DNA from: Tetracentron sinense
Taxonomy: Eukaryota > Streptophyta > Magnoliopsida > Trochodendrales > Trochodendraceae
Reading direction: 5' to 3'
DNA: 64,000 bases
Assembly: GCA_015143295.1 (NCBI GenBank)
Contig: CM026556.1
Span: 20,150,547-20,214,546 of the forward strand
Part shown: one piece after another, positions 1 through 64,000 of the stretch
How the letters are laid out: each line of letters begins with the position of its first letter
How positions within the stretch are numbered: position 1 is the first letter of the stretch
Made by a program: the position numbers and the translations under genes
Notes under the pieces: model-generated
Database searches by the model: none
What the model was told of the DNA's origin: nothing
The model's input: the letters and a program-made list of their open reading frames with translations, nothing else

Positions 1-298
1 ACACAAGGACCTTCTTAAAGTATTTAATTTAATTATTAATTAAATTAATTAATTTCTGTAAGTAATCACTATATGGTATAGTGAAGCTCTAAAAGGTGGA
101 ATCACATTGGATGTGAGAAACCAAATGGGTAGGACCCATTGGAAATTATTATAAAAGAATAATTCAAGTGACCAAGAGGGTTTTGGAAACCCTTTAGGCG
201 TGTGGGGTGGGACCCACCTAGGGTGGGACGCCCACTTCATGGAGGTATTAATAATAATAATTGTTATTATTATTTAATTAGTATCTAATAACTAATAT

Positions 299-529
299 CC
301 TTATTGGATAAGGTTAGTTAGTTAGTTAGAGTTAGTGACTAATTAAAGATTCCTTGTTGGACAAGGAGTCTATTAGTTTCTTGCTAATCAAGGAATCCTA
401 ATTGGATTAGGATAAGGATAAGATTAGTTGGACACTAATGGATGAGATTAGTTTCTATTTTTGATTATTCCTAATTAATTATGGAGAAACCAAATAGGAA
501 ACTAATTGAGGAATCCTTATTGGATAAGG
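299..529. repeat. Four stem-loops with 6-bp stems and TGG loops
   Basis: Perfect 6-bp stems around a TGG loop occur at 299-313 (CCTTATTGGATAAGG), 352-366 (CCTTGTTGGACAAGG), 397-411 (CCTAATTGGATTAGG) and 515-529 (same as the first). The stem bases change in pairs, so the inverted symmetry is kept. They lie upstream of the TATA-like site at 566. Confidence 0.7.
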
Positions 530-565
530 ATTAGGAAACTTTAGTTGCAAGCAACCAATAAAGCC

Positions 566-572
566 TATAAAG
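566..572 (+). promoter_or_regulatory. TATA-like box
   Basis: TATAAAG within CCTATAAAGAGG, followed by a C/T-rich stretch typical of plant LTR leaders. The assignment rests on the motif and its position only. Confidence 0.4.
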
Positions 573-1250
573 AGGGTTGGACGTCAAAGGCTTTGGGCAT
601 TCTTTAATTTTTCAGAATTTCTAGATTTGGAAACCTCTCCCATCTCCTCAAATCTCACGCCCAGCCCCTCTCTCTAGTGGTGTACGGTCACCCCTCTCCC
701 CTTTCTTCTCTTGTGTGTTCTAAGTTTTTAATAATCAAGAAGAAGAAGATCAAGGATCTTGATCATCAAGAAAGGTTCCTGATAATAAAGATTGGATCTT
801 TTATTCAAGATTCCTAGAGCTGGGAATTTGGAAGGGCCATTAGCTTCCATTAGAGAAAGCTTTAAAGGAAAAAGAAGGTTCGTATGAATCGACAGGAGAC
901 TTGACACTTGTGAAGTTTTGCGAGTACTATTCTTATGTAGATTTGACGTAACAATTTCAAAGTCGCAAAGGTGAATGTTATTCTAACCTTCATTGAATAA
1001 AATCAATTAGAATCTTAGTCAGATCTTGGGATTCGATGTATGCCTCCCAAGAACTGTGTTTCTAAAATTAAAAAGAGGCATACTTTCAATGTGTAGTGAA
1101 AGTTCAAAAATTTCAGCAATTTATAAAATTCACTATCTGAGAATTAGTAACAAAGGCTTTCTGTTGTAAACAATTGGAACTGAGCTTCTTAAAGATTTTC
1201 ACCGTGTGCCTTTATAATCCAAAATTCAATAGCTCACTAGATGGAAGGCA

Positions 1251-1594
1251 AAGAAGAAATAGAAAGTAGCCATGATAGAAACACACATTTTTTTTTCGTA
1301 AAGGAGGAATGCAATGGTCTACTATTAGCTTGTAAAGGAGGAATGCAATGGTATACTATTAGGAAAGATTATCCCAGCAATAAAGCACAAATCTACACCC
1401 CTAACCTAAATTGAACATTGTCCTCAATGTTTCAAATAGAGATTTACATGAAATATAACATTGAGAGGTCAAAAAGAGATGGAGGGCATGAAACATCTTT
1501 GAGATATGAACTAATCAATCAAACTAAAAGAGAAAATAAAGCAAGTAAAAACAAACAAAAATGCATAGTATACACAGAAATCCTTCCCAAGTGA
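1251..1594 (-). repeat. 3' flank of the Athila-type pol
   Basis: This noncoding stretch lies just downstream (minus strand) of the integrase stop at about 1595. It contains ACATTGTCCTCAATGT near 1415, resembling the short motif often seen after pol in Athila-type elements. A segment containing GTAAAGGAGGAATGCAATGG is tandemly duplicated between about 1299 and 1363. Confidence 0.5.
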
Positions 1595-2807
1595 TCAATC
1601 AGGATAAACAAGAGCTTCCAGAGTTGTGGACTCAGCATCCTGGGTGAAATTATCCAAAAACGGTTTCAATCGTTGACCATTAACTTTCAAAACATTATTG
1701 TTTTTAGGATTCTCAATCTCGAGAGTTCCGTAAGGATCGATAGTTTTCACAATGAAAGGACTGGTCTAACGAGATCGAAGTTTACCAGGAAATATATACA
1801 AACGAGAATTATACAAAAGAACTTTTTGAGAAGGCTCAAAATATTTTTGAAGAATATGTTTATCATGAAAAACATTCATTCTTTCTTTGTAAATTTTGGC
1901 ATTCTCGTAAGCATCATGTCAGATTTCTTCCAACTCATACAGTTGGAGTTTGCGAAGCGAGTCTGCTTTCTCCAAATCAAAATTGAGTGTCTTTTATCGT
2001 CCAGTAAGCCTTGTGTTCCAATTCAACAGGCAAGTGACAAGCTCTTCCAAAGAAAATTCGATATGGAGACATTCCAATCGGGTTTTTGAAACCTGTACGA
2101 TAATCCCATAGCGTGTTGGTTAGTCGTAACGACCAATCCTTACGATTTGGATTTACCATTTTTTATAACAAAATTTTAATCTCCTGATTGGATATTTCCA
2201 CTTGTCCACTTGTTTGTGATAAGGGGGTAGAAATTTTATGTGTTATCCCATATTTTTTCATCAAGGCCTCAAAATACCGATTACAGAAGTGCATACCCCC
2301 ATCACTAATAATGGCTAGAGGTGTTCCAAACCTTGATAAAACATTTTCTTTTAAAAATCGTAAGATCATTTTGTGGTCATTGGTTTTGCTTGGAACATCC
2401 TCGATCCATTTTGACACATAATCAACGGCTATTAAGATATAAAGATACCCAAAAGAAGGAGGGAATGGTCCCATGAAATCGATGCCCTAACAGTCAAAGA
2501 TTTCAATAATCAAAATTGCGTTGAGAGGTATCATATTCCGACGAGAGATTCCTCCTAATTTTTGGCAGCGCTCGCATGCTTTGCAAAACTCATAAGTGTC
2601 CTTAAAAAGAGTGGGCCAATAAAAACCGCATTGCAAAATTTTTGCGGTAGTCTTCTTGGCTGAAAAATGACCACCATATGCTTCAGAGTGACAAAAGGAG
2701 ATGACATTCATGTGTTTAGAATCAAGCACACATCTCCTAATAATTTGATCAGAACAATATTTAAAAAGATAAGGATCATCCCAGAAAAATCTACGTACCT
2801 CGGTCAA
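1595..2807 (-). pseudogene. Athila-type integrase, broken
   Basis: Starts with the zinc-binding region (CHSEAYGGHFSAKKTTAKIL, then CKACERCQKLGGIS), followed by the core (VDYVSKWIEDVPSKTND, AIISDGGMHFCNRYFEAL, TSGQVEISNQE), then [19 protein letters not shown]. The C-terminal end can be read to TLEIENPKNNNVLKVNGQRL and a stop at 1595. Stops and frameshifts separate the segments near 2480, 2160 and 1970. The first catalytic aspartate region and the S-D-G box remain recognisable. The plus-strand open frame over 1673-2089 is only its antisense shadow. Confidence 0.85.
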
Positions 2808-3874
2808 AGATTTCTTCCTATCTTGTTGTTTCCAATGAATAGGAAGGTTACCTGTAACAAGATAATTCGCAATATCTGCAAACCAAGATAATTGGGAAAC
2901 GTGTCTTTGATCAGCATTGTCTCCAAGGAATCAGAGAGCACAAGACGGGATAAATGATTAGCCACTACATTTTCTACTCCTTTCTTATATTTAATTTCTA
3001 AGTCAAACTCCTGGAGTAGTAGGATCCACCTAAGGAGTCTTGGTTTAGCATCCTTCTTAGAAAGAAGGTACTTTAAAGCTGCATGGTCAGTGAATATAAT
3101 AATTCGGGATCCAATCAAGTAAGATCGGAACTTGTCAAGTGACTATAGCTAGGAGTTCTTTTTCTGTAGTAGAATAGTTCATTTGAGCATTGTTCAATGT
3201 CCTACTTGCATAGTAAATGACACACGACTTCTTATCCTTGTGTTACCCTAACACGGCTCCAACCGCATAATCACTAGCATCATACATGATGTCAAAGGGT
3301 AAACTCCAATCAGGTGGTTGCATAATAGGAGCAGAAGTCAACATGCCTTTCAACTTTGCAAAAGCTTCCTGACATGCTTTAGTCCACTCGAATGAGTTTT
3401 CCTTTGAGAGAAGGATACACAATGGTCTAGATATTGCACTAAAGTCTGTAAAAAACCTTCTGTAAAATCCTGCATGACCTAAAAAAGATCTAATGTCTTT
3501 AATAGTCTTTGGGGTGGGAACATTAGCTATCAAATCAATTTTGGCTCTATCCACTTCGATTCCTTGGGAGGAGACAATGTAACCAAGCACGATCCCTTTA
3601 GAGACCATAAAATGACACTTATCCCAATTCATAATGAGGTTTTTCTCCTCACATCCAATCAAAACATTCTTTAAATTACACAGACAATCATCAAAAGAAT
3701 CACCAAACACAGAAAATCATCCATAAATACTTTAAGGAAACACTCTACCATATCGCTAAATATACTCAACATGCATCTTTGGAACGTGGCAGGGGTATTA
3801 CACAACCCAAATGGCATCCTTCGGTAAGCAAAAGTGCCGAATGGACATGTAAAGTGGTTTTTTCTTGGTCCTCA
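2804..3874 (-). pseudogene. Athila-type RT C-terminal half and RNase H
   Basis: Continues the RT of 6613-7606. Near 3720 the frame reads VFMDDF, the RT active-site box, followed directly by a single-base deletion that shifts into the frame starting FGDSFDDCLCNLKNVL. Downstream are GHAGFYRRF, the FDIMYDASDYAVGAVLG RNase H start, and [20 protein letters not shown] with [20 protein letters not shown]. Stops near 3240 and 3120 break the RNase H. RT copies RNA and RNase H degrades the template in the virus-like particle, but this copy cannot make either enzyme whole. Confidence 0.85.
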
Positions 3875-4176
3875 TATAGCACCCCGGATTTTTCTATACT
3901 TAATGAATACCGTTTTCGTAGCTACTTGGCCTTCCTCATAGTCTAATTAATAAATAAGGAAGAAATTAGAAATTCCAAAACGTCAGAAATGTTCCTTTTC
4001 AAAGTACGAACCCAACGCAAGTTGAATCGTCAAAATCGGACGAACGAGTCAAAAGATATGGCCAAAACAGTCTGGACCTGCAGGCAATCGTAGCTCGGAA
4101 GGCACTAAGGACGTAGCTCTGATAACGTGCTCTGATAAGGCACAGACAACGCATAGACAACGTGATCTGATAACGT

Positions 4177-4352
4177 AGCTCTAGCTCTGATAACGTATAC
4201 GTTGTGCATCCGTTGTGCAACAGACAACGGGTACGTTGTACAGCAAACAACGTGTACGTTGTACAGCTCTAGCTCTGATAACGTATACGTTGTGCATCCG
4301 TTGTGCAACAGACAACGGGTACGTTGTACAGCAAACAATGTGTACGTTGTAC
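4177..4352 (+). repeat. 88-bp tandem duplication in S1
   Basis: Two copies of an 88-bp segment start at 4177 and 4265 (both begin AGCTCTAGCTCTGATAACG). Each copy carries the palindromic words ACGTTGT and ACAACG in inverted pairs such as CGTATACG and GTACGTTGTAC. The upstream flank 4110-4176 holds further degenerate CTCTGATAACGT words. Confidence 0.85.
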
Positions 4353-4390
4353 AGCTCACGACGGGCATGTTGTACATAAGACAACGGACA

Positions 4391-4587
4391 ACGTGTTCAG
4401 CACTGTTCACAGCACAACGTGTTCAGCACTGTTCACAGCACAACGTGTTCAGCACTGTTCACAGCACAACGTGTTCGGCACTGTTCACAGCACAACGTGT
4501 TCGGCACTGTTCACAGCACAACGTGTTCAGCACTGTTCACAGCACAACGTGTTCAGCACTGTTCACAGCACAACGTGTTCAGCACTC
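4391..4587 (+). repeat. 26-bp tandem array, about 8 copies
   Basis: Starts at 4391, 4417, 4443, 4469, 4495, 4521, 4547 and 4573, exactly 26 bp apart. Each unit contains GTTCAGCACTGTTCACAG and ACAACG; two units carry TTCGGCACTG instead. The array is open in several frames only because the unit lacks stops. T1 LTRs carry 4 (5' copy) or 5 (3' copy) units at the same place. Confidence 0.95.
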
Positions 4588-4980
4588 GTGTTTTTGCAGA
4601 AATTTCAGTAAGGGTATTATGGTCTTTTGGTCGGTTCACTCTTACCTTAAGAGTTTAACCCGAGCCTTTAGGGCTTCATTTCGACACTTAGAGAGATTGG
4701 GAGATAAGAAGAGAGGAGAGGGCGATTCCTAAACCTAGGGTTTTGCTTTTGGAGAAGAATCAAAGGGGTTTTGAGACCCTAGATCACTTCCAGTCCGGTT
4801 TTTCTCCAAGATCACGGCTCAAGCACTCGTGGAGAGCGTTCTCCAAGCTAGGGCAGCAACCCAAGCACGTTTTTGAAAGGGGTTTCTTCCCCAACTCAAG
4901 TCTCCTTCAAGCAAAGGTGTTCTTCTTTCAAGTTGGAGCTTCAATCAAGGTTTCTACCAAGGATCAAGCCTTGATCTAAG

Positions 4981-6197
4981 GTTAGTACACCCTACTGACT
5001 TTCCCTAGCAAAAATCTAGGTTTTCCTTATGAAATATGATTCCTGTTAGCATGTTTTATTCCTTGCAAAATGTGTCATCTATAATAAATATAAACAAGAT
5101 AAAGAAAGGGTAGGGATGCTTGGATGGAGGTTGGATACGGCGATTGGATGCCGAATGTGTGACGTATGATGTGTGGGTTGTGGATTGGAAAATGGAGGAT
5201 GGGCATAGTACAAATAACAAACTTACCATTGTGTGATTGAATGAAAAATATGCATTAAAAAGAAGGAGATAAACTATTAAGGGATAATGTATGAAAGTGT
5301 TTGACAAAATACCTAAACTATGAATAAATGATCTCAATGAAGAATATAGAAATGGGTTTTATGCATGCGTTCTTATAAATGATAAATTGATCAAATGTTA
5401 TGCAAACTACTTATGTTACCGATGTTCATATCATGAATTGAATTGTAATGTCATATCTTGGTTATTCCCATTATCATGATTGTCACTATGGACACGTACA
5501 CGAGCACGCATGATAGCATGAACCGAGGTTTCAAGAGCATGTGCATATAATAAACAACATGAAAATATTGCATATCAAGGAGGTTGGTAGCCCAGGGAAG
5601 ATTCGGGTGCTAGCCTCTGGCTCACAAGTGCATTGCATATCAAGGAGGTTGGTAGCCCAGGGAGATTCGGGTGCTAACCTCTGGCTCACAAGAAAACCAT
5701 GCATTGCATATCAAGGAGGTTGGTAGCCCAGGGAGATTCGGGTGCTAACCTCTGGCTCACAAGAAAACCATGCATTTCATAACAAGGAGGTTGGTAGCCC
5801 AGGGACATTCGGGTGCTAGCCTCTGGCTCACAAGTGCATTGCATATCAAGGAGGTTGGCAGCCCAGGGAGATTCGGGTGCTAGCCTCTGGCTCACAAGTT
5901 ACAAGATGGAGGTTTACAAGATGATGATCATGCATTCATGCATGCACGCATACATGATTTCTACGAGGTATACCGGGACATGATAGGGGTTTTCAAGCAT
6001 GAGTTTTATCGGCGTTTTCGCATTCATGTGCGCACGTCAGGATGCTTGTATTGTATCATGCCTTATACTGTTTCTTTTGTGATGTTTCTATTTCTGCTTG
6101 TATGATATTACTATTGTGTGTTTTATTATTGTTATGGTCTGCTAGTAGCTTGTACTCGCTGAGTATTCCATGCTCAGCCGTACTTTCATGTCGGCAG
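4981..6197 (+). other. Putative LTR leader intron, S1
   Basis: A donor-like AAG|GTTAGT at 4980/4981 and an acceptor-like TGTCGGCAG ending at 6197 bound 1217 bp. Every related LTR in the window has the same two sites at the same relative places. Splicing is inferred, not shown. Confidence 0.45.
5577..5900 (+). repeat. Tandem array of 64-71 bp units, 5 copies
   Basis: Units start at 5577, 5642, 5713, 5784 and 5848 with AAGGAGGTTGGTAGCCCAGG. Within each, GAGGTTGGTAGCCC can pair imperfectly with GGGTGCTAACCTC, so each unit is an inverted repeat. The array lies inside the putative leader intron. S2 has the same unit. Confidence 0.9.
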
Positions 6198-6328
6198 ATA
6201 CTGAGGCAGCCCTCGACCCGAAGCCTTGGGTCGAGGAAGAGTATATAGAGGAGAGAGAGCCGGCTATTCCATTACAGTCTCAGGCGGACCGAGACCTCGA
6301 TGCGTGGCCATACCTCGACTACTGTTGA
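6188..6328 (+). CDS. Conserved LTR acidic micro-ORF, 46 aa (S1)
   Basis: ATG at 6188, stop TGA at 6326-6328. The predicted peptide begins MSADTEAALDPK, then the core PWVEEEYIEE, and ends RDLDAWPYLDYC. It is strongly acidic, with no signal peptide or membrane segment. The same core occurs at the same place in all six LTR subtypes in this window, mostly with synonymous codon differences. A stem-loop (CTGAGTATTCCATGCTCAG) and an acceptor-like CGGCAG precede it, so the segment may be an exon rather than an independent ORF. Function unknown; similarity between subtypes is the only evidence for translation. Confidence 0.45.
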   Translation: MSADTEAALDPKPWVEEEYIEEREPAIPLQSQADRDLDAWPYLDYC

Positions 6329-6612
6329 GGGGAGAGTATGAGAGGGTCTTGTGTATTTTGATATTTTGATAGGTGGGCCTGTCCACCTTAGACTTAGACA
6401 TGTCTTGTATTTATGTTAACTTGGAATACTATTTTGGATCATCAGAAGAAATGAAAATTTGTTTACGCTTCCGTATATATGTTAGCTTCCGCGCTCTGAT
6501 TATCGTTGTTAGTACTGTATCTTATCTGATGCATTACAAGATGGTTTGATAGGTACGTAGTGTGACACCTAAAATATCCCTAAAATCCTAGGGGGTATTT
6601 CGGGGTGTTACA

Positions 6613-7606
6613 CCTCAGGTGTAATTTCGATCTGATTATATCCGGAGTTCCCATCTAGGAAATAGTAAAATTTATGAGTAGCTACTCTTTCTAAAATTGG
6701 GTCCATGAAGGGCAAAGGGAAATGGTCTTTCCTAGTTACTGAGTTCAACTTCTTATAATCAATGCACACACGCCAACCAGTTGTGACTTTAGTTGGGATT
6801 AATTCATCATCATCATTTTTGACTAAGGTTATATCAGATTTCTTAGGTACCACTTGGGTAGGACTTACCCACTGACTATCAGAAATAGGGTATATGATCT
6901 CTACATCCAAAACTTTTAGGACCTCTGCTCTAACCACATCTTTCATTTTGGGATTTAGCCTATGCTGCATCTCTCTAGAGGGTTTAGTATTATCCTCCAA
7001 ATATATCCTATGCGTACAAATTAAGGGACTGATTCCCTTAATATTAGCTATGGTCCACCCTATTGCACCTTTGTGTTTTTTAAGAACATCAATTAATTTT
7101 TCTTCCTGAGTCTCATTCAATTGTGAAGAGATGACCATTAAGAATGTCTCTGCTTGGCCCAAGAATGCATATTTGAGATCAGCTGGCAAAGGTTTCAACT
7201 CAAGCTTTGGTGTTTGGATACTTGATGGGAGGGGCAGGGTATCACGACGTGGTAATTTCTCAAAACGTGATCTCCACTTGTTAGTATCCAACATTGGAAC
7301 AAATTGCAACAAAAGGTTTACAGAATTAATTAAAATATCCACATCAAAATCATTAAAATGTGTCAAACAAGCTTCTAGAGGATCAGAAAAAGAAGATTGA
7401 AGAAATTGGTCTTGTACAAGAGTTTCAATCAAGTATACCCCATGCACATCCTCATCATCCCCAGGTTGTTTGCAGATATTAAAAATATTTAATTCCAAAG
7501 TCATATTGCCAAATGAGAGTTTCATTACACCATTCCTGCAATTGATCAAAGCATTGGAGGTAGCAAGGAATAGCTGACCTAAAATGACAGGAATTTGAGT
7601 ACATGC
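6613..7606 (-). pseudogene. Athila-type protease end and RT N-terminal half
   Basis: An open frame covers about 313 residues from 7549 to 6608. Upstream to 7606 the frame still reads the family-typical ILGQLFLATSNALINCRNG at the protease end. The RT region carries VSPTQVVPKK, WRVCIDYKKLNSVTRKDHFP and FYYFLDGNSGYNQIEI. The frame ends at the S1 insertion; the next RT residues (EDQEKT, TFTCPFGTFAYRRMPFGL) resume at 3874 on the other side, proving the two parts were once contiguous. The piece begins abruptly at the B insertion. Confidence 0.85.
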
Positions 7607-8803
7607 TGTAAGCGCAAAATTTGTCTTTGCTTATCAAACTTCCTCCATTGTTGTATGGAGTTTATTATTTTGTGTGGGAGACTGTATTTCCAATATGAGT
7701 AAACTCAGACTCTTGATTACCTTCCCTATTTGGGGAAGTACCTCTGATTAAGAAGAAAGATTTTAAAAAGAACAAATATTGAATAAAATATTTTATTTAT
7801 TCAATGGGGTTACCCAGATCCCATGTAGGCATTACAAGATACCTCATAGAGGTTTTGACATCAAAAAGAAAGAGAGGTGGCCTTATTGAGGGTTCACCTA
7901 ATATTCTCCATATAGGGGAGATCCTCCTTCTTCCTCCTTGGTTGTTGTTGTCCCTACAAAGAAAGCTCTGCTCTGTATGCTTTGTGCCTTTGGAGTGTTT
8001 TCTTCTTGAGGGTTTTTCTTCCTTCGTGAAGATTTCTTATGAGAAATCCTCTACTAATATCTTTTGGACAGTCCTCTTTGGACTCCCCTTTGACTTCCTC
8101 TTTTTTAGGAAATCAAAAGAGGTCAACTCTCCTTAGAGAGGGCTATCTGTATAAGACAGTTGTTTTTCTTATTTTAGAGAAACCATATGGAGGAGAGTCC
8201 TTTTTGAAGGACTCCAAATTGATCTCCCTTTCTGGGAAAGCTAGAAAGATAAGACTTCCCTCAAAAAGAGGATGAGTCTTATCTTCCCAGAAAAGGGAAG
8301 AGATCACTTCCACTTTTGAATAGAGTGCCATATGGGATTCTCTTATTAGAGAAAGAGAAAGGATCTCTATCTTGGGATCCCCTAAAGCTGACAGAGAGTC
8401 CTTTTTATTAAGGATTCCCTACCACATGCCGGTCAAATAATGACTGTCATCTGGGAAAGGACTGACCTTGGTTAGTCCTCAATTAAAGAGGTGAGACCCA
8501 TTGTCTCACCCGCGGTCTAGGTCAGGTCCAAGTATATTTGGACTACGGACCAGGGTTTGACCTTAGTCAGTCCGCAGACCAATACAGGGTGGGACCATGG
8601 GTCCAACCCTTGGTCTAGGTTAGGTCCATGGACTTTTATGGTTATGGACTGGGCTAGTCATTGAATGGCCCACGGATGGACTCGTGGAGTCTGTCCACAA
8701 GTTTGAATAAGGGTCTATTTGTGAGGGCAAACCCTATCCACTTGTCAGTCCCTTCAAGACTAACACAAATGATGTCTGTGGGGCATTAATGCCCTACTAC
8801 TAG
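7607..8803 (-). repeat. B 3' LTR, outer part
   Basis: Begins at the B terminus and is interrupted at 8803 by T1. No real gene is present. On the minus strand CCCCTATATGG near 7907 is a candidate TATA site, which would put R-U5 in the roughly 300 bp up to 7607. The 8450-8760 part is rich in short palindromes of the GGTCC/GGACC type. The inner border of this LTR (its TG start and polypurine tract) was not found, so the LTR length is unknown. Confidence 0.55.
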
Positions 8804-9725
8804 TGTAGACCCCCGGACCTTTTCACATTTAATGCATGGCACATTCGTTGCCATTTTGCCATTAAAGAGGTATAATTAATAAATAAGGAGGAAATTAGAA
8901 ATTCTGAACCATTAGAAATGTTCCTTTTCGAAGTACGAACCCAACGCAAGTTGAATCGTCAAAATCGGACGAACGAGTCAAAAGATATGGCGAAAATAGT
9001 CTGGACCTGCAGGCAATCGTAGCTCGGTTATGCACTAAGGACGTAGCTCGGTTATGCACTAAGGATGTAGCTCGGAAGGCGCTAAGGACGTAGCTCTGAG
9101 CACGTGCTCTGATAAGGCACAGACAATGCATGGACAACGTACTCTGATAACGTATACTTTGTGCATCCGTTGTGCAACAGACAACGTGTACGTTGTACAG
9201 CACTATGCACAACACAACGTCACAACGGGCACGTTGTACATAAGACAGTGGACAACGAGCTCAGCACTATGCACAACACAACATTACAACGGGCACGTTG
9301 TACATAAGACAACGGACAACGTGTTCAACACTGTTCACAGCACAACGTGTTCAGCACTGTTCACAGCACAATGTGTTCAGCACTGTTCACAGCCCAACGT
9401 GTTCAGCACTTGTGTTTTTGCAGAAGGTTCAGTAAGGGTATTATGGTCTTTTGGTCGGTTCACTCTTACCTTAAGAGTTTAACCCGAGCCTTTAGGGCTT
9501 CATTTCGACACTTAGAGAGATTGGGAGATAAGAAGAGAGGAGAGGGCGATTCCTAAACCTAGGGTTTCCATTTTGGAGAGAAATCAAGGGGTTTGTGAAC
9601 CCACACTCAACTCAAGCCCATTTTTCTTCAAGATCAAGGCACGAGCTCGTGAGGAGGATCTCCTCAAGCTAGGGCAGCAACTCACGGTCGTTTTTGGAAG
9701 GGGATTTCTTCCTCACTTGATCAAG

Positions 9726-10854
9726 GTCGGTACTTCTTACTACCCTCCTAGTTATAGTTCATCTTTTCCCTTTACTCTCTTGATTGTCTTTCATTTACAC
9801 ATGTGCTATGAGATGGATGGTTATGAACGGTGAATGGAGGTGGATGTTGGCGAATGGATGCCGTGTGGATGATGTGATGAATGAATGGAAAAGGGCATTG
9901 TACTAATAATGAACATACAAGTGTGATGTGAGTAAACTCACCTAGAAAAGCATGATTTAGGTTTAAACGAATAATGAATAATGAACACACCATGTTTGAT
10001 GAAATGCCAAGGTGAATAAAATGAGTTGTAAATTAGGAAATGCATGCCTAATAAATTCCGAATGTTGCTAGGGCCTATGATAGTGTGTTTTCTTGCTTTC
10101 CCTAAATGATATGAATATTACATTGCTCAATCATTGATATTATATGTGTTGTGAAATTACCCAAATGTCATATTTAAATTTAAATGCAAGTATGTACACG
10201 GTTCCCACGAGCATGGCATGCATGACATGATTTATCGAGGTTTTCAAGAACATGGTTAGAGGTGGGCCATATCCTACGATATGTTTTACCTCGCTTTTCA
10301 CAAGAAAACAAGAACCAACATTCCACGAGGGGTCTCCCCTCACTCACAAGTGCATATCATGAAGAAGGGCCTCCATTCCCTCGCAAGTACATGCATATCA
10401 TGAAGAAGGGTCTCCCTTCCTTCGCAAGTGCATTGCATAAAGAAGGGTCTCCCTTCCCTCTCAAGGCATCTCACAAGCGCATCTCACAAGTACATCTTAC
10501 AAGTGTATCTCACAAGTTACATGATCACAAGCAAGCACGCATGACATGCATGACATGCATGACATGACACGACATACAAGAATCAAGCAAGATAGACAAG
10601 ACAAGCTTTCAAGTACGAAAAGATATTTTAAGTCAAGTCAAGTGCAGGATGTTTTCAAGAGGTTGTATCGGCTTTCTACGAAATACAAGCATGATTATAA
10701 ATTGCTTTACTTCCTTGTATGATATGAATTGTTTCCGTCTACCATATATGAATTGCTCCTGATTTATGTATTGCCATTTTTATGCTATAATTGTTGGTTA
10801 GTATTTAGTACCCGCTGAGTATTCCATGCTCAGCTGTACTTCTTATGTCGGCAG
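9726..10854 (+). other. Putative LTR leader intron, T1
   Basis: Donor-like CAAG|GTCGGTAC at 9725/9726 (GTCAGTAC in the 3' LTR) and acceptor-like TGTCGGCAG ending at 10854. In the 3' LTR the acceptor region reads GTCAGCTGG instead. Inferred from conservation across LTR subtypes. Confidence 0.4.
10323..10465 (+). repeat. Hairpin tandem repeats in T1 leader
   Basis: Four related units, each with a short perfect hairpin: GAGGGGTCTCCCCTC first, then GAAGGGTCTCCCTTC in later units, spaced by CACAAGTGCAT-type linkers. The corresponding 3' LTR array is at about 17829-17970. Confidence 0.85.
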
Positions 10855-10964
10855 GTTCTGAGGGAGCTGCTGCTCCATTTGATGTTTGTGCTCCTGGTCC
10901 ATGGGTTGAAGAGGAGTACGTCGAGGAGCCTTTGGAGGAACCTCCAGTAGAGGGTTACCATTAG
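10845..10964 (+). CDS. Conserved LTR acidic micro-ORF, 39 aa (T1 5' LTR)
   Basis: ATG at 10845, stop TAG at 10962-10964. The peptide starts MSAGSEGAAAPFDVC, has the core GPWVEEEYVEEPLEEPP and ends VEGYH. The ATG overlaps the acceptor-like CGGCAG, so either an independent short ORF in the long R-U5 leader or an exon is possible. It would be a uORF upstream of gag on unspliced RNA. The S3 solo LTR encodes nearly the same peptide. Function unknown. Confidence 0.5.
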   Translation: MSAGSEGAAAPFDVCAPGPWVEEEYVEEPLEEPPVEGYH

Positions 10965-11268
10965 GTGGGTGTAGATTCTGAGTGGATTAGCTGTGGGTGA
11001 GATGAGAGTTATACATTCATGTATTTTGGCGGGTCTGTCCGCACTTTCTTTTGGATTCCTTTTGTGTAAACTTGGATTCGTATATACATAGAGGCTTGTT
11101 TAGACTTCCGCTGTGCTATGTTAGAGTATGTTTCCGCTGTTTATATCCTCTATTGTATATGCTCTATGGGTTTTTGCAGGTTGGTTTGTCAAGCAAGTCA
11201 TGTAAGCCATGATTAGTCGTCCAAAGTTCACTCTAACTCCTAGGGTGGACTTTGGGTCGGGACAGAAG

Positions 11269-11280
11269 TGGTATCAAAGC
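11269..11280 (+). promoter_or_regulatory. T1 primer binding site
   Basis: TGGTATCAAAGC, four bases after the LTR end, is close to the initiator-Met tRNA PBS TGGTATCAGAGC. T2 has the same 12 bases. The leader 11281-11624 holds no ORF; a CTCAG acceptor-like site ends at 11614, eleven bases before the gag ATG, and a possible donor TAG|GTACGC lies at 11451/11452. Confidence 0.9.
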
Positions 11281-11624
11281 TTAGGCTTTAGGTCTCTAGG
11301 GTCACTTAGAATCTTATACCACGGCTTGACAAGAGCATATGTTAGGAAACAAGTTAGGAAGGAAGTAAGTCGGGAACGAGTCTGGTTCCAAGTTTAAGAC
11401 TAAACTTTAGTCTTAGTCTAAAATGGTTGCTTTAACCAAGTACGGTCCTAGGTACGCCAGAACACTAAAGTATAAGTATAATGTGATGAATACCCTGATG
11501 ACTTGATGTGATGTGTATTAGTATTATACAACTAATACAAATTGAATTATTGTGAAATGGCATTGAAATAAACTGTGGTTTCAAGTTAGACTCATGTGGT
11601 GTTATTATTCTCAGGACTTTAGTC

Positions 11625-14600
11625 ATGAGACAGAACACACGGGGTCGTGGGCCACATACTAGAGCTTCCTCTTCTTCACGGGATGAGGATGAGCAGCCGG
11701 ACCTCTCTCAGGTCTTAGGCTCTATTGCTGAGACACTCGCCATACTGGCGGCTCGGCAGGCTATACCATCATCGGCGACACCTAGTCCACCGCCCGCAGC
11801 TCCAGTACATCCTACCGCTAGAGTTGAGGCATTCAGGAGATTGAGGCCTCCACCCTTCCATGGGAGTGTGGACCCTGTTGCTGCGGAGGCATGGATCCTC
11901 CAGATGGAGAAGATCTTTACGGTCCTCTCGCCTACAGAGGAGGATAGAGTAGCATGGGCAGCTTTCATGCTAGAGGGCGAAGCCCACCATTGGTGGTTGT
12001 CCGCGTTGAGGACGCGAGATTTGACCATACAGGGTCAACCTTGGACTTGGGATGAGTTCAAAGACGCTTTTTACAAGAAGTATTTTTCGATTGGAGTACG
12101 GGAAAAGAAAGAGAGAGAATTCATCAACCTCGAGCAAGGTTTGATGTCGGTGGCACAATACGAGGCCAAGTTCTCGGAGCTATCACGCTTCGCGACTCAC
12201 ATGGTTGCCACCGAGGCAATGAAGGCAAGAAGGTTTGAGCAAGGGCTCAAAGATGTTATCATGGAAAAGGTTTCGGTCTTCAGACATGCTACTTACCCTG
12301 AGGTAGTAGACAAGGCCTTATTGGTCGAGGCCAATTCAGAGACAGTGTCCAAGAAGAGGGAGTTGGCGAGAGGCCAAGCTAGTAGTTCAGCACCTCCAGA
12401 GAGGCGGGCTCGTACCGGCCCTTATCAGTATGCGGGGCCAGCACCACCGATGAGGCCATCTTATGCGCCTCCGGCTTCACGGCAGTATGTGCCTCAGGCA
12501 CCGCGACCTCAGGCTCTTCCGGCCCCACGGCCTGTTGCACCTCAGACGATGAGGTATGGTCCACCTCCGACTTATACACACGAGGTCTGCACGTCATGCG
12601 ACCGAAGGCACCCGGCAGGAGATTGCCGAAGAGCATCGGGTGGATGTTTTTATTGTGGTCGCCAGGGCCATATGATCAGGGATTGCCCCAGTCGGTATTT
12701 ACCAGGCCAGTCTCAGGGGATTAGGCCACCAGCACGCCCAGTAGGATCATATCAGGCGTCATCTCAGACTACCCGGTCTACACCTCAGTCTCGCCAGGCG
12801 AACCAGGGGCGAGTTTTTGCCTTAACAGAGGGTGATGCACTTGCATCTGACGATGTAGTGCAAGGAACCCTACTAGTCAATGAGTATTTGGCTCGAGTGT
12901 TGATTGATACCGGGTCTACTCATTCATTTGTCTCGCCGAGTTTTTCAGAAGGCTTTTCTGTAGAGCCAAGTCAGCTAGAACCGGAGTTAGCCATTTCGAC
13001 TCCTCTCGGCAAAACAGTATTGGCAGATAAAGTGTATAGAAATAGTGTGGTCCAAGTTGGAAGCCACGAGTTGGCGGTTGATCTCATCGTCCTTGGATTC
13101 CAAGACTTTGATGTTATATTGGGAATGGATTGGTTAGCAGCACATCATGGGCATGTAGCTTGCTTTGAGAAAATGGTACTCTTCAAGCCAGTAGAAGGAA
13201 AACCATTCCACTGTCGCAGGTTGAAAAGTAGATATATTGCTCATTTTGTGGCGTTGAGCTTAGCTAAACCCGAGGCAAAGGACTCATCGACTATTCCGGT
13301 TGTGAGTGAGTTCCTGGATGTATTTCCAGAGGAGTTGCCAGGATTGCCTCCAGACAGGGAGATTGAGTTTGTGATCGAGTTTGCACCAAGCACAGCTCCT
13401 ATTTTCAGGGCTCCGTATAGAATGGCCCCAGTAGAACTCAAGGAGTTGAAGACTCAGTTGGAGGAATTACAAGGCCTTGGTTTCATTCGACCAAGTGTCT
13501 CACCGTGGGGTGCCCCGGTGTTGTTTGTTAAGAAGAAAGATGGCTCGATGCGGATGTGCGTCGATTACAGGCAATTGAACAAAGTCACTATAAAGAATAG
13601 GTATCCCTTGCCTAGGATTGATGACTTGTTCGATCAGTTGAAGGGAGCGATATTTTTCTCGAAGATAGACCTTCGATCGGGTTATCACCAGTTCAAGATT
13701 AAGGGGGAAGATGTCCCCAAAACTGCTTCCAGGACTCGGTATGGACACTACGAGTTCTTGGTGATGCCTTTTGGACTCACGAATGCGCCGGCAGCCTTTA
13801 TGGATTTGATGAACCGGGTGTTCCGGCCATATCTTGATAGGTGCGTGATTGTATTTGTTGATGACATTTTGGTCTATTCCCAGACACGGGAAGATCACAC
13901 ACCCGACCTACGCCTTGCTTTGGAAATGCTAAGAGAGCACAAGCTATACGCCAAACTTAGCAAGTGCGAGTTTTGGTTAGAAGAGGTGGCATTCCTAGGC
14001 CACGTTGTTTCTGCAGAAGGTATCTCTGTAGATCCAAAGAAGATCGAAGCAGTTATGAGTTGGGCGAGGCCCAAGAGTGTTACCGAGATACGCAGCTTTC
14101 TTAGGTTGGCAGGCTACTACAGGAGATTCGTAGAGGGTTTCTCTAGCCTTGCAGCACTGCTTACTTACCTGACAAGGAAGAATACGAAGTTTGTATGGAG
14201 TGATAAGTGCGAGATCAGTTTCACGAAACTGAAGAAGAGGCTTACTACAGCCCCGGTCCTTACTGTGCCATCTGGACCTTATGGGTATGAGGTGTATAGT
14301 GATGCCTCACACGTTGGACTTGGGTGTGTACTCATGCAGCACAAGAAAGTCATTGCCTATGCATCGAGGCAATTGAAGGAGCATGAGAAGAATTACCCCA
14401 CGCACGACTTAGAGCTTGCCGCAGTCGTGTTTGCACTCAAGATCTGGCGACATTACTTATACGGGGTGGAATTCTATGTGTATACGGACCACAAGAGCCT
14501 CAAGTATCTCTTTTCCCCAAAGGAATTGAATCTAAGGCAACGGCGTTGGATGGAATTTCTGAAGGACTATGATTGTACCATTCAATACCACCCAGGTAAA

Positions 14601-16190
14601 GCAAATGTAGTGGGTGATGCTTTGAGTAGAAGACCTCAGGGGTTGTTAGCACACATGTTAGTTCAAGAATGGAAACTACTAGAAGATTTGGCAAATCTGG
14701 ACATCAGTGTGAATAACTCTGTCCGTAGTCCTATCTTGGCAAATGTCACGGTTCGGCCATATATTATAGATTTGATCCAAGAATACCAAGCCACGGATGC
14801 TGAATTGTTGGCTTATCGGGACAAGGAAGTTGCTAAGGGTAGTGAGGACTTCTCTCTCACTAGTCAGGGTGCTATCACATTCAAGGGAAGGCTGTGCGTC
14901 CCAGCCAATGCAGATCTTCGAAGAGAGATTTTGGATGAAGCACACCATTCGAAGTACACAGTGCATCCAGGGGGTACAAAGATGTACCGGAACCTCAAGA
15001 GTCACTTTTGGTGGCGGAATATGAAGAGGGAGGTTGCGGAATATGTAGCACGATGCTTAGTGTGCCAACATGTGAAGGCAGAGCACATGCGGCCGGCAGG
15101 TCTATTACAGTCCCTTCCGATTCCCGAGTGGAAATGGGAGAACATATCCATGGATTTCATAGTTGGCTTGCCAAAGACGGCAAAGGGCTCAGATGCAATT
15201 TGGGTTGTAGTAGACCGTCTGACGAAGTCTGCGCACTTCTTACCTTACCGAACTACTTTCAACTCTAGTCAGTTAGCCGCTTTGTACATCAAGGAAGTGG
15301 TGAGGTTGCATGGAGTGCCCGTTAGTATTGTGTCAGATCGGGATCCAAGATTCACATCACGATTCTGGAAAAGCTTCCAGGAGGCTATGGGTTCCCGACT
15401 TGATTTCAGCACCGCTTTTCATCCACAGATGGATGGACAAACCGAGAGAGTGAACCAAGTCATTGAAGACATGCTTCGGGCTTGTATGTTGGATTTCAGA
15501 GGCAGTTGGGAAGAGCACTTGCCTTTGGTTGAATTCGCCTATAATAACAGCTATCAGGCGAGTATCCAAATGGCACCATTTGAGGCCTTGTATGGGCGAA
15601 GTTGTAGGTCTCCTCTCTATTAGGATGAGGTAGGAGAAAGGAAAGTACTTGGTCCGGAGTTGATTGAGCAAACTGTAGGCACAGTTAAGATCATTCGGGA
15701 TCGATTGAAAGCCGCTCAAGATCGCCAGAAAAGTTATGCGGACACGTGCCGTAGGGACTTGGAATTTCAAGTAGGGGATCAAGTTTTTGTGAAAGTATCT
15801 CCTAGCAAAGGGATCATGAGATTTGGAAAGCGAGGCAAGCTCAGTCCTCGGTATGTTGGGCCTTTTGAGATTTTCACACGAGTTGGTGAGGTTGCTTACA
15901 GGGTAGCTCTCCCACCTCAGATGGCCGCAGTTCACAACGTCTTCCATGTGTCTATGCTTCGGAAGTACATTGCGGATCCTTCGCATGTCATAGACTTGGA
16001 ACCGTTGGAGATTCGAGAGGACCTCACCTTGATTGAAAAGCCGGTTCAGATTTTGGATCGAAGAGATCAGGTGCTTCGCAACAAGACAATCCCTTTGGTT
16101 CTTGTGCAATGGCAACACCATGCTCGGGAAAAAGCTACATGGGAGCGTGAAGCCGAAGTCAAAGCGAAGTACCCGGAATTGTTTGAATGA
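11625..16190 (+). pseudogene. T1 gag-pol, one in-frame stop
   Basis: A single frame of 1521 codons plus stop. Order: Gag with tandem zinc knuckles ([13 protein letters not shown] from residue 322, [14 protein letters not shown] from 341), protease with DTG at 428, RT with FVDD at 744-747, RNase H ([23 protein letters not shown]), integrase (HHCC zinc region, then [25 protein letters not shown]) and a C-terminal chromodomain-like tail (VLVQWQHHAREKATWERE). Codon 1333 (15621-15623) is TAG where T2 has TGG, after the integrase core, so the chromodomain tail is lost. Gag and Pol are fused without a frameshift. The start ATGAGACAG matches the T2 start. Confidence 0.95.
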
Positions 16191-16279
16191 ATTTTGTATA
16201 GGTTTTGTCTATGTAGCTTGTAATTTTGTTTGATTCTGTAATGCATGTCTCGTCCAAATTTCGATGACGAAATTTTTGT

Positions 16280-16291
16280 AAGGGGGGACGA
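16280..16291 (+). promoter_or_regulatory. T1 polypurine tract
   Basis: AAGGGGGGACGA directly abuts the 3' LTR and primes plus-strand DNA synthesis. Just upstream is TTTCGATGACGAAA, the degenerate version of the pre-PPT inverted repeat seen intact in T2. Confidence 0.9.
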
Positions 16292-18758
16292 TGTAGAGCC
16301 CTGGACCTTTTCACATTTAATGCATGGCACTTTCATTGCCATTTTGCCATTAAAGAGGTATAATTAATAAATAAGGAGGAAATTGGAAATTCTGAAATGT
16401 GAAAAATGTTCCTTTTCGAAGTACGAACCCAACACAAGTTGAATCGTCAAAATCGGACGAACGAGTCAAAAGATATGGCCAAAACAGTCTGGACCTGTAG
16501 GCAATCGTAGCTCGGTTATGCACTAAGGACGTAGCTCGGTTATGCACTAAGGACGAAGCTCGGAAGGCGCTAAGGACGTAGCTCTGAGCACATGCTCTGA
16601 TAAGGCACAGACAACGCATGGACAATGTACTCTGATAACGTATACGTTGTGCATCCGTTGTGCAACAGACAACGTGTACGTTGTACAGCACTATGCACAA
16701 CACAACGGGCACGTTGTACATAAGACAGCGGACAACGAGCTCAGCACTATGCACAACACAATGTGACAACGGGCACGTTGTACATAAGACAATGGACAAC
16801 GTGTTCAACACTGTTCATAGCACAACGTGTTCAGCACTGTTCACAGCACAACGTGTTCAGCACTGTTCACAGCACAACGTGTTCAGCACTGTTCACAGCC
16901 CAACGTGTTCAGCACTCGTGTTTTTGCAAAAGGTTCAGTAAGGGTATTATGGTCTTTTGGTCGGTTCACTCTTACCTTAAGAGTTTAACCCGAGCCTTTA
17001 GGGCTTCATTTCGACACTTAGAGAGATTGGGAGATAAGAAGAGAGGAGAGGGCGATTCCTAAACCTAGGGTTTCCATTTTGGAGAGAAATCAAGGGGTTT
17101 GTGAACCCACACTCAACTCAAGCCCATTTTTCTTCAAGATCAAGGCACGAGCTCGTGAGGAGCATCTCCTCAAGCTAGGGCAGCAACTCACGGTCATTTT
17201 TGGAAGGGGATTTCTTCCTCACTTGATCAAGGTCAGTACTTCTTACTACCCTCCTAGTTATAGTTCATCTTTTCCCTTTACTCTCTTGATTTTCTTTCAT
17301 TTACACGTGCTATGAGATGGATGGTTATGAACGGTGAATGGAGGTGGATGTTGGCGAATGGATGCCGTGTGGATGATGTGATGAATGAATGGAAAAGGGC
17401 ATTGTACTAATAATGAACATACAAGTGTGATGTGAGTAAACTCACCTAGAAAAGCATGATTTAGGTTTAAACGAATAATGAATAATGAACACACCATGTT
17501 TGATGAAATGCCAAGGTGAATAAAATGAGTTGTAAATTAGGAAATGCATGCCTAATAAATTCTGAATGTTGCTAGGGCCTATGATAGTGTGTTTTCTTGC
17601 TTTCCCTAAATGATATGAATATTACATTGCTCAATCATTGATATTATATGTGTTGTGAAATTACCCAAATGTCATATTTAAATTTAAATGCAAGTATGTA
17701 CACGGTTCCCACGAGCACGGCATGCATGACATGATTTATCGAGGTTTTCAAGAACATGGTTAGAGGTGGGACATATCCTACGATATGTTTTACCTCGCTT
17801 TTCACAAGAAAACAAGAACCAACATTCCACGAGGGGTCTCCCCTCACTCACAAGTGCATATCATGAAGAAGGGCCTCCCTTACCTCGCAAGTACATGCAT
17901 ATCATGAAGAAGGGTCTCCCTTCCCTCACAAGTGCATTGCATAAAGAAGGGTCTCCCTTCCCTCTCAAGGCATCTCACAAGCGCATCTCACAAGTACATC
18001 TTACAAGTGTATCTCACAAGTTACATGATCACAAGCAAGCACGCATGACATGCATGACATGACACGACATACAAGAATCAAGCAAGATAGACAAGACAAG
18101 CTTTCAAGTACGAAAAGATATTTTAAGTCAAGTCAAGTGCACGATGTTTTCAAGAGGTTGTATCGGCTTTCTACGAAATACAAGCATGATTATAAATTGC
18201 TTTACTTCCTTGTATGATATGAATTGTTTCCGTCTACCATATATGAATTGCTCCTGATTTATGTATTGCCATTTTATGCTATAATTGTTGGTTAGTATTT
18301 AGTACCCGCTGAGTATTCCATGCTCAGCCGTACTTCTTATGTCAGCTGGTTCTGAGGGAGCTGCTGCTTCATTTGATGTTTGTGCTCCTGGTCCATGGGT
18401 GGAAGAGGAGTACGTCGAGGAGCCTTTGGAGGAACCTCTAGTAGAGGGTTACCATTAGGTGGGTGTAGATTCTGAGTGGATTAGCTGTGGGTGAGATGAG
18501 AGTTATACATTCATGTATTTTGGCGGGTCTGTCCGCACTTTCTTTTGGATTCCATTTGTGTAAACTTGGATTCGTATATACATAGAGGCTTGTTTAGACT
18601 TCCACTGTGCTATGTTAGAGTATGTTTCCGCTGTTTATATCCTCTATTGTATATGCTCTGTGGGTTTTTTCAGGTTGGTTTGTCAAGCAAGTCATGTAAG
18701 CCATGATTAGTCGTCCAAAGTTCACTCTAACTCCTAGGGTAGGTTTTGGGTTGCGACA
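16292..18758 (+). repeat. T1 3' LTR
   Basis: TGTAGAGCCC ... GGGTTGCGACA. Same layout as the 5' LTR, with five 26-bp units around 16800-16918 where the 5' copy has four. Its micro-ORF is at 18339-18458. Confidence 0.97.
18339..18458 (+). CDS. Conserved LTR acidic micro-ORF, 39 aa (T1 3' LTR)
   Basis: ATG at 18339, stop TAG at 18456-18458. Relative to the 5' copy the first codons changed from TCG GCA to TCA GCT, both synonymous (MSAG kept), although the change removes the CGGCAG acceptor-like word. One proline became serine. Length and the PWVEEEY core are kept. Confidence 0.45.
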   Translation: MSAGSEGAAASFDVCAPGPWVEEEYVEEPLEEPLVEGYH

Positions 18759-18763
18759 ACTAG

Positions 18764-19005
18764 AATTTAATGTTAGGTGGGCTGGCTGTAAGCAAGCCCT
18801 TGGCCAGCTGGTGCGCGTGCCTTTAGCATACGCGAAGCCTAACCGCCCATTCAATGGGTGGTGATCTTGTGTAGGCAAGTGCACCATGCACCTGCCTTAC
18901 GGGCAGTGAGATTGTAGTGCCCATAAATGCCCCTCAGGATCTGAATGGCTGAGAATGGTCCAACCATTCAGATTTTGCCATATGGCAATGAGCATGAGGA
19001 GGCTT
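18764..19005 (-). repeat. Element B 3' region between T1 and S2
   Basis: 242 bp of B sequence between two insertions (the last five bases are the S2 TSD). No coding sequence. It joins 8803 on one side and 21475 on the other once the insertions are removed. Confidence 0.8.
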
Positions 19006-19217
19006 TGTAGCACCCCAGACTTTTCCATCTTTAAATGAATAAGTATTTCGTAGTTAAATGGCCTTCCACGTAGTCTACTTAATAAATAGGGGAGAAATCA
19101 GAAATTCTGAAACTTCAGAAATGTGCGTTTTCGAGAGACGAATCCAACGCAAGTTGAATCGTCAAAATCGGACGAACGAGTCAAAAGATATGGCCAAAAC
19201 AGTCGGGACCAGCAGAG

Positions 19218-19402
19218 CACCGATCGCTCGGCCCATGGAGCGATCGATCGGTCCAAAACCGATCGATCGGAGGCTATCGACTGGTCGAAAAATTTGTATG
19301 GGGAAATTTTCCAGAGAGTTGATTTTTGACTGAGATCTCGGTCAATCAACCGATCGCTCGGTAGGCAACCGATCGATCGGTCATAACCACCGATCGCTCG
19401 GT
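19218..19402 (+). repeat. CCGATCG(A/C)TCGG palindrome array in S2
   Basis: At least six copies of CCGATCGATCGG (a perfect 12-bp palindrome) or CCGATCGCTCGG, with irregular spacers, at the position where S1 and T1 carry ACAACG-type arrays. Confidence 0.9.
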
Positions 19403-19793
19403 CTTCGCGTTTTTGCAGAAATTTCATTAAGGGCTTTTTCATCTTTTGGGGGTTAAACCCTTTCTTCTTAAGGCTTGCACGAGCCTTAGGGATTCATTTA
19501 CCATACTTATGAGATTTTGAGAGTTGAGAGAGGAGAAGAGACTCTAACCTAGGGTTTTGTTTTTGAGGAGAAATCAAATGGGGTTTAAGAACCCTAGATC
19601 ATCCTCAACTTGGATTGCTTCAAGTTCAAGGCTCAAGCTCGGGTGGGGTGCATTCTCCAAGCTAGGGCAGCACTCACTCACGTTTTTGAAAGGGGTTTCT
19701 TCCCCAACACAAGTCTCCTTCAAGCAAAGGGTTCCTCTTTTCAAGTGGAAGCTCCAATCAAGGTTTACAACCAAGATCAAGCCTTGATTTAAG

Positions 19794-21034
19794 GTTAGTA
19801 CACCCTACTAACTTACCCTAGCAAAAATCTAGGTCTTCTATATAAAAATGTGATTATTTATATTATGTTGTCCTCCTTATGAAATGTGTTATCCCCCATT
19901 AAATATAAACAAGATAATGGAAAAGGTGTGGATGTGTGGATGGAATGTTGGATGTGGCGATTGGATGCCGAGATGTATGTTGTGTGATGTGTGTGATGGA
20001 AATGGTGGATGGGTATTTTACCAATAAGGAACTTACCTTGATGTTTGGATGGAAAATATGCGCTAAAAAGAACAAGATGAATTATTAAGAAACATTGCAT
20101 GTGTTGTGTTTGACAAAATGCCTAAACTATGAATAAACGACTTAGATGAAGAAAATGGAAATAGGTTTTATGCATGTGTTCTTATAGACGATGAATTGAT
20201 CCAATGTCATGTGAATTACTTAAGTTACCTATGCTAATATTATGAATTGAATTGTAATGCCATATCTCTTTTGTTAAGCGCATTCCCACGATTGTTATTA
20301 TTGGCACGCACATGAGCACGCATGATAGCATGAACCGAGATTTCAAGAGCATGTGCATATAATAAACAACAAGAAAATATTGCATGTCAAGGAGGTTGGT
20401 AGCCCAGGGAGAATTCGGGTACTAGCCTCTGGCTCACAAGATAACCCCTAAATCACCTATTGTCAAGGAGGTTGGTAGCCCAGGGAGATTCGGGTGCTAA
20501 CCTCTGGCTCACAAGAAAACTAAACAAGTAATAAAAATCACCTATTGTCAAGGAGGTTGGTAGCCCAGGGAGATTCGGGTACTAGCCTCTGGCTCACAAG
20601 AAAACCAAACATTGCATATCAAGGAGGTTGGTAGCCCAGGGACATTCGGGTACTAACCTCTGGCTCACAAGTGCATTGCATATCAAGGAGGTTGGCAGCC
20701 CAGGGAGATTCGGGTGCTAGCCTCTGGCTCACAAGTTACAAGATGAAAGTTTACAAGATGATGATCATGCATTCATGCATGCACACATACATGATTTCTA
20801 CGAGGCATATCGAGACAGGACATGGGTTTCAAGCTTGGGTTTTATCGGTGTTTTTGCATTCATTCACACATTTTTAGATGATTGTATTATACCATGTCAA
20901 ATACTGTTTAGTTCATGATGCTTCTATTACTGCTTTGCATGGTATGACTATTACGTGTGTTATTATTGTTATGGCTAGCTAGTAGCTTGTACTCGCTGAG
21001 TATTCCAAGCTCAGCCGTACTTTCATGTCGGCAG
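19794..21034 (+). other. Putative LTR leader intron, S2
   Basis: Donor-like TTTAAG|GTTAGTAC and acceptor-like TGTCGGCAG ending at 21034, enclosing the tandem repeat array. Inferred from conservation. Confidence 0.45.
20389..20735 (+). repeat. Tandem array of 64-85 bp units, 5 copies (S2)
   Basis: Units start at 20389, 20465, 20550, 20621 and 20685 with AAGGAGGTTGGTAGCCCAGG, the same imperfect inverted repeat as in S1. Confidence 0.9.
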
Positions 21035-21180
21035 GTGCACGAGCCCCTCTTGACATATGTGATCAGGGTCCTTGGATAGAGGAGGACTACGGGGAGGAAG
21101 AACCGTATGAGGATCTAGTAGTTGAGCCTCAGGCGGAGGCGAGAGACTTAGACCATTGGCCCCACGGGGGTGACTATTGA
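21025..21180 (+). CDS. Conserved LTR acidic micro-ORF, 51 aa (S2)
   Basis: ATG at 21025, stop TGA at 21178-21180. The peptide starts MSAGARAPLDICDQG, has the core PWIEEDYGEEEP and ends in ARDLDHWPHGGDY. The RDLD-x-WP tail is shared with S1 (RDLDAWP). Preceded by CTGAGTATTCCAAGCTCAG and the CGGCAG acceptor-like site. Function unknown. Confidence 0.5.
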   Translation: MSAGARAPLDICDQGPWIEEDYGEEEPYEDLVVEPQAEARDLDHWPHGGDY

Positions 21181-21474
21181 TCGAGAAAGTGTTGGGTCTT
21201 ATGTATTTTGATATTTTGATAGGTGGGCCTGTCCACCTTAGACTTAGGCGTGTTTTGTATTTATGTTAACTTGGAATACTACATTTTGGATCATTATAAA
21301 GAAAAGAAAAATTTAGTTTTCGTTCCCGTAAATTATGTTTAGCTTCCGCGCTCTAATTATCATTGTTTAGTACTGTGTTTATCTTGTGCATTACAGGATG
21401 GTTTGGCAGGTACGAAGTGTCACATCTAAAATATCCCTAAACTCCTAGGGGGTATTTTGGGGCGTGACAGGCTT

Positions 21475-22288
21475 ATTGTCTCCCTACTCCGCGGGCTGTA
21501 CCTTAACGGATCACCCACCACATGGTAGTGGGTTTTGAGAAACCCTCCTGGTTTCGAGGAGTCCCCATTATAAGGGACTCCAACCGCCCATGCAAGAGTG
21601 GCTGGAGAAATCTTTGAAATGGATGGCCTGGATCCAACAAGGAGTCCTCTATATAAAGGACCCTTAGTCTTTGGAGAAGGCATTTTGCCTTCTCCTTCTC
21701 CAAAACTCTGGCTATTTTCTTCCAAAGTTCTTTTCAGAGAAGAATTCTATTTCTTGTCTGATTCGATCATCCCTTTTTAAGGTATGTTCGATCTCGTTTT
21801 TTCAAAGAAGAAACCCTTTCTTGGGTTTCTTGGGTTTCTTGGCTTTTTAGAAGAAGGGGATGAAGATTTTCCTCATCCAAAAGCTTCGGAATGTCTTTAT
21901 AAACATTCTGATAAGTTTCCGGTGACATTTACCGAAGTTCTAAGGTTTTCCGATGAGTAAAATCCGAAGGTCATCTAAAAGATAACCTTCTATTCCCAGA
22001 CTTGTTTGCGGACTAATCTAGTCCATGGACTTTTTTCTGCGGATTTTAATTTAATGTCCGCGGGTGCAATACATGTGGGCATTAATTATTGCCTGCGGAC
22101 ATTTTTTCCGTAGACTTGAATTTTTCCAAATTTTGGTTAAGTCCAAAAGTTTGTCCACAGACTTGGACTTTTCCAATTTTGGTTAAGTCCAAATAAGTTT
22201 ATCCATGAAATGTGGTGATAGTTTTTTTATCGGAAAATGATCTATATATATGTACCCTTACTAACTTCATGCTTTCTTTCTTGTGCAG
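21475..22288 (+). promoter_or_regulatory. Promoter, leader exon and intron of B antisense gene
   Basis: Opposite in direction to B pol. TATATAAAG at 21650-21658, then a pyrimidine-rich leader, then a donor AAG|GTATGT at 21781/21782 and an acceptor TTCTTGTGCAG ending at 22288. That gives a 507-bp intron placed just before the ATG at 22290. All elements are visible on the plus strand only; transcription is inferred. Confidence 0.5.
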
Positions 22289-22289
22289 A

Positions 22290-22712
22290 ATGAATCGTTC
22301 ATCACAACATGCTTTGAGATGGAATGCCCATGACCAGTTGAAGATCAACATAGCCGAGTTTGCCTTCATTCATTATTTGAAGACTACAAGAAAACTTATC
22401 ATTGATAAGACTGAAATTGTCGAGTTGTGTGACTTGGGAAAGCAGATAGCAACGAATGATGCTTTAATGTTCTCTTACAACATTATCATTATTTTAATGA
22501 TAGAATGTCATAAGGAAAAACTTGATATCTTGGAACCTGTTAAAAGTTTAGATATTCTTGACGGTGAGCTTGAGCATGCGCTGAAGGGCATACGTTGCAT
22601 ACTATCCATCGATCTTCATGAAGCTAGCTTGGGTTGCTTGATGCTGTTGAACAGCCACCTCACTGATGTTGAGGGGCCTACTTTTCAAGGTATTGCTTAT
22701 TCAGCTTTGTAA
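22290..22712 (+). CDS. B antisense ORF, 140 aa
   Basis: ATG two bases after a good acceptor (TTCTTGTGCAG|A), open to TAA at 22710-22712. I do not recognise the protein. It starts MNRSSQHALRWNAHDQLKIN, has a leucine- and isoleucine-rich middle (FSYNIIIILMIECH) and acidic stretches (DILDGELEHALKGI). A further donor-like CAAG|GTATTG near the end and an open stretch with LALLPDVTSAAIDGLE after the stop suggest a longer spliced or decayed product. It lies between integrase and the 3' LTR on the opposite strand, where antisense ORFs are known in some Tat-lineage elements such as Grande and Retand. A captured host fragment is the alternative. Confidence 0.5.
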   Translation: MNRSSQHALRWNAHDQLKINIAEFAFIHYLKTTRKLIIDKTEIVELCDLGKQIATNDALMFSYNIIIILMIECHKEKLDILEPVKSLDILDGELEHALKGIRCILSIDLHEASLGCLMLLNSHLTDVEGPTFQGIAYSAL

Positions 22713-23437
22713 CTTACCGTGACTAACAACACTGAGAGACAATTCCTGGCTCTGCTTCCAGACGTCACCTCTGCTGCTATTGATGGGCTAGAGTCCTCTC
22801 CTGAAGATGGATCAGCACCAAAGATGATGGTGAAGACGTCAGTCGAGGAAGGAGTCCTATTCTAAATAGCATCCACCAATACGGTGCCAGGACCTCCAAC
22901 CTTATATTCAAGGTCGTATTTGCCAAATCTAGTAGCTTGTTGGAGCTGACAACATATTCTCAAGATACTGCTTGTTTATCTCGAGTGAGTTCTCCAATTT
23001 ATGTGGAGTTCCCTCATTTTGTTATCTATGAATAAAAGACTTTATTTTATTTTTTAACTTGTACTCCTCCCCCTTTTTAGACTCGTAATTTACAAGTAGA
23101 TAGTTTCCGTTCATATCTAGGAAGGTTTGTACCTGTAATTTGAGAACAAGTAGGTATTTTTCGTTTGTACCTAGGAAGGTTTTAGACTTGTAATTTAGGG
23201 GCAAGTCTTCGAGAAATGGCAAATCTTAGTTTAGTGAGCTTTTTGTTGCCCTAATTTTTTCCTAGACCTTCTTCTTGAAGTTTTGGTCTAGCGGCCCTTT
23301 TGTTTTGACTCATTTTTTTTTCTAAATCATCCTTTCAGATTTCCAACTTAGCAAGCCATATTACCCTAACTTTTGCCTAAGCCGTCCTTTCGGATTTTCA
23401 ACTTAGCGGGTATTTTAATACCCTAATTTTTGCCTAG
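22713..23437 (-). repeat. B 3' UTR with hairpin repeats, left part
   Basis: No pol coding. From about 23060 to 23220 there are degenerate copies of the segment seen as a 91-bp repeat at 44679-44950. From 23240 to 23437 there are hairpin repeats of the CTAGACC..GGTCTAG type (for example 23262-23291). The stretch ends at the insertion point of element C. Confidence 0.75.
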
Positions 23438-23754
23438 ACCATTGTCAGTACCTAATTTTTAAACCCCATCTGTAACAACCCCAAAATCCTACAAGGCTAA
23501 AATAGGACTTTGGGATCGCCACATTACTTAAACCTGCTTAAAATCCATGACATGCAAGGCACACTAACACGAGTCTCCAAAAATGAGGATAGTAAAATTT
23601 TCGATATATCAACTGTAACCAACTAAATAGCACGAGTCTATAGTCAACAAATACAACCCACTAAAACCAAAGAGTTTGATACACAACTATAAAAGTCTAC
23701 TAAGCAACATCTACTCAAGTCTAATACAACTCTCTCAATCAAATGAAATAAAAA

Positions 23755-23871
23755 CTAAAAGGTGTAGCCACCCAAGTCTCTGGCTCCCTCATCAGAAGGC
23801 TCACCTTCACCTCCTTCATCTGCGTATGTTTCCTCAACCCACGGCTCCGCCGTGTACTCCTGCTCTAAACC
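23755..23871 (-). other. LTR acidic peptide segment, 38 codons (M)
   Basis: Minus-strand open segment from the acceptor-like CTTCGCAG|GT down to TAG (23755-23757). It encodes GLEQEYTAEPWVEETYADEG and ends ARDLGGYTF. There is no in-frame ATG at the position used in S1, S2, S3 and T1, which favours an exon over an independent ORF. An 8-bp stem-loop CTGAGTACCTTTGTACTCAG precedes it, a compensated version of the family stem-loop. Confidence 0.45.
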
Positions 23872-24994
23872 TGCGAAGACAAAGTCCGGCTGAGTACAAA
23901 GGTACTCAGTGTATATAAAATCCAACCAACAATAATAATATACCTACACTTAGTCAGAAACATATCCAATAACATAATCAGAGTGCGGAAGAACGTGTGC
24001 GCATATACATCATATCATCACCTTGACTCATGTACTTGTGAGAATCTTAGACTTGGAAGACAATACACTTATGAGTTGCTTATGCTTATGAGACCACGTG
24101 CTTGTGAGATGCTTATGCTTATGCGCTTATTCAGATCATACAATGATGTGACATGCCGTTCTTGGCGGATACGGACCATGTCTAAGAATCAAATGGTTGA
24201 CATGCCGTTCTTGGTGGAGATGGACCATGCCTATGAATCAAATGGTTGACATGCCGTTCTTGGCGGATACGGACCATGCCTATGAATCAAATGTAATTGA
24301 CATGCCGTTCTTGGCGGATACGGACCATGCCATGCTTATGCTTATTCAGAATGTCATACGTATGCCATGCTCATGCTTGTGGTCCACATGTGTGACTTGT
24401 GAGACTCTTATCTTAACATACACGTGCATATGTGCTTAAGTGTCGAAATTAACATTCGAGTTGGTAATTGCTTAGATTCCGATCTCCCACCATGGAAAGT
24501 CCACTATACTGTCCCATACCAAATAGTTAGAGAATTCCCGACTATCAATTTCCATGCAAATAATTAGACATACTTAACAAATAATTCACATATACATATC
24601 TTATCATAATTCATATCGCAATTCATAATCAATTTACCACCATTTCATAAGAGTATAATAGCATTTATCCTTTCAAGCATTTTCACAAACACCTTGTGTA
24701 CGCATAATATGAATCCATTTCCCTTCTATATTTTCAAGCATTCATTAAACCATAATTCATCCATACAATCAATTCACTATTCACATCCACCTATTAATCC
24801 CATCCTCCATACATTTCCCATCCTCCATATATTCTATCCACATCCAATCCACATTTCCATCCACATTTCCATCAATAATTAGCTTACTTCATAGAAAATT
24901 TGGGGAAAAATGCATTTAATCTCTATTCTATAATTTCTATCAAATTAATATTCACAAAACATTAAAATAGAGTTGATTAGGATAGTATATCGAC
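23871..24994 (-). other. Putative LTR leader intron, M
   Basis: On the minus strand, donor-like CTAAG|GTCGATATAC begins at 24994 and acceptor-like CTTCGCAG ends at 23871 (1124 bp). Inferred from conservation with the other LTRs. Confidence 0.4.
24150..24340 (-). repeat. Tandem array of 49-51 bp units, 4 copies (M)
   Basis: Plus-strand starts at 24150, 24199, 24248 and 24299 with GACATGCCGTTCTTGG. Each unit contains CCGT..ACGG and flanking CATG words. It lies inside the putative intron. The short plus-strand frames here are artefacts. Confidence 0.9.
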
Positions 24995-25200
24995 CTTAGG
25001 AATCCTTCCCTTGGATTCAAAATGCTCCCGAGGAGATTTGGAGAAGCTTTGAGGTCGATCTCCAAGCTTTCCTCTCAATCTTCTAGCAACCTCCTTCTTC
25101 TCCAAGCAACCCTCTCCCTCAAACCCTAGGTTTTCTCCCCCTTTTTGCCAAATTAGGTTAGAAATAGGTAGAGTATTTTAATATTTCGAGTAGGACCCCC

Positions 25201-25208
25201 TATTTATA
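25201..25208 (-). promoter_or_regulatory. TATA box of LTR M
   Basis: On the minus strand GGCTATAAATAGGGG, a strong TATA box, comparable to CCTATAAATAGG in T2. Confidence 0.7.
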
Positions 25209-25271
25209 GCCCCAAGGTCTGAGAACAAAAAGACCAAAACGCCCTTACTAAAATTTTGTAAAAAAATCACG

Positions 25272-25442
25272 AAAGACCGAGCGATCGGTTCTCAACCGAT
25301 CGATCGGTGCTCTTGACCGGGCGATTGGTCAAAAAAGCACTCTCTGGAAATTTTCCCCATACAAAATTCTGAACCAGTCGATAGATACCGATCGATCGGT
25401 TTTGGACCGATCGATCGCTGCTTCTGACCGAGCGATCGGTGC
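25272..25442 (-). repeat. CGATCG palindrome array in M
   Basis: Several copies of CCGATCGATCGG and CCGAGCGATCGG with irregular spacing, equivalent to the S2, S3 and T2 arrays. Confidence 0.9.
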
Positions 25443-26237
25443 TCTATTTCGACTCATTTTACTGCTTTGGCCATAACTTTTGACTCGTTCGTCGGATTTT
25501 GACGATTCAACTTGCGTTGGATTCGTCTTTTGAAAACGAACATTTCTGGCATTTTAGAATTTCTAAATTCCACATAATTAATGGACTAAATTGTCCCCAA
25601 AGTTGACTGATCTGCAATTCCATTAGATAAAACCCACCATTGACTTGGCCTAAACTCAAAATAAGGAAAAACATTAAACATGAACTTCGAAGAGGATTCC
25701 AACACCTTTCTAATGGTTCAAGAATCACTCAATTCCAGTAAACGGTGCCAAAACTAGAGCTTCCTAAAGTTTAGGGTGTGATATGACATCCCTCTGTTAC
25801 AAGTTTGATTAAGCCTAGTTCACACCACACCAAATAAATATATAATACAATAAACATCAAAACATCATAAGGACTATAATACCCCTAATACAATGAAGTA
25901 AAAACATGAAAAAGATTCGGGGTCTCTACACCATCTAACTGTAGTTAAAATCCCTTAACTATGGTTACCTCCCCTACCAAGTCCCTCACGACCTAGGTAA
26001 GCCTCTCCAATCATACCCTTAGGACTAAACCCTAGGTGAACACTAGTTAAACCCTTAGTTAATCTTAGGAATCAAAACCATGTCCTAAACCCTTAGCCGT
26101 AGGTGACCCTAGCAAAACCCATGGCCTATAAGGCCTTACCCCATTATCTAGGCCCCTTAAAGCCCAAAAAATGCCCTAGGACAACCCCCTATAACCCAAG
26201 TGTGCAGGGCCCAGCCAATTAAAAAACCAATCTCAGA

Positions 26238-26303
26238 ATGTCGGTAGAAGTTCTATCGACATTTATTTTTACCCTGGCTTCGTGTTGTCGGTAAAACTTC
26301 TAC
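26238..26303 (+). repeat. Palindrome pair in C LTR (5' copy)
   Basis: An inverted repeat at 26238-26262 with arms ATGTCGGTAGAA and TTCTATCGACAT around one base, followed about 25 bp later by a second one (TTGTCGGTAAAA / TTCTACCGACAA). The 3' LTR carries the cleaner versions at 42273-42297 and 42320-42344. Confidence 0.85.
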
Positions 26304-26460
26304 CGACAACTGCAAGTTCCGAGTTTCAGGCCTGCATACGCCCTGCACGCTCTACCTCCACCTCGATCTCTCCCTTCTTAACCCTCACACGACCTTACCT
26401 TGGTCCAATACCCATCTCAGCCTTCTCCTTAAACCCCATTAGGTCACTAGTGTCCTTGCC

Positions 26461-26468
26461 TATAAATC
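26461..26468 (+). promoter_or_regulatory. TATA box of C 5' LTR
   Basis: TATAAATC in TGCCTATAAATCC, repeated in the 3' LTR at 42496-42503. Confidence 0.6.
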
Positions 26469-28414
26469 CAAACATCACCCACAGTGCAAACGGGCTGCAA
26501 CTTTCCAAAGGTGAACCTCTGTTCCCAAGCTCCTAGGCTCACCCCCTCTTCAACCTTCTGGTCGTGATCCCAGGCCTCCCTGGAGCCTGCCTCAAGATTC
26601 CCCAGCATCTGCAGCACCGCCGGAGTGTGTCACCATCGTGCACAGGCCTCTTCCATTTTGGTAGAAAACAGAGTATAGGGTAGGGACATCCCCTACCCAC
26701 TTTTACTTCTGCTCTACTCATCTTATGAGCCCCTGGTCATCTCCAGGGGACTACTATTATGTTTATTGTTTTTTTTTCAATTCCAAACCCAATACAAGGG
26801 CATTCATTCATCTTATTAATAGGTGTAATGAACCCTCCACTACGGGTAGAGCACCTCCTCAAGGCTTGGCAAACCATTACAGACCCTCTGGGGGTCCCTC
26901 ACATCATGAGGAAACCCCTGGTAATCTCTGTGCACAGCCCCAGGAGCTACAGATCTAGTTTTCAGAAATACCCAGAATGGTAGTACTCTTAGTACCACCA
27001 TTCCCAAACAAACCTGTTTCGAGAATGTCGGTGAATCTTTTCCCGACGGTCTGTGTTTTGCTTGGTTTCAGCAGGTCGGTAATCCATCTACCGCCAGTTT
27101 GCTGTTTCAGGTACAGCACCTTTGCAGCTTTGTGGGGCCCACCCCTGGGGCCCACACCAATCTCAGTAGGTTCCCAGGAGTCCCCTCTACACTCGCCCAC
27201 CTTTGGTTCACCTTGGGTTACAGTCTAACCCTAGATAACAGAGGCGAAAACACTGTCATTAGTGGCGGTAATTCCATTACCGATATTAACTGTGTTTTTT
27301 GTTTTGGGCTTTTGTAGGGGCCTAGGCCTGGTAGGAGGCCACTTTAGGCCCTTCCTAGCCCCCTGGGCCCACCTTGGACTATACCAGACCCTTAACAGTG
27401 GTTAAATCCCCCTCTGGTTAACATTTAACCGCAGTTAAGCATCCCTTAACCCTACAAACTTTGGGAAATTAAACGGACATTCCTAAATATATCCTCGGAC
27501 CATAATCCTGACTTTGGCCCTCTCCCTAACCCTGGTTAGCAACCCTAACCACAGTTCGACCTCCCTTAACTATGATTAGCAACCCTAATCGTAGTTAGTT
27601 TCGGTTTACGGCCTATCGGGCCTAAAAACCAAGTCTACCGGACTTACCTCAACCTACCGGCCTCTGCCTTAGCCTACCGGGCTACAACTCACTTACCCTT
27701 TACTGTGGTTAGCAACCCTAACTGCAGTTAGTTCGGCCTAACCCCGGTTAGCAATCCTAACTCAGGCCGGATTCCTCCCTAGTGTACCGGACTACCCCAT
27801 AAGCCTACCGGGCTTCATACTATGCACTTAACCATCCTCGGTCAACCCACCCTAGTCTACCGGACTAGTCCATGTTAGCCACCCTTGGTGCACACACACA
27901 CGCCCCTAGCCTCGGCACAGGCTCACGTGCCAGAACTACCCTCGATCTGATCTCAACCTGTGAGTACGTAGGTAGCCCAACACGGGCCCGACCCCAGTTA
28001 GCTTTTCCCTTCTTAGATTAGTGTTCATTTAAAACATTTTGGCATTTTAAACAAGATTAACTTTAATTGGCTTAAACCCGGGAAGTACGGAACCGTTGTA
28101 AAATGGAAGCCTCGGGTGCCTAACACCTTCCCCGGACTTAACCGAACCCCTTACCCCGATCTCTCTCGTGGACCAAGACCTTATCTAAAACTTCGGGGGA
28201 CTTTGTAGAGCCCCAGAATTTTTCACATTTAATGCATGACACTTTCGTTGCCATTTTTCATTTAAAGAGGTATAATTAATAAATAAGGAAGAAATTGGAA
28301 ATTCCAAAATATTAGAAATGTTCGTTTTCGAAGTACGAACCCAACGCAAGTTGAATCGTCAAAATCGGATGAACGAGTCAAAAGTTATGGCCAAAATAGT
28401 TTGGACCTGCAGAC

Positions 28415-28600
28415 CACCGATCGCTCGGTCCATGGAGCGATCGATCGGTCCAAAACCGATCGCTCGGAGGCTATCGACTGGTCAAGATTTTTGTATGGGA
28501 AAATTTTCCAGAGAGTGAAATTTTACCCGATCGCTCGGTTATGAAACTGATCAATCGGTAGGCAACCGATCGATCGGTCATTAACACCGATCGCTCGGTA
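28415..28600 (+). repeat. CGATCG palindrome array in S3
   Basis: About seven copies of CCGATCGCTCGG or CCGATCGATCGG and one decayed copy (CTGATCAATCGG). Confidence 0.9.
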
Positions 28601-28920
28601 CTCGCGTTTTTGCATAAATTTCAGTAAGGGTATTATGGTCTTTTGGTCGGTTTACTCTTACCTTAAGAGTCTTGCCCGAGCCTTTAGGGCATCATTCGAC
28701 ACTTAGAGAGTTTGAGAGAATAGGAGAAATGGGAGAAGGCGATTCCAACCTAGGGCTTGTCTTTGGAAGAGAAATCAAAGGAGTTTTGAGACCCTAGATT
28801 ACTTCAAGCTCGGCTCTTCTCCAAGATCACGGCTCAAACACTCGTGGAGAGCGTTCTCCAAGCTAGGGCAAGCAGCTACACGGTCGTTTTGGAAAGGGGT
28901 TTCTCCCCTCATTGTTCAAG

Positions 28921-30174
28921 GTTGGTACTTCTTGCTACCCTCCTAGTTATAGTTCCTCTTTTCCCTTTAATTCCCTTTGTTTTCCTTTATTTACACATGT
29001 GCTATGAGATGGATGGTTGTGAATGGTGAATCGAGATGGAATGGGCAATTGGATGCCAATGGTTGTGTTGTGATGATTAAAATGGGGAGGGCATTGTTCC
29101 AATAATGAACATACATTCATGATTGGAGTAAAATCCATCTAGAAAGCATGTTGTAGGGTAAATCAATAATGAACACACCATGTTTGATGAAATGCCAAGA
29201 TGAATGAAAAGAATAATAAATAAAGAAAATGCATGCTTAAACATTTATGAAAATTGCTAAGGTTATGATAGTGTGTTTTTGCGCTTTCCCTAAATTTTTT
29301 AATTGATTACTTGTATATATGGTAATGTGCAATGTTTTGTGAATTCTCCAAAATGTCATATTTAATTTCCATCGCAAGTGTGTACACGATTACACGAGCA
29401 CGGCATGAAACGATGTGATCTACCGATGTTTTCAAGGACGAGATGTAGAGGTGCGGCATATCCTACGATATGTTTCACTTCGCTTTTGGCAAGGACAAGA
29501 TGATCATGCATTGTATAGGGAAGGGTCTCTCATCCCATCGCATTACACGCATGGCATGGCATCGCATTACACGCATGGCATAGCATCTCATGACACTCAA
29601 GGCATGGCATGACACGCATGGATGCTAGTTGCGACGAGCTATGAACGGCAACTAGGCATACACATTTCGCATGGATGCTAGTTGCGACGGACTTTGAACG
29701 GCAACTAGGCATACACATTTCGCATGGATGCTAGTTGCGACGGACTATGAACGGCAACTAGGCATATCATTCAGCATATAGGATACTAGTTGCGACGGAC
29801 TATGAACGGCAACTAGGCATATCATTCATCATATAGGATACTAGTTGCGATGGGCTATGAACGGCAACTAGGCATGTGAACATGTTTAAATTCCGAATAA
29901 GCAAGCATGACACGGTAAATAAGTTCCCAATTACGCGAATGGTATTTTAAGTCAAGTCAAGTGCATGGCGTTTTTCAAGGATTTTATCGGCTTTTCATGA
30001 ACTGCAAGCATGATTATGAATTTCCTTATTTCTTTGTATGATATTAACTGTTCCTGATTCATATATATCTATATTGTTTCCTGGGTATGCATTGCTATCT
30101 CTTGCTATAACTGTTGGTTATTATTTAGTACCCGCTGAGTATTCCATGCTCAGCCGTACTTCTTATGTCGGCAG
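28921..30174 (+). other. Putative LTR leader intron, S3
   Basis: Donor-like TTCAAG|GTTGGTAC and acceptor-like TGTCGGCAG ending at 30174, 1254 bp. Inferred from conservation. Confidence 0.4.
29621..29875 (+). repeat. Tandem hairpin array, 52-55 bp units, 5 copies
   Basis: Starts at 29621, 29673, 29727, 29782 and 29837. Each unit contains a perfect 8-bp inverted repeat CTAGTTGC ... GCAACTAG around GACGGACTATGAACG. A GCATGGCAT-type short repeat (29545-29620) precedes it. Confidence 0.95.
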
Positions 30175-30284
30175 GTTCTGAGGGAGCTGCTGCTCCATTT
30201 GATGTTTGTGCTCCTGGTCCATGGGTGGAGGAGGAGTACGTCGAGGAGCCTTTGGAGGAACCACCTGTAGAGGGTTATCAGTAG
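30165..30284 (+). CDS. Conserved LTR acidic micro-ORF, 39 aa (S3)
   Basis: ATG at 30165, stop TAG at 30282-30284. Differs from the T1 peptide only at the last residue (VEGYQ against VEGYH) despite several codon differences. Core GPWVEEEYVEEP. Preceded by CTGAGTATTCCATGCTCAG. Confidence 0.5.
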   Translation: MSAGSEGAAAPFDVCAPGPWVEEEYVEEPLEEPPVEGYQ

Positions 30285-30677
30285 GTTGTGTTAGATTCTA
30301 AGTGGATTAGCTGTGGGTGAGCATGAGTGATTATATCCATGTATTTTGGCGGGCATGTCCGCACTTTCTTTGTTTTGATTTCTTTGTATTAAAACTTGGA
30401 CCATGTGTATATGCTTAGAGGTTTGTTAGACTTCCGCTGTGTCTTATAGTTATGCTTCCGCTGTTATCCTCTATTGTATATGCTCTGTGGGTGTTTTGCA
30501 GGTGGTTTGTCAAGCAAGTCATGTAAGTCATGATTTAGTCGTCCACGATTCACTCTAACTCCTAGGGTGGGTTTTGGGTCAGGACAGACTTATCCCTTCT
30601 GAATGAATAGGTGGCGACTCTCAAAAACCCGTGAGCCACAAACAAATTTAGGGAGTAAAATCCCACGTTCACAGCTC

Positions 30678-30695
30678 TGACGACTCTGCTGGGGA
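30678..30695 (+). promoter_or_regulatory. C primer binding site
   Basis: TGACGACTCTGCTGGGGA, four bases after the LTR end, of the TGRCGACTC..GGGG type usual for Tat/Ogre elements. I did not verify the tRNA. The leader that follows (30696-31553) holds no ORF that I can support. Confidence 0.7.
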
Positions 30696-31553
30696 TATGT
30701 TTCTAAACATCTTTAGGGTTCAACCAGGAACCCGGGTTTGAGCCAACTAAACCTTAAGCTTGTATAAAATGCCTATGCGTTTAACTAAACACTAATCATT
30801 TTACATCTCTTGATTAATTGTGTACTGTGCATCCATACATGTCATAGTAGTGTAATTAATCTCATTCAACCCAGTAGACAGACTTATTACGTTAACGGTT
30901 ACTGGATGATCATCCTCAGTGTCAGTGACTTAAACGTCTTGGAGGTCCACGGAGTTACTCCTGTTAGGTGATATCCCTCAGGGAAGGATTCTAAATGCTC
31001 CCGCTTACACCAATCGTCCCTTCTCAAGTATGTTCTATACCAGGGAAGTCGCATATATGATGTTAAGTGATCCCCCCATCCTACTAGGAATACCCTTGCA
31101 TCAAACCAGCATTCATACATGTAGTCTAGGCTTCGGTATAGTCTACAAGCAGTCCATTCTGGAAGGGCTACTACAAACCCTAACCTGCTTACACCCTATA
31201 CCTATCCTCAATCATGGTTGACTACCCGAACACATTCTACCCGGATAACCACCCACTTAGGGGCATGTAATGAGCCAAACCTGTGCTTGTAATAAACTAC
31301 ATCCAACCTTGCTTCCTGATATAGCATATGGGGTCCAAATCCCAGGCAGACAGGCCTTCACTAGGCCCACCCAACCTTGACCTGATAGGTCCCTCGGTTT
31401 CTAACAACCTGGGCTAAAGCACGTCGGACCTCCGTCTGTCTGCCCTATCAGATCACGTATGCCATGTCAAACCCAAACAAAATCAGCATCATCATTTTGC
31501 ATCCCATCTGCATGCACAGTGCACTCACAGAGTCTGTATCATTATCTAGATAG

Positions 31554-32324
31554 ATGGCAGGTCCTTCAGGGGTAACTCAGTCAATGGGCCGACAGTCACG
31601 GCCCGTGCATCTAACTTCTCAGGGGGCATGTGATAACAACCTCCAGGCTTCAATTGGGGCTTTCACCTCGAGTCAGTGCCTCATTTGGGCTCAGTACTAC
31701 AAAATCGAAAATATCCTGGACCTATCTGTGGTTAACCTAGACTCGCGCCTTATGAACGCTGCTATCCAGTGCTGGAGCCCATCTCACATGGTATTTCGTT
31801 TTGGTAAGAACGAGCTCTGCCCAACACTGGAAGAGATTCAGCGCATTCTGGGGTTAAACATGGACGGCGAAGCTATAGTACCGTGCTACAAGACAACATA
31901 CCAAGCAGACTTATTCAGGTTCTTTCATATCAAGCCTGCCTGCTTGCAACCCGGTCCTAATGGCTCTTTTGATCGAATGTCCGTGTCTTTTCTCGAAAAG
32001 AAGTACAAGCGCAAATGGAACCCTGACTCCATTTCAGCAGAACTTCCCGGTCTCAATGCCCTTGCACTGATAGTCATGTCTCAGCTGGTGTTCCCAAGGT
32101 GCCGATCGCTTGTCCGGGCCTAGCTTCACTTCCACCAAGAACAGCTTGATAGTGCAAATGCGGAGATGACCTCTTGTATCCAACAATTTGGATACCACAT
32201 ATTCAACGCTACCGAAACCCTCACGCGCATAGAGGTTGAAGTCGCATCCCTCCAGCAACAGATCATGGATCTTGAGGGCATGCTTCGTCCTCTTGACTTT
32301 GCGATCCCCGAAGGCCCTGCCTAG
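31554..32324 (+). pseudogene. C ORF1, function unknown, one stop
   Basis: ATG at 31554, 256 codons to TAG at 32322-32324, with an in-frame TAG at 32121 (context fits CAG). The N-terminal half contains WSPSHMVFRFGKNELCPTLE, resembling the plant mobile-domain-like protein found as an extra ORF upstream of gag in Ogre-type elements. The C-terminal part (EVEVASLQQQIMDLEGML) looks like a coiled coil. It precedes gag by about 140 bp. The role in the element is not known. Confidence 0.75.
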
Positions 32325-32466
32325 GATCGAGTCTTTTCCTCTTCTTTGAGTCACACTATGCATGTACTCACTACACTCTTCATGCATCAATGAAAATCTT
32401 TTTCTAGCATCTGCCTTTTGCCCTTATGTATAATCAATTATTAGCCATTGCATTCTTTTCAGTTGC

Positions 32467-33978
32467 ATGAGCCGACCTATGACTCGTTCTCTGACAGCGA
32501 TTCTCGCAGAAGCAGCATCTGCCGACGCAGTCTTGATGGAAATACCAATCACAGAGGTACTCCCTGGGACAGTCCGATCAGAGAACAGCTCCTACATAGT
32601 ACAATCGGAAAGCAGTACAGGATCGATAGCAAAACCTGCAGATCAGCACCAGTGGACCGAAGAACCCTCCACCCGGATCCCAACCGAAGAACCAGCCGAG
32701 CGACCTACACCTGAGCCTCGCCATTCTCCCTTCATCATACCTAATCCCACACCCGCAACAGGCGGAGGAGAGGAGTATGACTAGTACGAAGAGCAGCCAA
32801 AGATCTCACACGTCCACCAGGACCAACCGTCATCCTTAGATCCAACCCCTTCCTTACAAGACGAGATCAAGCAGATGAAAGAGGAGATGAGAAGAATGAA
32901 AGTTACATCTACCAATACAAGTCTATCACTGGAAGACTTAATCTTTTCATCAGGAGATGCTGTTCCCGTAGGTTTCAAGGTCCCAGACTTGGATAAATAT
33001 GATGGCTCGGGCTGTCCAAAACAACACTTGCAGTTATACTTGGGGGACATGCTCCAACATAATAAAAACTAGCCCTTGTTCATCCAGTACTTCCAGAAGA
33101 GTCTGAAGGGGGCAGCCCTTACATGGTGGATGTCGATGGACAAACAGAAAGTCAAGACCTGACAGGATGCCATGGATAGCTTCATAGAGCAGTACTCCTT
33201 CAACCAGGAGCTCCACCCTCAGAGGAGCCAGCTCGAACAGCTAAGCCAGCGCAACAACGAGTCATTTCTGGAGTACGCCACCCGTTGGAGGGAAATGGCA
33301 GCAAAGATCCCAACTCCTCTCCCTAAGGAGGAATTGGCAAGCATGTTCATAGGCACCCTGAAGCAGCCCCACTCTACACTCATGGTGACCTTACCGGTAG
33401 TGGACTTCAGCACTATCATCAGGACAGGTGCTCGTATCGAGACTGCTATCAAGAGTGGGGCCATTCATTCCAGTCTAGGACTTGATCCCTCCAAAGTCAC
33501 GGTACTCATCAGATTACCAGCTCCAGTAGCTCAGCAGCAGTCAGTTAGCAGGAATACCCGGTCAGCCCGACCAGTCCAAGGGCAAAATCGTCCTCCCAGA
33601 AACTTTACCCCTCTTCCATATACTCTCAGCCAGTTATTGGAATTCCTCACCAAGCAGGGCCTTCTCAAGTTGAGAGGTCCTACACCTCTTCTACCTCCAG
33701 ACAAGCAAGACAAGAACTATAATGTTGATCATCACTGCGCCTTTCACAGAGGCCCAGGCCATGCCACAGATTATTGCATAGGCTTGAAGTGTGCAATCCA
33801 AGATCTCTTGGATGAGGGAAGGGTTGAGCTGGCTACCAGCAACACCAGCATCAATTAGGTGCCACTACCCCCACATAACAATCAAATCAATTTTATCCAG
33901 TGGGAAGTGCCTGAGGCAGGGCAGCTAGGACCCAGCACACCCGCAGTGAGTGACGGCATCTTCAGGTCCTCTTACTGA
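32467..33978 (+). pseudogene. C gag, broken by stops
   Basis: One frame from ATG 32467 with stops at 32782 (TAG), 33070 (TAG), 33160 (TGA), 33856 (TAG) and a last TGA at about 33976-33978. The conserved gag core reads GFKVPDLDKYDGSGCPKQHL, FQKSLKGAALTWWMSMD, LSQRNNESFLEYATRWREMA. Near 33730 it has the Tat-style HHCAFHRGPGHATDYC in place of a classic zinc knuckle. The first four stops fit CAG-to-TAG or TGG-to-TGA. Gag would form the particle shell. Confidence 0.9.
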
Positions 33979-35537
33979 TCACCCGCCATAATCCCCTTCC
34001 CCCAATCAAGCATATAGACTGTTTAGTCTCCAACCCAGATACCTACCCCGAGCAGATCATCTACACAATTCCTTGCCCCGCAAATTGGCCAACAGCTCCA
34101 GCTCAAGCCTCAACCTCTTCAAGCCCTGTCCGGATCCCCTATATCCCAGAACCTCCTTTTAACCTCAACCGAGTACCCGCTCTTCGCCCTCTCGTCCTTG
34201 AAAGCGAAAGCATAGCCTACCTAACCCGATCTGGCCGGGTATATCAACCTCCTGCAACAGAGTAGGCAAAGGTGAAGAATGCAGAGAAAGAGAAAGCGGG
34301 GGTATCAGACCCATAGAAGGAAGCAACAGATTCAGTAGTTTTATTGAAAATCCTAGAAAAAGCAGAGGAATTCAGTATCACTCAATAATTGAGCAAGGTC
34401 CCAGCACAAATATCTATCTTGGGTCTTCTTCTCACTTCAGAGCATCACAGGAAGCAACTGCTCGAAGTATTTGGTAATGCCCATATAACGCCAAGCATAA
34501 CACCTGAGAAACTGGGGCAAATGGTAGGGCAAATCCTTGAACCCAAAGCCATCTCCTTCACAGAAGAGGAGATACCAGACAGCGACAAGGACTATACCCT
34601 GGCTTTGTACATTACAGTGCAGTGCATGGACCGAAATCTGTATGGACCGGTGCTCATCGATAATGGCTGCGGCCTGAACGTCTACACACTCTCCACACTG
34701 TAAAAACTGGGCTTGGACCTCAGTCAAGTGAAGAAGAGACCTATGACCATCAGGGCCTTTGATAATACCACCAGGCAAAACCTGGGGCACATCGACCTAA
34801 CCATCGGGGGCAGACCTGCTCAGTTCTCAACAAACTTTTAGGTGGTGAACGTGCCAGCCTCTTTCACTCTGCTCCTAGAGAGGCCATTGATCCATGCGGC
34901 CGGGGCTATTCCCTCCTCTTTGCATTAAACAATCAAGTTCATCCTGGATGACCGTCTGATTGTCATTCCGTCTAAAGAGTTGGCAAATTCCTTTGGGGAC
35001 GTCCAAGAGTTGGGGCAAGGCACTGCCTTCATTACATTCCAATTTGAGCAGGTCAGTTCTATCACCTAAGTAGAACAGCAAGGCAAGCAAGCAGTGCCAC
35101 CGTTTGTCAAAATGATGGCCAGAATGAACTATCAGCCCAAAAGTGGTCTCGGTGCCAGGAATCAAGGCATGAAGAAAAGATACACGCCTCCTCGTTACAC
35201 ACCTCCCTTTGGTTTGGGATACAAGACCAGATACGAGGACTACCTTTCTAAGCTGACTAGGAAGAGTGGACAGACAGCGAAACCTGAACCCCGACCACAC
35301 ATCTCTATAACTTTCCCCATGGGAATCTATGAGACCTACCCGGAAACCTCTACTGCCCCCGTTGCCTTAACACCCCAGCCCAGTGATGAGTCTTCAGGGA
35401 TTCCAGAACCCGAAGTGTTCGCCATGGCCCAGATGTTCGACGAGCTAACTGTTGAAGATGCTACCGAAGAAGAATATCCAGCGGGAGAGCAGGTCTGCAC
35501 CCTCTCCAACAGCGCCGAAGCGTCATCCAGTCGCTAG
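33979..35537 (+). pseudogene. C protease region, broken by stops
   Basis: A different frame from gag, so a small indel or frameshift lies near 33980-34010. It reads YLTRSGRVYQPP near 34250, then the protease GPVLIDNGCGLNVYTLSTL (the DNG active site usual in Ogre-type elements), LLLERPLIHAAGAIPSSLH, then a glycine-rich segment MARMNYQPKSGLGARNQGM. Stops at 34263, 34314, 34386, 34701, 34842, 34926 and 35067 are all TAG or TAA and fit CAG or CAA. The frame ends at TAG 35535-35537. Confidence 0.88.
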
Positions 35538-35923
35538 CCACTAATCCATTGGTGGACTGAGGCTCTCACCATCGAGGCGAGCCAGGGCCAGGGCAAGCAT
35601 AGTGTAGGACAGGTTGGTCTGAGACAGCAGTGAACCAGCATTACCCTTCTCCTCTATCTACTTCTCTTTCGCTCCCGTTTGTAAAAACCAAAAGTCAGGC
35701 CACTGTCGGCCTCTTTTTGTTTGAGTCTTTTTGTAACAAATCGTTTTGCTAATCAGATTGTTTTGACTTAAAAATCATGTTTTAAAAAAAAAAAAAAAAC
35801 AACATATTTCATAACGGCTGATGATGAAATCACACGGACTCTTCCCCTGGATGGCCTAGTGTCCTGAAGTCAACAAATCATCATCATCAAAGCATGCTAA
35901 ACTGAAGCTAATTGGTTTGCCAG
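35538..35923 (+). other. C noncoding spacer, probable intron end
   Basis: No open frame joins protease to RT here. It contains a run of 16 A near 35785-35800. The right end has branch-like GCTAAAC and GCTAATTGG followed by TTTGCCAG, and the RT frame is open from the next base (35924, EITSDRA). Ogre elements are known for an intron between protease and RT; I could not pick a convincing donor. Confidence 0.5.
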
Positions 35924-37170
35924 GAAATTACCTCTGACAGGGCTACCCCTCAAACCCTCCTTGAACTCTCTGAAGCAGAGGATGACTCAGAACAGGAAGA
36001 GGATTCGCCTCAGGAAATTCTGGACCTCCTTGAGCACAGTGAAGGACTTTTACAATCTAATAGGGAGGACACTGAAACAGTCAATCTGGGATCCACAGGG
36101 AACCCCCGACTAGTCAGAATCGGCACTAGCATGAACCTTCAGCGGAGAGCAGACATGATCAGTTTCCTGAGAAGCTACAGTGATATCTTTGCCTGGTCAT
36201 ATGCTGACATGCCAGGCCTAGACCCAGCATTGGTGGTACACAGACTGCCCTTGAACCCCGACGTCAGACCAGTGAAGCAGAAACTGAGACAGATGAGGCC
36301 CGAATGGTCACAGAAGGTCAAGGAAGAAGTTGAGAAGCAGATCAGCGCAGGCTTCCTGGTAGTTACAAACTACCCTGAGTGGTTGGCCAACATAGTCCCA
36401 GTACCCAAGAAGGATGTCAAGGTCCGCATGTGTATTGACTACCAGAATTTAAACAGTGCAAGCCCCAAAGACAACTTTCCTCTCCCGCACATTGACATTC
36501 TGGTTGACAATACTGCTGGGAACGAGACTCTCTCATTCATGGATAGTTTCTCCGGATACAACCAGATCAGAATGGCAGAAGAAGATATGGAGAAAACCTC
36601 CTTTATCATCCCTTGGGGCACATTCTACTACAAGGTCATGCCCTTCGGACTCAAGAATGCAGGGGCCACCTACCAGAGGTCCATGACGGCCTTATTCCAC
36701 GACATGATGCACAAGTCCACTAAAATCTACATGGATGACATGATCCTCAAATCGCCGACAGCCGAACAACACCCAGAAGACCTGAAGAGACTCTACGATA
36801 GACTCCGAGAGTACGGTCTAAGACTGAACCCGGCCAAATGCATCTTCGGAGCCTCATCAGGAAATCTCCTTGGATTCATAGTCAGCAAAAGAGGCATTGA
36901 GATCGATCCAGCTAAATCCAGAGCTATCATCGAAATACCAGCACCCCAAACTGAAAAGGAGATCCGTAGTTTCCTAGGTAGAATTCAGTACATCAATCGG
37001 TTCATTTCTCAACTAACTCTGATCTGCGAGCCGATCTTTAAACTTCTCCGAAAGAACACACCGACAATTTGGATATCAGAATACCAAGAAGCCTTTAACA
37101 GAATAAAACAATATCTTCTGAGTCCTCCAGTACTTGTGCCTCCTACACCGGGCGTCCACTGCCACTCTAC
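35924..37170 (+). pseudogene. C reverse transcriptase
   Basis: Open for over 400 codons from the probable exon start. It reads FAWSYADMPGLDP, MCIDYQNLNSASPKDNFPLP, FMDSFSGYNQIRMAEEDMEK, MPFGLKNAGATYQRSM, the intact active site IYMDDMILKS, then LGRIQYINRFI. The frame shifts by one base near 37165, just after VLVPPTPG. The catalytic residues are preserved, which fits recent inactivation. The last codons to 37234 are the wrong frame. Confidence 0.92.
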
Positions 37171-38110
37171 ATCTCTGTGCAAGAAACCTCCATGGGGTGC
37201 ATTCTGGCATAACATGACGAGATTGGCAGAATAGAGCAAGCCATCTACTATATCAGTAAGCGTCTGCTTGAGTACGAAGAGCGGTACAGCCCTCTTGAGA
37301 AGACATGTCTGGCACTGGTCTAGGTAACTTAATGTCTTCGGCACTATCTGCTTTCCTACCCGGTAATTCTGCTCTCCCGGATGGGCCCACTGAAATATCT
37401 ACTGGAAAAGTCAACCACCACCGGAAGGACTGCCCGATAGCTTATGATGTTGTCTGAATTCGACATCACGTACATAACACAGAAGTCAGTCAAGGGGCAG
37501 GTGATAGCAGATCACCTGGCCCACAGTCTGACCCAGGACTACGCATCTGTACATGATCAGTTTCCAGATGAAGCCATCCTGTATACAAAAGTGGATAAAC
37601 AGGAATACTCCGACTGAGAGTTGTATTTTGACGGAGCTGCCAACAGTCATGGGCATAGGGCAGGAGCAGTCCTGATCTCCCCTAAAGGAGCACACCTCCC
37701 CATCTCAATCAATCTGAAGTTCAGATGCTCCAACAATGAAGCAGAGTATGAGGCACGCATAGCCGGACTGAAAGAAGCCCTGGACATCGGGATTGAAGAG
37801 GTAGACATCTACGGTGACTCATCTTTGGTAATCTGTCAGGCGAATGAGTCTTGAGCCATCCGAGAAGCAAGGCTAGTCCCGTACTTAGCCTACCTTAATA
37901 TGTTAATCAGTCAATTTAGAAGAATCAGCTTCAGCTACCAGTCTAGGAACCACAACAGATTCACCGACGCACTAGCCACTCTAGCTTCAATGGTACAAAT
38001 TCCTATAGACATCATGCTCTGGCCGATAGAAATTCAACAACAAGATCAGCCTGCCTACTGCCTTTAGATCGAAGAGGTATCAGACAATAAGCCTTGGTAT
38101 GCAGACATCA
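37171..38110 (+). pseudogene. C RNase H plus archaeal-type RNase H
   Basis: After the frameshift the usual RNase H reads EQAIYYISKRLLEYEERYSP with several stops (about 37207, 37321, 37330, 37438). A second RNase H follows from 37621: YFDGAANSHGHRAGAVLISP, NNEAEYEARIAGLKEAL, VDIYGDSSLVICQ, the D-E-D pattern of the archaeal-type RNase H acquired by the Tat lineage. Stops at 37615 (TGA), 37852 (TGA) and 38065 (TAG) fit W or Q codons. Confidence 0.88.
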
Positions 38111-39342
38111 AGTAGTATCTCGATGATGGGACCTTCCCTCTCGATGCTACCAAAACAGACTACCGGGTAATCAGAAGACTGGCCATTCAGTTCATCCTAT
38201 CAGGGGGCATCTTGTACAAAAGATCGCCGAACCTACTCTGGCTCAGGTGTCTAGATACCAGTGAAGTAGCACAGGTAGTCGAAGAAGTTCATGGAGGAAT
38301 TTGCGGCCCACACATGAACGGGTTGATGTTATCTAAGAAGATATTGAGGCTAGGCTATTATTGGTCCACCATGGAATCAGACTGTTGCAAGCATGTACAG
38401 AAGTGCCACCAGTGCCAAATCTATGCCAACAAGGTAAATGCACCGCTAAACAGGCTGCACAATCTCACCGCTCCTTGGCCATTCTCAGCTTGGGGCATCG
38501 ACGTCATCGGACCCATAGCTTCGAAAGCATCAAACGGACATCAATTCATCCTGGTAACAATCGATTATTTCATGAAATGGGTCGAGGCAGCCTCTTATGC
38601 CAGCATCACAGCCTCAGTGGTTCAACATTTTCTGAAAAGGGATATCATCTGCCGATATGGGGTCCCATATGAGATTGTAACAGACAATGCTCTCCCCTTT
38701 TGCAACAAGGGGATGACTGACCTCTGCTAGAAATTCAAGTTCCAACATCACAACTCTACGCCATACAGACCACAGACCAATGGTGCAGTTGAAGCTGCCA
38801 ACAAGAATCTAAAGAAAATCATAGAGAGGATGGCAACCAAGTACTCTGCCTGGCATGAGATGCTCCCTTATGCACTCATGGCCTACAGAACATCCATCCG
38901 AACCTCAACTGGGGAAACACCATTCGCTTTGGCCTATGGTATAGAAGCAGTCCTCCCTGTCGAAGTACAAATTCCATCACTCCGGGTGTTAATGGAAGCA
39001 GAGCTCTCAGAAGCAGAATGGGCACAGACCTGGTATGAGCAGTTGAACCTGATCGAAGAGTGGCGACTGAAAGCCATCAACCACTCTCAGGCCTACCAGA
39101 GGCGCATGACTAGGGCATTCAACAGGAAATTCAAGCCAAAAAGCATCGAGATCGGTGACCTGGTCCTCCAGAAAATGTTGCCAAACCGCCCTGACCCAAG
39201 GGACAAGTTCACTCCCAACTATGAAGGCCTATACGTCTTCCGAGATAAATTCTCCGGCGGTGCCCTTCAACTCGAACGTATGGATGACGAAGACCTCCCA
39301 GAGCCCGTCAACATGGATAAAGTCAAAAGATACTATGCTTAG
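38111..39342 (+). pseudogene. C integrase
   Basis: Zinc region EEVHGGICGPHMNGLMLSKK ... CCKHVQKCHQCQ, then the catalytic core: WGIDVIGPI, IVTDNALPF, and NGAVEAANKNLKK giving the D, D and E. Then FALAYGIEAVLPVE and a C-terminal end KPKSIEIGDLVLQKMLPN, NYEGLYVF, VNMDKVKRYYA before TAG at 39340-39342. In-frame stops at about 38113 and 38728 (both TAG, Q context). No chromodomain, as expected for a Tat element. Confidence 0.9.
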
Positions 39343-40254
39343 GGTCTAGATCTGATAGGGGCTTTGCACTTGTAGTTTCTCCGAGAAATGACAAGAGGCC
39401 ATCCTTGGCACACTCTTCATCCCTCTTTCCTGTAACCTGTTTACAAATAAAAAGAAATTCACTAGTTAGCCCCTTGAGCCTGACAGCCCTTCTTCATTAC
39501 ACTTTTTAGGGACACCCTCCCTCGCCTCTGCGGCATTGGCCCGAACTACGTCATGACCTGATCCTGCAAAGGTACGTAGGCAACCTGTCAAATCAGGTGC
39601 TGTCACATTAGGGGGGTATCCACTCCCCGAATCTCCCCCAAACAGAGTCCCTCACTCCCCAAGCAGAGACAAACTCTCCCAGCTTCCCAAGCAAATCGAC
39701 TCACATGGGTACAAAATTTCTATCAAAAGAAAGTCCAAAATAGAAGTCGAAACATCTCAACAATCAGAAACTCCCCACAGAGACAATCTCTCTGAACTCT
39801 TTACCCAGCAGAAACAATCTCTCCAGAAAAAAAAAATCCTCGGACAGAGACAACCTCTCTCGCTCTCTCTCCCCCATCCCTAGCAAAGCAAAAAAAAAAA
39901 TCACCGGGAATCATAAGGCACAGGCCTTAAGCAAATAAATCCCCCCAGAAACAGAAAAATCCTCCCCAGAGAGTAAAAACCAATTATATCAAACCAAAAC
40001 CTCCAAGGGAGAGCAAATCAACAACAAAACAGGAGAAATCCTAGGGTGTCCCAAACTTCGGTCCCTCAACCTACATTTTGTCCTACTATAAGTCCTCCTC
40101 GATCCCGTAGGAATTACGAGTGCAAGTGCAATATCACATTTGATTCCCCAGTGGAAATATCATCCTCAAAACCCTCGAGGAGCGCCATTTAGGGCTATGA
40201 TGGGAGAAGACCTATTTTACTCTACATAAACAAAACCTTCCTAGTAAGTCGCGG

Positions 40255-40450
40255 GCATGAGTGAAAATCGGCAACGGCCTCATTGCGCAAAAATCACGCG
40301 ATCCCCAGGCCTAGTCTTATGACTAGGAGCAAAAAAGGGATAAAAATCAATCAGCTTCACAGGCATGAGGAAAACCGGCAACGGCCTCATCGCGCAAAAA
40401 TTATGCGAACCCCATGACTTGGTCATTCCAAGGGTAAAAAAGGGAGAAAG
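40255..40450 (+). repeat. Two-copy repeat with covarying hairpins
   Basis: Two related segments about 105 bp apart, each with GCATGAG.., GGCAACGGCCTCAT, GCGCAAAAAT, a hairpin, then AAAAAAGGGA. Hairpin 1 at 40310-40327 is CCTAGTC TTAT GACTAGG; hairpin 2 at 40418-40432 is CTTGG TCATT CCAAG. Confidence 0.8.
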
Positions 40451-41206
40451 GCTGAAGAGCAGTTTGGCAACAACATCTGGCAGCAATCAGGCTAGCCCAG
40501 ATAAATCCCCTACAGCAATCCCCAGCAGGTGGCATGGAAGAGCAGCTTCCCCAACACTAGGCTCCAACAGAGTTCACCCCAGCAGTGATCTACGGTAGTG
40601 TCAAATCCCCTAGCAGATCCCTAGTAATGGTCTACAATGTCATTACATCTCCCAGCGGATCTCCCCAGTAGAAGCATCCTATTTGCTCCCCCAGCAAAGC
40701 TTCTCCCCAGTCAGAGTCTAATCTCCAGCAGTGACAAAACAAATAGGCTACCCATGAGCATCCTTGGTGGTGACAAAACTTCTTCTGGGTCATACTCTGC
40801 TCTCCAAGAGCGAAAGGCAAACTAAAGAACCCCCAAAGCCCTAACTAAGGCACTTTCCTGGCAAAACCAATAGCTAGTTGAACATTCTTTCTGGTGAAAG
40901 CAAAATTTTTACAAAGGACTAAAACCTTTTACAAAATGTTTTTGAAAACAAACTCTTTGGTATCCTGACCAGATTGTACCAGCCTGCACTAAGCAGCCCC
41001 AGTAAGTCAAAGCAGAAGAAGCCGACACCATGCATCCTCGCTAGTCGCAATCAGCAGTCATGGGAAAGCATCCTCGCCTTTATCCCCTGCATGACATCCC
41101 TGCATAGCGTCACGCTTCTAGTGACCAAACTCCTCAACATCATCTTTGATCAAAATCCAGAGCCTCTCGGCCATTTCAATCATCCGGCTAGCACCGCTTG
41201 GACATG

Positions 41207-41690
41207 CCGCCTCTCTTTCGACACCCCCGTGTGTCCTCAACATCCTGTGTATACCTTTACAGTGTATACCACCTGCATGTCCTCTCTTTCGACACCCCGT
41301 GTGTCCTCGACATCCCGTGTAAACCTTTACAGCGTATGCCACCTGTATGTCCTCTCTTTCGACACCCCCATGTGTCCTCGACATCCCGTGTATACCTTTA
41401 CAGCGTATACCACCTGCATGTCCTCCCTTTCGACGCCCCCATGTGTCATCGACATCCCGTGTATACCTTTACAGCGTATACCACCTGTATGTCTCATCCT
41501 CGACACCCCCGTGTGTCCTCGACAACCCGTGTATACCTTTACAGCGTACACCACCTGCATGTCCTCTCTTTCAACACCCCGTGTGTCCTCGACCTCCCGT
41601 GTATACCTTTGCAGTGTACACCACCCACATGTCACTCCTTCAACACCCTGTGTGTTCTCGACACCCCGTGTGTCTCTTCGATCAAACTCG
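41207..41690 (+). repeat. 70-71 bp tandem array, about 7 copies
   Basis: Unit starts (TTTCGACACC) near 41216, 41287, 41357, 41428, 41498, 41569 and 41639. Each unit carries GTGTGTCCTCGACATCCCG and CCTTTACAGCGTATACC. Located just upstream of the polypurine tract, where Tat/Ogre 3' UTRs are known to grow tandem arrays that can seed satellites. Confidence 0.95.
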
Positions 41691-41942
41691 ATCGAAGCCT
41701 TCCGGCCAATGCCTCCGGGTTATGCCATCCCAGTATCCATTAATCCCCAGCTAGTAGTCTGAACTACTCGCCCTTCCCAAGCAGCGCCTTGCCACTACAA
41801 TGCACTCACTATTTTCGCACTGCATGCATACACATCATCATTCTGCATCCATGTTATCTAAGCTCAGTATAAAAAATAGGATGATTCCAATCTTTGCCGT
41901 TCGAATAGCCAACCCTGGCATTCTCCAGCAAAGAGGGGCACC

Positions 41943-44344
41943 TGTCAGCACCCAATTTTTTCACCCCATCTAACTGTAGTTAAAATCCATTAACTATGGT
42001 TACCTCCCCTACCAAGTCCCTCACGACCTAGGTAAGCCTCTCCAGTCATACCCTTAGGACTAAACCCTAGGTGAACACTAGTTAAACCCTTAGTTAATCT
42101 TAGGAATCAAAACCATGTCCTCAACCCTTAGCCGTAGGTGACCCTAGCAAAACCCATGGCCCATAAGGCCTTACCCCATTATCTAGGCCCCTTAAAGCCC
42201 AAAAAATGCATTAGGACAACCCCCTAAAACCCAAGTGTGTAGGGCCCAGCCAATTAAAAAACCAATCTCAGAATGTCGGTAGAAGTTCTACCGACATTTA
42301 TTTTTAACCTGGCTTCGTGTTGTCGGTAGAACTTCTACTGACAACTACAAGTTCTGAGTTTCAGGCCTGCATACGCCCTACACACTCTACCTCCACCTCG
42401 ATCTCTCCCTTCTCAACCCTCACACGACCTTACCTTGGTCCAATACCCATCTCAGCCTTCTCCTTAAACCCCATTAGGTCCCTAGTGTCCTTGCCTATAA
42501 ATCCAAACATCACCCACAGAGCAAACGAGCTGTAACTTTACAAATGTGAACCTCTGTTCCCAAGCTCCTAGGCTCAACCCCTCTTCAACCTTTTGGTCGT
42601 GATCCCAGGCCTCCCTGGAGCCTGCCTCAAGATTCCCCAGCATCTGCAGCACCGTCGGAGTGTGTCACCATCGTGCACAGGCCTCTTCCATTTTGGTAGA
42701 AAACAGAGTATAGGGTAGGGACATCCCCTACCCACTTTTTCTTTTACTCTACTCATCTTGTGAGCCCCTGGTCATCTCCAGAGGACTACTATTATGTTTA
42801 TTGGTTTGTTTTCAATTCCAAACCCAATACAGGGGCATTCATTCATCTTCTTCATAGGTGTAATGAACCCCCCACTGCGGGTATAGCACTTCCTTGAGGC
42901 TTAGCAAACCATTACAGACCCTCTGGGGGTCCCTCACATCTTGAGGGAACCCCTGGTAATCTCTGTGCACAGCCCCAGGAGCTACAGATCCGATTTTCAG
43001 AAATACCCAAAACAGCGGTACTCTTAGTACCACCATTCCCAAACAAACCTGTTCCCAGAATGTCGGTGAATCCTTTCCCGACGGTCTGTGTTTTGCTTGG
43101 TTTCAGCAGGTTGGTAATCCATCTACCGCCAGTTTACTGTTTTAGGTACAGCACCTTGGCAGCTCTGTGGAGCCCACTCCAGGCGTCCCCTGGGCCCCAC
43201 ACCGATCTCAGTAGGTTCCTAGGAGTCCCCTCTACACTCCCCCACCTTTGGTTCACCTTGGATTACAGTCTAACCCTAGTTAACAGAGGCGAAAACACTG
43301 ACCAAAAACACTGTCATTAGTGGCAGTAATTCCATTACCGACATTAACTGTGTTTTTTGTTTTGGGCTTTTGCAGGGGCCCAGGCCTGGTAGGAGGCCAC
43401 TTTAGGCCCTGCCTAGCCCCCTGGGCCCACCTTGGACTATACCAGACCCTTAACTATGGTTAAATCCCCCTCTGGTTAACATTCAACCGCGGTTAAGCAC
43501 CCCTTAACCCTACAAACTTTGGGAAATTAAACGGACATTCCTAAAAATATACTCGGACCATAATCCTGACTTTGGCCCTCTCCCTAACCCTGGTTAGCAA
43601 CCCTAACCACAGTTAGACCCCCCTTAACTGTGATTAGCAATCCTAATCGCAGTTAGTTTCCGTTTACGGCCTACTGGGCCTAAAAACCAAGTCTACCGGA
43701 CTTACCTCGGCCTACCGGGCCCTGCCTTAGCCTACCGAGCTACAACTCACTTACCCTTTATTGTGGTTAGCAACCCTAACTGTAGTTAGTTCGGCTTAAC
43801 CCAGGTTAGCAATCCTAATTCGGGCCGGACTCCTCCCTAGTCTACCGGACTACCCCCTAAGCCTACCGGGCTTCATACCATGCACTTGACCATCCTCGGT
43901 CAACCCACCCTAGTCTACCAGACTAGTCCATGTTAGCCACCCTTGGTACACACACACACGCCCTTAGCCTCAGCACAGGCTCACGTACCAGAACTACGCT
44001 CGGTCTGATCTCACCCTGTGAGTACGTAGGCAGCCCAACACGGGCCCGACCCCAGTTAGCTTTTCCCTTTTTAGATTAGTGTTCATTTAAAATATTTCGG
44101 CATTTTAAACAAGATTAACTTTAATTGGCTTAAACCCAGGAAGTACGGAACCGTTATAAAACAGAAGCCTTGGGGTGCCTAACACCTTCCCTGGACTTAA
44201 CCGAACCCCTTACCCCAATCTTTCTCGTGGACCAAGACCTTATCCAAAACTTCAAGGGACTTATCCCTTCTGAATGAATAGGTGGCGACTCTCAAAAACC
44301 CGTGAGCCACAAACAGATTTAGGGAGTGAAATCTCACGCTCATA
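41943..44344 (+). repeat. C 3' LTR, uninterrupted
   Basis: TGTCAGCACC ... CTCACGCTCATA (the CA end is now TA). It contains both empty sites for M and S3, the palindromes at 42273-42297 and 42320-42344, TATA at 42496-42503, the GGTTAG/CTAACC and CTACCGG-rich tract (43590-43930), and GAGTACGTAGGCAGCC near 44020. Confidence 0.95.
42273..42344 (+). repeat. Palindrome pair in C LTR (3' copy)
   Basis: 42273-42297 has perfect 12-bp arms ATGTCGGTAGAA / TTCTACCGACAT around one G. 42320-42344 has arms TTGTCGGTAGAA / TTCTACTGACAA with one mismatch. Both lie upstream of the TATA box at 42496. Confidence 0.9.
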
Positions 44345-44678
44345 ACCATCTCATGAGATTTTGGTCTAGCAGGCTTTGAGAATCTTACATTGGTCGGGAG
44401 AGATGCTCTATTGTCCATCCATTGCAATCAGTAGATATACTTCTGATGGTAAGAAGTCATTCCTTAGAATTGTGGGTTCTTCTTCGTGCACCAGGTAGCA
44501 GTTTTCTTTGTTTCATCCGTATTGAGGGACAATAATGATGACTTTGTATCCCAGGGGGATGGTGTTCTTTTAGAAGAACTGACTGAACCCAAGTTAATTT
44601 TCTTAGGCTGCCTACGTACCCATGATAGGATCAAGTTAAACATAGTTCATAAGGGGCGTTTGGATTCGCATTTTGAGA

Positions 44679-44950
44679 GCGAATATGTAGTTTCCGTTCA
44701 TATTTAGGAAGGTTTAGACTCCGGCCTTGTATTTGGGGGGCTTTTGAAGCTTTGATTCACAATTTGATAGCAAATAGGCAATTTTTGTTCATGCCTGGGA
44801 GGGTTTGGACTTCAACCTTGTATTTGGGGGGCTTTTAAAGCTTTGATTCGTAATTTGATAGCGAATAGGCAGTTTCCATTCATGCCTAGGAGGGTTTGGA
44901 CTTCGGTCTTGTATTCTGGAGACTTTTGAAGCATTGTGAACCATTTTAGC
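44679..44950 (-). repeat. 91-bp tandem repeat, about 3 copies
   Basis: Units start at 44679, 44770 and 44861 with GC(G/A)AATA, exactly 91 bp apart; they include GTTCATGCCTAGGAGGGTTT and TTGTATTTGGGGGGCTTTT. Confidence 0.9.
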
Positions 44951-44988
44951 TTGTATTCAGGAGCCTGTCAAATTGCTCTAATTTTTAC

Positions 44989-45296
44989 CTAGACTGACTC
45001 TGGGAGTGTCAGTCTAGCGAGCTATCTGTTGCCCTAATTTTTGGCTAGACCTTCTTCTTGAAGTTTTGGTCTAGCGGGCATTTTATTTTGACTCAATTTT
45101 TTTTCTAAGCCACCCCTTAGGGTTTTTAACTTAGTGAGTCATTGTCGCTCTAATTTTTGCCTAAGTCGTCCCCTAGGGTTTTCGACTTAGCGAGCATGAC
45201 TCTAATTTTTGCCTAAGCCACCCCTTAGGTTTTTCATTAGCGATTCATTTTGTACTCTAAATTTTGCCTAGACCGTCTTTTAAAGTTTTGGTCTAG
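44989..45296 (-). repeat. Hairpin array, six units of about 55 bp
   Basis: Inverted repeats at 44989-45017 (CTAGACTGAC / GTCAGTCTAG), 45045-45074 (CTAGACC / GGTCTAG, inner CTTC / GAAG), 45105-45134 (CTAAG / CTTAG), 45161-45190 (CTAAGTCG / CGACTTAG), 45212-45240 and 45268-45296 (CTAGACC / GGTCTAG). Arms change in concert between units. Further units lie at 23262-23437. Confidence 0.9.
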
Positions 45297-45323
45297 CGAG
45301 CGTTTTGATTCGTAGGAGTAGTA

Positions 45324-46560
45324 TCACTTGAGGAATCTTGCATTAGTTGGAGGGATAATTCGCTCTCCATCCATTGAAGTCAACAGGTAGGCTCTATTAG
45401 AATATACCTTCTCGATGACAGTAGGCCCTTCCCACTTTGGTTCGAGCTTCCCCTTGGTTCGTCGAGTGACGATGATTGGAGTCCTGACCATTAAGACCAA
45501 ATCTTCTGTTTTGAAAGACCTTAGTCTTATTCTTTTATTGAAGGCGTTAGTTAGCCTTTGTGTATAAATCTCTAAACTCTTTTGGGCTTGGAGACTACGT
45601 TCATCAAGAGTTTTGAGCTCTGCAAGATGAACTTTAGCTGAGTCTTCTTTTGTGATAGACTGCTGAATTGCCACCGGTAGGGAGGAAATTTGAATTTCAA
45701 GGGGAAGAACTGCTTCATTGCCGAAGATCAGGGAATACTGCGTGACCTGTGTCAGAGTCCGATGAGTAGTTCTATATGCCCAGAGGGCTTCGGGTAGGCG
45801 TTCGTGCTAGTCTCATTTGCTTTTATCCATAACTTTTTTGAGGATTTTGCATAAAGTCTTGTTGAAGGCTTCGGCGAGACCATTTGCGGCTGCATAGTAC
45901 CGGGTGGAATGGTTCTCTCGGATACCAAATTTGGCATACAACTTGTGTATAGGGGCACTTCGAAAAGGTTGCCTATTATTCGTGATGATGCTTTCTGGAA
46001 TCCTGAACCGATATATGATGTTGGTCCAAATGAAGTCTACCATTGAGTGGTGTTTGACCTCTTTAAGAGTGACAACTTCAGCCCATTTTGAGAAGTATTC
46101 TATCGTAGCTAGGATGTATTGATGGGCAGCAGATGATGGTGGGGTGAATGGTCCTATGACATCCATTCCCCATACCGCGAACGGTCATGAACATGTTTTT
46201 ATGTGAAGAGGCTCGGGAGCCCGTTGTATGAAATCAGCATGAAGCTGAAAAACTTTGCATTTTCTTGCATAGTTGAGACAATCAGTGATCATCGTAGGCA
46301 AGTAGTGGCCTAATCTTTTTAGCTGCATTTGTAGCTTGGGCCTAGCTTAGTGAGCACCACAGATCTCGGCATGAGTTTCTTCTATAGTTTGCTCGATTTT
46401 ATTTCCTGAGATGCACCTCATTAAGATACCATCCAGTGACCTTTTATATAGAGTTTCTTCCAACATCACAAATTTTGTGACTCATTGATGGACTTCAGCA
46501 TGTTTAGCACGGTATCCGGGCAATCGACCATGTTGGAGATAATCGATGAAGAGCTATCAC
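45324..46560 (-). pseudogene. B integrase, catalytically dead
   Basis: Core reads WGMDVIGPFTPPSSAAHQ, then IITNNRQPFRS where the family has a T-D-N box, so the second catalytic aspartate is asparagine, then NGLAEAFNKTLCKILKK. The C-terminal piece is LRSFKTEDLVLMVRTPI, KWEGPTVIEKVYSNRAYLL, ending IPPTNARFLK. Stops and shifts separate the core from the zinc region and from the end. No chromodomain. Confidence 0.85.
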
Positions 46561-46646
46561 CAGTCATCATCTTTTTCTTTGATTATCACTAGACAAACTG
46601 TTTTCAGGAGATCTATCTCTGGAAGGGGTTTAAGAGTTCTTTTTCC

Positions 46647-47090
46647 CTACTGTGTAGTCAGCATCCTATCTGCAAGTAGAGTTAGAGATGCTGCAAGACC
46701 GGCTAGAGCATCGACTTGATTGTTGAGTCCTCTACGGACATGGAAGAGGTTGCTTCTTGGAACTTGAGCAAGTAGCTGGTCCACTCTCTTCTGATAGGGA
46801 AGGAGGTTGACTTTTCGCACGGCATATTCACCTCGAACTTGTTTAATAACAAGTTCTGAATCCCCATAAATGGTTAGTTCATCCATCGGGATTTCGAGAG
46901 CCAATTCGAGATCTGCAATCAAAGCTTCATATTCAGCTTCATATTTTGAGCATCCTTCTGTTAGGGCAAAGGAATAGGGTAGGATTGCTTTGTCTGGTGT
47001 GACAAAGACAATACCAACACCTGATTTGTTCTCCTTTGGGTTGATACATTTGATTCCATCAGGGCTTCTTGAAGCTCCATCAAAGTACAT
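46647..47090 (-). pseudogene. B archaeal-type RNase H
   Basis: An open 147-codon stretch: MYFDGASRSPDGIK, SGVGIVFVTPDKAILPYS, CSKYEAEYEALIADLELALE, LTIYGDSELVIKQVRGEYAV, NQVDALAGLAASL. Catalytic D, E and D are visible. This second RNase H is diagnostic of the Tat lineage. Confidence 0.88.
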
Positions 47091-47099
47091 CTTCCAGCT

Positions 47100-47753
47100 T
47101 GGTTTAACCTATACCTGCATAATTTCTTCGTCAAGGAGGTCGGTGACCAAAAGCGAGTCCGTAGGAACGGGATGGGCTCTAGATATCAGTTTCACTGAAT
47201 GCTCAAGCATATAATGCCTTAATTTCTTCAAAGCAAAGATAAGGGCCAGACAGACTTTTTCTATCAGTGTATATCTACATTCTGCTCCAACCAGAGTCCT
47301 GCTTAGATAGTACATGGCATTCTCTTTCCCTTGGTCGTTATGCTGAGCAAGAAGAGCTCCGAGAGATCCTTCGAGTGCTGCTATATAGAGGATAAGTGAC
47401 TTCCCTCTAATAGGACCCATGAGGACTAGTGGGTTGGTGAGATAGGTTTTGATGCTATCTAGGGCATCTTGATAAGCCTGATCGCACTAGAATGACATTC
47501 CCTTCTTCCTCAGGCAAGAAAATGGTTGGCACCTTCCGGCCAAATTGGAGATGAATCTTCGGATATAAGCGAGTCGACCCTGAAGTCCTTTCAACTCGTG
47601 AAGATTGCTTGGAGGGGGCATATCGTGAATCACCTTTATCTTAGTAGGATCAATCTTGATTCCTCTATGGCATACCATAAAACCTAGGAATTTTTCAGAT
47701 TCAACTCCGAATGCGCATTTGAGCGGGTTCATTTTAAGTTGATGCTGCTGCAA
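47100..47753 (-). pseudogene. B RT end and RNase H
   Basis: Resumes the RT at the T2 insertion: HQLKMNPLKCAFGVESEKFL, GIKIDPTKIKVIHDMPPP, LQGRLAYIRRFISNLAG. After a break near 47487 the RNase H reads LILYIAALEGSLGALLAQHN, YYLSRTLVGAECRYTLIEK, LRHYMLEHSVKLISRAHP. It is contiguous with 56603-57300 when T2 is removed. Confidence 0.88.
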
Positions 47754-47983
47754 TGTAGCACCCCGGACTTTTTCATCCTCTATGAATAGCACCTTCATAG
47801 CTAATTGGCCGTTTTCATAGTTTTCGTAGTCTAATTAATAAATAAGGGAGAAATCGGAAATTCCGAAATGTCAGAAATGTTCGTTTTCGAAAGACGGATC
47901 CAACGCAAGTTGAATCGTCGAAATCCGACGAGCGAGTAAAAAGATATGGTCAAAACAGTCCAGACATAACAGAGCACCGATCG

Positions 47984-48165
47984 CTCGGTCATTACCTGCG
48001 ATCGATCGGTCCACTACCGATCGCTCGATGGCTGTCGCACGGTTAACTTTTTTGTATGGGGAAAAATTCCAGAGAGTGTGTTTTTGACCGATCTCTCGGT
48101 CATAACACCGATCGACCGGTAAGCCACCGATCGCTCGGTCCATACCACCGATCGATCGGTCATAC
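47984..48165 (+). repeat. CGATCG palindrome array in T2 5' LTR
   Basis: About seven copies of CCGATCGCTCGG, CCGATCGATCGG or close variants (CGATCGACCGG, CGATCTCTCGG). The identical array in the 3' LTR is at 54964-55145. Confidence 0.93.
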
Positions 48166-48216
48166 GCAATTTTTCTTCATTAAGGGTGTTTAAGACTTTA
48201 AACACAACCCCTTGCC

Positions 48217-48224
48217 TATAAATA
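48217..48224 (+). promoter_or_regulatory. TATA box of T2
   Basis: TATAAATA within GCCTATAAATAGGC, 463 bp into the LTR, so U3 is about 0.5 kb and the R-U5 leader about 1.4 kb. The 3' LTR copy is at 55197-55204. Confidence 0.85.
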
Positions 48225-48429
48225 GGCTGAGTTCGTGCCTTAGGGTTTCAGAAACCCTCTGTGCCCTATCTTAGGAGATTTTGAGAGAGAGAAGAAGGAG
48301 AGGAACTACTTGTTGATCAAGCTTGTGGAAGATCAAGGTTCTTCCACTTCCCTTGGTGATTTCCAACCAAGAACTCACTGTTCTAGCTTGTTCCAGCCAT
48401 TGGGAGTCAAATCCATTGATTTCTCTAAG

Positions 48430-49179
48430 GTAGATACACTCTACTACAATCTTGCAATCCTACTAGTTACTAAGTATGATTCTTCTTATCTATGCCCTAT
48501 CTATGTGTATTGATTTTATGTATGAAAAAGGTGTGATTATATACTTGGATGAAGGTTACTATTATGATGCACTCTAAGTGTTTGATGAAATACCTCTAAG
48601 GGATTCTATGTTTAAATACGATGATTTCTCTTATTAAGTGCATATGCTCGCATGTCTCGCATGAACCGATGGTTTCCATGGATTTCTCAAAGTACAAATA
48701 AAGGTTTTTCACGAAAAGACGAATAATGAATGATTCTAAGTAACTCTATGATTTCTCTAAGATCGTTTCACAAGCTCTAAGGATCATATCGTGCTCACAA
48801 GGAAACTCTATGATAATGTTCTAAGATCGTCTCACAAGCTCCACGGATCACAATGAAATGCTCTAAGATCTCTAAGGTTATGCTCTATGGAAATGCTCTA
48901 CGGTATTGCTCTATGCTCTATGTCTCTACGGATCATAATGACTCTAAGTAACTCCATGAACTCACAAGAACTCATAAGGCTATGATTATCGATTGACTCA
49001 CACGGTTACAGTTTTGGTTTCGAATATTATCTCACATATGTTTTCATGGTTTCCATGCTTTAAGGATTGTTCGGATTTCATTCTCCATGTCTTGTATGCT
49101 CCATGCCTAACCGCTTTATTGTTCTTAGTTTGTATACACTGAGTATTCCATGCTCAGTCGATATTGTTATGATCGGCAG
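48430..49179 (+). other. Putative LTR leader intron, T2
   Basis: Donor-like CTAAG|GTAGATAC and acceptor-like GATCGGCAG, 750 bp, the shortest of the set. It contains degenerate CTCTAAGATCGT(C/T)TCACAAGCTC repeats around 48770-48890 instead of a clear hairpin array. Confidence 0.45.
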
Positions 49180-49313
49180 GTGCTCGGGTTCCATTCGATT
49201 TGTGTGGCGACGAACCTTGGGTCGAGGAAGAGTACCGTGACCCGGAGCCTTCCATGGATCACTATCATGACGATGGTGCTCTAGATAGGAGTCGTGACTT
49301 CGATTTCTGTTGA
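49179..49313 (+). other. LTR acidic peptide segment, 44 codons (T2)
   Basis: Open from the acceptor-like CGGCAG|GT to TGA at 49311-49313: GARVPFDLCGDEPWVEEEYR at the start, DRSRDFDFC at the end. An extra A (ATGATCGG) puts the local ATG out of frame and an in-frame TGA lies just upstream, so here the segment can only be translated as an exon. The 3' LTR copy is at 56159-56293. Confidence 0.45.
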
Positions 49314-49621
49314 TCGACCGACTTAGAACTTGTGTCATTTTGTTATGTGAGTGTGGGGTTTGTCCACTCCACTTTTGGGTTTCTCACACATGTATACTTG
49401 TTGGTTCTTACTTGAGCCAAGCTATAGGAGTATTCATTTTGCTTCCGCTATGTTTAGTATTTTATTTTCCGCTGTGCATTGTATTTCGTTTCCACTATGT
49501 ATATGCAGGTACTCTGACAGGTTTCCACGTGTGCCTTATGTATCATACTGGAGGTATGATACGGCGGTCACGAGTCAAAGTATCCTTAACTCCTAGGGGG
49601 TATTTTGGGTCACGACAGACT

Positions 49622-49633
49622 TGGTATCAAAGC
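49622..49633 (+). promoter_or_regulatory. T2 primer binding site
   Basis: TGGTATCAAAGC, four bases after the LTR, initiator-Met-like, identical to T1. The leader 49634-49994 is noncoding and ends with an acceptor-like GATCTCAG at 49976-49983, just before the gag ATG. Confidence 0.92.
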
Positions 49634-49994
49634 TAGTTATGTCTAATGACAGACTTAGTTAGGTCACTCAGGCTTGGTCTAAGCGGAAGTAATTCCTATG
49701 AGTTGAACTTAGAACTCAGAAGGACTCAGTTGTCTTAGGCTTGTTACCACGACATAACCGGTATCAAGTGAATCTTTAGGTTAGTGTAGGATCCTAGAAA
49801 AGATAGATGCCCAATGCAAGTGTCTTAGCTACGCTAGGGTACTCTAAGTTGTGATGGTATTCTTACGTGTATACCTTGATGTATACTAAATGCGGTGTTA
49901 GCATTTCATGATTATTGAATTGCTATATGATATGTGAGGTTTGGTATCCAAGTTAGACTCATGTTTTGCCAAATTGATCTCAGGATTTGATATC

Positions 49995-51254
49995 ATGAGA
50001 CGTGTCAATCGGGGTCGAGGTTACCATACTCGGAGGGCCGAGAGTGAAGTTCCAAGAGAAGAGGAACCGTTGTATTTCACGAATGCTATGGACTCCATAG
50101 CCGAGACTTTGGCATTGTTGGCAGCAAGGCCTATGCCTACCCCACCGTCCACGCCTGTGCCTACACCGGTGCATCACACCGCGGGGCTCGAAGCTTTTAG
50201 GAGACTGCGGCCTCCTACATTCTATGGCACTCTGGACCCCATGGTGGCCGAGTCTTGGATTATGCAGCTGGAGAAGACCTTCCGGGCTCTCCGTTGTACC
50301 GATGAGCAAAGGGTAGAATGGGCTTCCTTCGTGATGGAGGGTGAAGCCGAACACTGGTGGAGAGCTGCCCAAAGGCAGAGAGATGTTGCTAAGGCAGGTG
50401 TGCCCTGGACTTGGGCGGAGTTCTTAGAGACTTTCAGGGAACAGTACTTTCCCAGGTTTATTCGGGAACAAAAGGCGAGAGAGTTTATGCTTTTGGAGCA
50501 AGGGTCGATGAGCGTAGCCGAGTATGAGGCTAAGTTCACCGAGTTGTCTAGGTTTGCTCCGCACTTGGTGGCTACTGAAGACCTACAGGTCAGGAAGTTT
50601 GAGATGGGCTTGAAGGCTTTCATCCAAGATCGGGTGTCCATTCTCCAGGTAGAGTCTTGGAGAGAGATAGTAGGGAAGGCAAAGATCGCCGAAAAGAATG
50701 CGGAAGACTTCGTGAGAAGAAGAGACAGTGGCTTCGGGAAGAACATGTCTCGGGGTCAGACGAGTAGTTCTTCAGAGAAGAGGACTAGGACTGCACCGTA
50801 CCAGTTCTCCCAGCCGATTTCGGCTCAGAGACCTTCTTTTGCGCCTCAAGCACCGCGTCCTACAGCATCGCAAGCTACGAGGGTTATGCCTCCGGCTTCC
50901 TCCGCATCGCAGACATTTGAGGAGTGCGCCGCATGTGGTCGTCGGCATAAGACTGGAGATTGCCGAAGAATGTCAGGTGGATGCTTCCATTGTGGCGAGA
51001 TGGGCCATATGATTCGAGATTGCCCGCGCAAGCAGTCACAGTCTGGATCACAGGGAGTTCGGCCTCCAGGCAGGCAGAATTCACTTCAGGGGTCTTCATC
51101 TCAGGCCTCTAGATCCTTGCAGCCTACCCAGCAGCCTCGTCAGGCAAACCAGGGCAGAGTCTTTGCCATGACTGATAGAGACGCACAGGCATCTGATGAT
51201 GTTGTGCAAGGTACGCGCGAACTAGTCTTTGTTGAAGTTCTAATGTTGCCATGA
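49995..51254 (+). CDS. gag: T2 Gag (unspliced reading), 419 aa
   Basis: I chose ATG 49995 (MRRVNRGRGYHTRR) because it aligns with the T1 start; an upstream ATG at 49941 is in frame but unsupported. The protein has a retrotransposon Gag domain in the N-terminal half (FRRLRPPTFYGTLDPMVAES, FREQYFPRFIREQKAREFML), a Pro/Gln/Ser-rich linker, and tandem zinc knuckles CAACGRRHKTGDC (from residue 311) and CFHCGEMGHMIRDC (from 330). The unspliced message runs into the intron and stops at 51252-51254 after GTRELVFVEVLMLP. Gag would assemble the cytoplasmic particle and bind RNA. Confidence 0.93.
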   Translation: MRRVNRGRGYHTRRAESEVPREEEPLYFTNAMDSIAETLALLAARPMPTPPSTPVPTPVHHTAGLEAFRRLRPPTFYGTLDPMVAESWIMQLEKTFRALRCTDEQRVEWASFVMEGEAEHWWRAAQRQRDVAKAGVPWTWAEFLETFREQYFPRFIREQKAREFMLLEQGSMSVAEYEAKFTELSRFAPHLVATEDLQVRKFEMGLKAFIQDRVSILQVESWREIVGKAKIAEKNAEDFVRRRDSGFGKNMSRGQTSSSSEKRTRTAPYQFSQPISAQRPSFAPQAPRPTASQATRVMPPASSASQTFEECAACGRRHKTGDCRRMSGGCFHCGEMGHMIRDCPRKQSQSGSQGVRPPGRQNSLQGSSSQASRSLQPTQQPRQANQGRVFAMTDRDAQASDDVVQGTRELVFVEVLMLP

Positions 51255-51310
51255 TATGTTTGTATCTATATGTACAGTTGTGTTATAACTGGGATGATTC
51301 AAATTCTCAG
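51211..51310 (+). other. 100-bp intron between T2 gag and pol
   Basis: GTGCAAG|GTACGC at 51210/51211 and AATTCTCAG|GTTCG at 51310/51311. Possible branch sites TTCTAAT (51239) and GTTATAAC. Removing it joins DDVVQ to GSLLVNE in one frame, matching the uninterrupted [12 protein letters not shown] of T1 at exactly the same place. Left in, Gag stops within it and pol is out of frame by one. Confidence 0.85.
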
Positions 51311-54300
51311 GTTCGTTGCTCGTAAATGAATGTTTGGCAAGAGTGTTGATAGACACAGGATCCACTCACTCGTTCGTTTCACCAAGCTTTGCCAAAGGCT
51401 TTACGTCCGAGCCAAGCAAGCTACCTAGGGAGTTGTCCATTTCAACTCCATTGGGAAAATCTATTGAGACAGATAAAGTGTATCCGGATAGTGTTGTACA
51501 AGTCATGCAGCACGAGTTGCCAGTCGACTTGATCCTTCTGGGAATTCAGGATTGGGATTTCGATGTCATCCTAGGTATGGATTGGCTCTCAACTCACCAT
51601 GGACACGTGGCGTGTTTCGAGAAGGTGGTGCATTTTAAACCCGTGGGGTTAAAGCCGTTTCATTTCAGGGGACTTCAGAGAAGAGACATTGCCCGCTTTG
51701 CAACTCTTAGTCTCGAGGGTGTAGAAGTGCGAGACTCCACACCCATTCCAGTGGTATGTGAGTATATGGATGTTTTTCCGGAAACCTTGCCGGGATTGCC
51801 TCCCGATCGTGCAATCGAGTTTGCGATTGAGCTAGCTCCAGGCACAGTTCCGATTTCGAGAGCTCCGTATAGGATGGCCCCTATTGAGCTTAAGGAGTTA
51901 AAAGAGCAGTTAGAAGAATTGCAAGGCCTTGGTTTTATCCGGCCAAGTGTTTCACCTTGGGGAGCTCCGGTTCTCTTCGTGAAGAAGAAGGATGGATCAA
52001 TGCGTATGTGTATTGATTACAGGCAATTGAACAAGGTCACGATCAAGAATCGTTATCCATTGCCTCGGATAGACGACTTGTTTGACCAATTAAAGGGTGC
52101 GCAGTTTTTCTCCAAGATTGACCTTCGATCTGGTTATCATCAGTTGAAGATCAAGAAAGAGGACATTCCGAAGACAGCATTCCGAACTCGATACGGTCAT
52201 TACGAGTTTTTGGTCATGTCTTTTGGACTGACTAACGCACCGGCAGCATTCATGGATTTGATGAATCGGGTGTTCAGATCGTCTCTCGATCAATGTGTGA
52301 TCGTGTTCGTAGATGATATCCTTGTGTATTCACAGTCACAGGAGGATCACACGAGAGATCTCTGTCTGGTGTTGCAGACACTTCGAGAGCATAGTCTGTA
52401 TGCTAAGTTGAGCAAGTGTGAGTTCTGGCTGAACAAGGTGTCTTTTCTTGGACACGTGGTATCTGCTGAAGGTATTTCAGTTGATCCTGCAAAGATTGAA
52501 GCGGTGATGAATTGGGAAAGACCGAAGAGTGTCACCGAGATCCGTAGTTTCCTTGGGTTGGCAGGATATTACAGAAGGTTTGTGGAAGGATTTTCAAGTT
52601 TAGCAGCTCCACTTACCTATCTCACACGGAAGAACACGAGGTTCACTTGGAGTGATAAGTGCGAGGCTAGTTTCTTGGAGTTGAGAAAGAAGCTTACTTC
52701 GGCTCCTGTTCTTACAGTTCCATCTGGGAGCGGTGGTTTCGAAGTCTATAGTGATGCTTCACTAGTGGGACTTGGATGTGTTTTGATGCAGCATAAAAAG
52801 GTGGTCGCCTATGCTTCTCGTCAGCTGAAGGAGCATGAGCAAAACTACCCCACACATGACTTAGAGCTCGCTGCAGTCATCTTTGCACTGAAACTTTGGC
52901 GTCACTACCTCTACGGAGAAGAGTTCGTGGTGTTCACAGACCACAAGAGCTTGAAGTATCTTTTCCTCCAGAAGGAGTTGAATATGAGGCAGCGTCGTTG
53001 GATGGAGTTCATGAAGGACTACGACTGTTCCATCCAGTACCACCCGGGTAAGGCTAACGTGGTAGCCGATGCTCTTAGCAGAAAACCTTACGGAGTTATG
53101 GCTCAATTGAGAGTGCAAGAGTGGAAGTTATTACATGATATGTGTCATTTGGACACTACTCTCAGGCATGTCACCTATGGGCCGATAATGTCCAACGTGG
53201 TGGTTAGGCCACAGATCCTGAGCCAGATCAAGGAGTTACAGAATTCCGATGTTGAGTTGCTTGCTTACCGAGACAAGTCAGTGAGTAACGGCAATCAGGA
53301 GTTCGCTTTAAATGATGATGGTGCTATCACATTTAAAGGCAGGTTGTGTGTCCCCGCCGACACAGTTTTGAGGGATGAAATTTTGAATGAAGCTCACCGA
53401 TCAAAGTACACGGTACATCCGGGAGGTACTAAGATGTACCAGAATCTCAAGAAGCACTACTGGTGGCGAAACATGAAGAGGGAAGTCGCTGAGTACGTCG
53501 CCAGATGTTTGATTTGCCAGCAGGTAAAAGCCAAACATCAAAGGCCGGCAGGTCTTTTGCAGTCCCTTCCTATTCCGGAGTGGAAATGGGAGAACATCTC
53601 GATGGATTTCATTGTGGGTTTGCCGCGAACGGCGAAGGGCTCCGATGCTATTTGGGTGATTGTGGACAGGTTGACTAAGTCTGCACATTTTATTCCGTAC
53701 CGAACTACTTTCAATGCAAATCAGTTGGTAGCCCTATATGTTAAGGAGGTGGTTCGACTGCACGGTGTGCCAGTTTCTATCGTGTCTGATCGAGATCCTC
53801 GGTTTACTTCCAGGTTTTGGAAAACTTTCCAGGATGCTATGGGTTCTCGTTTAGAATTCAGTACCGCCTTCCATCCTCAGACCGATGGACAAACGGAGAG
53901 GGTGAATCAAGTAGTGGAGGATATGCTCCGAGCTTGTATGCTGGATTTTCAGGGTAGTTGGGAGGAACAGTTGCCGTTGGTTGAGTTTGCCTACAACAAT
54001 AGCTATCAGGCGAGCATCCAGATGGCACCTTTTGAAGCTCTGTATGGTCGGAGTTGTCGATCACCGCTATACTGGGATGAAGTTGGTGAGAGGAAAATTC
54101 TTGGTCCTGAGTTGATAGAGCGGACCGCAGAAAGGGTCAAAATTATCCGGGAGCGATTGAAAAGTGCTCAGGATAGGCAGAAGAGCTATGCGGATATACG
54201 CCGCAGAGATTTAGAGTTCCGAGTTGGGGATCGGGTCTTTGTGAAGATTTCGCCGAGTCGGGGAATCATGCGATTCGGGAAGAAGGGAAAGCTCAGTCCT

Positions 54301-54642
54301 AGGTACGTGGGACCATTTGAGATCGTCACAAGGGTTGGTGAGGTTGCTTACAGGGTAGCACTACCGCCTCACATGGCAGCGGTCCATAATGTATTTCACG
54401 TCTCTATGCTTAGAAAATACATTTCGGATCCGTCTCACGTCATCGCTCTTGATCCTGTTGAGATTCGAGAGGATCTTACGTTGGTTGAGCAACCAGTTCA
54501 GATTCTGGATCGTCGAGATCAAGTGTTGCGAACCAAGACTATCCCTTTAGTCCTAGTGAAGTGGCAGCATCATTCCAAGGAAGAGGCTACATGGGAGCGA
54601 GAAGCCGAAGTACGAGAAAAGTACCCCCATTTATTTGTTTAA
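51311..54642 (+). CDS. pol: T2 Pol (second exon of Gag-Pol), intact
   Basis: Joined to 49995-51210 it gives 1515 residues (4548 nt with stop). Protease DTG at residue 420, RT FVDD at 738-741 with [20 protein letters not shown] upstream, RNase H ([27 protein letters not shown]), integrase with the HHCC region ([12 protein letters not shown] .. [11 protein letters not shown]), core [25 protein letters not shown], and a chromodomain-like tail [18 protein letters not shown] before TAA. All catalytic residues are present. Chromodomain tails guide integration to heterochromatin in related elements. There is no independent start; translation depends on splicing. Confidence 0.95.
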
Positions 54643-54689
54643 GGCCATGGCATTCCCTTGTATTTTGCTATAGTTTTACGCATGTATGT

Positions 54690-54733
54690 ATCGTCCAAAT
54701 TTCGGGGACGAAATTTTTGTAAGGGGGGGAGAA
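54690..54733 (+). promoter_or_regulatory. T2 pre-PPT inverted repeat and polypurine tract
   Basis: CGTCCAAATTTCGGGGACG (54692-54710) forms a short inverted repeat; AATTTCGGGGACGAAATT is a common pre-PPT motif in chromoviruses. The polypurine tract AAGGGGGGGAGAA (54721-54733) abuts the LTR. Confidence 0.9.
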
Positions 54734-56597
54734 TGTAGCACCCCGGACTTTTTCATCCTTAATGAATAGCACCTTCATAGCTAATTGGCCGTTTTCATAG
54801 TTTTCGTAGTCTAATTAATAAATAAGGGAGAAATCGGAAATTCCGAAATGTCAGAAATGTTCGTTTTCGAAAGACGGATCCAACGCAAGTTGAATCGTCG
54901 AAATCCGACGAGCGAGTAAAAAGATATGGTCAAAACAGTCCAGACATAACAGAGCACCGATCGCTCGGTCATTACCTGCGATCGATCGGTCCACTACCGA
55001 TCGCTCGATGGCTGTCGCACGGTTAACTTTTTTGTATGGGGAAAAATTCCAGAGAGTGTGTTTTTGACCGATCTCTCGGTCATAACACCGATCGACCGGT
55101 AAGCCACCGATCGCTCGGTCCATACCACCGATCGATCGGTCATACGCAATTTTTCTTCATTAAGGGTGTTTAAGACTTTAAACACAACCCCTTGCCTATA
55201 AATAGGCTGAGTTCGTGCCTTAGGGTTTCAGAAACCCTCTGTGCCCTATCTTAGGAGATTTTGAGAGAGAGAAGAAGGAGAGGAACTACTTGTTGATCAA
55301 GCTTGTGGAAGATCAAGGTTCTTCCACTTCCCTTGGTGATTTCCAACCAAGAACTCACTGTTCTAGCTTGTTCCAGCCATTGGGAGTCAAATCCATTGAT
55401 TTCTCTAAGGTAGATACACTCTACTACAGTCTTGCAATCCTACTAGTTACTAAGTATGATTCTTCTTATCTATGCCCTATCTATGTGTATTGATTTTATG
55501 TATGAAAAAGGTGTGATTATATACTTGGATGAAGGTTACTATTATGATGCACTCTAAGTATTTGATGAAATACCTCTAAGGGATTCTATGTTTAAATACG
55601 ATGATTTCTCTTATTAAGTGCATATGCTCGCATGTCTCGCATGAACCGATGGTTTCCATGGATTTCTCAAAGTACAAATAAAGGTTTTTCACGAAAAGAC
55701 GAATAATGAATGATTCTAAGTAACTCTATGATTTCTCTAAGATCGTTTCACAAGCTCTAAGGATCATACCGTGCTCACAAGGAAACTCTATGATAATGTT
55801 CTAAGATCGTCTCACAAGCTCCACGGATCACAATGAAATGCTCTAAGATCTCTAAGGTTATGCTCTATGGAAATGCTCTACGGTATTGCTCTATGCTCTA
55901 TGTCTCTACGGATCATAATGACTCTAAGTAACTCCATGAACTCACAAGAACTCATAAGGCTATGATTATCGATTGACTCACACGGTTACAGTTTTGGTTT
56001 CGAATATTATCTCACATATGTTTTCACGGTTTCCATGCTTTAAGTATTGTTCGGATTTCATTCTCCATGTCTTGTATGCTCCATGCCTAACCGCTTTATT
56101 GTTCTTAGTTTGTATACACTGAGTATTCCATGCTCAGTCGATATTGTTATGATCGGCAGGTGCTCGGGTTCCATTCGATTTGTGTGGCGACGAACCTTGG
56201 GTCGAGGAAGAGTACCGTGACCCGGAGCCTTCCATGGATCACTATCATGACGATGGTGCTCTAGATAGGAGTCGTGACTTCGATTTCTGTTGATCGACCG
56301 ACTTAGAACTTGTGTCATTTTGTTATGTGAGTGTGGGGTTTGTCCACTCCACTTTTGGGTTTCTCACACATGTATACTTGTTGGTTCTTACTTGAGCCAA
56401 GCTATAGGAGTATTCATTTTGCTTCCGCTATGTTTAGTATTTTATTTTCCGCTGTGCATTGTATTTCGTTTCCGCTATGTATATGCAGGTACTCTGACAG
56501 GTTTCCACGTGTGCCTTATGTATCATACTAGAGGTATGATACGGCGGTCACGAGTCAAAGTATCCTTAACTCCTAGGGGGTATTTTGGGTCGCGACA
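54734..56597 (+). repeat. T2 3' LTR
   Basis: 1864 bp, TGTAGCACCCC ... GGTCGCGACA. The ten differences from the 5' LTR include a two-base change near LTR position 27 and single changes spread along the rest; most are transitions. Confidence 0.98.
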
Positions 56598-56602
56598 TGC
56601 AA

Positions 56603-57300
56603 TCTATCGAAGATTTCTCAAAAATCATCCAAATGATTGCTTCATTGCCATGTTTTGACAATTAAATCAATGACGAAGCATTCAACTTTTTCATGGAGAT
56701 TATCCCTGAATATGTTAGTCATTGCCCTTTGATAGGTTACTCTGGTATTTTTGAGGTCGAATGACGTGACTTTGTAGTAGAACACTCCCTTAGGGGTGTG
56801 GAAGGCTGTCAGTTCTTCATCTCCTGGAGCCATCTTGATTTGGTTGTAGCCAGATTATCCGTCCATGAAGGACAGGGCTTCAAAACTGGTTGTGGCGTCA
56901 ACCATCATTTTCGTGATGGGCAAAGGGAAGTCATCCTTGGGACAAGCTTCATTCAAATCCCGAAAGTCTATGTAAACCTGGATCTGTCCGTTCCTCTTCT
57001 TTACGGGAACAACGTTGGCAAGCCAGGTAGAGTGTTGAACCTCTCTTATGAACCTGGCTTTAAGGAGTTTATCTACGTTAGCTTCAATTTGAGCAACCAG
57101 TTCTGGGTGAGCTCTTCTTTGTGCCTACTTGATTGGCCTGACATCTTCTCGAGTTGTGAGATTATGAATTACAATTTTCGGATCTAAGCAAGGCATCTCA
57201 GTATATTTCTAGGCAAAGACATGATTTGTACTCTTCTAGGAGACAAAGATATTCCTCTTTTTATTTTTCAGAGAGGGAAGTGCTGATGAATGTTAGCCTT
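56603..57300 (-). pseudogene. B RT N-terminal half
   Basis: Reads FRDLNEACPKDDFPLPITKM, SFEALSFMDG then a stop, SGYNQIKMAPGDEELTAFHT, TYQRAMTNIFRDNLHEK, and FVIDLIVK where the active site should be Y-V-D-D, so one catalytic aspartate is lost. Interrupted at 56598 by T2; the RT continues at 47753. Confidence 0.88.
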
Positions 57301-58433
57301 GGGTCTTGTTCTGAGCCAAGGTTAACTTCGAGAAGATCATCAACTATTGCTTGACCTCCTGCTTTAAATTTTGGGGGAGTCGGATGGACTTCTATTTCTT
57401 CTGGTGGTTCTTCTATGATCGTTTCTTCTCCTGAAGACGAGTCTTCATCTACCGTAATAGTATTTATGGTCTACACCAAATCTTCATTTGGTGGAGGATC
57501 AGGATTTCCTAACTCAAATTTTCCTAAGTTGGAGCTAACCTGGTTATAAGTAGCTGAAGTCTTGAGTGCTGGCATAATTTCGTGCTTAGCTTGCTTTTCT
57601 TCTTCAATATTAAATCCATGTTTCTCAAGTATTTTCTTGATTGCTAAATTAAACACAGGCTTCCTTTGGTAAAGGTTCATTCTTCTGTCCCTTCTATTGT
57701 TCTGGGGAGTGGCTTTGCCTGTTTGCCCTGCGAAATGACAAATAATGAGCTTTTCCCATGTTCATATAGATGAAATAATGACACTGGGAATGACTTCTGC
57801 TATCGGTCATTTTTGCCATGCATCGAGATTGACCTTAGCCAGGCCATCAATCATATCTTGATATGCCGCCTCAACCCATGGGGATGCTTGTAGGGACTCC
57901 GCTTCTTCTGGAAGCCATTCCATGGAGACTTCTTCTGACATGGACTCCTCCCTGACCATGACCATATTTACGATCTGGTTGTGATTTCCCCCAAATACAA
58001 AGACTGGGGATTATACCCAATTCCTGGCGTACCTGTATCAACATAGTTACCAGTATCCAGGGGCTTATGTTGCTCCATTTTGAGCAAGTTTTTGTACCGG
58101 TAGGAGGATTCATTTGACTTCCTCTCCTTCTTCGAGATCAAACCCTTGGCCTTTGAGGAATTTGGTAGTTATTTTACCAAAGATAATTTTTTTCCTGTAA
58201 GGAATGGCGACCCTACTCTTTTCATCGGTCCATGAGGAGTTTATCCTATTATATGCACCTAGGGAATTGAAGAGCATCGGCTTTTGTCCTCTTTTCTTGA
58301 CCGGGCAATAAGACTGGAGGTAGTTTCTACCATTGTACAGGCCATCCTCCTCAAATAGACTAGATGATCACCTTTCGGAGCTTGATGAGGGTTAACTTGT
58401 TCAACCTCAGAAATCTGGAAGGGGTTGGCTGGT
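57301..58433 (-). pseudogene. B region between protease and RT
   Basis: Fragmentary frames that match the usual Tat linker: MNLYQRKPVFNLAIKKILEK (57680 down), FELGNPDPPPNEDL, EEPPEEIEVHPTPPKFKAGG, VNLGSEQDPRLTFISTSLSE. Several stops and shifts. An intron, as in Ogre, is possible but I cannot place it. Confidence 0.65.
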
Positions 58434-59081
58434 TTATCCTTCTCCAGGCTTCTGGGAAGATTCGACCAAAGCCAGGGTTAGTTGTCCTTCTTTTCTTTGA
58501 GACTTTGGGGTATATTTCAATATCCTTTTTGGAACTATAGTCTGGGCAGGTGCATGATTGCTTTTTGGGCCACTCTCAACCTTTTCCCCTTTGGGCTTCT
58601 GTTGAATGCTTCTTTGGACACTTTTGACATAGAAATGTGCATCTGTGTAATATGCATTTGCATCATTAAATTGATCATCATCAGCATTGATCCTTGCTTG
58701 TCTATTCCCTTGAGGGTATTTGAAGTATTGATGATAAATGGATGACACAACTAGATGGTTATGCATCAATTGACGCCCCAACAAGGCGTTATACGATGTA
58801 TTAACATCGATTACTAGAAACGTTGTAGTTTTAGTTATATCCTCAAACCTGGTTTTGAGGTTGATCATGCCTATGGGCTTTTGTTCATTTTGGTTGAAGC
58901 CTTGGATGATCAGGTTTCTTTCATGAAGTCGGCTTATTTGTAAGCCAAGATTGGACAACATCCTTTTTGGGAGGATATTGATGGTTGAACCTCCATCAAT
59001 CATTACTTTAGAGATGCTAGTTTCATTCACTAGACTTGTGATAAACAGTGGCCGATTATGTTGGAGTGTCTCAGCTCGCAT
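58434..59081 (-). pseudogene. B protease
   Basis: An open 215-codon stretch. FITSLVNETSISKVMIDGGS with the active-site DGG, INILPKRMLSNLG, then FLVIDVNTSYNALLGRQLMH, the family second motif. The C-terminal part (KSVQRSIQQKPKGEKV) is a basic linker. An aspartic protease would cut the Gag-Pol polyprotein. The stretch itself is intact, but its neighbours are broken. Confidence 0.85.
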
Positions 59082-60472
59082 GTCTTCGTTATCAAAGGTG
59101 ATTATGAAGAGGCAGGAAGTCTCTGTTTCAGGAGGTGCAGCGGCTGACTTGTAACTTCTTCAGAGGACTTTCCAGATTGGAGAGGGCATATATGAGAGAC
59201 CTTCTTAATTCAGGAGACATCTTGAGAGTATCATAGACGCTTAGCAAGGAATGAATTTTCTTTCGATGGGCTAAAATATCATACTTGACCCTCTTATTAT
59301 CGGGAGCTGTTTGGGTTTGGTCCGGTTGAGCTCTAATCTGATTTTTATGTTGAACTGGTACAAATCTCGGTTATAGCTTTTTTCCTGACCAAGGTTGAGT
59401 TGATAAAATTTGGCAACCGTCTGATCCATTGTTTCAGACGACTCTCCTTCCAAAAGTTGGACCATGTTCACGGAACTGAAGTCCAGCTTCCTTTTCTTGC
59501 TTTGAAAGAGTGACCGACTTCTTCTTTCATATTCCCCTGTCAGACTTCTAGGTTGGGCTGCAACTTGTTCAAACGCCAGTGCACTATCAGCTGGCCCTGA
59601 GTTTAAGACTGCTTCTTCTGTTGTAGGATCCTTATTCAAATTGATAGCAGAAGGTGAATCTTGATTCTCGGACTAAGCTGAGGTTTGCACTGATCATCAT
59701 ATTTAACGATGGTTTTAATTTGGGGCCTCAAGTGTACTTAGCCTTTCTTGAGAGAAAATAGATTGCACTTGTTCATCATCTGCCTCTCATTCTCCTCCAG
59801 ATGAAAATCCTTCAGAAAGATCTGAACGTCTTGTAGGTGTCCGTCCTGGTGTGGATGGTCTCCTTTCTACGAGTTCGATATCTTTAGATTGATCTAGCCA
59901 ATCCTGAAATGCCTGATGTCTTTCTGGATTGCAGGCTACCACTTGTCTTGGTAAATTTAACCATGAAGGGTCTTCATTTGGGATCGCATCGATGACATAG
60001 CAAGAGAAGATATTAGATTCATCTCCCAAGTCATTGGCTGGAGGCTATCATAGTCATAGTCGGAGCAGAAGCCCGAAGTGATGAAGTCCATCAAGGTGGT
60101 TACCATTAGTGGCTTTTGTTCCAGAAGAGTATCTTGGATGAGGCTATTTGTTTTGGCTTTTCTTGTCCTTTCCCTTTTCTTCTTCTTCTCAGCTTTGGCT
60201 ATACGCTTCCCTTCTTTTTGCTGAGCTTGAGCCTGCCTTGTAGCTTGAGCTTGCTTTTTAGCATCAGCATTTTGGGTCAATTGCTTCTTCTTCTTGGTTC
60301 ATTTGCTTTTGAAGAGAGTCCAATCTTAATCATCTAATGATTTGTCACAAGAAAGGTTACCACTTGAAGATGCTTCATCTTTTTCAAATGGTTCTGAAGC
60401 CACCACCATATTGGATGTAGCTGCCTGTTGGAGATCCTGACCAATGACAATCTCTTTATTGTCTAGAAGTCT
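59082..60472 (-). pseudogene. B gag-protease linker region
   Basis: Several open pieces on the minus strand: a Lys/Gln-rich charged piece (60280-59957, with KRIAKAEKKKKRERTRKAK), one with DWLDQSKDIELVERRPSTPG (60029-59787), and one with SRSLFQSKKRKLDFSSVNMV (59639-59271). No recognised domain. Probably the decayed linker of the gag-pro polyprotein. Confidence 0.55.
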
Positions 60473-62210
60473 TTAAATGATGTCCTTCAGTACAAAGTAG
60501 TCACCTATTTTGTGACTGATTATACGATGATAAGGACAATATTTGAGATCATCTTTCATCCCGATCCCTTGAGGTCTCCTGCTTTCTGGCAGAGTGATGA
60601 GTTCATTGGCGAGGAGGTCTTCAAATAGATCTTCGACAATGTCTTCAGAGAATGAATATGCTTTATTCATTCTTTCCTCAATGGTGATCTTCTTTGGTGG
60701 GTCGTGTTTATCTTGCCATTGTGACCTTCTGGCTCCACCTTGAGATGGTTTAGTACCAATCTTGATTGGTGCTCTACCATTGTTTGATCGACCGATCGAT
60801 CTACCCGCATTTAGTGTTGGTTGCGCAGTCTTTTTCGCTTCAACTACTGTAACTGTTGAGGATTCAAGGCAATCAATGCCTCTACCTCGCCTTCTTTTTA
60901 CTATGTGGCTCTCCATGTCATGTGCTTTTGTGCATAGATTTTTGAAACCAACAAAGGTTTGGGCTATGAGGACAGTAGACAGATCATGGCTGAAGTTGTT
61001 TAGGCACATCCAGATAAGTTCCAGTGGAGTAAACTTTTGAGGACAAGAGAAGGTCAAAGCTCTTTATCGAGCAATGAAATCTATTACAGACTCGTTGTCT
61101 CTCTATCTAGTCTCAATCAATTCTGGAACACTCACAGTTCTTTGAGTATTGTAGAATTGCTTGTTGAATTCATTCACCATCGTACTCCAATCAGGGATCG
61201 AAGCTTTGGGGAGGTTGACATACCATATGAAAGTAGCACCTTTTAGAGATTACATGAAGAGTTGGAGATAGAGAGCTCCCGTCTTGGACATCAATCCGCA
61301 TCTTGAGAGGAAATGAGATAAATATTACCTCGAATCTCTAATACCATCAAACATTTTGAATGTTGGTTGAACGAAGCCTGACGGGAATAGAACCGCATCC
61401 ATGATAGCTAGATAAGGCTTCACAATCATCCGAACATCCTCTTCTTTTTCTTTGGCCTGCAGCATTTGATTGCGGACAGTCTCTTCAATTACAGCAAGAA
61501 GAGATGGTGAAATTCCTCCTATGAGGGCGGCCTGATTTAGAATGAGACATGTTCTGGGTACCATTGAACGATTTGGAGCTGCAGGGGCTGTGCCTTGATT
61601 ACTGCTATCTCTTTTGTACAGGAAACGAGGCCTAGGTGCCGATACAGATTTGAGAACTAACAATTGAGTAGCCAACTCTTATATTTGAGACATCATAGCC
61701 ATGATCTCATCATCCCTGTACTAGAGTTGAGCCTGTAAGGTCGCTGTCTGATCATTTGATGGTGGGGGTGCCGAAAGTGAAGGGTTATTCCCTTTACCTG
61801 CTTTCTCATCCAAATTTGTCATCATAACCGACACTGGTCCCTACAGCTGGAATAGACTAGGGAATTCTTCTTCCGTGAAGTAAGTGTTAGGCATCCCGTA
61901 TAAAGGGTTAGGCACGTTGAAAATCGTTTGAGGTATTTCTGACACTGCTTCCGGCATTGCCGACTGAACCACTGGTTCGTCAAATTCATAATCCTCGATT
62001 GGAGGAAATCTTCCTAATTCTCTTGGAGAGGTTATTAGGGTTGCTTCTTGCTCTGATCCCTCTTAGTATCCACTAGCATCAGGCTCTGGGACTGATTGAA
62101 CTAGGTCTTAGGTTTTTTCTTTGCCTTTAGCCTGATTCTTGCGGCTTCTCCTCCTTCTTGGAATTGTTTGACCGGGAGCTATTGTTTCAATAGCTCTAGA
62201 AGATTCTACC
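60473..62210 (-). pseudogene. B gag
   Basis: FVQPTFKMFDGIRDSR near 61330, KGATFIWYVNLPKASIPDW and VNEFNKQFYNTQR (with stops) follow, then FSHDLSTVLIAQTFVGFKNL, and near 60530 KYCPYHRIISHKIGDYFVLK, the Tat-type Cys-His motif. Upstream, a Pro/Glu-rich N-terminal part contains FNVPNPLYGMPNTYF. At least six stops or shifts. Confidence 0.85.
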
Positions 62211-62579
62211 TCATCCAAAGCGGCTAAAATGACAGTGGCTGAGTTCTGAGAACGTTGCCTTTCCGAGAGATTTTGCTCGAGCAACGTACTGGTTCCTTAG
62301 AACAATGGTTGTAAACTCTCCTGGATCAGAGTTGTTCCTTGTACCAAACACATTTATAGACACCCTTTCATAATGGGGGTACGATGTTCTGGTCCTTGGT
62401 TCTTCTTGAACATGATGAGTATGAGACAGGCTTTGCTTTCTAGAGCTTCTCGGCTTTGACCGGTAATTGTAAGCCCTCCTCGACGGAGTTGAGGGGTATT
62501 TCTGGTTTCTAAGCTGGAGGATTTCCTTAGGAGTCTTCTTCCTTGGCATTTCAAAGGGAGAAGAACTTATATTCAACAC
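62211..62579 (-). pseudogene. B ORF upstream of gag, basic, unrecognised
   Basis: 122 open codons. Starts MLNISSSPFEMPRKKTPKEI, continues Arg/Ser-rich (YNYRSKPRSSRKQSLSHTHH) and ends with FTTIVLRNQYVARAKSLG. Probably part of the gag N-terminus or a leader ORF; no domain recognised. The antisense strand shows no better frame. Confidence 0.4.
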
Positions 62580-62639
62580 TTTAACCCGAGGGTCATGCGG
62601 TACTCTGGTTCTCCTCTCTAGTTCTGTGTTTGTTCAACC

Positions 62640-63206
62640 CTAAAATGGGCTGACATCTCTGGACGGAGGCCATTGATGTTGATGACGAACGGTTGTCATC
62701 ATTACTGCGAAGGTCATTGGATTAATACCTCTGAATGCATTTAGACCTAGCCTAAACAACAAGTTCCTGTCTGCTAGTGTTGAGTCCAGGTTTGTGTTTG
62801 CATTAACAATCGGGTGACTTTGATCACGACTGTTAATGCTCCTTACGTAGTTTGAAGAAACTTGTAAGTTTGCACCTTTGCTTCTTGATCTGATAACATC
62901 GTTGATGATGTCATCAGGAGTTGAGTTCTGTCCCAGGAGTACTCTGTTCCTGTTGGCCTTCAACTGCCAACTTTTCTTTTTATTGGAAGAGGAATTATCT
63001 ATGGATGGTGTTGAATTTGTCCACATGTCCCTTCTTCTGTTAAGTGGGGCTTGGTTGTGGACTCTTCTGTCCGCGGACTTAGGTCTGCTTCTAGACCTGT
63101 TCGCAGAGTTTCTTGCAACTTTACCCATGGGATAAATTTGAGCTGGACCCTTGGGTCTGACTGGGCTTCGGTCCGTGGACCTTGATTGGTGTCTGTGGAT
63201 GGGCAC
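62640..63206 (-). pseudogene. B leader ORF, 188 codons, basic
   Basis: Starts MPIHRHQSRSTDRSPVRPKG, Arg/Ser/Asn-rich, later TPDDIINDVIRSRSKGANLQ and LFRLGLNAFRGINPMTFAV. It sits between the PBS and gag, where Ogre-type elements have ORF1, but I see no ORF1-like domain. Could be the gag N-terminus or a fortuitous frame. Confidence 0.35.
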
Positions 63207-63951
63207 TGCCCCTTGCCCATGGAGTGGCCTTAGCCATTTCTCCTTCTGTCTGCAAGGTTAACCTATGAACTAGTCTTTTGATCTGGGGATCTGGTCCATG
63301 GATTGGTTCCCTGCAATTTTAATGAAGAAGTTTCTGTAAAATCGTTTAGGCCAATGGCCTTATTCTTTCGCCCTGAGATACTTTGGGCAGCATCTCCCCT
63401 CTATTGATAAACTTTTGAGGGGTGAGTCCCAATAACCAACTTGGATTGGGGATCTCAATAGTTTATCTTAGGATTGACCTATAGGGCTTTTCCTGTTTAG
63501 TCCTTGACTGGCTTATGGTTTGGGCTCGAAACGAGCTTGTTTCATTAGTTGACCCCAAAGGGTTAATAAATTTGGAATCCCTTTCAGGATTTCCGGTGCC
63601 ATAAGTTTGCCTTTTGGGCTGACCTGTCGCGAAGTGGCCGAGCCACTTTGTCTTGTGTGCATCCGGTTAGGTGCACCCTCCTTGGTATCCATGGACAGAT
63701 ATGTCTGCGGGTGGGCACTTCTTTTCTGATGTGCCCACGGGCTGGCTGACATCCTCTGAGATGTCCACAGGCTGGTGACCTACTGTTGGCGAGCAGCCTG
63801 GTGTGAGCAGGCAGCATTATAGGCCCGACGAATGCAGACGGTCTCAATGATCCTGATCAACAACAGTAAGAAAAGAGAGGACAGAATCACTCATCTTTTC
63901 TTTTTTGTTCTTCTTATTTTTATCCTTCTTCAAAGATGAGAGGAGAAGAAA
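63207..63951 (-). repeat. B leader, noncoding
   Basis: No credible gene. Rich in short palindromes such as GGTCCGTGGACC (about 63170-63181) and GGTCCATGGAT near 63292, and in repeated CCATGGACAG / CTGTGGATGGGC words, as in the B 3' LTR. Confidence 0.6.
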
Positions 63952-63969
63952 GTCCCACCTGGCGTGCCA
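63952..63969 (-). promoter_or_regulatory. B primer binding site candidate
   Basis: Minus-strand TGGCACGCCAGGTGGGAC, six bases inside the LTR end. Its position and TGG start fit a PBS; the primer tRNA was not identified. Confidence 0.6.
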
Positions 63970-63975
63970 TTAATT

Positions 63976-64000
63976 TTTAAGCGCAAAATTTGTCTTTGCT
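63976..64000 (-). repeat. B 5' LTR, first 25 bases
   Basis: TTTAAGCGCAAAATTTGTC repeats the left terminus of B (7607, TGTAAGCGC...) with one terminal change. The rest of the LTR is outside the window. Confidence 0.75.

Follow-up and report, generated by a model that had tools for sequence, protein, structure and literature searches.

Plant long terminal repeats (LTRs) are mostly treated as regulatory DNA, and the locus described here raises the question of whether they can also carry a protein-coding exon. In a 64-kb stretch of Tetracentron sinense DNA (the window, from which all counts below are taken), there are eight LTR copies representing six lineages (S1, T1, S2, S3, T2 and M). T1 and T2 give two LTRs each, and S1, S2, S3 and M are counted as LTRs on similarity. 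As originally predicted, an open segment inside the LTR encodes an acidic peptide with the core PW(V/I)EE(E/D/T)Y in all eight copies, and a six-frame regular-expression search of the 64 kb finds this core at these eight places and no other. Counted from the S/F-A-G/D codons, the segments are 38 (T1, S3), 40 (M), 45 (S1), 46 (T2) and 50 (S2) residues long. The longer consensus proposed along with the core proved too generous. Specifically, P(F/L)D(V/I/L)C is found in T1, S2, S3 and T2 but not in S1 or M, while an RDLD-like end is found in S1, S2, T2 (RDFD) and M (RDLG) but not in T1 or S3. The residues P, W, E, E and Y, together with another E, do not vary among the six aligned sequences.

T2 is the youngest full element and has long gag and pol frames. 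Its C-terminal pol piece gives a Pfam Chromo match of 28.2 bits (cut-off 25.1), placing a chromodomain at the integrase C-terminus, a chromovirus feature. Excerpts of PMC3605345 describe non-CRM chromovirus clades in which the chromodomain and ORF end lie upstream of the polypurine tract, and T1 and T2 share this arrangement. No open frame runs from pol into the 3' LTR in either T1 or T2, the pol frame stopping before the LTR in both; in T2 the stop occupies 54640-54642 and the LTR starts at 54732. "Tekay" is used here as the label of the original prediction rather than as a placement in a reverse transcriptase tree. The LTR lengths, 1.9-2.5 kb, come near the 2.6-3.0 kb given for complete Beta Tekay LTRs in the same excerpts (PMC3605345). 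The window also contains a 2.3 kb direct duplication (25928-28203 and 41963-44262, 93% identity) separate from the studied LTRs, an open frame at 35912-37231 that matches the Pfam reverse transcriptase model RVT_1 (104 bits), and two open frames, 33163-33855 (+) and 58437-59159 (-), which match retrotransposon gag and, weakly and below the cut-off, gag-asp protease and probably belong to other elements. The coordinates of the features discussed here are collected in the table.

Table. Positions of the LTRs, candidate peptide exons, hairpins and splice-like or promoter-like motifs in the window.
Feature	Position	Strand	Remark
T1 5' LTR	8804..11264	+	~96% identity to T1 3' LTR
T1 3' LTR	16292-18758	+	
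T2 5' LTR	47752..49617	+	99.46% identity to T2 3' LTR
T2 3' LTR	54732-56597	+	
Candidate peptide exon, S1	6198..6328	+	A, not G, after CAG
Candidate peptide exon and stop, T1 5' LTR	10855..10964	+	
Candidate peptide exon, T1 3' LTR	18349..18458	+	CAG altered to CTG
Candidate peptide exon, S2	21035..21180	+	
Candidate peptide exon, M	23755..23870	-	open stretch before core without ATG
Candidate peptide exon, S3	30175..30284	+	
Candidate peptide exon, T2 5' LTR	49180..49313	+	in-frame stop directly before; no in-frame ATG before core
Candidate peptide exon, T2 3' LTR	56160..56293	+	
Hairpin before acceptor-like CAG, T1 5' LTR	10815..10833	+	
Hairpin, T2 5' LTR	49139..49157	+	
Hairpin, M	23890..23909	-	4-base loop, top pair changed
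TATA-like CTATAAATAGG, T2 5' LTR	48216..48226	+	
TATA-like CTATAAATAGG, M	25209	-	
5' splice-site-like AAG/GTAGAT, T2	48430..48435	+	
Other donor-like motifs	begin 4981, 9726, 17232, 19794, 28921, 55410	+	
Donor-like motif, M	begins 24994	-	weak score 1.2
Acceptor-like TCTCAG and gag ATG, T2	49978..49997	+	AG ends 49983; ATG 49995
Acceptor-like site, T1 counterpart	before gag ATG 11625		
Intron-like GT...AG insert, T2 gag/protease boundary	51211..51310	+	100 nt; phase 1; absent in T1

The differences among the copies indicate that the segment is most likely protein-coding. Synonymous sites are saturated in 12 of the 21 pairs, so the comparison of T1 with S3 and the core carry the weight of the coding test. 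The T1 5' copy differs from S3 by five synonymous changes and one nonsynonymous change over 26.7 and 87.3 sites, respectively, giving a dN/dS of 0.05, and the T1 3' copy by six and three, giving 0.13. Values for the remaining seven pairs without saturation are 0.16-0.48. Pooled over the seven codons of the core, with one copy per lineage and T1's 3' LTR omitted, pS is 0.92 and pN is 0.076. Furthermore, the segment is among the most conserved stretches in the T1-S3 comparison (95% identity, versus 68% in the stretch before and 82% in the stretch after), and both scanning windows that lie mainly over it have every change in one codon position. These changes fall at sense third positions, and antisense coding was rejected on this ground.

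The gaps between the copies also respect the frame. In DNA alignments blind to codons, the segment has 30 internal gaps, of which 21 have a length divisible by three and nine do not; in the flanks the figure is 49 of 201. These counts use one copy per lineage over 15 pairs that are not independent of one another. Codon phase is kept at ≥97% of aligned sites in 13 of the 15 lineage pairs; the alignment loses it in S1-S3 (same phase 0.19) and T2-M (0.73). The purifying selection on protein that had been predicted thus stands among the copies in the window, on a dN/dS that is 0.05 for the cleanest of the 21 pairs and 0.13-0.48 for the eight further pairs without saturation, on changes confined to one codon position and on mostly frame-keeping gaps, but it is not uniform, the S1 and S2 segments being strongly diverged although in frame. 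Judged from these alignments, protein-level constraint is well supported.

S1 and S2 are otherwise close relatives, and their divergence is concentrated over the segment: 55 of 131 sites differ there, versus 8 of 132 in the flanks (4/60 before and 4/72 after). The divergent block starts at about the acceptor-like CAG described below and ends just after the stop (6198-6345 versus 21035-21197); 10 of the 15 sites directly after the stop differ, and the 4/72 flank count starts beyond them. The two lineages are variable elsewhere too, with up to 11 of 30 sites differing upstream in the putative intron and 9 of 27 further 3', compared with up to 18 of 30 in scanning windows over the segment. The contrast is strongest against the immediate flanks. 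Synonymous divergence between the two segments is also high (pS 0.70), and a swap with another lineage is therefore a simpler account than diversifying selection alone.

At the start of the segment there is a CAG in seven of the eight copies, replaced by CTG in T1's 3' LTR, and the base that follows it is G except in S1. The CAG ends 19-22 nt behind a conserved hairpin, which each of the six lineages shows in its minimum-energy fold, with z from -1.5 (T2) to -3.9 (S3). Covariation is modest: one pair of the upper stem is changed on both sides, which shuffles match in 63 of 500 cases, and two pairs of a longer stem are so changed, matched in 17 of 500. M does not retain the lower stem, and T2 does not have it in the same register. 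By eye, A residues of the stem lie about 20-40 nt before the acceptor-like CAG and could serve as a candidate branch point. A conserved hairpin adjoining the segment is what might be expected if selection acted on RNA or DNA only, through structure, packaging or splicing, with the reading frame incidental; this we consider extremely unlikely, given the third-position bias, the frame-keeping gaps, the low dN/dS and a search of 47752-51400 that returned no Rfam match. A 19-base match to the hairpin in a bacterial MAG was taken as chance.

How would such a segment be translated? The original prediction offered an upstream ORF (uORF), an accessory peptide and a spliced exon, and the last fits best, with a conserved CAG behind a hairpin and with a core that no in-frame ATG precedes in T2 or M. 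An in-frame start codon is present in four of the six lineages: ATG-TCG-GCA stands directly before the segment in S1, S2, T1 and S3. These four starts suggest a short ORF that is initiated at an AUG, either on the LTR leader or on a shorter RNA with its 5' end within the LTR, and whose start was lost in T2 and M. We judge this unlikely. In T2, whose two LTRs are 99.46% identical, an in-frame stop precedes the segment and no in-frame ATG precedes the core, and in M the whole open stretch before the core is without ATG. A simple uORF thus fits badly and was rejected as a general account; of the two elements, T2 is the youngest full one in the window. Furthermore, the preceding stretch holds 4.4-5.2 ATG per 100 nt, so scanning ribosomes would rarely arrive at the segment.

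The leader of the LTR offers splice-like sites of its own. In T2 and M, the TATA-like CTATAAATAGG is located about 450-465 bases from the LTR start, and none was seen in the LTRs of the other four lineages. A 5' splice-site-like motif, AAG/GTNRRTAY, occurs once in each of the eight LTR copies from which it was derived and nowhere else in the window. The stretch from an anchor that we chose near the TATA-like position to this motif, here called exon 1, is ATG-poor, with 3 ATG in 1571 nt over the six lineages versus 9.5 expected from dinucleotide shuffles (pooled P 0.008; T2 alone reaches P <0.05 as a single lineage). After the motif, the ATG density is 4.4-5.2 per 100 nt and GC drops from 0.44-0.49 to 0.36-0.41. 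Before the gag ATG, T1 and T2 have in common GTTAGACTCATG and an acceptor-like TCTCAG; if exon 1 were spliced to this acceptor, no ATG would precede that of gag in either element, and the remainder of the LTR resembles a spliced leader.

A donor-like and an acceptor-like site in the same LTR could also mean that exon 1 is joined to the segment within the 5' LTR, with translation starting at a non-AUG codon. We regard this as very unlikely, as the junction puts a TAA in frame directly before the segment in four of the six lineages (S1, S2, T2 and M), on which account exon 1 was rejected as coding sequence joined to it. Near the LTR start, a block of about 110 bases (47857-48000 and counterparts, TTCGAAAGACGAATCCAACGCAAGTTGAATCGTC...) hardly differs between the lineages, M included. 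It was rejected as a second coding segment, with a T2 stop in the sole mostly open frame and no synonymous pattern by eye; it is probably regulatory, possibly a promoter or structural element.

The partner that would be joined to the LTR exon we infer from the frames upstream. Because the 3' LTR follows gag-pol, its copy of the exon, which begins in phase 1, could be joined to a donor located in either gene. In T2, an intron-like insert interrupts the gag/protease boundary; its T content is 0.39 and its GC content 0.36, versus 0.25 and 0.50 in the flanks, and without it the frame reads DDVVQGSLLV, restoring the frame that T1 has insert-free. The insert's donor at 51211 has the top score in the T2 gag frame, narrowly (4.6 versus 4.5 for the next). 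It lies in phase 1, and could thus link Gag either to pol or, with the frame kept, to the LTR exon (DDVVQGARVPFDLC). T1 lacks this donor at the end of gag, so it is not common to both elements. Four phase-1 GT sites in pol are aligned between T1 and T2 and score >0.5 in both; on inspection they lie in conserved protein motifs, and they were rejected as diagnostic.

Among 61 Gag relatives, many of them cut short or of other families, none contains the peptide motif. The relative P0002 ends in VVQGT and a short unrelated tail, an ending that would be consistent with an intron located where T2 has its insert. Several plant Gag proteins (P0008, P0017 and others) end or switch sequence at the VVxG gag/protease boundary, and P0008, from Quercus suber, ends in the acidic DENENTDT.

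The peptide itself has no homologue in the protein database, plant proteins included, at 0.55-1.75 times its length, and a padded 150-residue query likewise returned none there. No match was found in Pfam with five of the six lineages as queries (all except S3), and no homologue was found in the PDB or among viral contigs. Structure prediction gives no fold (pLDDT 67, pTM 0.19). The string PWVEEE appears in no paper of the open-licence PMC set searched; among the titles and abstract openings listed from that set, none names a coding exon in Tekay LTRs, and no such exon is mentioned in the excerpts of PMC6317226, PMC7730604, PMC3605345 and PMC2832683. According to an excerpt of PMC7730604, Tekay elements are absent from the sunflower expressed set, and RNA evidence may therefore be difficult to obtain.

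Taken together, the LTR sequences lead us to favour, tentatively, a short coding exon resident in the LTR that is spliced, from the 3' LTR, onto a Gag or Pol product as a C-terminal tail. In the 5' LTR, the exon would lie downstream of the promoter, within the leader that is spliced out from the exon 1 donor AAG/GTNRRTAY to the acceptor before the gag ATG, and Gag would be translated from the RNA with its leader spliced. In the 3' LTR, the same CAG acceptor would take a phase-1 donor inside gag or pol, yielding a minority mRNA whose product would be Gag, or a shortened Gag-Pol, ending in an acidic and probably unstructured tail. The hairpin would limit splicing into the exon and so leave most RNA genomic. 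The role of the tail may be to adjust particle assembly, the ratio of Gag to Gag-Pol or the export of unspliced RNA, and any choice among these would be a guess.

Proteins coded within or overlapping an LTR are familiar from animal retroviruses, as accessory proteins such as MMTV Sag and lentiviral Nef, whose ORFs have their own ATG; the likeness drawn here is by description only. Among plant chromoviruses, excerpts of PMC3059260 report that the polyprotein of CRM group A extends into the 3' LTR, likewise a protein-coding sequence inside an LTR read from the 3' copy; there, however, it is a direct continuation of pol encoding the CR motif, whereas here pol stops before the LTR and, in T2, the segment is set about 1.4 kb into the LTR. 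In the Copia elements BARE1 and EVADE, which are not chromoviruses, a short Gag arises by splicing, as excerpts of PMC3735527 and PMC12786077 describe, and a splice near the gag end cuts the product short just past the junction, which favours Gag over Gag-Pol. A splice-site-like donor at the end of gag is present in T2 (51211) and absent in T1. In BARE1 a 104-nt intron and a frameshift directly follow gag, whereas the end proposed here is a selected LTR exon.

A third known system suggests another partner. In Caenorhabditis elegans, the Cer1 protein CERV is produced from a spliced mRNA and exports genomic RNA (PMC10309623, in excerpt); it is an LTR retrotransposon protein from a multi-exon spliced mRNA, partly sharing the polyprotein frame. 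By analogy with CERV or retroviral Rev, the segment could form the final exon of an independent regulator encoded over several exons, the first coding one being located in another part of the element. The CAG behind the hairpin would serve such a regulator equally, and if the leader is spliced, unspliced RNA would have to be exported, the task for which Cer1 uses its spliced-mRNA protein (PMC10309623, same excerpt). In neither the LTR nor the leader did we recognise another conserved coding segment, the function is predicted by analogy, and such a regulator seems improbable.

The tailed Gag or Pol product remains the reading that we prefer. A broader version, which we hold to be possible but doubtful, would have a branch of plant chromoviruses carry a hidden, alternatively spliced LTR exon, repressed by a hairpin over the branch-point region and giving rise, from the 3' LTR, to a tailed Gag or to a regulator like Rev or CERV; the exon would be swapped or diversified between families as a cassette with edges near the splice acceptor and the stop codon. 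If an LTR exon of this kind is real, these retrotransposons would make an unannotated protein form, solo LTRs would carry coding DNA, and splicing of the leader and the 3' LTR would help to balance Gag, Gag-Pol and genomic RNA.
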